In this document: positions 1-31,778 of the stretch, piece by piece
Layout: every line of letters starts with the position of its first letter
Position numbering within the stretch: the first letter of the stretch is position 1
Source of the DNA: a virus
DNA length: 31,778 bases
Reading direction: 5' to 3' (one strand)
Virus record (IMG/VR): IMGVR_UViG_3300031787_000538
Coordinates: 1 to 31,778 of that record
Translations under genes and position numbers: made by a program
The notes under the pieces: generated by a model
What the model was told of the DNA's origin: nothing
The model's input: only the letters and a program-made list of their open reading frames with translations
Database searches by the model: none

Positions 1-59
1 GAGCCCTCGGCTATCCGCTCACGTTTTTTATGGATGTTGGCATATAGTCCGGGCTTCAT
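1..59 (-). CDS. Small conserved phage protein, N-terminal fragment
   Basis: Only the first 19 codons are inside the window and the gene runs off the left edge. The visible start reads MKPGLYANIHKKRERIAEGS. I recall this kind of opening from a small, basic, conserved phage protein found near DUF6496-type proteins and portal genes, but no function is established. Its ATG overlaps the TGA of the preceding gene as ATGA, so it is probably translationally coupled. Portal and scaffold genes would be expected beyond it. The identification rests on the start overlap and the N-terminal resemblance only. Confidence 0.6.
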   Translation of the reverse strand, partial: MKPGLYANIHKKRERIAEG

Positions 60-211
60 TTCTTGGCCATCCCTGCTTGAGACATTGCAATTGCCACGGC
101 CTGCTTTTGGCTCTTAACTACTGGGCCACCTTTTCCAGAGTGCAAGGTTCCTGATTTGTACTCGCGCATGACCTTGGCCACTTTCTTTTGCATCTTGTCT
201 TTTTTATCCAT
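56..211 (-). CDS. DUF6496-like small basic protein (51 aa)
   Basis: This 51-residue, lysine-rich protein contains KVMREYKSGTLHSG followed by VKSQKQAVAIAMSQAG. That matches the pattern I know from DUF6496 proteins: a short helix, then G-T-L-x-S-G, then a Q-A-x-A-I-A helix. The family is common in phages and bacteria and its function is unknown. The gene lies in the packaging/head block between the two paralogous small proteins and the gene at the left edge. Its stop overlaps the next start (ATGA). Size and gene overlap support it as real although it is short. Confidence 0.75.
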   Translation of the reverse strand: MDKKDKMQKKVAKVMREYKSGTLHSGKGGPVVKSQKQAVAIAMSQAGMAKK

Positions 212-219
212 GATTGTCC

Positions 220-471
220 TTATGCCATTGGGCCTGCGCCCAGGGTTGATTGGCCAACACCAGCTTCCGGTGTCAGACGCTGCTCAGACAACAAAGCTCT
301 TCCACCACGGCGAGCTCTACGGCGAGCTGCGCGTTCTTCATCAATTTCTGAAGAAATAGATTTTGCAACCGGTTTTGACCCTTCTCTCATTTGATCTGCA
401 ACAGTTCCAAGACCGCCGTCTTGTCGTGGCTTATCAAATACTTTTTTAATGCTGCCAACTGCTCCACCCAT
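220..471 (-). CDS. Small protein with RGGRxLLS...TLG C-terminal motif (83 aa)
   Basis: I cannot assign a function. The N-terminal half is polar and the centre is strongly charged (EIDEERAARRRARRGGR). The C-terminus reads RALLSEQRLTPEAGVGQSTLG. The C-terminal motif recurs in the next gene upstream (482-718: RMLLSAARVSPEQGIQTLG), so the two look like diverged tandem copies. The start is preceded by AGGAG at suitable spacing. It sits in the terminase-to-portal interval, where small virion or head-assembly proteins are common; a structural or assembly role is inference. Confidence 0.7.
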   Translation of the reverse strand: MGGAVGSIKKVFDKPRQDGGLGTVADQMREGSKPVAKSISSEIDEERAARRRARRGGRALLSEQRLTPEAGVGQSTLGAGPMA

Positions 472-481
472 AATTAAACTC

Positions 482-718
482 CTATGCGATTTCAGATGAT
501 CCTAAGGTTTGTATTCCCTGCTCCGGGGAAACCCGAGCAGCCGACAACAACATCCGCGACCCACCACGCAACCTGGCCATACGCTTTGATGCGGCCTGTT
601 CGCCTAGTTCTCTGCGCTCTTCTTCAGCCTGTATCTTGAGCCGCTCGTTTTCTTTGCGCGTCTCTTCGATAGCCCTTTCTTGTGGGCCGGTGTCTGGTTT
701 TCTTGTTAAAGCAGACAT
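482..718 (-). CDS. Small coiled-coil protein, paralogue of the 220-471 product (78 aa)
   Basis: I chose the ATG at 718 (MSALTRKPDTG) because GAGGTAAAT lies directly before it. A longer reading from 778 would run into the preceding gene. Residues about 12-50 are rich in E, R, K and Q with heptad-like spacing, suggesting a helix or coiled coil. The C-terminus carries RGGSRMLLSAARVSPEQGIQTLG-type sequence, shared with the neighbouring 83-aa protein. No enzymatic motif is visible. Its position just after the GNAT-like gene suggests a head or assembly factor, unproven. Confidence 0.7.
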   Translation of the reverse strand: MSALTRKPDTGPQERAIEETRKENERLKIQAEEERRELGEQAASKRMARLRGGSRMLLSAARVSPEQGIQTLGSSEIA

Positions 719-720
719 AT

Positions 721-1218
721 TTACCTCGCCATTAAAAAATAATCCACACCATCTGTTCCGTACTTTCGCATCAGACACTCTTCCTTAAACCCAACCGCTG
801 ATGCCCATTTGTACGCCCGTGTATCCGTAGATCTAACGGTTATCTGTGTTCGATGCAATCCCATAGATATCGCAGAGATATCTAAAACTAAGTTTGCTGT
901 CTTGGTAAGCGTGATTGGCATTGTTCTCGCAATGTCATCTGCTACTAGCCACGCCTCGGCAACGCCATTCCAGATTGAAACGAAACCAAAGATAGCTGCT
1001 GGCTGGTTGTAGACGAAAGCGGTAACAGCTGCGCCCATCTGTTCCTGTTGGTCAAAGACATCAATGGCCTCCTCTCGGTTGGCCACAACTAGTACCTCCT
1101 CGGATTTGATATCTATTCTGGCGGCGTGGTTTTTGTGAAAGGGCATAAAGAACAGGCCCGTTCTTCTGCGGTTGTCGTTGAGTTTCTCAGCGAGTTGTAA
1201 AGACATCAAAGTCGGCAT
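721..1218 (-). CDS. GNAT-like acetyltransferase-fold protein (165 aa)
   Basis: The sequence has features of small phage GNAT-like proteins: beta-strand segments such as AAVTAFVYNQPAAIFGFVSIW, a central helix, and a C-terminal TDTRAYKWASAVGFKEE segment. The last resembles the GNAT hallmark in which a residue near a neighbour is followed by ASAVGF. The acetyl-CoA P-loop (Q/RxxGxG/A) is not convincing, so catalysis is doubtful. T7-type phages carry a related-looking internal virion protein (gp13 family) near the terminase/head genes; that parallel is from memory. The start overlaps the end of terminase by 32 bases, with GGTGG upstream. An alternative start lies four codons downstream. Confidence 0.6.
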   Translation of the reverse strand: MPTLMSLQLAEKLNDNRRRTGLFFMPFHKNHAARIDIKSEEVLVVANREEAIDVFDQQEQMGAAVTAFVYNQPAAIFGFVSIWNGVAEAWLVADDIARTMPITLTKTANLVLDISAISMGLHRTQITVRSTDTRAYKWASAVGFKEECLMRKYGTDGVDYFLMAR

Positions 1219-2746
1219 TGACCACCGTTTGGGCTATCTGTGTGTTTTGGGCAAATGCACTCTTGGTCATGCGCCTGTGTTCGCCGCCACCGAGTAGCAG
1301 GTATCCGAATGCGTCACCAACGTGGGAGTGCTCGTTTTTATTTGGGCTATCTCTGAATCTTTCCTGGCCAGCTCCAACGGATACCCGTTTAAAATGATAT
1401 CCACCGGCTAACGATTTTCGGAGGAGCTTGCATTGCGTATTGACAATCAATCCAGGTTTGCCGTTTATGAGCCTCTGCATCGGGGCGGCACCTGCCTCAC
1501 GCCTGACCTTGAAGTCGTTAGATGGCGTGGGTTGAGCTCGCAGCCCCAGGGTTCTCAGGTGGTCAAAAGCGGTGACCTCGTAGATTGCGTCCCTCTGCAT
1601 ACCGGCGGGGTCACCCCAGACCATCAGCTGCGCCTTTGGAAACCGCGCATTCAACTCAGCCAGGAGCTGCTGGCCGAACCGCTCCAGGCCCATATCAAAA
1701 GTCACAATCTCATGCAGAACTATCCAACGCCCGTTAGCGAGCCGCTGACCTATGACCGCAGCTGGCGTAAGACCAAAGTCTAGGCCCACCTGTAGCGGTA
1801 TGCTTGGATCGTAGTCCACCTCGCCGCTCATCAGGTTGTCATCGTACTCAGACCAGACCGGCTTGCCCTCTTGGACGTAGGTGTATTGGCCTTCGGCGTA
1901 GCACCGAATCCAATCCAGGTTCTTGCCAAGCAGCATTTGCTGGTAGTAGCCAGGCGGCAGGTTAGAGATATTTTCTGCTTTCGGGTTTAACTTCCACCAC
2001 CGGCCAGAAGAGAAGATGTGATCGTTGGCCTCTGGGTTCTCTGGCAGGTCACCTGGAGATACCTCGATCACCCCGCCTGGTTGTCTGTAAAACTTCCAGG
2101 CATATGCGCCGGTCATCTTTTCTTTCTCGGCCATCCTGAAGTACCAATGGTCATCATCCATCGGGTTCGTGTCGAGCCAGATGCCGTGCCAGGTGGCACC
2201 ACCGTCTCGCTTGGTGGGGTAGCGGCCAACCCGGTGGGTGAGACCATCGATCACGGCCTTGGGCAGCTCTCGGGCCTCGTTGACCCACGCACCCGTGAGC
2301 TCAAGGGAGAGGAGCTTACGGACATCCTTTGGTTGGTCTAGAGCCAGGAAGATCACCTCGCAGTCGATACCGGATGCGTCTCCCCTGGATGGGAGCCGTA
2401 TGTGGTGGGTGATGGGCGGTGTCCACAGCATCGGGCCAAAGGTGTTCTCTGGGAACAGGTCTTGCCAGGTCTTGATTGTGGTGGTCTTTAACTCCGGGTA
2501 GCTGTTACGCACGATTACAAAACGGGTATATCTGATGCCATCCACGGGGCTGGGCTTTTGCTGTACCGCTCGCATCATTATCTCAGCTGCGCAGGCGTAG
2601 CTCTTACCCGATCCCACCGGCCCCATCAGGCCACGGACAAACGCATTAGATTGCAAGAACTCCCATACCCTGGGAGATCTAGAAAAATCTAAATTCAGCC
2701 CGGTAGACGGGATCTGTTTTTGGCTGCGCTCTTTAGTTTTTGTCAT
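1187..2746 (-). CDS. terL: Terminase large subunit (519 aa)
   Basis: This is the ATPase/nuclease motor that translocates phage DNA into the prohead and cuts it. Walker A is GPVGSGKS at residues 42-49. The Walker B/catalytic region reads TGAWVNEARELP. The C-terminal RNase H-like nuclease has three acidic stations: LDFGLTPAAVIGQ, VWGDPAG and SHVGDAFGYLL. The length is normal for the family. It follows the small subunit and a 43-aa membrane protein whose end overlaps its first codons. Its last codons overlap the GNAT-like gene. Confidence in the general family is high; subtype and packaging strategy (headful versus cos) cannot be read from the sequence alone. Confidence 0.93.
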   Translation of the reverse strand: MTKTKERSQKQIPSTGLNLDFSRSPRVWEFLQSNAFVRGLMGPVGSGKSYACAAEIMMRAVQQKPSPVDGIRYTRFVIVRNSYPELKTTTIKTWQDLFPENTFGPMLWTPPITHHIRLPSRGDASGIDCEVIFLALDQPKDVRKLLSLELTGAWVNEARELPKAVIDGLTHRVGRYPTKRDGGATWHGIWLDTNPMDDDHWYFRMAEKEKMTGAYAWKFYRQPGGVIEVSPGDLPENPEANDHIFSSGRWWKLNPKAENISNLPPGYYQQMLLGKNLDWIRCYAEGQYTYVQEGKPVWSEYDDNLMSGEVDYDPSIPLQVGLDFGLTPAAVIGQRLANGRWIVLHEIVTFDMGLERFGQQLLAELNARFPKAQLMVWGDPAGMQRDAIYEVTAFDHLRTLGLRAQPTPSNDFKVRREAGAAPMQRLINGKPGLIVNTQCKLLRKSLAGGYHFKRVSVGAGQERFRDSPNKNEHSHVGDAFGYLLLGGGEHRRMTKSAFAQNTQIAQTVVNADFDVFTTR

Positions 2747-2864
2747 TCTCTTTTCGTATATCTCTGATGATTACTATCACCACTATGGCCAACATTGAAA
2801 GAAAGAAAATACCGGCGCTTTGAGCGTTCAAGTGGGCAATGCTATTGATCCAATCTTGTTTCAT
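2733..2864 (-). CDS. Tiny single-span membrane protein between the terminase genes (43 aa)
   Basis: The start ATG is preceded by GGAGGTGAAAG, one of the best ribosome sites in the window. The product begins MKQDWINSIAHLNAQSAG, then has a hydrophobic helix (about residues 19-33) and a basic, charged tail RDIRKENDKN. The gene overlaps the end of the small terminase gene by 23 bases and the start of the large terminase gene by 14. T7-group phages place lysis genes (holin, Rz) among the terminase genes, so a holin-like or lysis-accessory role is possible. That is inference from position only. Confidence 0.7.
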   Translation of the reverse strand: MKQDWINSIAHLNAQSAGIFFLSMLAIVVIVIIRDIRKENDKN

Positions 2865-3300
2865 CTTTCACCTCCACATCGATAGGTTCGGGGGCCTGGA
2901 CGTTGATTCCGATTACTGACGGTTTATCTGATCCATCGTCCGGGCTATCCAAGAGTCCAGACGCTTTAGCAAGTAAACGGAGCACGCCAACCTTGTCGTA
3001 GAGTTCAACGTCCAGCGTCTGCGAACCATCCTTCTCACGCTTGACCCTGATATTTTTGATTGCCTGCAAGGCGTGGTCTGGAATTTGACTTGCCGCTTTA
3101 ACCTTGACATTTCCGTCCTCGTCCCACGTTAGGATATCTGTGATCTTGGTGTTGGCCATGCACAGCAGGGAAAACGCAATGGCCTCTCGGTTCTCCGTAA
3201 TCGTGGCAGACCTCTCCATGCGCCTGGAGATCGAGCGCACCCCGCCCCAGTTCTTGAGGCTGGGTACTTGCTCGGATATACGCGACTTAGTTCTGGCCAT
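2842..3300 (-). CDS. Probable terminase small subunit (152 aa)
   Basis: The protein lies immediately upstream of the large terminase gene and has a small-terminase layout. It has a basic N-terminus (MARTKSRISEQ), a helical middle and the segment ELYDKVGVLRLLAKASGLLD, which recalls the C-terminal helix of several phage small terminases. I could not see a clear HTH. The start at 3300 is chosen because GGAGAG lies just upstream; a longer reading would start with TTG. The end is acidic (VDVEVKDE). The small terminase recognises packaging sites and regulates the large subunit. The call rests on position plus weak resemblance. Confidence 0.7.
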   Translation of the reverse strand: MARTKSRISEQVPSLKNWGGVRSISRRMERSATITENREAIAFSLLCMANTKITDILTWDEDGNVKVKAASQIPDHALQAIKNIRVKREKDGSQTLDVELYDKVGVLRLLAKASGLLDSPDDGSDKPSVIGINVQAPEPIDVEVKDETRLDQ

Positions 3301-4501
3301 TGATTCGCTCTCCAATCCACCGCATCACCGGCACGGCCATTGAGTTACCTAATGCTTTGTATCTTGGCCCGTCTGGTGTCTGCTCCTTCTTGCGCCACGG
3401 TATTTCTGTATATTTGTCAGGAAACCCTTGTAACCTTTCGCACTCAATTGGGGTAAGTCTGCGGACTGCCATAGATTGCATGACCGCCGTTCCACCTTGA
3501 TGATTTCCTATATTGTTAACAGAGGCATCTAGCGTTCTAGCAGTATCTGTTGGTGTTACATAAATATCTTCTTTTGATGCGCCGGCGCCCGGAGCAATGC
3601 TATAAGCAATTGGTTGCGCCACCCCATGCACATCAGCCTTGGTCAGGGTTGGCGCTCCTATTGCTTGGCCTCGATCAGACATCGGATTAGCTGACAAACA
3701 AAAAGCAGTTTCAGATACGCTGACCGATGGATTATCTCTGTCGCCAGCTAATTGAAAAGCAAGCGGCTGCGCCACCGCATGATGGTTTCGCTGCAAAATC
3801 GCTCCAAAGTTATTTTTATCGGGCATCCGTTGAGCGCCATTTGCGCCCTCTTTTGTTAACGTTCCGGCTACTTGTCCACCATCCCACCAACTACCGCACT
3901 CAACGCCTTGAAAAGAGGTTGCGGCAGTTCCTTCCCCCTTCTCTCTGCTCGGTTTAGGATTCCCGCACAGGCTGTCGCGCTCAAAAAGTACCGCTGCTGC
4001 AGGTCGCCAGTTTCCAAGACATCCGACAACAAACACACGCTTGCGTCGCTGGGCCACTCCGAAGAACTGAGCGTCCAACACTCTGTATGCGAACCCATAC
4101 CCGAGTTGAGCCAGCGCCCCGAGGAAGGAACCAAAGTCCCGTCCTCCATTGCTTGACAAGACGCCGGGGACGTTTTCCCAGATAAACCACTTCGGTCGAA
4201 AGTGGTCAAGAATTCCGCAATAGACGAGGGCCAAGTTTCCACGAGGGTCTGCCATTCCTTTGCGTAGACCGGCGACTGAGAATGATTGGCAGGGTGTTCC
4301 TCCGACAAGAAGGTCAATTGAACCAATGTCCCACTCCTTATATTTTGTCATGTCCCCGACTTTAGGAACGTCAGGGTAGTGATGTTGAAGTACGGCAGAA
4401 GGGAATGGCTCGATCTCAGAGTAGGCAGCTGCCTGCCAACCCATGTGATGCCATGCCACAGTAGCCGCCTCAATCCCGGCACATACAGAGAGATATCGCA
4501 T
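3287..4501 (-). CDS. DNA (cytosine-5) methyltransferase, Dcm/HhaI class (404 aa)
   Basis: The protein transfers a methyl group from S-adenosylmethionine to C5 of cytosine in a specific DNA site. The class motifs appear in the usual order. The SAM loop is LSVCAGIEAATVAW near the N-terminus. The catalytic loop is GTPCQSFSVAG with the nucleophile Cys71. ENVPG is at 109-113 and QRRKRVFVVG at 151-160. The C-terminal block reads RRLTPIECERLQGFP followed by YKALGNSMAVPV. Residues about 190-345 are the variable target-recognition region, so the site cannot be predicted. The start overlaps the stop of the SSB-like gene as ATGA. No partner restriction enzyme is visible, so protection of phage DNA from host restriction is the likeliest role. 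Confidence 0.95.
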   Translation of the reverse strand: MRYLSVCAGIEAATVAWHHMGWQAAAYSEIEPFPSAVLQHHYPDVPKVGDMTKYKEWDIGSIDLLVGGTPCQSFSVAGLRKGMADPRGNLALVYCGILDHFRPKWFIWENVPGVLSSNGGRDFGSFLGALAQLGYGFAYRVLDAQFFGVAQRRKRVFVVGCLGNWRPAAAVLFERDSLCGNPKPSREKGEGTAATSFQGVECGSWWDGGQVAGTLTKEGANGAQRMPDKNNFGAILQRNHHAVAQPLAFQLAGDRDNPSVSVSETAFCLSANPMSDRGQAIGAPTLTKADVHGVAQPIAYSIAPGAGASKEDIYVTPTDTARTLDASVNNIGNHQGGTAVMQSMAVRRLTPIECERLQGFPDKYTEIPWRKKEQTPDGPRYKALGNSMAVPVMRWIGERINGQN

Positions 4502-4797
4502 CAGAACGGAATATCTTCATCGGCATCCACAAACCCGTTGGACTTGGCCTTGTTGTGGTTGTCTTGGGACGGAAAAGGTTTGTGAGCTGCGGAGTAGGAA
4601 TCACCCTGGGCCGCTACCTCCTTGCCAATCTTCACCTGGTACCAGGTCTTCCCATCCGAGTTCTTGGGGTTGATGTCCAGCCAATGGGTCTTGCCATCTG
4701 GCAGCATTACCTTACCCCGGAAAGCAGAGTGCCAATCCTCGGTTCTCTTATCGTTTGGCCAGGCAGAACCCTGACCAGGTTTCATCTCATACGCCAT
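4501..4797 (-). CDS. Small ssDNA-binding-like protein with acidic SSB-type tip (98 aa)
   Basis: The product begins MAYEMKPGQGSAWPNDKRTEDW and has aromatic/basic strands (GKVMLPDGKTHWLDINPK, TWYQVKIGKEVA). It ends VDADEDIPF, and this acidic tail with terminal D-I-P-F closely resembles the partner-recruiting tip of bacterial SSB. I do not recognise a complete OB-fold, so ssDNA binding is inferred from the tail and the position among replication genes. The start was set at 4797, where GGAGGTGG precedes the ATG. The start overlaps the upstream gene by 11 bases and the stop touches the methyltransferase start. Confidence 0.7.
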   Translation of the reverse strand: MAYEMKPGQGSAWPNDKRTEDWHSAFRGKVMLPDGKTHWLDINPKNSDGKTWYQVKIGKEVAAQGDSYSAAHKPFPSQDNHNKAKSNGFVDADEDIPF

Positions 4798-5047
4798 TTT
4801 TCCCACCTCCTTGTCTTAACATTCTTTCTTGAATCATTTTGTCTGCGATGACGTAAGCAGCGTGTACATCACCCTCAATCTGGGTATCTTCAAGGTTGAT
4901 TGTTCCCGCCAACTTCCAAACAGCTACCAGCGCCAAAGCCGCAAACTCGTCCCTGCTTTCAATGTAAATCTGATGGTTGCCTATATCCCCGAATATCTCT
5001 GGGTTAGGAATCATCTTCCTGATCAAATCGGTTTCTTTCTTTTTCAT
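4787..5047 (-). CDS. Hypothetical protein (86 aa)
   Basis: The product starts MKKKETDLIRKMIPNPEIFG and contains a helical AALALVAVWKLAGTI stretch, then an acidic/helical C-terminal half ending in QGGGKNGV. I recognise no family. The start at 5047 is supported by GAGGAGATAT directly before it; the longer reading would begin at a TTG. It lies between a 52-aa protein and the SSB-like gene in the left operon, so a small early or replication-accessory role is likely but unproven. Confidence 0.65.
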   Translation of the reverse strand: MKKKETDLIRKMIPNPEIFGDIGNHQIYIESRDEFAALALVAVWKLAGTINLEDTQIEGDVHAAYVIADKMIQERMLRQGGGKNGV

Positions 5048-5055
5048 ATATCTCC

Positions 5056-5214
5056 TCAAGGTTGTAAGTCTGATTCTTTGATTGCAGATAGGTATTCGTC
5101 AGCTTGCATCAGAGCTATCTTCTGAGCTGCCAAAGCCTCTGCAATCTGTGCCACGGTAAATCCTCTGCGTAGCAATTGCAACACAAAGTCACGCAAGATA
5201 TCTTCCATCGTCAT
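5056..5214 (-). CDS. Small helical protein, possible HTH (52 aa)
   Basis: The reading starts MTMEDILRDFVLQLLRRGFT and includes GFTVAQIAEALAAQKIALMQ, which has the spacing of a helix-turn-helix (T-V-A-Q-I-A-E-A-L). The ATG at 5214 follows GGAGGAGATGT; a second ATG lies two codons on. A 101-codon extension upstream would run through the structured GC-rich gap and is less likely. It is the first gene after that gap. A DNA-binding role is possible but not established. Confidence 0.65.
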   Translation of the reverse strand: MTMEDILRDFVLQLLRRGFTVAQIAEALAAQKIALMQADEYLSAIKESDLQP

Positions 5215-5505
5215 ACATCTCCTCCAAGTAAAGTCAAAAACCTGTGCCATGAAAATATGGGGAAAATTTGAGGGGGTAACCCCCGGACATACGTCTGGGG
5301 TGGGGGGGAGCATGGGTGCCTCTGCCGGGCCACACCGAATCGCCCTGGCCACCCCTCCCACCGGTGTCCAGATGCATAGGAACGTATGCCTTTGTACGGA
5401 ATCGCATAGCAGGCTCTAGGAGGCTCTGCGCTACCTTGGGTAAGCAAGGGTAGCCACTCACCTCTACGGAGCCAACAGCGGGTCTGTAATCGCGTCCTAG
5501 AGGCA
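5215..5505 (-). other. Structured, GC-rich gap within the left operon
   Basis: About 290 bases separate the replication gene from the next confident gene in an operon that otherwise overlaps its genes. It contains several short dyads. GGGGG-TAA-CCCCC is at 5272-5284. CCCCGGAC/GTCTGGGG at 5281-5300 shares its left arm with the first, so the two are mutually exclusive. GCATA/TATGC is at 5374-5389. CTACCTTG/CAAGGGTAG at 5431-5453 has one bulge. AGGCTCT is repeated 10 bases apart at 5411 and 5421. No clear U-tract terminator or tRNA is seen. It could be a leader, a small RNA or a coding region of odd composition. Confidence 0.5.
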
Positions 5506-5506
5506 T
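5234..5506 (-). CDS. Doubtful Pro/Gly-rich ORF (90 aa) inside the structured gap
   Basis: An ORF beginning MPLGRDYRPAVGSVEV starts as TGATG on the stop of the replication gene, the same coupling used elsewhere here. Against it, composition is skewed to P, G and R, no domain is recognisable, and the DNA is full of dyads. I list it only because the start overlap is suggestive. A non-coding explanation is equally possible. Confidence 0.25.
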   Translation of the reverse strand: MPLGRDYRPAVGSVEVSGYPCLPKVAQSLLEPAMRFRTKAYVPMHLDTGGRGGQGDSVWPGRGTHAPPHPRRMSGGYPLKFSPYFHGTGF

Positions 5507-6423
5507 CAGAATCCTGTAGCCTCCCCTGCCAATTGCTCACAGACCTCAGATAACCGTAGGCAGACCGGCATGGTCTGGCAGGCATCGATGAACTTCTCCC
5601 GGCTGACCCCGACCTCGCACATGATCGCAGCGCATCGCAGGTCAACCTCATCGATCCGTGTTGTCCTAACAAACCTATGTTTACTTATGTCTTCATAAAT
5701 ACTTAATACCTCTTCATAACCTATGTTTTTCTGTGTTTGGACAACACCTGCGTTGTCTATGATGTTGTCTATGAGAGGGTCTTCATTGACAACCTGTGTG
5801 TTGTCTATGTGAGGTGTCTTTGGTGTTGTTTTTGCCTTCAGTTTCCTAGCCATGATGTCTCCTATTTTCTCTGGTTTGTTGTAGTGAAATCCATCTCTGC
5901 CAGCTAGCCCTCCGAGCATCTCTCTCAACCTCTTTCGGTTAGCTGCCATCTGTTCCTCGGTGAACTCAGGCTCGGTGGCCTGCGCTGTCTCTTGCTTGAT
6001 CTGGTGTGGTGGCCTGGTGTCTTCCTGTCCGCTGGTGATAGCTATCGCATCCTCTGCCTTGATCTCGGTGTCGTAGATCACCCTGGTCGTGTTGGCTCGC
6101 TCGCCTCTAAATCCCTTGCTCATCACCTCAATGTGGCCACGGTCTCGCAGCTGCTTCATAGCTCTCGCTACCTGCTGCTTGGCCACTCCCAGATGCTCGG
6201 CAATCCTCTGCTGGCCAACCCAGGTTATCCCAGCTCTGTTGGCGTATGAGCAGAGCAGCACCAACACCTTGACCGAGAAACCGTGCAGCTCGGTGTCGGT
6301 CGCAGCTCGCATCGGCACCACGGCGAACTTACGTTGGTCAGGCGGTGCCTGCTTCTCAATTATCTTGGGCCGCTTGGGCAGCTTGAACTCGATCACTTGC
6401 GCTGTGTTTGTTTGTGTTCCCAT
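5506..6423 (-). CDS. O-like replication protein with winged helix (305 aa)
   Basis: Residues about 44-118 form a winged-helix domain: the helix VKVLVLLCSYANRAG, then QQRIAEHLGVAKQQVARAMKQL as the HTH, then a wing. This is the arrangement seen in phage replication initiators of the lambda O type and in some repressors. The middle is linker-like and charged. The C-terminal part (YEEVLSIYEDI to the end) is helical and could contact host helicase machinery, as in lambda; that is inference. The start at 6423 follows GAGGAT; the longer reading from 6537 would overlap two other frames. The gene itself carries an AT-rich tract and GACAAC-N6-GTTGTC dyads, the layout expected of an origin inside an initiator gene. 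Confidence 0.8.
   Translation of the reverse strand: MGTQTNTAQVIEFKLPKRPKIIEKQAPPDQRKFAVVPMRAATDTELHGFSVKVLVLLCSYANRAGITWVGQQRIAEHLGVAKQQVARAMKQLRDRGHIEVMSKGFRGERANTTRVIYDTEIKAEDAIAITSGQEDTRPPHQIKQETAQATEPEFTEEQMAANRKRLREMLGGLAGRDGFHYNKPEKIGDIMARKLKAKTTPKTPHIDNTQVVNEDPLIDNIIDNAGVVQTQKNIGYEEVLSIYEDISKHRFVRTTRIDEVDLRCAAIMCEVGVSREKFIDACQTMPVCLRLSEVCEQLAGEATGF
5660..5810. other. Candidate replication origin inside the replication gene
   Basis: Two perfect dyads GACAAC-N6-GTTGTC lie at 5740-5757 and 5788-5805, 48 bases apart. Additional GTTGTC copies lie at 5764 and 5660, and GTTGTCTATG occurs three times (5752, 5764, 5800). Beside them, 5668-5727 is about 25% GC by my count, with repeated CCTATGTTT and CTTCATA words. 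Repeated initiator sites next to an AT-rich unwinding tract within the initiator gene is the lambda plan. The repeats also show in the protein as IDNTQVV and IDNAGVV. Confidence 0.6.
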
Positions 6424-6710
6424 ATCCTCATCATCTCTTCCCGTAACGCCACTCGGGCGGTTCGCCCCCTTTTCTCTTCCACAGCATCGAGGTAAGCCAG
6501 GCGGGTCTTCTTGGTGCGATATCTCTTGAGTACCCACGCAGCCTCGCCGTGCAGGTAATACTTTTCAGAATAATTCCCAACAGAGCCACCGTAAGACAGA
6601 TTGACCAACCGACTATCAGGGTGCACACAGCCGCAAGACCGGCAGCGTAGCTCATCACTCTGGGTGGTAAGCGGAGCATCCGTTGACCCTCCCTGAAGTT
6701 GGCTTATCAA
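6393..6710 (-). CDS. Cys-containing small protein, DUF7696-like C-terminus (up to 105 aa, start uncertain)
   Basis: The C-terminal part (AWVLKRYRTKKTRLAYLDAV then EEKRGRTARVALREEMMRIW) resembles a small phage family I associate with DUF7696. It has a basic helix, Y-L-x-x-V-E-x-x-R-G, and a terminal W-E. The N-terminal part has CRSCGC, possibly metal-binding. The frame lacks an ATG; the listed start is a TTG at 6710 with a weak ribosome site. A strong GGGAGGG/ATG just downstream is in the other frame (see 6431-6679). Either the start is unusual or a frameshift joins the frames. The end overlaps the replication gene by 31 bases. Confidence 0.5.
   Translation of the reverse strand: MISQLQGGSTDAPLTTQSDELRCRSCGCVHPDSRLVNLSYGGSVGNYSEKYYLHGEAAWVLKRYRTKKTRLAYLDAVEEKRGRTARVALREEMMRIWEHKQTQRK
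6431..6679 (-). CDS. Alternative-frame ORF with N-terminal membrane helix (82 aa)
   Basis: This frame overlaps the 6393-6710 frame almost completely. Its ATG at 6679 has the best Shine-Dalgarno of the area (GGGAGGG, 7 bases upstream). A second ATG at 6655 forms TGATG with the stop of the preceding gene. The N-terminal third (SYAAGLAAVCTLIVGWSICL and on) reads as a membrane helix, while the rest is basic and Pro/Trp-rich without family resemblance. It may be a genuine overlapping gene, the entry point for a frameshift into the other frame, or a by-chance ORF. Confidence 0.3.
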   Translation of the reverse strand: MLRLPPRVMSYAAGLAAVCTLIVGWSICLTVALLGIILKSITCTARLRGYSRDIAPRRPAWLTSMLWKRKGGEPPEWRYGKR

Positions 6711-6840
6711 AGAACCGACACCACAGAAACCATCCCCGAAAGCTTACGTTCTTGCAGTCGGCACAGCTCGACTTCTCTGGTTCTCCACGCAGGTCGCACA
6801 TTGCCACCTTCGGTTCTTTCCCTGGTTCAACAGTTTCCAT
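6655..6840 (-). CDS. Cys-rich, probable zinc-binding small protein (61 aa)
   Basis: The product includes MCDLRGEPEKSSCADCKNV, then WCRFFDKPTSGRVNGCSAYH, giving five cysteines in a CxxC-like arrangement typical of small phage zinc proteins. The start at 6840 (METVEPGK) follows a G-rich tract that sits very close. MCDLRG at 6801, preceded by AAGGTGG, is an alternative. It overlaps the upstream zinc-ribbon ORF in another frame by about 97 bases with the longer start, or 58 with the shorter. No function is assigned. Confidence 0.55.
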   Translation of the reverse strand: METVEPGKEPKVAMCDLRGEPEKSSCADCKNVSFRGWFLWCRFFDKPTSGRVNGCSAYHPE

Positions 6841-6944
6841 ACTCCCCCCGCTGCTTGTCTTCGGTGCCTGCAATGCGAGCACCACCTGGTTCCAAGTAGT
6901 TCCTCTTCCCGTTTAGTAACGTGCTGGTATAGCTCGTTAGGCAT
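6744..6944 (-). CDS. Small zinc-ribbon protein (66 aa)
   Basis: The sequence has two cysteine pairs, RWCSHCRHRR and RRWQCATCVEN, separated by about 25 residues with G-G before the second pair. This is the layout of small zinc-ribbon proteins common in phage early regions. GGGAGGAT precedes the ATG and the start overlaps the stop region of the resolvase-like gene. The C-terminal part overlaps another Cys-rich frame (6655-6840), which leaves the true boundary of the two uncertain. A nucleic-acid or protein-binding role is inference. Confidence 0.6.
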   Translation of the reverse strand: MPNELYQHVTKREEELLGTRWCSHCRHRRQAAGGVWKLLNQGKNRRWQCATCVENQRSRAVPTART

Positions 6945-7293
6945 TGAGATCCTCCCTCACAGCCTTACAGAACCAATCGAGCGGCACCACAGCTCTCCAG
7001 GGTTGCCCAGAGCGTCTGAAGATCACCACAGGCACAGGCGAGCCAACAGAGCCCTCAGAATCGATTTGTGAGCCCGTGGTAACCGAGAGCTCAACCTGGC
7101 GGCACCAATCCTCGATGGCCAACCGCTCCTGGCGTTTGACCTCGATGCAAAACCGTCCAATCTCGATGTCGTGGCCACCGTCTCTCGCCTGGCCAAGCTT
7201 GCGCTTTACCTCAAACCCCAGCTGCTCAGTCAAGATCGCAGCTAGCTCGCGCTCGCCTGTCGCACCCTTGTTACGCCTTCCCCGGCCATTCAT
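6937..7293 (-). CDS. PDDEXK endonuclease, Holliday-junction-resolvase-like (118 aa)
   Basis: Catalytic positions of the archaeal-Hjc/VRR-NUC-like PDDEXK fold are visible: E14 in GATGERELAAIL, D42 in DGGHDIEIG, and E51-x-K53 in FCIEVKRQE. Size fits a small junction-resolving or structure-specific nuclease. Such enzymes resolve branched replication and recombination intermediates before packaging, which suits a phage that also encodes an exonuclease and annealing protein on the other strand. It is coupled to the upstream regulator by ATGA. The exact substrate cannot be read. Confidence 0.8.
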   Translation of the reverse strand: MNGRGRRNKGATGERELAAILTEQLGFEVKRKLGQARDGGHDIEIGRFCIEVKRQERLAIEDWCRQVELSVTTGSQIDSEGSVGSPVPVVIFRRSGQPWRAVVPLDWFCKAVREDLNA

Positions 7294-7487
7294 TGGATAT
7301 CTGGCTGGTTAGCAATCAATGCATCTAGCCGGTTGTCCACCTCCAGGTGCTCGGCCAGGTGGGTCTCGATGAGCTCATGCAAGATAGCCGTGCGATCCTT
7401 TTTCAACTTCTTGCTAGCAGCTGCCAGCAGGTGCCTGGCCTGTGGGCGCAGGCGAAAGTAGAACCCAGAAAACTCTGTTGTTGCCAT
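7290..7487 (-). CDS. Ribbon-helix-helix (Arc/CopG-type) regulator (65 aa)
   Basis: The first gene of the left operon encodes a short protein with the RHH layout. A beta-strand (FSGFYFRLRP) is followed by helix RHLLAAASKKLKKD and helix RTAILHELIETHLAEHL. RHH dimers insert the strand into the DNA major groove and bind palindromic operators in tandem. The gene is adjacent to the divergent control region with three phased palindromes, so autoregulation and control of the rightward operon are likely but inferred. A GGGGGGATAT sequence precedes the ATG. Confidence 0.75.
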   Translation of the reverse strand: MATTEFSGFYFRLRPQARHLLAAASKKLKKDRTAILHELIETHLAEHLEVDNRLDALIANQPDIQ

Positions 7488-7633
7488 ATATCCCCCCGGT
7501 TAAATAGGCGTAAGGATATACCTGTGGATATCTTTTTTGCAATAGGGTATTGACAAGCAGATATCTCATGTGTTCTTATCTCACCTGGGCGCAGATATCT
7601 GTGTCCGTCAACTACCACAGATGGAGATTGAGA
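7488..7633. promoter_or_regulatory. Divergent control region with three phased GATATC elements
   Basis: Between the leftward regulator and the rightward recombinase, GATATC-centred palindromes occur at 7527-7532 (GTGGATATCT), 7560-7565 (GCAGATATCT) and 7594-7599 (GCAGATATCT, extending to CAGATATCTG). They are spaced 33 and 34 bases apart, about three helical turns. An imperfect 12-base palindrome AAGGATATACCT lies at 7512-7523. The second element sits between the -35 and -10 boxes of a rightward promoter, so a bound protein there would block transcription. The binding protein could be the RHH regulator or the serine recombinase. Confidence 0.65.
7550..7579 (+). promoter_or_regulatory. Rightward sigma70-like promoter
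   Basis: A perfect -35 box TTGACA lies at 7550-7555. A weak -10 TCTTAT at 7574-7579 gives 18-base spacing. It points at the recombinase/recombination operon. The GATATC element at 7560 falls between the boxes, which supports repression. Confidence 0.5.
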
Positions 7634-8290
7634 ATGACAACCTACATTGCGTACTACCGCGTATCCACAGACCGCCAGGGCCGCTCTGGCCTTGGTCTTG
7701 AGGCACAGCAAGAATCAGTTAAAAACTTCCTCGGTGCCGAGCCAGATGTGTCCTACATCGAGGTTGAATCCGGTGCCAAGAATGATCGCCCGGAACTAAA
7801 GAAAGCTTTAGCTGATTGCAAGAAATTCAAAGCCACTTTAATTGTGGCCAAGCTTGATCGCCTGGCCCGTGATGCCGAGAAGATTCTCAACATCGTCAAC
7901 AGCGGTATCAAGGTTCGCTTTGTTGACTTGCCCGAGATCAACGAATCACCTACTGGCCGCTTGATGCTCAATATGCTCGGTGGCTTTGCTGAGTTCGAGC
8001 GCAGGCTAATCAGCGTGCGTACCAAAGACGCTCTAGCAGCTAAAAAGGCCCGCGGCGAGAAGCTGGGCTCACCCAACCCAGCAGCTGGTGGCGCAGTCAT
8101 GGCCGCAGCAGCTGATGAATACGCAGCCACCGTGGCACCGATTGTTCGATCAATCGTGGCCAAGATGGGTGCGGCATCCCTGCGTGCGATTGCCAAGCAG
8201 CTCCAGGCCGAGAGCGTGCAGACCCCTCGCGGTGGAACCACCTGGTCACCATCGCAGGTATCAAACCTATTGCAGCGTCTAGCTGCTTAA
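7634..8290 (+). CDS. Small serine recombinase (resolvase/invertase family, 218 aa)
   Basis: The N-terminal catalytic domain reads YIAYYRVSTDRQGRSGLGLE with the nucleophile at Ser11. It then has AKLDRLARDAEKI at about 73-83 and GGFAEFERRLISVRTKDAL at about 116-134, the standard order. Residues about 150-218 form the C-terminal DNA-binding part (SLRAIAKQLQAE then WSPSQVSNLLQRL). At 218 residues it is in the invertase/resolvase size class, not that of large serine integrases. The start was chosen at 7634, after GGAG; a 28-codon upstream extension would run through the promoter. It may resolve genome multimers, invert a segment or integrate. No inverted repeat pair was found to decide this. Confidence 0.9.
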   Translation: MTTYIAYYRVSTDRQGRSGLGLEAQQESVKNFLGAEPDVSYIEVESGAKNDRPELKKALADCKKFKATLIVAKLDRLARDAEKILNIVNSGIKVRFVDLPEINESPTGRLMLNMLGGFAEFERRLISVRTKDALAAKKARGEKLGSPNPAAGGAVMAAAADEYAATVAPIVRSIVAKMGAASLRAIAKQLQAESVQTPRGGTTWSPSQVSNLLQRLAA

Positions 8291-8306
8291 CCCGAGGAGA
8301 GTAAAG

Positions 8307-8471
8307 ATGAAGAGAAAGTATGACCCCATGATTGACCCCAGGCTCAACCACGCTCGCAGCTGGCGAGATATGTTGCCGGTGGAGCCAGCCGAGGTCGATG
8401 AGCCCATGTGGCTCAAGGTAGCAGGCGCAATCGCTCTGGCTGCGCTCTTTTTAATCGTTGCATTTATTTGA
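8307..8471 (+). CDS. Small membrane protein (54 aa)
   Basis: The reading MKRKYDPMIDPRLNHARSWR starts after GAGGAGAG at good spacing, 16 bases after the recombinase stop. A polar N-terminal two-thirds is followed by one C-terminal membrane helix (LKVAGAIALAALFLIVAFI), the pattern of a tail-anchored protein. No family is recognised. Position in the early rightward operon suggests a host-takeover or superinfection role, but nothing in the sequence proves it. Confidence 0.65.
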   Translation: MKRKYDPMIDPRLNHARSWRDMLPVEPAEVDEPMWLKVAGAIALAALFLIVAFI

Positions 8472-8483
8472 GAGGCTCACCAT

Positions 8484-8696
8484 ATGAACCAGAACGCATG
8501 GATTCTTGAGGAGTTGCAACGTGGAGCTCATGTTACGCCTATCGCTGCGTTGGCCGGGTGCCAATGCTTTCGTCTGGCAGCGAGGATTGCGGAGCTGCGA
8601 GAGGTTGGCCACAACATCCACACCACAATGATTTACAGCAACGGCAAGCGTTACGCGAGCTATCGACTAATCAAAGCAAAAGGAAAAAGAAAATGA
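8484..8696 (+). CDS. Helix-turn-helix/winged-helix small protein (70 aa)
   Basis: The product has the pattern of a common phage winged-helix protein: an N-terminal helix (WILEELQRG), VTPIAALAGCQCFRLAARIAEL as the helix-turn-helix, then EVGHNIHTTMI and a YASYRL strand as the wing. It probably binds DNA. It precedes the exonuclease gene, whose ATG overlaps its TGA, so the two are coupled. Target and effect are unknown; candidates are control of the recombination operon or support of the exonuclease. Confidence 0.75.
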   Translation: MNQNAWILEELQRGAHVTPIAALAGCQCFRLAARIAELREVGHNIHTTMIYSNGKRYASYRLIKAKGKRK

Positions 8697-9658
8697 AAGC
8701 TTATGGAAAAGTAACACCGGACGATCAGGCCAGCGCATCAATGCTGCCTGCCATTCTGGGCATCTCTGACTACTCAACACCCAACGACAGCTTGCAGACC
8801 TGCATACGGGCCATCGATGGCCTGGAGAGAGAAGACATCACCAACGAATCGATGACCTGGGGCAACGATTTTGAGAGTCGCATTCTGATTCGCGCAGCTG
8901 AGAGGCTGGGGCTCGATAACCTGGAGCTCGATCACTCGGAGCCCTATTGCCACAAGCTGCTCAAGCTTGCGTGTTCGCTCGATGGCACAGCTGATGGTCG
9001 CGGCCTGGTGATCGAGAGCAATCCAGACCTGGGCATCTACGTCATGGGCCAGCCCAGCATTAAGTTGGATGGCGTGGGAATCATGGAAGCCAAGTTGACC
9101 GCAGCTGACGTAGAAGACGCTCCACCGCTTTATCGCGGCCCGGTGCAGCTGCAGGCGCAGATGGATTGCTTTGGTGCCAGCTGGGGGGCTGTGTGTACGT
9201 TGTATAAGGGAACCAAGATGCGGATATTCCTGTTCGCCAGGCATGAGCCCACGTTGGCCATGATCTCGCGTGCCGTCATTGAGTTTGAGGCCAAGCTCCA
9301 GAAGTACCGAGAGACCAAGGTTATCGATTGGTACCCGCCCAAAGATTCTGCTGATGCTAATCGGATGTTTCCGGTGGGCATCGAGGACGATCAGGTGGTC
9401 TACCTGGGCGAGGAAGAAGACTACTGGGCGCACAGCATTGTTGAGGCCAAGAAGAAAATCGAGGCAGCTGAAAAAGACATTGACGATGCCGAGAAAAAGC
9501 TCAAAGAAATTTTGGGCAAGAACACGCATGGCCAAACTAGCAAGCATGAGATCTACTGGCCCATGCGCCACTATGAGGCCCAGCCATCTCGGATCACGCC
9601 AGCCAAAGAGGCCCGTGTGGTGCGTCAGTCCACACTAAAAATCAAGGTGCGGAAATGA
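8693..9658 (+). CDS. YqaJ/lambda-exonuclease-type recombination nuclease (321 aa)
   Basis: This looks like a viral 5'-3' exonuclease of the YqaJ/lambda Exo group, which resects DNA ends for the annealing protein encoded downstream. Motifs include SMLPAILGIS near residue 16, WGNDFE with E61, CSLDGTADG with D98, IMEAKL with E132 and K134 as the catalytic E-x-K, and VQLQAQMDCFG with Q152 and Q156, where the family has its Q-x-x-x-Q helix. The C-terminal third is a long charged helix (KKKIEAAEKDIDDAEKKLKE), probably coiled coil. The start at 8693 forms ATGA with the preceding stop; an upstream extension would overlap that gene. Confidence 0.85.
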   Translation: MKAYGKVTPDDQASASMLPAILGISDYSTPNDSLQTCIRAIDGLEREDITNESMTWGNDFESRILIRAAERLGLDNLELDHSEPYCHKLLKLACSLDGTADGRGLVIESNPDLGIYVMGQPSIKLDGVGIMEAKLTAADVEDAPPLYRGPVQLQAQMDCFGASWGAVCTLYKGTKMRIFLFARHEPTLAMISRAVIEFEAKLQKYRETKVIDWYPPKDSADANRMFPVGIEDDQVVYLGEEEDYWAHSIVEAKKKIEAAEKDIDDAEKKLKEILGKNTHGQTSKHEIYWPMRHYEAQPSRITPAKEARVVRQSTLKIKVRK

Positions 9659-10065
9659 CAGACCGTGAACTGATGCAGTTGGCGATGGAAACAATTCAAG
9701 GTTGTAGACCATCAAGCAAAAGTTATAAACAAATGCGTGAAACAGTAGAAGCCCTGCGTGACCGACTAGCACAGCCTGAACCTGTACGCGCCATCGACAT
9801 ATCGCAAGAACGTGTCGATGAAACGGCAAAACGTGAACACGAGCCATACGGTTATCTTTGGTTTACTCATCAAATGGAAAGACGATTTACCCATTACAGA
9901 CCAAAAGAAGAACAAAGAATTGGAGAAGTAACACCAATCTACACCGCACCACCAAAGCGTGAATGGGTTGGATTGGACAAAAAAGACTTGTCGGAAATTG
10001 ACCCTACAAGTTGGAAGTTGGTTTGTGATATAGAAGCCAAACTAAAGGAGAAGAACAATGGGTGA
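9655..10065 (+). CDS. Hypothetical protein, charged (136 aa)
   Basis: The protein starts MTDRELMQLAMETIQGCRPS and contains ETVEALRDRLAQPEP followed by EPYGYLWFT and VTPIYTAPPKREWVGL. Similar stretches occur in many phage hypotheticals of proteobacteria that I recall, without known function. It is coupled to the exonuclease by ATGA and overlaps the next gene by 8 bases. Its codons look AT-richer than the exonuclease and RecT genes around it, hinting at an inserted accessory gene. No catalytic motif is visible. Confidence 0.75.
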   Translation: MTDRELMQLAMETIQGCRPSSKSYKQMRETVEALRDRLAQPEPVRAIDISQERVDETAKREHEPYGYLWFTHQMERRFTHYRPKEEQRIGEVTPIYTAPPKREWVGLDKKDLSEIDPTSWKLVCDIEAKLKEKNNG

Positions 10066-10267
10066 TACAAAACTAATGAACGCACGCCTGCAAGCAGCAC
10101 TCAAGCTCCAGGCATTGTGTTTCGATGCTGCCAACAGAACACCGGGCAGCTTTATGAACAGAGACCGGGCAATGGATGTGGTGGACGCGCTCGTAACTGT
10201 GATGTTGACAACTATAGATACCTACGCAATCGAGGAGAAACAAAATGCAACTAGCAACAACAAGTAA
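10058..10267 (+). CDS. Hypothetical protein (69 aa)
   Basis: A short, mostly helical product (LQAALKLQALCFDAAN, then VVDALVTVMLTTIDTYAIEE) without recognisable motifs. It overlaps the preceding gene by 8 bases and the RecT gene by 23. AAAGGAGAAG precedes its ATG. It lies between the exonuclease and RecT genes, so a small partner in recombination is conceivable but unsupported. Confidence 0.65.
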   Translation: MGDTKLMNARLQAALKLQALCFDAANRTPGSFMNRDRAMDVVDALVTVMLTTIDTYAIEEKQNATSNNK

Positions 10268-11210
10268 CCAGGGCTTTGCGCCCGTGACGTTAGATGAGGC
10301 CATGAGATTTTCGGATATGTTGGCCAAGTCTCAAATGGTTCCCAAGGCATACCAGGGCAAGCCAGAGGATGTCCTGGTAGCCGTTCAATGGGGCCGCGAG
10401 CTGGGCCTGGCACCGCTCCAGGCACTCCAGAACATTGCCTGCATTAACGGCAAGCCATCCGTTTACGGTGACGCAGCTATGGCCCTGGTACAGGCCAGCC
10501 CGGTCTGCGAGAACATCGAGGAATACTTTGAGGGAGAGGGGAGCCCCAACCCGGTGGCAGTCTGCGTTGCTCACCGCAGGGGCCGCACGCCGGTCACGGT
10601 CAAGTTCTCAGTCGAGGATGCCAAGAGAGCCGGGCTCTGGGGCAAGACCGGCCCCTGGCAGGCGTACCCCAAGCGGATGATGCAGATGCGAGCCCGAGGC
10701 TTTGCCCTGCGAGATGCCTTCCCAGACGTTTTAAAGGGCCTTATAACCGTTGAAGAGGCTCAGGATTATCCGAGTTCCGGGGAGAAAGACATAACCCCGC
10801 CACGGCCCTCTAATCCTCTTGATGCTCTGGCTCCTCCCGCCACCAGTACACCAACCGAGGAGTTACAAACACCACCCGAATTGTTGGATCAGCCACCGGA
10901 AGAGGTGGTGGAGGTGGTGGAGCAGTCCGAGGCCACCGAGACCGCCTGGGATCTTCAGATACCTGGTGGTGAGCCGAGGCCCTGCGAGAACGCCGGTAGC
11001 TGGGTTGCGGCGTACCTTGAGCTCGTTGGTAAAGTCGCAAAAGCTGGTAAGGCATCAGCTCAAGCCAGGCTCGATGGGCTAGGCAAGCTGCGGAACTCCA
11101 ACGCCGAGCTGCTCAAGAAGCTGTCAGTCGAGCAGCGCATGGAGCTCACCGCAGCTCTGGCCAAGTTCGTGACACCTCTCAAGGAAATGGCCGCAGCTGA
11201 GAAGAGCTAA
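10245..11210 (+). CDS. recT: RecT-family single-strand annealing protein (321 aa)
   Basis: The N-terminal half has the RecT pattern. FSDMLAKSQMVPKAYQGKPE is followed by VLVAVQWGRELGLAPLQALQ, NIACINGKPSVYGDAAMALV, then VKFSVEDAKRAGLWGK and PWQAYPKRMMQMRARGFALR. These proteins anneal complementary single strands after end resection and work with the exonuclease encoded upstream. After about residue 180 a Pro/Glu-rich linker leads to a helical C-terminal part (about 245-321) that looks like an appended interaction region. GAGGAG precedes the start. The gene ends on the stop codon of the convergent endolysin gene. Confidence 0.88.
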   Translation: MQLATTSNQGFAPVTLDEAMRFSDMLAKSQMVPKAYQGKPEDVLVAVQWGRELGLAPLQALQNIACINGKPSVYGDAAMALVQASPVCENIEEYFEGEGSPNPVAVCVAHRRGRTPVTVKFSVEDAKRAGLWGKTGPWQAYPKRMMQMRARGFALRDAFPDVLKGLITVEEAQDYPSSGEKDITPPRPSNPLDALAPPATSTPTEELQTPPELLDQPPEEVVEVVEQSEATETAWDLQIPGGEPRPCENAGSWVAAYLELVGKVAKAGKASAQARLDGLGKLRNSNAELLKKLSVEQRMELTAALAKFVTPLKEMAAAEKS

Positions 11211-11671
11211 GCCACAAGGCCGGGAAGATAGACAGTCTTCCCGTCCTTCTTGGTGGCCGTTAGGTTTTGTTTCTTTAGGTTTGCCGGGTCATAGCTAACA
11301 TGAACCCACCCGCTATCGGGTACACCAGGCGTGTAGAACTCAAGTATCAGCTGCGTGTATTCCAGGTTATCCATGATCCAAATTGCCAGGTCTGCGTTGG
11401 GGATGCCGGGTATTTCGATGTCGGCTGCCTGGCCCTTGCAATGGTCTGAGGTCTTGGAGCCACCCACCTTGGCGTTGACCTCGGGGTGCCTGAACCCCGA
11501 GTTCACCTTGACACCCTTGCCGTAGTGCTCGCGCACCGGCTGAAGTATCTTCTCGCACAGCAGGCGCAGAGACGCAATCTCTGCCTCGCCTGGCGTGTTG
11601 TCCATATCGTGGCGCAGAGCTGTCTCGCTCTTGACCATCTCCGATAAGCTAAAGTTGGCTGTCAGGTTCAT
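11207..11671 (-). CDS. Peptidase M15-type endolysin (154 aa)
   Basis: The protein has the M15A zinc peptidase signature: SGFRHPEVNAKVGGSKTSDH then CKGQAADIEI gives H77 and D84, and WVHVSYD gives H124. Substrate is the peptide part of peptidoglycan (D-Ala or L-Ala-D-Glu bonds in known members), so it is the likely cell-wall lysis enzyme. There is no signal peptide. It directly follows the holin-like gene with an ATGA overlap, completing a lysis cassette. Its TAG shares three bases with the TAA of the convergent RecT gene. Confidence 0.9.
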   Translation of the reverse strand: MNLTANFSLSEMVKSETALRHDMDNTPGEAEIASLRLLCEKILQPVREHYGKGVKVNSGFRHPEVNAKVGGSKTSDHCKGQAADIEIPGIPNADLAIWIMDNLEYTQLILEFYTPGVPDSGWVHVSYDPANLKKQNLTATKKDGKTVYLPGLVA

Positions 11672-12108
11672 TTCTTTTTCTCTAGGATGTCATCGAGCTG
11701 CTGGGATTTTTCCTTACTTCCAGCACTTGAGCCAAAGTAGTAGCCCAGCACCATTGTGACCGCGCTGGTTAGTGCGCCCAGGACATAGATCAGAATGTCC
11801 TTGGAGTTAGCGTCAACGTCCACAAAGATAATCACAGCGAACAAAATAAACGTGAGCCCCACGGTGCCAAGTGCCAGGATGGGTGTAACAATTTTGTTAA
11901 GCATCGGAGCAGCTGCGCTGGTGGCAATCTCGATCTCGCGCTTGCGAGCTGAGTCCATCTCCTTAACGTGAGATTCCAGCTCCGCGAGCTGGCCCTTCTG
12001 TGCCATCTCCATGAGCTTGGCCTGGGCCTCTGCCTTCGCGCCAGGGTCTGGCAAGACCTTGTCAAGAACCTTCTCCCCGATTGAGAGTAGAGCTGCGATT
12101 GGTAGCAT
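11668..12108 (-). CDS. Holin-like protein, GTA_holin_3TM type (146 aa)
   Basis: The N-terminus MLPIAALLSIGEKVLDKVLP followed by DPGAKAEAQAKL is typical of the GTA_holin_3TM family. An amphipathic charged helix (about 30-63) precedes two clear membrane helices, about 76-97 and 104-125, and the tail is lysine-rich. It would form the membrane lesion that releases the endolysin encoded next. AAGGATAACT precedes the start. Confidence 0.82.
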   Translation of the reverse strand: MLPIAALLSIGEKVLDKVLPDPGAKAEAQAKLMEMAQKGQLAELESHVKEMDSARKREIEIATSAAAPMLNKIVTPILALGTVGLTFILFAVIIFVDVDANSKDILIYVLGALTSAVTMVLGYYFGSSAGSKEKSQQLDDILEKKK

Positions 12109-12110
12109 AG

Positions 12111-12257
12111 TTATCCTTTCGTTGCGAGATATAAACCAATGTTGCTAAAAGCGTAACCGGCAAACACAATGGCCATTGCTAGGTTGCCCCTGGTGCCCTG
12201 TTCAAATCCTATGTAGGCATAGACACAGCCCACAAAAATAATGAGCCACGGGCTCAT
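12111..12257 (-). CDS. Small two-helix membrane protein (48 aa)
   Basis: Starting at 12257 (MSPWLIIFVG), where the ATG overlaps the stop of the phosphoesterase gene as ATGA, the product is almost all membrane. One helix is at residues 3-16 and another at about 26-44, separated by a short polar loop (GFEQGTRGN). Such small proteins next to a holin can act as holins, antiholins or spanin parts; which applies here cannot be told. It belongs to the lysis cassette by position. Confidence 0.7.
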   Translation of the reverse strand: MSPWLIIFVGCVYAYIGFEQGTRGNLAMAIVFAGYAFSNIGLYLATKG

Positions 12258-13195
12258 ACGCGCTGGCCACGGAAGTAGGCAACGCCATCGATCACTTCGC
12301 ACAGCTCGGGCGGCAGCAGCTTGCCGTTCTCAAACGTGAGCACACAGAAACCAGAGCACCAGTTCACCGGGTTCATCTCGGTGTAAGTAAACTGATCTCC
12401 GTATGGCTCGGCTAGGCAGCCGGTATCTACCCCCCAGCGCCGCCCGTCATAGTCACTAAAGGGGGTCACCCGGAGCTGATGTAGGTGCCCGGTTACGATT
12501 GATCTACCTGACTTGATCGCATTATTCCACGTTGCGTGGGCCCCGTTATTGTATCTATGTTTTATGACTACTGACTGGTTTATGTCCACCCGCCACCCTG
12601 TGTGCCAGCCAGGAAAATACGCAAACAAATCGCTAAACTCGGAGAGCTCTGGAGCGTGAGCTGCGATGTAGTTGAAGAGACGTATATCGTGATTACCGTA
12701 GGTGTAGAATTTAATTGCGTTTTTAGATGCGTTTGCAATCTCATCTAAGCGATCCTGGCACGCCTCAATCTCTTGCTTTGGTGTCGGAGGGTTAGTGTTC
12801 ATCAGCGTAGGGTGTCGGCTGATCCTGGCTCCATCGAAGACATCCCCGTTCAAGATACAGGTCTGTGCCTTAAACTCGGTTAACAGTTTGACAAAAGCTT
12901 TGTGAGCCACAGTTGACTCGCCTGGCCAGTAGTGACAATCGCTGGCAATGAATACATGGCCATTGTCTACCGTGTGATCTATAACCCTGCGATTCTCTGG
13001 TATGTAAGTATTGCGGCGGCTGTCCTGGGGAGCAGCGTAGGTTGGCAAGGAGATGCCGTACTGTATTTGGATCTTGGCCTTGCGAGAGGCAAATGCCCTG
13101 ACAGACATACCAACGTGTTCGGCAGCTATCTTAGTGCTGCCAAACCGTTTCATCGCCGCAATTATTTCCTCGTCGCTAACTCTTTTTAGTGCCAC
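12254..13195 (-). CDS. Calcineurin-like metallophosphoesterase with N-terminal HTH-like segment (313 aa)
   Basis: All metal-binding blocks of the metallophosphoesterase fold are present: D86-x-H88 in ASDCHYWPG, G117-D118 in LNGDVFDG, GNHD at 167-170, His213/His220 in IKHRYNNGAH, and GHLH at 236-239. It should hydrolyse a phosphoester bond; DNA, RNA or nucleotide substrate is not evident. Residues 5-45 (DEEIIAAMKRFGSTKIAAEH) look like a small HTH unit, so action on DNA is plausible. The start is GTG after GAGAGAAT. It is encoded between the HslV-like gene and the lysis cassette. Confidence 0.88.
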   Translation of the reverse strand: MALKRVSDEEIIAAMKRFGSTKIAAEHVGMSVRAFASRKAKIQIQYGISLPTYAAPQDSRRNTYIPENRRVIDHTVDNGHVFIASDCHYWPGESTVAHKAFVKLLTEFKAQTCILNGDVFDGARISRHPTLMNTNPPTPKQEIEACQDRLDEIANASKNAIKFYTYGNHDIRLFNYIAAHAPELSEFSDLFAYFPGWHTGWRVDINQSVVIKHRYNNGAHATWNNAIKSGRSIVTGHLHQLRVTPFSDYDGRRWGVDTGCLAEPYGDQFTYTEMNPVNWCSGFCVLTFENGKLLPPELCEVIDGVAYFRGQRV

Positions 13196-13613
13196 GGATT
13201 CTCTCCAGTTTCATCTCATCGATGGGGCCGTGCGAGCTGGTGTCGTACATACACGCAATCTCAACGGCCTCGCGTGGGCTCTTTCCCAGGTGCATGGCCC
13301 CCATTGCGTATCCAGCCCCGGTTCCAATGGCAAAGAACGAATTCTTAATCGGCACGGGTATGACCGAGCTCTCGTACACCCACAGTCCCTGCGCGTTTAG
13401 CATCAGAATGCTGATGTCGGTATCTGAATCCAGGTCACCGCCCTGGTCGAGCACCTGGTAGAACTTGAGCAGCTTCTCAAAGTCACCGGCACCGCCGTAG
13501 ATACAGCCCTTGCCACGGCGCAGTTTGTTTATCAGGTAGTAGCTGTCATCGGAGCTGACCATCGAATCAGCGGCCATCTCGCCTGTCAAAAAATTTGCAG
13601 CAATGGTTGTCAC
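13176..13613 (-). CDS. HslV/proteasome-beta-like Ntn-hydrolase (145 aa)
   Basis: The product begins M-TTIAAN and continues to MAADSM, matching the start of HslV, where the threonine after Met is the nucleophile. INKLRRGKGCIYGGAGDFEK parallels the HslV segment containing the active-site lysine and the GFAG loop. FFAIGTGAGYAMGAMHLGKS with SPREAVEIACMYDT parallels the C-terminal helices. It is shorter than HslV (about 175 residues). The start is GTG overlapping the previous stop (GTGA). No HslU-type ATPase is seen, so it may degrade or process a virion protein alone, or interfere with host proteolysis. The fold call is confident; the role is inference. Confidence 0.75.
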   Translation of the reverse strand: MTTIAANFLTGEMAADSMVSSDDSYYLINKLRRGKGCIYGGAGDFEKLLKFYQVLDQGGDLDSDTDISILMLNAQGLWVYESSVIPVPIKNSFFAIGTGAGYAMGAMHLGKSPREAVEIACMYDTSSHGPIDEMKLERIRGTKKS

Positions 13614-14068
13614 CAGGCACCCATCAGCTTGAATACTCCGTAAATGATTCCAGACAGCACAAAAATAATAATCCAGGTGAGCCGCTCTTCAGCTCGCAGG
13701 CGTTGGAATTCGTAGTCCAGAACCTTGTTGTCTTTACGCATCTGTGTGATCAATGCCTTGACCTCGTTGACCGCAGCTCTGCCGAACTCTTTCTCAACGT
13801 CCTGGTACATACCCTCTTCAGCTGCCCTGATTTTTCGCACCTCGCGGTACTCGGAGGCGGCATCGATGAAGACCATGTCTCCCCGGCGTTGCAGCTGGAG
13901 CTGCTTGCGCTTCCAGGCTATGCGAGCTCGGGCCTCCTCATCGAGGAAGTTAGAGACCTCGGCCCCGGTCTGCTTGATCTCGCGGCCAACTTTGATGGCC
14001 TCCTTGATGCCACCCAGGGCCTGCCTGGCTACGTCTGCTGGGTTCCCTGGGTCAGGTAGCTTTGTCAC
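13610..14068 (-). CDS. Tail-anchored coiled-coil protein (about 152 aa, start uncertain)
   Basis: The protein begins near MTKLPDPGNPADVARQAL, has a long charged helical middle (EEARARIAWKRKQLQLQRRG through MYQDVEKEFGRAAVNEVKAL) and ends in a single membrane helix, WIIIFVLSGIIYGVFKLMG. I picked the GTG at 14068; a TTG at 14086 in the same frame is the alternative. Neither has a strong ribosome site. The dyad GCCTGTA/TACAGGC at 14075-14104 lies just upstream of the GTG. Position close to the lysis genes suggests a spanin-like or membrane-associated role, unproven. Confidence 0.65.
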   Translation of the reverse strand: MTKLPDPGNPADVARQALGGIKEAIKVGREIKQTGAEVSNFLDEEARARIAWKRKQLQLQRRGDMVFIDAASEYREVRKIRAAEEGMYQDVEKEFGRAAVNEVKALITQMRKDNKVLDYEFQRLRAEERLTWIIIFVLSGIIYGVFKLMGAW

Positions 14069-14134
14069 GGGTGAGCCTGTATCCAATCCGTTGTAGGTAC
14101 AGGCCAGTTGCGACCAGTAACCTGCCTAAAAATT

Positions 14135-14344
14135 TCACAGCTTCGCAACCAGGCCAATCAGTAGATTGATTGCCCAACCCATTGCGCCGATCAAACCTAT
14201 AGTTGCACCGATCAAGCCAACCTCGATGCGCTTGAGCCTGGCGTTGGTCGAGCGGAACTGTAGCTCAATGCCAGCGTATCGCTGGGCACATACCTGTTCG
14301 TGAGTGTCGAGCTGGCCCTTGACCTGGTCTGCTGTTGTCATCAT
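14135..14344 (-). CDS. XhlA-like small membrane protein (69 aa)
   Basis: The first part (MMTTADQVKGQLDTHEQVCA) and the helix through AQRYAGIELQFRSTNARLKR look like the coiled-coil half of hemolysin XhlA-like phage proteins, which pair with holins. A membrane helix fills residues about 42-68. GAGGTGA precedes the ATG pair; the second ATG has the better spacing. A holin-accessory role fits both sequence and neighbourhood, but the match is by eye. Confidence 0.65.
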   Translation of the reverse strand: MMTTADQVKGQLDTHEQVCAQRYAGIELQFRSTNARLKRIEVGLIGATIGLIGAMGWAINLLIGLVAKL

Positions 14345-14349
14345 TCACC

Positions 14350-14556
14350 TCAAGGTAGCGTAGCGACAAAAGCCTGTGCCGCCTCAGCAGTCATCACATT
14401 GCCATCAGCATCTTGCAGTTCTGCGCCAGCCACCAAGTCTGCTTTTAGTTGTGGATACTCAGCGGTGCAAGTCAGTCGGCATAGTCCATCGTCATCTATA
14501 CGGGCAAAGATTTGTTTATCTTCTGCATTGAGTTTAGGTAGCATCTTATAAATCAT
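14350..14556 (-). CDS. Hypothetical protein after the fibre gene (68 aa)
   Basis: The product starts MIYKMLPKLNAEDKQIFARI and has an acidic stretch with DADGNVMTAEAAQAF. No family is recognised. The ATG overlaps the stop of the upstream fibre-like gene, so it probably belongs to the fibre module, where small chaperone or assembly proteins are common. That function is a guess from position. Confidence 0.6.
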   Translation of the reverse strand: MIYKMLPKLNAEDKQIFARIDDDGLCRLTCTAEYPQLKADLVAGAELQDADGNVMTAEAAQAFVATLP

Positions 14557-15695
14557 AGTTCAACACTCCATGCAAGAAAGGCGCTTGTATTAACAGAGCG
14601 GCCCATGATCGCTTCTCCAGCGGTTAAACCAGATGCAACTGGAAATGATACGTTTGCGGCAAATGTATCACCTTCGTCAAAAGTAGGAACCGCACTACAA
14701 GTCACGTTTGTTCCTTGTCGGAAAACCTGGTAATTTCCAGCCGTTCCACTTTGTAACAAAGCGGTTGGTCTAGTTCTTAATGGAACAGGAAAAGGTACAA
14801 ATACGTTTGCGCTTGTAGTGCTGTATGCAACACCCGTACCAAAGAAACTACCAGCATTTGTTATTGCTGCTTTATAGTAATACCGCTGACACAACATCAA
14901 CTCACGCCCATAATCCCTGCGCTCAAACGGTGTAGCAACAGAGCCTACTTCTAGTTGAACGCCTGTGATGTAGAAAGTAGCACCGTTTGTACCGACTACT
15001 TGGTTTTGACCTGATACTCCATAAGTTGTAGAAGCAGTCCAAGCATTGGCAGTTCCTTGGAATGTTGAACCACATCCTAAACTAAACCAAACTCCAGCAC
15101 CTATACCATTAGTGCCACCAATCCAAGTTCCTGTTGTATCACCAGCAATGGTTACGGATTTTTGTTCCCAAGTATTTGCGGCAGAAATTGTGTAACTAAA
15201 TGGATAAGTCCTGTTTTGTGCTGAATTATTTAAAAAGCCAGCAAATGAGCCAGTTAATGAACTACGAACCCAAAAAGAAATAGTTACAGTTTTTGCATTT
15301 GCACTTCCAAAATTTAAATCTGCAAAATTAAAGCCTTCAATTTGTTGTTGTAAAGTAAAAATTTCAGCCGCACCTACTGTATAAGCAGATAAAGAAGTGC
15401 ATCCTAAATAATTTGTAAATCCTACTGGTGGAGTTACAGAACCAGCATTTTGTTGAACGCTAAATTTAGAAGCCACAGAACCATAAGCCGCCCATCTATC
15501 TAAAGTGTATGTATTAGCACCAGTATTTGTAATCGTAACACTAGCACCAGCATTACGCTGGGAAATCCTCATGTCACCATTGATGATGCGGTTGCGGAAG
15601 CCCTGCAAACTATCCGCAGTAGGGGTCATGCTATTTATAGTAGCGGTATTGCCACCACTAGCGTCTAAGATTGCGTTAGTTTTTACTGTACTCAT
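14553..15695 (-). CDS. Tail-fibre-like protein with jelly-roll-type receptor region (380 aa)
   Basis: The start at 15695 (MSTVKTNAILDASGGNTATI) overlaps the preceding stop as ATGA. Residues about 30-45 (GFRNRIINGDMRISQRN) and the following beta-rich, aromatic sequence with GFNFADLNFGSANAKTVTIS and VQLEVGSVATPFERRDYG match a frequent phage fibre domain of carbohydrate-binding jelly-roll character. No enzyme motif is seen. It probably contributes to receptor recognition as a separate subunit after the main fibre. The DNA is visibly AT-richer than flanking genes, consistent with exchange of host-range modules. Confidence 0.75.
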   Translation of the reverse strand: MSTVKTNAILDASGGNTATINSMTPTADSLQGFRNRIINGDMRISQRNAGASVTITNTGANTYTLDRWAAYGSVASKFSVQQNAGSVTPPVGFTNYLGCTSLSAYTVGAAEIFTLQQQIEGFNFADLNFGSANAKTVTISFWVRSSLTGSFAGFLNNSAQNRTYPFSYTISAANTWEQKSVTIAGDTTGTWIGGTNGIGAGVWFSLGCGSTFQGTANAWTASTTYGVSGQNQVVGTNGATFYITGVQLEVGSVATPFERRDYGRELMLCQRYYYKAAITNAGSFFGTGVAYSTTSANVFVPFPVPLRTRPTALLQSGTAGNYQVFRQGTNVTCSAVPTFDEGDTFAANVSFPVASGLTAGEAIMGRSVNTSAFLAWSVEL

Positions 15696-15985
15696 TTTGG
15701 AAACCTCGCTTTGATTTCTGCTACCTTGGCTTGCCACTCCTCAACCGTAGTTTCACCACGCTGTGCTTTGAAGAACAACGGGTCTGCCTCGGCTATATAG
15801 GCACTACGGCGGTTCTCGGTAGCAATACGGGCTGGCTCTAGTGCGGTTAGCCTAGCCACCTCTGCGGTAATCTCTGCCTCTGTTGGCTGCGTCTGGTTAG
15901 CATCGAGCCACTCTAGGTCATCACCACGCAATGCCCATTGTGCGCTCTCTCTTAGAGATGCAATTGCCTGTGCTTTCGTAATCAT
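15692..15985 (-). CDS. XkdW-like/fibre-associated small protein (97 aa)
   Basis: The start at 15985 (MITKAQAIASLRESAQWALR) is chosen because GGAGAT precedes it and it forms ATGA with the previous stop. The sequence is helical with PTEAEITAEVARLTALEPAR and ends in TTVEEWQAKVAEIKARFP. That resembles small phage proteins near fibres (XkdW-like) that may aid fibre assembly. It lies between two fibre-type genes. Function is inferred from resemblance and position. Confidence 0.65.
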   Translation of the reverse strand: MITKAQAIASLRESAQWALRGDDLEWLDANQTQPTEAEITAEVARLTALEPARIATENRRSAYIAEADPLFFKAQRGETTVEEWQAKVAEIKARFPK

Positions 15986-16542
15986 GCTGCTATCTCCAAT
16001 ACTACAATTTGATTTCTCGTCCAAGTAACGCTTCTTCCAGTTCCAAACACATCTTTGCCATTTGCTCTCATACGAATAGTGTATTGATTTGTTGTGGCAG
16101 TAGTAATACGGTCTGTCATTCCAAAAGCATCGTAAGTTCTTAAATTAGAAGTTTCATTTCCAGAAACTATTTCTGATGCAACCGCTTCAGAAACACCAGA
16201 GGCTGCATAAGTTATGTAGCAATTACTTTCACCTTGGCAAGCATCTCCGTATTGGCAACAACCTTGAGCAATTACTAATAAATAGTTACCAGAGGCTGTT
16301 GGGGTAATAGTTAAACTACCCCACTCAGGGGCAGAAGTTCCTGTTGATGTACTACTTGTAGATAGGTTTGTAAAAGATGCAGTTACAGACTGCAAAACCT
16401 TACCCAAACCAGACGAAGCAGTAGTCAAGATAGTGCCGGTATTGTCAGGCAGGGTTAAAGTTCGATTCGTGTTGCTATTTGGGCTCGCAATCGTGAATAT
16501 GCCAGTACCGCTGGCGTTGCCTTGTATTGATACGCTAGACAT
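15982..16542 (-). CDS. Fibre-like protein with TLPDNTG repeat motif (186 aa)
   Basis: The N-terminus has GIFTIASPNSNTNRTLTLPD followed by NTGTILT, a motif common at the start of phage fibre modules. The rest is beta-rich with many S, T and G, and a cysteine cluster (QGCCQYGDACQGESNC) in the middle that could form disulfides outside the cell. It continues the fibre cluster downstream of the S74-containing gene, whose stop abuts its start. Function: probable host-binding tip component, by context. Confidence 0.7.
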   Translation of the reverse strand: MSSVSIQGNASGTGIFTIASPNSNTNRTLTLPDNTGTILTTASSGLGKVLQSVTASFTNLSTSSTSTGTSAPEWGSLTITPTASGNYLLVIAQGCCQYGDACQGESNCYITYAASGVSEAVASEIVSGNETSNLRTYDAFGMTDRITTATTNQYTIRMRANGKDVFGTGRSVTWTRNQIVVLEIAA

Positions 16543-17465
16543 TATTTGTTCTCCAATGCGGCTAGGCGTGCTTTAGTTGTATCTAGTTCTGCTTTGAGTT
16601 CTTGGATTGCCGCAGTTAAGGTAGCCACCAAGAATGATGTGTCGATGCCTTGGTACTTTGGGTTGCCATCAGCATCTACTGCATCCTTCTCGCCAGTAAC
16701 ACAGTCAGGCACTACCGCTTGTAATTCGTGGGCAATAAATCCTTGACCGTCAGAACCATCTGCTTTCCATGTATAAGTGCATGGCTTGAGTTGTGCAACA
16801 GTAGCCAACGCACCTGTCATTGGCGCAATGTTTTCTTTTAGTCGGTAGTCGGAAATACTTGTATAAAGAGTATTTGTGCCTGTTGTGTTGATATAACCTG
16901 TATTAGTGGCTCCGTTATAAAAAGTAATAAAAGTTTGACTTCCACTACCACTCGAAATTTGACAAGTAATTGGTATGTTTCCCGAAGAATTTTCAAACCC
17001 TGCGGCATATTTATTACCAGCACTTATACGAAAGTTATAGCCATTGTTAGTTGTACCACCAAGTACAAAATCACCACCGCTAGTGATACGGGCACGCTCT
17101 AATCCATTAGTATCAAAACTTATCGGCGTTGAAGAAAAGGTTTGGAAATAAAGACCTATTGTGCTAGAGCCTGTAATAGAGCCTCTAAGAGTTCCTGATT
17201 CTGAAAGTTGCAGCACTGGGCTTGAAGATGCGTTTAATCGTGCGTTTCCAGTAACATCTAATTTTTGTGATGGTGAACTCGTACCAATCCCAAGGTTCCC
17301 ACTTGAATCAAACCTAGCAACCTCTGCACCGCCCTCACCAAAGGCTATGGTGTCTGCCGCAGGGAAGAAAATACCTGTGTTGGTATCCGTACCCTGTACC
17401 GCTGGCGTACTAGCGGAACCGTCTACACCCGCTATGCCTGTCGTACCGTTAATCGTAATTGTCAT
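16542..17465 (-). CDS. Fibre/spike with C-terminal S74 chaperone autoprotease domain (307 aa)
   Basis: The start at 17465 (MTITINGTTGIAG) follows AGGAGAC and sits 8 bases after the previous stop. The N-terminal part is beta-rich with NLGIGTSSPSQKLDVTGNAR, a frequent fibre motif. The C-terminus carries the peptidase S74 intramolecular chaperone: SISDYRLKENIAPMTGAL with Ser205 as expected nucleophile and Lys210, then GFIAHELQAVVPD and a helix ending LAALENK. In the family this domain drives trimerisation and then cuts itself off. Confidence 0.88.
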   Translation of the reverse strand: MTITINGTTGIAGVDGSASTPAVQGTDTNTGIFFPAADTIAFGEGGAEVARFDSSGNLGIGTSSPSQKLDVTGNARLNASSSPVLQLSESGTLRGSITGSSTIGLYFQTFSSTPISFDTNGLERARITSGGDFVLGGTTNNGYNFRISAGNKYAAGFENSSGNIPITCQISSGSGSQTFITFYNGATNTGYINTTGTNTLYTSISDYRLKENIAPMTGALATVAQLKPCTYTWKADGSDGQGFIAHELQAVVPDCVTGEKDAVDADGNPKYQGIDTSFLVATLTAAIQELKAELDTTKARLAALENK

Positions 17466-17473
17466 ATTGTCTC

Positions 17474-19546
17474 CTAGACTACAGTCCAAGCAGAGCCGCT
17501 TGCAACAGTCACCGTAATACCTGAGTTAACTGTTACAGGGCCAGCAGATAAACCATTAAAACCAGTATCAACGGTATAGTTCGCCGCAATAGTATTTGCA
17601 TTGACAGTAATACCGTTACTAGAAACCATCGCCGTAGATTGCAGCTCACCTGTACTGGGCTTGTACAGCAACTTGGCATTACCTGTATTTAGGCTACTAG
17701 CCGTACCGCTGGTACTGGTTACAAATGTTGGGTATAGGTTAGTTGTGGTGCTTGTGTCGTTTGAGATGGTAATACTTGTGCCGCTGCTTGGCGTTACAAA
17801 CGACAGGGTTCCAGAACCGTTAGTCTTTAATACTTGATCTGCCGTTCCATCAGTTGTCGGCAGGGTGAACGTATTAACAAACGATGTTAGGTTGCTATCG
17901 TATGCCTGGACATCTGTGCCTATAGTCAGGCCAAGGGAGGTCTTTAGCGTAGCCCCTGATTCAACAACAAAGTTAGTACCGTTGCCGATAATCACGCCAT
18001 TGTCTGTTGGGGTCAGGCCAGCTACGTCAGCTAGTTGAGCATCGTAGGCTTGTACGCTAGAGCCAATGTTAGATGCGGTGAGCACGTTGCTACCAGAGTT
18101 CTGCAAAGTACCGGTAAAGTTTGCGGTTGTGTCGGCGTACTTAGCAAAGCTAGATGCTGTGAATGTGCTGTCTTTGATTAGCTTTCCGGTTGTGCCATCA
18201 AACGCAGCCAGGCGATCATTGACCGCAGATGCTGGGCCAACCACATCACCGGTTCCAGAGCCTGCCGCACCCTTCTCAGCAAGCACATCCCAGTATGTTG
18301 TATTGGTGGGCAGGTTGCCAGTAGATGCCAGCTTACAAATGTAGCTTGATCCGTTGTAGCTGACAGCGTCATCGACTACATAGGATGTACCGCCAGCGTA
18401 GGCACCCAGCCAGTTGACACCAACCGGGCCTGTTGCCCCTGTTGCCCCTGTTGCACCGGTTGCGCCTGTGGCTCCAGTAGCTCCAGTTGGAATGCCGAGG
18501 GTTAGTACATAAGTACCAGAGTTGTAAGACGCTGTTGCGCTAGATCCAGCTGAGAGCGTGGTAGCTGTGGCCGTGAGATTGTTGGCCAGGTTGATCGATG
18601 CATTGCTGGCATTGGTTGCCGTAGTGGCAGATGATGCAGCCGAGGTTGCGCTGTTGGCTGCGTTAGTCGCAGAAGTGCTAGCGGACGATGCGCTATTGGA
18701 TGCGTTGGTTGCTGCCGTGCTAGCAGTAGAGGCAGAGCTTGATGCATTGCTTGCGCTGGTGCTGGCAGATGATGCGCTGCTGGCCGCATTGGTCGCAGAG
18801 GTTGATGCGTTAGATGCCGAGGTGCTGGCGTTAGAGGCTGACGTTGAGGCGGCAGATGCGCTGGCAGCAGCTGCTGTAGCTGAAGCCCCGGCAGATGCGT
18901 TATCTACAATCAGATCCCACTTGGCAGAATCGGTGTTAGTAGAGATAGGCTGCGATCCGCTAGACGTATGCGAGGTATTGGCGTAGTAGATGTTGCCGTT
19001 GCTGGTGTCTTTGACAATGTCGCGTTTATTGTAGGAAGTTGTAGCTGCCCAGTTGCCACGGTTATCGCCAATTGTTTCGCCGGTCGTTGGGTTCCCGTTA
19101 ACATCAAAAGCAAGAACTTTATTAGCCCGTACAGTAGACCGTGGCAGGGTCATGTTGATTGAGGTTGGATCAGTCTGCGGAGCCTTCAGGGATCGGTCTG
19201 CGGCCTCGGCATTCTGCTGGGCAAAGATGGTCAAGCTGTCCAGCTCATCATTAATCGTATTGGCAAACAGGTCACCGCCCGTCACAAAGTCTGAGGTGCG
19301 CTGGATCGCCCGGTCACCAACGATGGCAATCTGCGTTGCCCCGGTAGGCGTTGCCGTCAGGGTCACAAAGCCGGTGCCGTTTGAGTTGATCGTAACCGTG
19401 TAGTCCGTGGTCAACGTCAGCAGGGTATCGTCCTTGTACACAGAGATATCTGTGTTGGCCAGGATCTCAAAGGTAAAGGAGTACGGCCCGGTGCCAGAGG
19501 CAGCGAGCACTACTCGGCGGGTGACGTTGCTAATAGGGACTGCCAT
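17474..19546 (-). CDS. Long tail fibre: T7-type connector, Ala/Ser repeats, collagen-like stretch (690 aa)
   Basis: Residues 1 to about 150 (MAVPISNVTRRVVLAASGTG, FTFEILANTDISVYKDD, QRTSDFVTGGDLFANTIND) resemble the T7 gp17 N-terminal domain that attaches fibres to the tail. Residues 165-215 look like a carbohydrate-binding-module-type segment (W, Y, G-D/D-V, Y-Y, W). Residues 216-318 are almost all A, S, T and N in an ASNASTSA pattern. Residues about 353-373 are GAT triplets of collagen type. A second binding-module-like segment with Y, W and S-Y-I-C-K follows at about 374-425, then a beta-rich distal part to the C-terminus. It likely forms a long flexible trimeric fibre. Confidence 0.88.
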   Translation of the reverse strand: MAVPISNVTRRVVLAASGTGPYSFTFEILANTDISVYKDDTLLTLTTDYTVTINSNGTGFVTLTATPTGATQIAIVGDRAIQRTSDFVTGGDLFANTINDELDSLTIFAQQNAEAADRSLKAPQTDPTSINMTLPRSTVRANKVLAFDVNGNPTTGETIGDNRGNWAATTSYNKRDIVKDTSNGNIYYANTSHTSSGSQPISTNTDSAKWDLIVDNASAGASATAAAASASAASTSASNASTSASNASTSATNAASSASSASTSASNASSSASTASTAATNASNSASSASTSATNAANSATSAASSATTATNASNASINLANNLTATATTLSAGSSATASYNSGTYVLTLGIPTGATGATGATGATGATGATGPVGVNWLGAYAGGTSYVVDDAVSYNGSSYICKLASTGNLPTNTTYWDVLAEKGAAGSGTGDVVGPASAVNDRLAAFDGTTGKLIKDSTFTASSFAKYADTTANFTGTLQNSGSNVLTASNIGSSVQAYDAQLADVAGLTPTDNGVIIGNGTNFVVESGATLKTSLGLTIGTDVQAYDSNLTSFVNTFTLPTTDGTADQVLKTNGSGTLSFVTPSSGTSITISNDTSTTTNLYPTFVTSTSGTASSLNTGNAKLLYKPSTGELQSTAMVSSNGITVNANTIAANYTVDTGFNGLSAGPVTVNSGITVTVASGSAWTVV
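18420..18490 (-). repeat. Collagen-like coding repeat (Gly-Ala-Thr triplets)
   Basis: Tandem nine-base units encode about six consecutive Gly-Ala-Thr triplets within the long fibre. Such tracts vary in copy number by slippage and lengthen or shorten the fibre shaft. Confidence 0.8.
18530..18900 (-). repeat. Ala/Ser/Asn-rich degenerate coding repeat
   Basis: Codons for A, S, T and N recur in a five-to-eight-residue periodicity for about 100 residues of the long fibre. Its antisense strand reads as an open Ala/Val/Leu-rich frame only because of this bias. Confidence 0.75.
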
Positions 19547-19578
19547 GTTAGTTTCCTTTCAATACGCAAATCTAGTGG

Positions 19579-22500
19579 TTATTTGCCCTCAATGCGAATA
19601 AATTCTTTATTACGGCGAACCAGTTTTGCAAGGTCTGGGAACTCAATCTTCTCGTCCAGAAACCCGGCCTCGTCCAAATTTGCTGCCTCGCCTTGGCCAG
19701 CATCTGGACTTGGGTCAAATCCAATCATCCGCAGCTTTGCGATCCGTCTGTAGTTGCTGGTCAACCGATCAACAAACTTTTGCATCTCGCCCTTGGTAAA
19801 GGATTCGCCTGCGCTTATAGCGTCTTCCCTGGCTTGCTTTAGCTCAAACGGTATTGCCTGCTCCAGGTTTCTTTCTTGCCCGTCAGACCCGGTTATTTTC
19901 ACCACCTGGCCATAGAGCTCTTTATATCGATTGAATTGTTCAGCCGACAGCTTTACGCCGTCCCATGTATCGCGTGGCCGAGATATCCCGTAGTCAATTG
20001 ATGCAAGTGCCTCGTCTGCCAGGCTGCGCTTACCAACAGTTACGCTGGTTACTGGACTGTAGTTTGCCCAATAATCGAGGCCGCGATTTTCTACTTTACG
20101 AACCCGGCCAAGACTGTCGAGCTCTGGCTTCAAAGATTGAGACAAGTAAGGAATTCTGCTGTGAACAAAAGCTCTTTGTTCCGCATAAAATCTCATGCCC
20201 AATGGTACGTCTGCCTCTGATGGTCTAGTAGATCTAATGGTTGGATCGGTAAGCCGTTCCATTTTTGCCATTAAGCTAGAGTTAAGAAACCCTACACCAG
20301 GTGTACCCGTAAACAAATAGTTTGCATATTGTTTGGCAAGCCTATCGAAAACCTCAACTACCTTTCGGCCACCGTCTTCTTGCCTGCTTTTAAGAATGCT
20401 AACCACATCTCCAATGCCTTGCATCGCAGGCAGGTTAGTCATGTATTCGGCAGACGCTCCAGAGCCAGCAAGAACCAAATTCATAATCATTGATTCATCT
20501 GGTTTACCCCTGTGGAACTTAAGCGCATCACCAATATCAGCTCCGACATTAAGCGGCATTGAGATTGGGTCAAATCTTGCATAGCTGATAAATATATATC
20601 CCTCAAGCGGCCCCTCACCTGTAGTTATTTTTGTTAGCTGTGAAAGCCTGCTTAAGTTTGCAAAGCTGATTTCATCTTTTTTATAAATCAATGATCGCCG
20701 CTGGTAGCCAAGCTTTTCTAGGGCAGCAAGGTCTTCTGGTTGGCTAGGGCCAGAACCAGTAACCCTGTTGTTCATTGAGAGATACGCAAACGTAGACGCA
20801 GCCAAACCACCAGCTGACAGCCTGGCCATTGCCAGGTCTCGATATCTACCGCCCTTATCGTAATCGTCCCAGAACCGTGGGCTCAAAAGATTGAAACCGG
20901 GTAGTCTGGCTGATGATTCAATGAATAAATTGGAAATTGTTTTTGCAAAAGGAACAAACACTTTAAGGGCTGGAACTTGAAACATATCGTTAAGCTTCCA
21001 GTAAAACTCTCCAAGCTTTGTAGAGCGATCAAACTCTGTGGCCAACTGCGATTGCTTGCGGAAGTTTTCAACGCTAGCAGCCATAGTTGCTGGACGCTCA
21101 TCCATCAACGCAGCCACTAGTCTCTGCGTTTCTTTTAAGGCATCAGCATCAGTCATACCAGATGCAATTAGCTTGTCGTATTCTGTATTTGCAAAACGCC
21201 ACGCATCTTCATGCAGCTGCATTCTTGCAGATATTCCACCGATAAACTCGTCAGCTCCGCTGATTGCCCTAAATACTGATCCATGAAAAAACCCAAGGTA
21301 ATCTAAACCCTTACCAAGCCAGGTGTTGGTTAGATCAGGGGTTCTGTAAATCTCTTTTCCAAAATCAGACGCGCCGCCCAAGATTGGGGAGATAGGTAAA
21401 GTTAATAGATTGCCAAGACGGATGGGAACATCTGAAAAAGCTTCTGCTGACAATGGGCTTATTTTTACATCACCCTTTACCGTTGCTCTTTCGCCGGTTC
21501 TGACAACGTGCTTTAGTAAATCCCAACCATCTAGAATTCCATTTGCCAGCCCAGATGTCCTAGCAAGAACATCGCCCATAAAGAATCTGTCTTCACCTGC
21601 GTTAGGAATTATTGCTTGGCGAACTTTCCCGTACCCAACAGCAAGCGTCCTTTCAATTGGAGAAGCTGGCCCAAACAAAACACCGCCTGCAAAGTTGTAA
21701 GCGTGACTATCTGGATTAGTTAAAAGATTTCCTTGAAAAGTAAATATAAATGCATCGCTTAATTTTTTACCAAAGCCAACCTCAAGCAATTTGTTTTTGC
21801 CAGCTCTCGTTGGGCTAAGAAGATAAGCTTCTGCCAATCGAGAAAGCGATTCGTCTCCACCAACCTCGTCAAGAATTGCGCGTATATCAGTTGGCTTAAA
21901 CCCTGGCCCTTTGTCTTGAACCCTCTTAAAGACGTTCATTGTTCTGGCAATATCAACTGAGATGCCCTTTAGGTTTTTAGCAATATTGTCGTGGTAAGCC
22001 ATTTGCTGGCGCAGCTGCAATTTGCCGGTGTCATCTAATTGGCCAGCAGCCATCTTGGCAAACAGCTCATCTAAACGTGCCGCGCTATCGTCATGCAGCT
22101 TTAAAACCCCGGCAGCTTGCTGGGCTAGCTGTGACCCACCAACCGTGGATTCCATTGGGAGACCCTGAAGAATTCTCTGGGCCTGGGCCTCTGGAACCCC
22201 GGCGTTGATAGCCCTCATGTAAATTGAGCGGATAGACATCTCTGGCTCATCTTTGAGCACAGCCTCCGCAGCCGAGCGCACCGTGGCCTGCATTGTTTCA
22301 TTGTCAAACGGTAGGGTGCTAATCGGCGTTTCAGTAACACCGGCCTCTGCTTGAGCCTTGGTGGGGCTGGGAGCACCAGGCTCGCCACCGGCCTGAATTA
22401 TTCTGTCCCGCTCTGCCGCCTGCTGCATCATCCTTTCGCCTGAGACCGGAGCTGGTGCCTCTGCCTTTGGAGCTGCTGGCGCAGCCTGGGCAGCCTCAGT

Positions 22501-22830
22501 TGATGCAGGTGTAGCTGGTGTTATAGGCAACGGGTCTGGGGTTACCTTTGGGTCTACTTTAGATTTGACACCCTTTTTTACAATCGGAGCCAATACTTCT
22601 GGCGCAGCTGCTTCCGATATAAATTGCGCCCCAGCCTGTACTGGTTTCGTTATTAGCCCGGTTCCAAGCTCTACTAGCCTACCAAGACCAGCTACCTGCA
22701 CAGGCTCGCTGTTTTCTAGGTTTCGTTCACCCTCAGAGATTGGAGTAAAGCTTTCGTTGGTTGGGTCTTCGGCTGGCTGGTTAGTTGCCAGGAGCTCATC
22801 CAATCTCTGGGTGATGGGAGGAAGTGCCAT
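19579..22830 (-). CDS. Large ejection-type/polyvalent virion protein (1083 aa)
   Basis: The first 170 residues are Pro/Ala-rich and probably disordered (ITPATPASTEAAQAAPAAPK). The central part has a membrane-proximal look with FIFTFQGNLLTNPDSHAYNF, then FAGGVLFGPASPIERTLAVG, and long helices with charged and hydrophobic stretches (DYLGFFHGSVFRAISGADEF). Segments of this kind occur in the giant virion proteins of podoviruses (ejected or polyvalent), which cross the envelope with the DNA. I see no clear enzyme motif such as a lytic transglycosylase. It is the last gene of the ejection block and its ATG overlaps the stop of a 59-aa gene (TAATG). Confidence 0.7.
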   Translation of the reverse strand: MALPPITQRLDELLATNQPAEDPTNESFTPISEGERNLENSEPVQVAGLGRLVELGTGLITKPVQAGAQFISEAAAPEVLAPIVKKGVKSKVDPKVTPDPLPITPATPASTEAAQAAPAAPKAEAPAPVSGERMMQQAAERDRIIQAGGEPGAPSPTKAQAEAGVTETPISTLPFDNETMQATVRSAAEAVLKDEPEMSIRSIYMRAINAGVPEAQAQRILQGLPMESTVGGSQLAQQAAGVLKLHDDSAARLDELFAKMAAGQLDDTGKLQLRQQMAYHDNIAKNLKGISVDIARTMNVFKRVQDKGPGFKPTDIRAILDEVGGDESLSRLAEAYLLSPTRAGKNKLLEVGFGKKLSDAFIFTFQGNLLTNPDSHAYNFAGGVLFGPASPIERTLAVGYGKVRQAIIPNAGEDRFFMGDVLARTSGLANGILDGWDLLKHVVRTGERATVKGDVKISPLSAEAFSDVPIRLGNLLTLPISPILGGASDFGKEIYRTPDLTNTWLGKGLDYLGFFHGSVFRAISGADEFIGGISARMQLHEDAWRFANTEYDKLIASGMTDADALKETQRLVAALMDERPATMAASVENFRKQSQLATEFDRSTKLGEFYWKLNDMFQVPALKVFVPFAKTISNLFIESSARLPGFNLLSPRFWDDYDKGGRYRDLAMARLSAGGLAASTFAYLSMNNRVTGSGPSQPEDLAALEKLGYQRRSLIYKKDEISFANLSRLSQLTKITTGEGPLEGYIFISYARFDPISMPLNVGADIGDALKFHRGKPDESMIMNLVLAGSGASAEYMTNLPAMQGIGDVVSILKSRQEDGGRKVVEVFDRLAKQYANYLFTGTPGVGFLNSSLMAKMERLTDPTIRSTRPSEADVPLGMRFYAEQRAFVHSRIPYLSQSLKPELDSLGRVRKVENRGLDYWANYSPVTSVTVGKRSLADEALASIDYGISRPRDTWDGVKLSAEQFNRYKELYGQVVKITGSDGQERNLEQAIPFELKQAREDAISAGESFTKGEMQKFVDRLTSNYRRIAKLRMIGFDPSPDAGQGEAANLDEAGFLDEKIEFPDLAKLVRRNKEFIRIEGK

Positions 22831-23009
22831 TATCCAAGTCCTTTGTTCATTGCAGCCAGGTCAGCAACATTGATGGCCGGGCCTTGAAAATCTGGGTTCC
22901 CGCCAACCTCCCACCAATCATCAAAAGGAATGCCTTCCATTTGGTATTGATCTTCATTTGGAAACTGTTGCACAAAATCTTCTAGGGGTAGCGGTTTTCC
23001 ATTGATCAT
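22830..23009 (-). CDS. Short acidic protein between two ejection-protein genes (59 aa)
   Basis: The frame starts MINGKPLPLEDFVQQFPNED and contains IPFDDWWEVGGNPDFQG, ending NVADLAAMNKGLG. Its ATG overlaps the stop of the 727-aa gene (ATGA) and its TAA overlaps the next ATG (TAATG), the same coupling used across the operon. No family is known to me. The DDWW pair and small size would fit a small virion or assembly factor. Confidence 0.75.
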   Translation of the reverse strand: MINGKPLPLEDFVQQFPNEDQYQMEGIPFDDWWEVGGNPDFQGPAINVADLAAMNKGLG

Positions 23010-25189
23010 TTCATCTGCTCCTGAATTGATTGGCCAGTATTAATAAGGTTTTCTTGTGGTTGCCCAGAAGATATAGGAATCATCTTATCTTGTTTGGTCT
23101 GCTGTTTGGCAATCACTACTTCTGTATTGGTTGGTATTAACGGGCCGCGTAATGGTTTGCCACTTTTTTCGCTAACGCCTGGACTTGGGCCGCGCAAGAA
23201 TCTTTTGCCTGTTTCATCTTTTTGGAACTTAGGGTCATATTGAACAAAGAACCCATCTGATTTTATGGCGGCTTCAGCTTCTTTTCTAGTAATAGCTTTG
23301 TTCTTTAAGCCAATAATTACACCGTCAAAGCCTGGTGGTTGGGCATCCATTGGCCTAAAGTCATAACTATCGCCATCGATGACTTTGTATATCTTGCCTG
23401 TCTCTTCATCTCTAACGCTTTGTGGCAATGCTTTTTTATTGCTGAATGCCATCGCTACGTTTTGTCCATTATCAAGCCATTGGCGCATCTGAGGCCAATT
23501 AGCATATGGATTATCAACGTCTACTGTCAAACCATTTTGGCCAGCCTTTTGTAATAGACCAGTAGAACTATAGGTGTAGTGATGATTAGGAGCAATCGGT
23601 CGATATTTCATTTTTGTGTAATCGTAAAAGATTACATCTGGGTGTTGCTTAATTAATGTTTCGTGAATTTTTGGATTGACATCAGATAGCACGTTTAAAC
23701 GCACGGCTAACACGTTGCCATTTTTTGCTGCCTTTTCTTTTAAAGAAGTAATTTCGTTGCTAAGTTTTATTGCAAAAGCTTCTGGCTCATGCAGCATACC
23801 CATAGTCATTCTAAAGCCACGCAAGCGAGATGGCCCCATAGCATCAAGGTCGGCACCGCCACCAAATATGTAATAACCGTTGGCGGTCTTGCCAAGGCAC
23901 TCTTTGACGCATGATCTGTGATTTGGGCAAGTGTTGTACTTTCCAACCTTTAGGGCTGGAGCCAAAGCAAGGCCAGCATTTTCAATGCCTCGTCCATCTG
24001 GAAGTTTGATTGGCTCGCCGCCAGGAACTCCAGTTTCTGTTTTCTTAAGCTTGCCGTTTGATGTCAAAAGTTTATTGGTTTGACCTTTTACATTTACACC
24101 AAGATAAGGAGCCAAAGTTTGATTTGAGCTTAATGCTAATTCCTTTTTTTGCTCAACAGATAATCCTGGCAATCTGGCTAATGAGCCGTTGAACGATTGC
24201 GCCAATGTGCTATCGGTTGGCTCAACCCTCATTTTTTGATTTAGCATTTGCTCAAACGAAAGCTCTTGCGGATTTGTTGGTGTAACCAATTCTTTTTTAA
24301 GTGCTTTTTGAGAATTAACGTATTCTTTAACAAGAGCCGATTGTTCTTTTGTCAGCTTAGATCCAATATCTGTTTCAAGCTTTTTAATAATTGCAGCAGG
24401 TTTTAATCCTTGGTCTGTATATAAGCGAATGTTGTTGCTAACAGTTTTTGCGTTTTGCTCTTCAAGGCTTTGAGATATTCTGTCCTGATAGGCTTTTGTG
24501 TTTGCCCATGCTTCGGCCGCAGACCGCAGTTCTCCTTTTGGCATTATTGCCCCAACAGGTGCGGTCGTCATTACTTCCTGAGCCATACTTTTAACAGCCC
24601 CAACCCCAGACTTAATAGCCCTGGCGGCTAGAAACGGGTCAGCAAGTACCTCACCGGCCAACTCCCCGCCAGCCGCAGCTTTCTCTCGCATTGCCCTATC
24701 AGTAGTAACGCCAGGCGGTATTACTGGTGGCAACTTGACGCTACCAAGCGGTGCGCCAGGCAACAGCCCAATACCTTCTCTCTCAACGTCCTTTGATGTT
24801 TGTAGCAATGTTGGCGATTCAAAAGCACCGGCAGACCTTTTCACCCGCTCTACAAAACCGCCGCCCTGGTTATCGGTTATAAAGTTTTTGATAAACGTAC
24901 CGAGCTGCTCAACGTCCCCGCCAAAGCCAGCCACAGCCTTAACGCCACCACGGCTCATACCGGCCAGGCCATCGAGCACTACCTGACCCATCTGGGCCGG
25001 TGTCATGCTTTGGGCATCAGCTGGTAGCGTCATGCCGCCCTGGGCAAGAAACTCTTCAGCTGCGCCGGTAGCAGGGGCAACCTCTTCTGGGGGTGTAGCC
25101 TGTGGCGCAACACCAGTAATGTCAATTCTGAGCGGAGGATAAGCCCGATCAAGGGCGTAGTCTACATATCCGGTATCGTCATCATTCAT
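23006..25189 (-). CDS. Ejection-type protein with GP88-like cysteine domain (727 aa)
   Basis: The N-terminal 120 residues are Pro/Gly/Ala-rich, followed by a helical part to about residue 350. Residues about 360-660 form a distinct domain with C421-x5-C427-x3-C431 (NTCPNHRSCVKECLG), RLNVLSDVNPKIHETL, and HPDVIFYDYTKMKYRP. That order, including the F-Y-x-Y-T-K segment, matches what I know of the mycobacteriophage gene 88 family (GP88 domain), whose function is unknown but whose cysteines suggest metal or Fe-S binding. The start overlaps the previous stop (ATGA). Combination with a long virion-type N-terminus implies injection of the domain with the DNA, which is inference. Confidence 0.72.
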   Translation of the reverse strand: MNDDDTGYVDYALDRAYPPLRIDITGVAPQATPPEEVAPATGAAEEFLAQGGMTLPADAQSMTPAQMGQVVLDGLAGMSRGGVKAVAGFGGDVEQLGTFIKNFITDNQGGGFVERVKRSAGAFESPTLLQTSKDVEREGIGLLPGAPLGSVKLPPVIPPGVTTDRAMREKAAAGGELAGEVLADPFLAARAIKSGVGAVKSMAQEVMTTAPVGAIMPKGELRSAAEAWANTKAYQDRISQSLEEQNAKTVSNNIRLYTDQGLKPAAIIKKLETDIGSKLTKEQSALVKEYVNSQKALKKELVTPTNPQELSFEQMLNQKMRVEPTDSTLAQSFNGSLARLPGLSVEQKKELALSSNQTLAPYLGVNVKGQTNKLLTSNGKLKKTETGVPGGEPIKLPDGRGIENAGLALAPALKVGKYNTCPNHRSCVKECLGKTANGYYIFGGGADLDAMGPSRLRGFRMTMGMLHEPEAFAIKLSNEITSLKEKAAKNGNVLAVRLNVLSDVNPKIHETLIKQHPDVIFYDYTKMKYRPIAPNHHYTYSSTGLLQKAGQNGLTVDVDNPYANWPQMRQWLDNGQNVAMAFSNKKALPQSVRDEETGKIYKVIDGDSYDFRPMDAQPPGFDGVIIGLKNKAITRKEAEAAIKSDGFFVQYDPKFQKDETGKRFLRGPSPGVSEKSGKPLRGPLIPTNTEVVIAKQQTKQDKMIPISSGQPQENLINTGQSIQEQMK

Positions 25190-26841
25190 CTGATAGTGCT
25201 CAATTCTTTTCGTTGTTTATCAAGTCCGATCATTTTCTGTTCAATGTCATCAATTTGAGAATCGCTAAAGCCATCCCTACGCAACGCTGCTTTTACGTCT
25301 GAAGACAAACCAACAGCTTCCCCGTCTTTGCTATATTTCATTTCAATGTTATTAAAATCAATATTGCTTTTTTTGGTAGTTCCTTGCGGCCCATAGGAAG
25401 AGATCAAGCTTTCCGTAATATTGTCAATTTTCCTAGACTGAATACTTTCCCTGCGCTTAACAACAAGTTTATTTGCAATATCTCTTTTAGATGGTGCCGG
25501 GCCTTTTGAGCCGCCATCTTTCCACGCTTGCGTTTCCTGTTGAAATCCGTCTTCAACATTTGAAATAAATTTATAGTAATCCTGTTGCTGGCGTTGGCTA
25601 ATATTTTGCTGCCCAGGAACAAGCCTTGCTTGAGCCCTGGCAATTCCTTCAATGTCATTCTCAACTGCGCGATTACCGGAATACCAGTTGTCTTGCAATT
25701 CGGAAAGCCTGCGAATCCCAACTCCGAGTGACCGCCCTCGATTCTGAAAATCAGCCAGGCTAGTAATTAAACCTTTTTGAATTTCATCCTTAAGCATCAT
25801 TTCGCCCATTACGTTTCTTGGTTCTGCACCAGAAACCTTGTTTGGTAATTCAGCTACATATTCTGGGGATACGGCACCAGAGCGAATAGCAATGGCTCGC
25901 AGTTTTTCTAGGGTTGCTGGTTTTGGGGAACTAAAGTAATCAGCAATTAGTGCGCGAGCTTCTGTCTCATCTCCAGATTTTTTAAGCTCTGCTTCGGCTT
26001 TTAGAATATCTGTAGATTCAACAAATCGTTTTTTGATTGCTGTGCGGATAGCTGACTTTTGTTCCTCTGTGAAAGACATAACATCCCTGGTGTATTTGCC
26101 ATAATCCCCAGCAGCCATCTTTGCGTTAAGGATTGTCATGTTGCCCTGGGATAGCTCATCTTTTAAGTATTTAGAAATAACATTGATTTTTGCTGCTTCT
26201 ACAGATTTTAAAAACTGCGTCATTTTTTCATCAGATGAACCTGGATTCATTCTTGCGACATTAAACATCTTTGAAAAAATAGATTGCTCTTCTACATTTC
26301 TAGTTGTTCTTGCCTGCTCCCCCATTGCGGGGTCTTCATATGATGCTGTTGTTTCCCATAGCCGTTCAATTAGTTTTGTGTTTTGCTTGATTGCATCGTC
26401 TGTTATTACGTTTCTGGCGGCACTATAATTCTTGAGCATCATGTCCGTGCTCTTGGCCATCAACGCTTTTCCAGAAGATGTAATCGACTGAATTAAACCA
26501 GCAGCCTGGGTAACATCCCTACCAAACAATGGTTGTGCAAATGATTCTAGAGAGCGAATTTCACTTTGTAGCTCACGGACATCTGTGAGCTGGCCAGTAG
26601 AAACCAAGGTGTCTAAATCATTAACTTTCTTTGCGACTTCAAGCTCTAGCTCTGATCGCATTTGGGCGGCAATGATTTTGTCTTCTTTGTCTTTGCGTTC
26701 CTTAATTTCGCCAAACGCAAACTGCATAAGCTGGTCTAGTGACTTCCCAACAGCCTGTGACGTACTGGCCATCGGAAAGCTCATGCTAGGAACATCCGCT
26801 GAGATGACCCCTGATTCTTGGTATCTAGGTATGCGTGCCAT
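25186..26841 (-). CDS. Ejection/internal virion-like protein (551 aa)
   Basis: This highly helical, charged protein (KEDKIIAAQMRSELELEVAK, ILKAEAELKKSGDETEARAL) takes the position of T7 gp15, between the 197-aa gp14-like and the 727-aa protein. No catalytic or membrane segments are visible. T7 gp15 forms part of the DNA ejection channel, a role assigned here only by order and character. It is coupled to the preceding gene by TAATG. Confidence 0.65.
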   Translation of the reverse strand: MARIPRYQESGVISADVPSMSFPMASTSQAVGKSLDQLMQFAFGEIKERKDKEDKIIAAQMRSELELEVAKKVNDLDTLVSTGQLTDVRELQSEIRSLESFAQPLFGRDVTQAAGLIQSITSSGKALMAKSTDMMLKNYSAARNVITDDAIKQNTKLIERLWETTASYEDPAMGEQARTTRNVEEQSIFSKMFNVARMNPGSSDEKMTQFLKSVEAAKINVISKYLKDELSQGNMTILNAKMAAGDYGKYTRDVMSFTEEQKSAIRTAIKKRFVESTDILKAEAELKKSGDETEARALIADYFSSPKPATLEKLRAIAIRSGAVSPEYVAELPNKVSGAEPRNVMGEMMLKDEIQKGLITSLADFQNRGRSLGVGIRRLSELQDNWYSGNRAVENDIEGIARAQARLVPGQQNISQRQQQDYYKFISNVEDGFQQETQAWKDGGSKGPAPSKRDIANKLVVKRRESIQSRKIDNITESLISSYGPQGTTKKSNIDFNNIEMKYSKDGEAVGLSSDVKAALRRDGFSDSQIDDIEQKMIGLDKQRKELSTIR

Positions 26842-27434
26842 TATGTTGGTACAACCATTCTGGTTTCAACTGGTGCTGGAACAAGCCAGTTATAACTTGT
26901 TCGATCAAATCCACCGCCCTTGCCTGCGGTTGCACCGGCCATCAAAAGCTTGGTAGCCGCATCTAACTTGCCTGCTGTTTTTGCTTGTTGGGCCGCAGCT
27001 AGATTAGATGCCAAGGCAATGTCTCCAGCTCGTATTGCTGCGTCTGCGTCATCTAGATAAATCTTGAACTCTCGCCCGGCAGATGTTTCATTAGATGCCC
27101 GAACAATATCTGTTGACCCGCTAAACGAATCAACACCACCAGCAAATCCTTTTGCCGTTAGGGTGGCGTTAGTCTTCTTAAGCCGCTCTAGAACCTGGTT
27201 GGCTTTCTGCTGATACTGGATCGCCCGGCGGTCATACTGAGTTTGTTCTAGCCTTCCCTTGAGCTCTAGCTGCTTGCCCTGGATCTGGCCTTGCTGGTAT
27301 GAGCTGTAAGCAGACATAACAGATGCGGCCACAGCTGCGGCGGTAAACGGATCGTTCTGAACCCTGCTTGATCCAGGTGGGTTGTGTGGGTCACCAAGCG
27401 GTAGCCCGTGGACGTTGATATTAAATCTGCTCAT
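26841..27434 (-). CDS. gp14-like internal virion protein (197 aa)
   Basis: The sequence includes AAAVAASVMSAYSSYQQGQI, QYQQKANQVLERLKKTNATL, and DADAAIRAGDIALASNLAAA, the Gln/Ala-rich helical character of T7 gp14-type proteins that reach the outer membrane on ejection. It lies directly after the tail nozzle gene, the same order as other podoviruses of this plan. The start ATG follows the nozzle stop by one base. Confidence 0.75.
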   Translation of the reverse strand: MSRFNINVHGLPLGDPHNPPGSSRVQNDPFTAAAVAASVMSAYSSYQQGQIQGKQLELKGRLEQTQYDRRAIQYQQKANQVLERLKKTNATLTAKGFAGGVDSFSGSTDIVRASNETSAGREFKIYLDDADAAIRAGDIALASNLAAAQQAKTAGKLDAATKLLMAGATAGKGGGFDRTSYNWLVPAPVETRMVVPT

Positions 27435-27435
27435 G

Positions 27436-29436
27436 TCATGCCCCAGGGTATGTAGATATCTTGTACTCTAAACCTAGCAAAGTCATCTTTAGCGGAATAG
27501 TTTGCCTAATAGTGATTTTACCTTCTGTTGTATATCCGAGAATGCTGTCGATAGTTTTTGTGCCAGTAAAGATAGGTACGGGATCATCGAGTGTGTCTCC
27601 TGTGTCAAAGCTTCTAAAGGGTAATTCATTGTCATTGACAATTAAATGCTGGGTGTCTTTAACAATAGCGTTTACTTCAATGATTCGTTTCTGGTAGGCA
27701 AGCCTAGTACCAGCTGCAATCTTTATATCTGCTGGCATGGTTACCGCCTGGGTAGTAAAGTTAAGACCTACCTGGTATGAACTAGCAGCTGCTCGAGGGA
27801 ATGTCACCGTGCCGCCACCAGGTACTGTCTGAGCTGCCTGCACCGCGCCATCTAAAACAACTTGCACGGACTTGGCCACAAGGTGGGACATCGACACAGA
27901 CGCAGCTGCGCCACCAGACTTGGCGCAATCGAGCTGTAGGCTGTCATCGAACACCTCAACGTAATACTGAGTCGTACTATTTATCGTACGTTTCACCACC
28001 GTATAAATAGTGGTGAGATCTACGCCAACATCGATGTACTCGCCATCGGTTGTAAATTCAGACGGTGCAATTACGTTTTGTACCCGCAACATAGAAAAGG
28101 CAGCGATTGTCCCGCCCGTGCTGTTAACGATAAATAGCAGGTCATTTTCATCGGTAGCTACTGACCGGCGCAGAGCCATCCTTGTGGGAGACTTTAGTAG
28201 ATGGCCAGCCAGTAGCGATATCTTGCTTGTAACGTAGGTTAATTGCGTGTCTGTAAACGCAAACTCATTAAGTGATTTTCCCTGCCGCTGCAAGAATAGG
28301 GTGCCTGATTCCAGCTGCTGGACACGGACACCTTCTTTGGCGCCATTGCGGGTGACCGCCTTCATAAAGAAGTTGGTTGGCGTGATTGGCTCTAGACCCT
28401 CTTGTGGGCAATAGAACTCGCCACCAGTTGTAAAGATTTGCAGGTCGCGACCAGAGGTTACATCGACAATTGCGTTAAAGGTGTTGGTGTCTAGCGTAGC
28501 CTCCACCGCATCATCGTCTAATCCCTCGGTTGGCTCAAAGTCAAAAAACAATCCAACCTTGGAACCCCATACGGTTGATGGCCGCGACTTAGATCCAGCA
28601 AAGAAAAGCCTGCCCTCATGGAACGTAACCGAGCGTGGCCAACCTTTTCCAGATGACCACACAGCCTCGTAACCAGATTCGTATTCCCATGAACCGTTTG
28701 CAATGGCAGAGGTATTAAAGAACGGGAACTCAACTATTGCGTCAACTACTGTGGCACTTGTGTATTTGACTATCTTGGCCCGGCCCTGTGGGCTAGCGTT
28801 GACATATTGGCCAACCGAACCTGCGCTAAATGGCGTGCCTGTTGACGCTGTTAACGTGACCTTCCCGCTTACAGCAGACGGTGTCAATGTTCCAGATGGA
28901 TTAGATACAGATAACGTAAAAGCATACTTGGGAATACTGTCAAAAGAAAGCGTGCTGGCAGTCCAAGATGTATCAGAGGCCCCGCGCACAATCTTTACCG
29001 GGTTGATGTCCTGGTGGCAGACAATCAGGGTATCAGCCGATTGCGTCCAGGTTAGATTGGCGAGCCTGGCACCGGTAAGGCCAAATGAGCTGGTATCTAG
29101 GTAATCGTTTGCTCCACCATTGATTGCCAGCTGCTGCACGGAGTTTTTAAAAACATACATTCGACTATCGGTAAAGCACAGCATATAGCTGTCGGATGTA
29201 GAGAACTCAAACGGAACCAGGCGCACGCCGTTTCCAGCAGATGGCGTGCTTGAGTTTGGCAGAGCCATAATGTACTTAGAACCGGGCCTGCGCCTAATTC
29301 CACCCTGGGGCTGCACCACCACATTGGTGGCCTCCTCTAGGGCGTTAGCGTAAGCCTGTAGGTCAACCCTGGCCCTCAATAGGGGATCGAGTTCCCCGGT
29401 TGAGAAGTTGGTTTGGATTGACGTAAAACGTGCCAT
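27436..29436 (-). CDS. Tail nozzle/tubular protein B-like (666 aa)
   Basis: The N-terminus (ARFTSIQTNFSTGELDPLLR, then VVVQPQGGIRRRPGSKYIM) is typical of the large tail nozzle or stabilisation proteins of podoviruses, analogues of T7 gp12. The rest is beta-rich with FHEGRLFFAGSKSRPSTVWG, a common segment of this family. It forms the distal tail tube through which DNA passes. It starts as TGATG on the gp11-like gene and is followed by the ejection block. Confidence 0.88.
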   Translation of the reverse strand: MARFTSIQTNFSTGELDPLLRARVDLQAYANALEEATNVVVQPQGGIRRRPGSKYIMALPNSSTPSAGNGVRLVPFEFSTSDSYMLCFTDSRMYVFKNSVQQLAINGGANDYLDTSSFGLTGARLANLTWTQSADTLIVCHQDINPVKIVRGASDTSWTASTLSFDSIPKYAFTLSVSNPSGTLTPSAVSGKVTLTASTGTPFSAGSVGQYVNASPQGRAKIVKYTSATVVDAIVEFPFFNTSAIANGSWEYESGYEAVWSSGKGWPRSVTFHEGRLFFAGSKSRPSTVWGSKVGLFFDFEPTEGLDDDAVEATLDTNTFNAIVDVTSGRDLQIFTTGGEFYCPQEGLEPITPTNFFMKAVTRNGAKEGVRVQQLESGTLFLQRQGKSLNEFAFTDTQLTYVTSKISLLAGHLLKSPTRMALRRSVATDENDLLFIVNSTGGTIAAFSMLRVQNVIAPSEFTTDGEYIDVGVDLTTIYTVVKRTINSTTQYYVEVFDDSLQLDCAKSGGAAASVSMSHLVAKSVQVVLDGAVQAAQTVPGGGTVTFPRAAASSYQVGLNFTTQAVTMPADIKIAAGTRLAYQKRIIEVNAIVKDTQHLIVNDNELPFRSFDTGDTLDDPVPIFTGTKTIDSILGYTTEGKITIRQTIPLKMTLLGLEYKISTYPGA

Positions 29437-30056
29437 CAGTTCCTCACATCGATCAAGCTGTAATCTTCAATCACAGAAATTGGCTGGCCCTGGCCATCGA
29501 TGGTGGTGGCGGTACGCATATAACCACCCCGGCCATTTTCTGACGCAGCTCCAATGGCAATCTGCTGCCAGTATTGGGTTTTGTCGATCTGGTCTGTAAT
29601 TGGCAGAGACAGGTGCCAGGCCATCATGTACTTGAGCAGCTGCACAAAGTAAACCGGCATCTCGTACTCTTGGACGGCATATGGATAGTCGGCGTAGATG
29701 GTGGTCTCGTTGGTGAGCAGCTTGTCTTGGAATATTCGGTAGGCTTTAATCGGTCTGGCACCAATAGCGTTGGTAACAAATATCTGCCTGGGGGGCCCAA
29801 TCCGATCACCTGGCAGCTGATATTCGTACCTGTATTCTGTGGTTGGCGTGGTGATTAGTTGAGATAGCTGGATCTTTTTGTACAGAAAAGACCACGGATA
29901 ATTTAATAGCGTCTGATTCTTGATGTCCGGGTATAACCGGTCACATACGTTAGCTGCGTTAGTTCCCTCGTTAAACGATGAGATAGCTTTTGCACCCAAC
30001 ATCAAGAGAGCGTCTGAACAAATTGATAGTGCGGAATCACCTGCTGCCATTTGCAT
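29436..30056 (-). CDS. Tail tubular protein A-like adaptor (206 aa)
   Basis: The N-terminal part SALSICSDALLMLGAKAISS followed by NVCDRLYPDIKNQTLLNYPW is a recognisable signature of T7 gp11-like tail tube/gatekeeper proteins, which join portal and nozzle. Length is close to the family norm. GGAG precedes the start, and the start overlaps the preceding glycosyltransferase-like gene by 20 bases. Confidence 0.9.
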   Translation of the reverse strand: MQMAAGDSALSICSDALLMLGAKAISSFNEGTNAANVCDRLYPDIKNQTLLNYPWSFLYKKIQLSQLITTPTTEYRYEYQLPGDRIGPPRQIFVTNAIGARPIKAYRIFQDKLLTNETTIYADYPYAVQEYEMPVYFVQLLKYMMAWHLSLPITDQIDKTQYWQQIAIGAASENGRGGYMRTATTIDGQGQPISVIEDYSLIDVRN

Positions 30057-30696
30057 TACTCCATATATCTCTTACCCAGCCACTTGAACCAGAACCTTTT
30101 GGCTCGCCATGAAAACAAACTACTTTTGCCTCATCTGGTTTTTGCTTGCCAAGAAGATGAAATTTGTATGAGAAGATTCTATTGGGGAATATCTGTTGCC
30201 ACAAGCAGTCTGGCTTTTGATTCTTAGCAATAAATGCCTGATCTCCAAGATTCAGGCTCCCAGAGTACATAGTCATGTAAAACGATGGGTCTGACCTAAA
30301 TGTCAGGTAAATGTGCGAATAGTCACCGTTCCAGGCCATCATCCCACTTGCCGGGGTATCGCGCTTGCCCAGGTCTTTGAGCATCGTGAATTTATGTGGG
30401 TACTCGGCCAGCTCGGTCAGGTCACCACAGATAACAGTATCCAGGTCAAAGTAAAGCACCGGGCCATCAAATACCCAAGAGAAGAGCTCGATCTTAGACC
30501 ACCAACCTGGCCACCCGTGTTTGAGCGGTATCCGCTCGCAAGGTACATCTACATCCGAAAAACAGACAAACCTATGGTCTCCAAGATTCTTGGCAACCAT
30601 ATTCATCAATCTTTCCACATCGGCTGGGGTGTAGGGTTCTTTGCCAGCTGATTGGCTAAAGCGACCAGACTTGAGAACGCAGGCAACAGTTAACAT
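30037..30696 (-). CDS. Glycosyltransferase-like protein with DxD motif (219 aa)
   Basis: The sequence has the core of a GT-A fold: N-terminal TVACVLKSGRF strand, then PVLYFDLDTVICGDLTEL with D84-x-D86 as the metal/nucleotide-sugar motif, then GDQAFIAKN, and a C-terminal VVCFHGEPKG segment, an arrangement resembling GT8-like enzymes. It would move a sugar from a nucleotide donor to an unknown acceptor. GGAGCTCC precedes the start. It is embedded between capsid and tail-tube genes and overlaps both neighbours, so expression is with the virion proteins. Modification of a capsid protein or surface is a possible role, inferred. Confidence 0.75.
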   Translation of the reverse strand: MLTVACVLKSGRFSQSAGKEPYTPADVERLMNMVAKNLGDHRFVCFSDVDVPCERIPLKHGWPGWWSKIELFSWVFDGPVLYFDLDTVICGDLTELAEYPHKFTMLKDLGKRDTPASGMMAWNGDYSHIYLTFRSDPSFYMTMYSGSLNLGDQAFIAKNQKPDCLWQQIFPNRIFSYKFHLLGKQKPDEAKVVCFHGEPKGSGSSGWVRDIWSNANGSR

Positions 30697-31241
30697 GGAG
30701 CTCCTAGAACTTGGCGGGTATATCCGCTAAGAGAGGTTACACCATCCATGCGTCCATGTTCTTTGTGTCTATACAAAAACCTCTGCCAATGCTCAATATT
30801 ATTGGTGGGTGCAAATACCTTGTCTGGTTTGCTGTCCGGGTATTGGGCGTGGTAATCGGTGCTGTTAACACTTAGGGGGATGCCAGCCATAATTACCTCA
30901 TCGAAACCCATAGCTTTGGCCCAAATTGCGGCTACAACCCCGCTCGATCCTTTTATGCCAACCATGCTATTCCACCAGTAATCTACATCATTTCCTATGA
31001 TGTCTGCCCTGGCATGAACCTTTATTGGCCTACCGGCCTTGGTTTTGTATTCTTGAGCGTAGCTATTGTGCTGCGTCCAGATATGCTCAATCTCAGGGAC
31101 TATTGCAGCTGCGTTATTGACCCCAACGATGGTGGCACCTGGGCGCAGCTTGAGTGCGTTTTCTAGGTCTTCAAAGACACAAGGGGCCGCGCCACAGATA
31201 ATGGCACACCCCTTGTGTTGTACGTCATACGAATGCGGCAT
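30690..31241 (-). CDS. Rossmann-like, possible sugar-transfer protein (183 aa)
   Basis: The N-terminal sequence GCAIICGAAPCVFEDLENAL has a nucleotide-binding-loop character. It continues ATIVGVNNAAAIVPEIEHIW, and later VVAAIWAKAMGFDEVIMAGI with a Gly-rich context. This pattern resembles DUF115/MptE-like or sialyltransferase-like proteins found in phages, but the match is not exact. The start at 31241 is ATG; a GTG one codon earlier is also open. It overlaps the DxD glycosyltransferase gene, suggesting the two work in one pathway. Confidence 0.6.
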   Translation of the reverse strand: MPHSYDVQHKGCAIICGAAPCVFEDLENALKLRPGATIVGVNNAAAIVPEIEHIWTQHNSYAQEYKTKAGRPIKVHARADIIGNDVDYWWNSMVGIKGSSGVVAAIWAKAMGFDEVIMAGIPLSVNSTDYHAQYPDSKPDKVFAPTNNIEHWQRFLYRHKEHGRMDGVTSLSGYTRQVLGAPC

Positions 31242-31271
31242 CACAATCGGGAGCTTATGGCCCCCTCTTGA

Positions 31272-31550
31272 TTAGTCCGTATCCGTGTTGGCTAATGTTG
31301 TGCCATCGTTCACATCAACTACGCCTGATGAGTTAGACAGTACATATACCAGAGTTGCTACAGCAGTTGAACCAGTTGAAGTTACACAGTAAATCAGGTC
31401 TCCAACTTCCAGGGTATCAGCCAGGCTGTTGAAGTAACCTTCGGTATTTACTGTGGCGATTGTGTCAGTTGTCTTATAAGCGTAGATCGATGGTGCATTG
31501 CCACGCTTATTGGGGCTGACAGAGTTTAAACCAGTAATAGAAAATGCCAT
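31272..31550 (-). CDS. Small head-associated protein (92 aa)
   Basis: The sequence MAFSITGLNSVSPNKRGNAP followed by SIYAYKTTDTIATVN and LEVGDLIYCVTS is common in phages just after the major capsid gene. It is beta-rich with no membrane segment and may decorate or stabilise the head. That function is inferred. The gene starts 11 bases after the capsid stop and ends 30 bases before the sugar-transfer pair. Confidence 0.75.
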   Translation of the reverse strand: MAFSITGLNSVSPNKRGNAPSIYAYKTTDTIATVNTEGYFNSLADTLEVGDLIYCVTSTGSTAVATLVYVLSNSSGVVDVNDGTTLANTDTD

Positions 31551-31561
31551 TGTCGTTCTCC

Positions 31562-31778
31562 TTATGCGTCAGTCGTTTGGACTTCGACAATACCTTCGGC
31601 ATCGATGGCAATCGCACCGGCTGAGAATACTGCGTTGACCAAGAAACTGGTCTTCTCAGGGATGTAATTGATTTCCGTGCGAGGAGCGATACCCTCTGCA
31701 TATCCGATTGCGTCACGGTGGAAAGCCCACAGCTTGCGCTCAGACGATGCAACGGGAAGACCACCCTCAGTACGGTCA
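31562..31778 (-). CDS. Major capsid protein, C-terminal fragment (72 codons in window)
   Basis: The frame is open from the right edge to a TAA at 31562 and reads LWAFHRDAIGYAEGIAPRTE, INYIPEKTSFLVNAVFSAGA, then AIAIDAEGIVEVQTTDA. The F-H-R-D-A-I-G-Y-A segment and the terminal beta arrangement with G-A-I-A-I-D are typical of C-termini of HK97-fold podovirus capsid proteins. The start lies outside the window. Followed by a small head protein and tail genes, it fixes the orientation of the structural block. Confidence 0.75.
   Translation of the reverse strand, partial: DRTEGGLPVASSERKLWAFHRDAIGYAEGIAPRTEINYIPEKTSFLVNAVFSAGAIAIDAEGIVEVQTTDA

Follow-up and report, generated by a model that had tools for sequence, protein, structure and literature searches.

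Initiator gene and encoded protein

The DNA analyzed was a phage record of IMG/VR, IMGVR_UViG_3300031787_000538, over positions 1-31,778 (31,778 nt; the window). An O-like replication initiator gene lies on its minus strand, and the features assigned to the gene are given in Table 1. The reading frame stays open upstream of ATG 6423, as far as a GTG at 6537. The protein matched HTH_36 of Pfam at 4.5e-8 and the PHROG replication initiation families 270, 391 and 345 at 2.2e-10 to 6.4e-8; families 391 and 345 (4.9e-8 and 6.4e-8) carry the annotation 'replication initiation O-like' and place the protein in the O-like family.

Table 1. Features of the initiator gene, in window coordinates
Feature	Position	Strand	Details and basis
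O-like replication initiator gene	5506..6423	-	305 aa, ATG 6423; translation, ORF list, Pfam, PHROG
Winged-helix DNA-binding domain	6070..6282	-	about residues 48-118; AlphaFold2 block-mean pLDDT 82-95; PDB matches
Recognition helix	6142..6180	-	residues 82-94; AlphaFold2 model; K82, A86 and R87 covary with the half-site
C-terminal helical domain	5515..5718	-	about residues 236-303; model and alignment; type varies among relatives
Dyad 1 with outer CAT(A/T)	5784..5809	.	CATTGACAAC-N6-GTTGTCTATG on the plus strand; sequence search
Dyad 2, GACAAC-N6-GTTGTC, one outer CATA	5740..5761	.	sequence search
Fifth half-site CATAGACAAC	5764..5773	-	in tandem; 12 bp separate it from the dyad 2 left arm
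Outlying GACAAC copy past the AT tract	5660..5665	-	role uncertain
AT-rich tract, 25% GC	5671..5730	.	just after dyad 2 in gene order; base composition

Numbering of the AlphaFold2 model is one lower than that of the protein, model helix 81-93 corresponding to residues 82-94. Residues 82, 86 and 87 occupy the first turns of the recognition helix in this model, and the linker, with pLDDT mostly below 50, is predicted to be disordered. Winged-helix PDB matches from the structure search span model residues 34-120, and many of them are MarR-like. Foldseek with the initiator model gave no row at an E-value of 0.001 or below, the rows from which the MarR fold was compared. As to the MarR-type dimerising fold, a second set of structure matches mostly covered the winged helix alone. 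Structure matches at Z below 8 were not counted as family evidence. The initiator profile matched six PDB sequences, with a best E of 0.0026, over a short helix-turn-helix stretch.

The C-terminal domain would recruit the host replication machinery. In L029-L036 and L042-L044 this domain is of different kinds past the origin, as if swapped there, and in L033 (4144-4153) a stop lies in the initiator frame just past the linker, the C-terminal domain being missing or separate.

MEP301, a cultured marine OM43 phage, shares the local order of O-like gene, RusA, SSB, small and large terminase and acetyltransferase, and the assignment of the window as MEP301-like rests on this local gene order; the available text of PMC8024684 defines the MEP301-type group by at least 40% of genes shared with MEP301. 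The first-pass annotation had described a phage without its own polymerase genes in the window. This fits MEP301, which has the same local order and for which the available text lists five replication and metabolism genes, with no polymerase and no initiator among them (PMC8024684).

Runs of C and G are present at 5270-5310, downstream of the initiator gene. Rfam gave 0 matches over 5000-7500, and no described RNA structure is therefore placed there. The window also encodes, at 17474-19546, a large protein, perhaps a tail fibre, that contains long repeats of serine, alanine and threonine as well as a collagen-like GATGATGATG stretch.

Dyads and half-sites in the initiator gene

Two perfect GACAAC-N6-GTTGTC dyads 48 bases apart, extra GTTGTC copies and a 60-base tract of about 25% GC had been described in the initiator gene at first pass, the dyads encoding a repeated peptide, IDN(T/A)xVV. 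Both dyads were located exactly: the record of 31,778 bases contains just two mismatch-free copies of GACAACNNNNNNGTTGTC, at 5740-5757 and 5788-5805, whose starts are 48 bases apart. Of the 24 GACAAC or GTTGTC hexamers in the record, six cluster in 5660-5805 (at 5660, 5740, 5752, 5764, 5788 and 5800), and the longer half-site CAT(A/T)GACAAC is found only at 5752, 5764, 5784 and 5800. The peptide is encoded twice. The tract at 5671-5730 has 25% GC against 49.9% for the record; it ranks fifth from the bottom among the non-overlapping 60-mers of the record and falls in the bottom 0.15% when all 60-mers are taken. The described layout, with dyads and AT tract inside the gene, was retained and its order was corrected: because the gene is on the minus strand, the dyads come first in gene order and the AT tract after. 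A fifth, tandem half-site between the two dyads was added. In relatives, copies near the place of the outlying copy at 5660 are not always of the gene's own half-site type.

When up to 2 mismatches were allowed, the dyad search returned 3 matches against 1.15 expected in the record, a count that is weak taken alone and that would suit a chance or low-complexity effect of the AT-rich, repetitive linker. Against such an effect, the dyads are exact, and when synonymous codons were shuffled 2000 times within the gene, with protein and codon usage kept, only 0.05% of the shuffles (0.0005) reached two such dyads. Chance or low complexity is refuted by the covariation of helix and sites over 99 genes given below, and its probability is taken as close to nil.

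Relatives and dyad calling

Relatives were gathered by five scans of viral contigs, two of which kept the best 80 of 244 and the best 80 of 334; several loci overlap, having been taken from one and the same contig. After a profile search, 143 distinct proteins that retain most of the N-terminal domain remained. A scan of genome contigs with alignment A1 gave 38 candidate stretches and 0 relatives, and a search of a phage collection with the initiator protein gave two records, whose matches extend over 44% and 24% of its length.

Dyads were called from the DNA only, the protein being ignored, as at least two dyads with arms ending in AC and at most one mismatch each; other kinds of site are therefore invisible to the rule. 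A repeated in-gene dyad was called in 99 of the 143 initiator genes. The called half-sites were CACAAC (40 genes), GACAAC (24), GGACAC (16), GTCAAC (9), GGCAAC (4), TACAAC (3), CGCAAC (1), TGCAAC (1) and AACAAC (1), and none of the 99 genes combined exact dyads from different main types, of which there are five. The synonymous shuffle was applied to 13 genes; it was not significant for L020, L044 and L227 and was void for L101, which is without an exact dyad.

No repeated dyad was called in the other 44 genes, which include a whole subfamily (within L045-L071) without code half-sites in dyads; this subfamily has a related N-terminal domain and a short linker. MEP301 gp55 (L237:113-718), which stands outside the 143, is an initiator homologue with 37% identity over 44% of the window protein. 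It is annotated as hypothetical and is shorter than the window initiator (201 aa against 305 aa), and a search of gp55, L046 and L069 for repeats gave none of the dyad kind. Since the dyads are absent from gp55 and from the L045-L071 subfamily, the origin there must differ or lie elsewhere.

Covariation of recognition helix and half-site

Half-sites followed residues 82, 86 and 87, given here in that order. KAR was paired with GACAAC in 23 genes, KNK or KNR with GTCAAC in 8, RTK with GGCAAC in 4 and RTN with GGACAC in 16, and Q82 with A, S or G at 86 and K87 was paired with nACAAC in 44. Single-gene cases were RSK with CGCAAC, RQK with TGCAAC, KSK with GACAAC and KSK with GTCAAC.

Covariation was calculated over the 99 genes, weighted for relatedness to an effective n of 35, and 137 N-terminal columns. 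By normalised information, residues 82 and 86 ranked first and second among the 137 columns for bases 1 and 2, and residue 87 ranked first for bases 3-4, where it explained all of the entropy (0.58 of 0.58 bits). By plain mutual information for base 1, residue 72 fell between 82 and 86.

A tree was built with 60 representatives out of 96 with a well-filled N-terminal domain, residues 78-92 being left out. The minimum number of changes on this 60-row tree was 20 for the half-site, 11 for base 2, 6 for bases 3-4 and 7 for the spacer. Independent pairs on starred branches of this tree were counted as same, opposite and no difference. Base 2 = A against helix state gave 6-0-1 (p 0.031), base 2 = G against R82 gave 5-0-0, base 1 = G against not-Q82 gave 5-0-1, bases 3-4 against N87 gave 4-0-0 and base 2 = T against N86 gave 2-0-1. 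The opposite direction never occurred, and 0.05 was reached only for base 2 = A, the remaining tests having too few pairs.

The clearest pair is L077 and L078, which are identical at 107 of 121 residues outside the helix and at 6 of 13 inside it and have CACAAC and GGACAC sites, respectively. An exception is L231, which shares 12 of 13 helix residues with L227 and was called GTCAAC against GACAAC; the L231 sites are mixed. L023 and L026 have one GACATC dyad despite a KAR helix.

The 44 uncalled genes, 24 of which have a helix outside the code, were used as a held-out set. The half-site predicted from the helix came out on top in 18 of the 20 with a code-covered helix, in a check that was not blind, many of these linkers having been inspected beforehand and R87 being treated as K87 by analogy; 11 of the 18 successes have an R-T-R helix and, all but L095, are close relatives. 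The two misses, L215 and L225, are fragments ending before the origin.

The first-pass reading had been made to depend on conservation of the dyads in relatives, and the outcome goes beyond conservation: dyads were kept to the base where the helix was kept, and sites were changed where the helix was changed. These comparisons of sequence suggest that the binding sites and the DNA-reading helix change together across relatives, and that the result is a readable recognition code. A literature search of titles and abstracts, weak because most subscription journals were outside its reach, gave no description of helix-dyad covariation. What is new here is that helix and sites covary, together with the changes of frame.

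Constraint on the DNA

Of the 99 exact dyads (a count of dyads, distinct from the 99 genes), 69 have a left half-site that starts in codon phase 0, 24 one in phase 1 and 6 one in phase 2. The word CACAAC gives HN (L103), TQP (L035) or YTT (L044), and GTCAAC gives VN (L020) or SQP (L038). As the left half-site is found in all three frames, it is the DNA that is kept and not the peptide. The dyad spacer ranges from 5 to 8 among relatives, and a change from 6 to 8 accompanies the frame change in the examples inspected.

IDNxxVV is nearly invariant in the 22 closest genes, as would be expected if the peptide had a function in the linker, such as dimerisation or the binding of a partner, and the DNA dyad were its by-product. 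Relatives, however, encode the same kind of half-site in other frames (TQP, SQP, RQP, YTT), the linker is predicted to be disordered, and the site codons are kept beyond the protein's need. Synonymous diversity in the 22 genes was 0.042 for the 17 site codons, 0.107 for 30 other linker codons and 0.293 for 183 codons elsewhere. A functional peptide as the reason for the repeat is regarded as very improbable.

In a control with contiguous blocks, 19 of 183 blocks were as low as the sites. All of them start at codons 199-223 of the aligned protein, so that the constraint extends beyond the dyads to the origin as a whole and takes in the beginning of the AT tract.

AT-rich tract, DnaA-box-like words and GC skew

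The AT-rich tract is a probable duplex-unwinding element, to judge from its composition and position. The lowest-GC 50-mer lay directly after the last dyad in 93 of the 96 genes long enough to judge, with a median GC of 0.22 against 0.53 for the gene. DnaA-box-like words, TGTGGA(T/C)AA on either strand, were found in 67 of the 143 initiator genes, at 0.62 per gene against 0.06 in synonymous shuffles; the window contains none. Three such words stand in tandem with 12-base spacing at L218:5607-5645, and the word in L044 has the opposite orientation and is read in another frame.

The same dyads might serve as operators, through which the winged-helix protein would repress or otherwise regulate transcription from within its own gene while replication started elsewhere. 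Winged helices of this shape are common in transcription regulators, as the many MarR-like matches reflect, and the covariation shows binding, not replication. The sites, though, lie about 600 bases into the gene beside the conserved AT tract, DnaA-box-like words occur in the same gene in nearly half of the relatives, and the PHROG matches are to replication initiation families. An operator function in place of an origin is therefore considered improbable. GC skew, named at first pass as a means of checking the origin, did not point to the site: the minimum of the record is at 27156 and nothing was seen at the candidate origin.

Proposed origin and mechanism

Our reading of the feature, with a probability of about 0.88, is that a MEP301-like phage carries its replication origin within the gene of its initiator, and we propose a mechanism for it. 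From the sequence, the origin reading of the initiator-gene linker is strongly supported; computation established the sites and where they lie, the way they change in concert with the helix, their use of three reading frames, and the AT tract. The first-pass interpretation as an origin is upheld by dyads that track the helix, by the AT tract of relatives and by the DnaA-box-like sites in many of their initiator genes.

We infer that dimer binding, melting, helicase recruitment and the start of replication take place at this site. Each dyad would be bound by O-like protein dimers by way of the recognition helix, in whose first turns residues 82 and 86 would read the outer two bases and residue 87 the following two. 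Occupancy of both dyads and of the tandem half-site may strain the DNA, upon which the adjacent AT-rich tract would melt, and the C-terminal domain would then bring the host helicase. Following a change in the helix, the sites in the linker would be rewritten to match. The disordered linker tolerates many sequences and could for this reason carry a DNA signal.

A wider proposal is tentative, and its odds are placed somewhat below even. The group may comprise several mutually incompatible replication types, in which about three recognition-helix residues and the concerted rewriting of half-sites in the disordered linker switched specificity repeatedly and in all three frames, probably in escape from competition or from parasites using relatives' initiators. 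No helicase loader would be phage-encoded, and the residues would form a code predicting the origin of an unseen member. The mutual incompatibility of the types and the driver of their change are conjecture.

A phage group with a cultured, poorly annotated relative gains a probable replication initiator, and for most of the members seen a probable origin can be read from the sequence. Among the relatives, initiators and origins come in naturally matched pairs that form a series. Because near-identical proteins among them differ mainly in one helix, an old question becomes directly testable, namely how an initiator and the full set of its sites can switch specificity in concert.

Comparison with known systems

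In the available text of PMC7466680, lambda-type origins lie midway through gene O and have iterons that are imperfect inverted repeats of about 19 bp, with an AT-rich tract next to them, and lambda O acts as dimers. The candidate origin resembles ori-lambda and the Stx phage origins, as they appear in that text, in having inverted-repeat iterons inside the initiator gene and an AT-rich tract beside them, and the lambda organisation proposed at first pass matches this layout. Those origins have 4 to 6 iterons, whereas two dyads and a tandem half-site are present here. The half-site CAT(W)nnCAAC, the spacers of 5 to 8 and the DnaA-box-like sites in the initiator gene of many relatives are further differences from lambda.

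Unlike lambda, no P-like helicase loader was detected in 12 near-genome-length records. Models of lambda P (PF06992), DnaB (PF03796) and IstB/DnaC-like proteins (PF01695) each matched 0 of these 12 (31.8-35.5 kb, window and MEP301 included), which may be fragments and in which a diverged loader could be missed; in 14 control genomes the lambda P, DnaB and IstB/DnaC models matched in 1, 14 and 13, respectively. The C-terminal domain, which differs in kind among relatives, would recruit the host helicase directly or via host factors. By analogy, the site may work like the lambda origin, with the differences that its specificity switches in concert, that its iterons hop between frames and that no helicase loader was detected.

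The winged-helix initiator or Rep chains of PDB 4pt7, 4pql and 5kbj, which we take to be staphylococcal plasmid initiators, were among the structure matches of the initiator at a Z of 7.3-7.4 at best, tied with unrelated winged helices, and no membership is claimed. O proteins of the lambdoid phages lambda, phi80, 82 and P22 act on their own origin type, and these types number a handful; nine half-site sequences were found here, with graded intermediates that point to single residues.

Geminivirus Rep is not known to be a winged helix. Its iteron-related domain is the nearest published parallel found to the helix-site covariation, variation of initiator residues being correlated with iteron variation in more than 100 viruses in the available text of PMC10653810. 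A rolling-circle Rep is there paired with iterons in the common or intergenic region (PMC10653810), whereas the sites described here lie inside the initiator gene.

Follow-up and report, generated by a model that had tools for sequence, protein, structure and literature searches.

GP88 (PF17338, PHROG 1617) is a common phage protein family without an assigned role, and nothing on the function of GP88 or of DUF5131 was found in the literature searched. The preliminary description of the locus analysed here presented GP88 as a domain that normally stands alone. Most homologues outside the clade described below are indeed proteins of 223-290 aa, often encoded among small, mostly non-structural genes. 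They come from Pelagibacter, mycobacterial, rhizobial and giant phages, and scattered bacterial and archaeal contigs also carry GP88, nearly always by itself. A GP88 annotated in a Nitrosopumilus spindle-shaped virus (BFVD match) lies outside the tailed phages. Two further described systems bear on the locus, the T7-type core and ejection proteins (gp14, gp15, and gp16) and the polyvalent proteins. The effector domains of the latter type are interpreted in the literature as injected (PMC5512222), and GP88 is absent from the main text of the founding survey (Iyer 2017, PMC5512222).

The window, which is the whole 31,778-nucleotide stretch of IMG/VR record IMGVR_UViG_3300031787_000538, pairs a T7-like tail and ejection block with an early region of the lambda type. 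The genes of the block are all on the minus strand and are read from 30056 down to 17474 in the order gp11-like, gp12-like, gp14-like, 551-aa gene, GP88 fusion, 59-aa gene, gp16-like, and fibre. The features are as follows.

29436..30056, minus strand: gp11-like tail tubular protein (phrog_394, E=1.8e-28)
27436..29436, minus strand: gp12-like tail tubular or nozzle protein (phrog_376, E=1.5e-123)
26841..27434, minus strand: gp14-like internal virion protein (phrog_418, E=4e-7)
25186..26841, minus strand: 551-aa gene in the gp15 position, upstream of the fusion (position and synteny)
23006..25189, minus strand: GP88 fusion protein gene, 727 aa (ORF call; ATGA overlap with the upstream gene)
24545..25189, minus strand: N-terminal module, residues 1-215 (96-100% identity in several loci, a 64-67% version in others)
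23216..24097, minus strand: GP88 domain as the long clade defines it, residues 365-658 (Pfam match 377-632)
23897..23929, minus strand: Cys triad C421-x5-C427-x3-C431 (invariant in 82/82 homologues)
23681..23701, minus strand: RLNVLSD, residues 497-503 (invariant R, N, S, and D, where predicted beta strand 2 ends)
23612..23629, minus strand: FYDYTK, residues 521-526 (predicted beta strand 3; Y, Y, and K invariant)
22830..23009, minus strand: 59-aa partner gene (4-nt overlap of its start with the GP88 stop, ATGA-type; also overlaps the gp16-like start)
19579..22830, minus strand: gp16-like internal virion protein, 1083 aa (phrog_6651, E=4.5e-9)
17474..19546, minus strand: tail fibre with two CBM_5_12 matches (Pfam/PHROG matches)

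The 727-aa product had been described without its strand, as a fusion inside an ejection block. In accordance, PHROG matches of the gp11, gp12, gp14, and gp16 types lie on both sides of it, placing the gene within a gp11-gp12-gp14-gp15-gp16 block. The 551-aa gene has no convincing family match of its own and is gp15-like by position only. The 1083-aa gp16-like protein has a homologue in another locus of our survey (L019, E=2.6e-44). Like a T7-type core gene, the fusion gene lies between the gp15-position and gp16-like genes, and its translation is coupled to that of the preceding 551-aa gene by the ATGA overlap. Unlike the T7-type set, the fusion is an extra component whose C-terminal domain is enzyme-like, and it has no sequence match to gp14-16. 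The CBM_5_12 matches of the fibre suggest chitin or glycan binding. Elsewhere in the window, a RecE/RecT-like pair is encoded on the plus strand (8558-11210), and a DNA methyltransferase and an O-like replication initiator on the minus strand (3287-6537). A glycosyltransferase-like gene (phrog_1962, E=6e-41) and a weak sialyltransferase-like match (phrog_4603) are located just upstream of the gp11-like gene (30037-31244, minus strand).

Residues 377-632 of the window protein match PF17338 with E=2.7e-16 and 60.6 bits, against a curated gathering cut-off of 24.4 bits, and the protein also matches PHROG 1617 (E=1.1e-29). This profile search confirms the GP88 membership proposed in the preliminary description. 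GP88 is the only recognised domain, and C421, C427, and C431 are the sole cysteines of the 727-aa protein. When 82 GP88 domains from IMG/VR are aligned, the invariant residues besides these three are R497, N499, S502, D503, Y522, Y524, K526, S541, G606, D610, and L628. The window protein carries the Cys triad, RxNxxSD, YDYTK, and GDxxD in order, at invariant or near-invariant columns. The earlier observation that C-x5-C-x3-C, RLNVLSDVNP (residues 497-506), and F-Y-x-Y-T-K follow one another as in GP88 is thus borne out, and the match is far beyond chance because the triad and the listed residues are invariant across the 82 sequences.

The domain is the same as that of stand-alone GP88, with all invariant residues kept and a score well above the cut-off. 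In contrast to stand-alone GP88, the proteins of the window's clade carry long N-terminal segments joined to the domain, are encoded in virion gene blocks, and have a dedicated downstream partner gene. Their cysteine spacing is CX5CX3C (63/63 fused rows counted), whereas most GP88 proteins have CX6CX3C. In addition, NHH (residues 535-537) and residues nearby are invariant within this clade.

At least 557 stretches in IMG/VR, whose loci are redundant in part and incomplete in part, match a profile of the closest GP88 relatives, and we surveyed 80 loci of this long clade. The complete proteins at these loci are all fusions, of 403-1851 aa; the L019 protein has 1027 aa, and those of L020 and L021 have about 2800 aa. 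Wherever the neighbours can be read, the gene lies in a virion gene block. Two genomic homes recur. The first is the T7-like ejection block (gp12/gp14/gp15/gp16-type), as in the window. The second has the order terminase, SU10-like portal (PF23899 / phrog_1216), GP88 fusion, further cargo, and major head protein, as labelled by phmmer with the proteins of L161, which are themselves anchored by Pfam and PHROG. In a quick, midpoint-rooted tree of 189 GP88 domains, a branch with support 99 sets 67 fused rows apart, and three more are placed elsewhere. The fusions form one diverse, well-supported clade. We found no long-clade member among the named phages of the collection or, with the patterns used, among the genome contigs, and plasmids gave no match to the L019 protein.

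Some fusions carry domains of polyvalent proteins. ART-PolyVal and LPD38 are present in L020 and L021, a ParB C-terminal domain with a weak ART-PolyVal match in L171, and a PcfJ match with a weak ART-PolyVal match in L175. On a separate branch of the tree, gp272 of Tunturiibacter phage Tunturi_5 (L009) joins an inorganic pyrophosphatase (InPase) domain to GP88. At least two effector or polyvalent domains are found in L020, L021, L171, and Tunturi_5 gp272, and weaker ones in L175. The likeness to polyvalent proteins lies in the virion-block location, the modular payloads, and these ART-PolyVal, LPD38, ParB, or InPase domains of related fusions; the window protein itself differs in having a single recognised domain. 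At L009 4350-10229, Tunturi_5 gp272 is annotated as a minor head protein and is followed by gp273, a 1489-aa NUDIX/ART-PolyVal/GNAT polyvalent protein.

Seven further contig loci have the same gene or its N-terminal part, and the IMG/VR relatives hold the gene in the same slot. Comparison of the loci indicates that residues 1-215 act as one module and the remainder as another. In L104-L106, an N-terminal module 64-67% identical to that of the window is joined to a GP88 part close to that of L004. In L008 and L100, the N-terminal module of the window (98%) is followed by DUF7178 (PF23802, E=8.6e-8) in place of GP88. The slot is modular, with a swappable payload. In the DUF7178 version (L008 6001-7815 and L100), the segment SGPKVNSFMLNLQGN...NDAW resembles a helix-hairpin-helix, as judged only by eye.

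The 59-aa gene that follows the fusion is below the 60-aa cut-off and hence missing from the ORF list. Its conserved motifs are DF-x-x-QF-(P/H) and WW, the second of which reads W(W/Y) across the loci. The partner usually begins within a few bases of the GP88 stop, with a length of 55-60 aa at T7-like loci and, for the most part, 47-100 aa at SU10-type loci. In L175 (11026-11694), it is fused to a polyvalent-type InPase domain (PF18823, E=3e-51). It is present in 83 of the 86 loci with an intact 3' side (78 by profile count and five with an earlier ORF start, namely L151, L153, L159, L180, and L185, of which L153 is counted as a near-twin of L151 and the other four were seen directly). The three exceptions, L019, L020, and L021, branch off deepest within the long clade. 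No partner is found at the 87 stand-alone GP88 loci, and none at the DUF7178 locus (L008/L100). Conversely, a search with the partner itself recovers GP88 in 12 of 13 new contigs, and the remaining contig begins just before the partner.

We considered that the partner might be tied to the virion block and not to GP88 itself. A further 77 contigs, some of which may end before the slot, encode a close SU10-type portal; both genes are present in 4 of them and both are absent from the other 73. These 73 siblings, together with the loss of both genes from L008, led us to reject that relation. The partner is most likely a dedicated accessory of the GP88 payload: a loader, an inhibitor in the producing cell, or a substrate. 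Matches to the partner are found neither in Pfam nor in the PDB. The layout of a putative enzyme with an adjacent small protein resembles that of radical-SAM peptide maturases.

The predicted model of the window GP88 domain is barrel-like (pLDDT 80, pTM 0.82), and that of a stand-alone GP88 is confident (pLDDT 94.8, pTM 0.90). Foldseek against the PDB returns nothing under E 0.001 for either model. The top 1000 Foldseek chains were re-aligned with VIA-align, the only step that separates radical-SAM enzymes from other barrels; Z below 8 in these comparisons may reflect merely a common barrel arrangement. For the stand-alone model, the best 14 of 14 rows are radical-SAM enzymes with Z from 6.9 to 5.0, and the next barrel has 4.8. 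They include the PFL-activating enzyme (6.9), QueE (6.4), NifB (6.3), a viperin-like protein (6.1), spore photoproduct lyase (6.0), TYW1 (6.0), SkfB (5.8), SuiB (5.4), and BlsE (5.0). For the window-domain model, the top six of six rows are radical-SAM enzymes (viperin, viperin-like, BlsE, and NifB; Z 5.3-4.8), followed by 4.3.

In both models, the triad is positioned directly after the first barrel strand (beta1), which is the place of the radical-SAM cluster loop. On these predictions, GP88 would share with enzymes such as the PFL-activating enzyme, QueE, viperin, and NifB a partial barrel and a three-cysteine loop after beta1, in both cases without a family-wide invariant fourth ligand. A metal site completed by a conserved fourth ligand, as suggested in the preliminary description, finds no support across the family: exactly three cysteines are invariant in the 82-sequence alignment, and no fourth Cys or His is. 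A family-wide four-ligand zinc site was dropped on the same grounds. Because no fourth Cys or His is invariant, an open-site [4Fe-4S] cluster would fit, as in radical-SAM enzymes.

Unlike radical-SAM enzymes, GP88 has CX5CX3C or CX6CX3C in place of the canonical CX3CX2C spacing and lacks profile-level similarity to them. Some accepted radical-SAM members also deviate from this spacing. The Pfam search of the GP88 proteins gives no match to the radical-SAM family (PF04055), and hhalign of GP88 with a radical-SAM alignment is not significant (E=0.041, probability 1.3%), nor is it with AP_endonuc_2 as a control. When the GP88 profile is run as an HMM against PDB sequences, no credible match results. 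Judging from the models, GP88 probably works like a radical-SAM enzyme; we claim this likeness and not membership because Z is modest, the cysteine spacing is odd, and the profile link to PF04055 is lacking.

Alternatively, the protein may be packaged and injected without being a radical-SAM enzyme. GP88 would then be a generic TIM-like barrel whose three cysteines form a metal or Fe-S site, and that site would serve structure, nucleic-acid binding, or another kind of catalysis. The absent profile link, Z values of only 5-7, and the unusual cysteine spacing all speak for such a barrel, and the NHH of the long clade could add ligands. On the other hand, radical-SAM enzymes fill all 14 top structural rows and no other barrel exceeds 4.8, the triad occupies the radical-SAM loop position, and a family-wide invariant fourth Cys or His is missing. 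We consider this alternative rather unlikely, although worth keeping in mind.

The reading that we favour, with modest confidence, is that the fusion is a virion cargo protein of which the N-terminal part loads, the GP88 domain is an injected payload, probably of a divergent radical-SAM type, and the 59-aa protein is an accessory. The GP88 domain with its invariant triad, the fusion, and the virion-block location in two unrelated phage architectures are observed here, as are the exchange of the payload and the tight linkage of a small gene downstream; from these we infer packaging, ejection, and catalysis. The variable N-terminal part (residues 1-215 and the linker) would load the fusion into the internal core with the gp14/15/16-type proteins, or into the portal region. 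The fusion would leave the virion with the DNA, and the C-terminal GP88 payload would enter the cell. Its three cysteines would hold a [4Fe-4S] cluster, one open iron of which could bind S-adenosylmethionine. Host factors would build or reduce the cluster once in the cytoplasm; we expect the protein to refold, and the host to assemble the cluster, after entry, since neither a folded barrel nor an Fe-S cluster is likely to come through a short tail unharmed. A 5'-deoxyadenosyl radical might then modify a nucleotide, nucleic acid, or protein of the host (or of the phage), at or ahead of the onset of phage transcription. The partner is translationally coupled to the fusion. The company of ART, InPase, NUDIX, and ParB-type domains points to nucleotides, nucleic acids, or proteins of the host as possible targets.

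The broader proposal, that GP88 is a new radical-SAM branch packaged and injected by widespread phages as an early-acting modifying enzyme with a dedicated partner, is tentative and in our estimate somewhat short of probable. A point against the favoured reading is that the cluster and fold would have to withstand the passage through a short tail or form anew afterwards. In the literature searched, we found no injected radical-SAM enzyme; a lead that a paper on the N4 virion RNA polymerase mentions radical SAM proved to be a remark on an HExxH motif. For a family without an assigned role, the virion-block clade, predicted fold, proposed chemistry, and partner together provide a concrete hypothesis, and, if it is true, an injected radical enzyme acts at the very start of infection.

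Entry of the protein into the cell with the DNA had been raised as a possibility. Delivery with the virion is likely, as the fusion clade sits in virion blocks, sometimes with polyvalent effector domains, whereas packaging itself is our reading of this setting. Late genes may have non-virion products as well, and glycosyltransferase-like genes lie near the block; both count against a packaged enzyme. The fusion could be expressed late to serve assembly or maturation, or to form part of the core structure, with GP88 acting in the producing cell. All members lie in late structural operons, non-virion genes such as glycosyltransferases adjoin the window block, and a coupled partner could serve assembly. 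However, the block neighbours are internal or ejected proteins, the same slot accepts the unrelated payload DUF7178, and GP88 is joined elsewhere to polyvalent-type effector domains that are read as injected (PMC5512222). We regard a role in assembly as improbable. A recent, functionless, illegitimate fusion that by chance put an early gene into a late one in a single phage would be in keeping with GP88 usually standing alone, but this highly implausible account is refuted by the one diverse, well-supported clade in at least 557 contig stretches, by a dN well below dS (several-fold for both the fusion and the partner gene in pairs where dS is estimable), and by the triad kept in 64 of 64 long-clade rows.

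A local resemblance to DUF5131 (phage Gp37-Gp68, PF07505) is only a lead. DUF5131 has a three-cysteine motif, C-x6-C-x2-C, and a weakly similar SD...TKR segment, aligned by hhalign with E=0.0013 in one comparison (probability 18.6%). In contrast to GP88, the DUF5131 protein is longer, and the two have no significant profile match.

In the fusions of the SU10-portal group (L136-L188), a recurrent short motif of helical character, similar to 'xxxALxLAR', occurs in 17 of 37 N-termini, compared with 3 of 122 other nearby proteins and 2 of 422 other ORFs; it was derived by eye from the very proteins in which it is counted. This motif may be a packaging signal.
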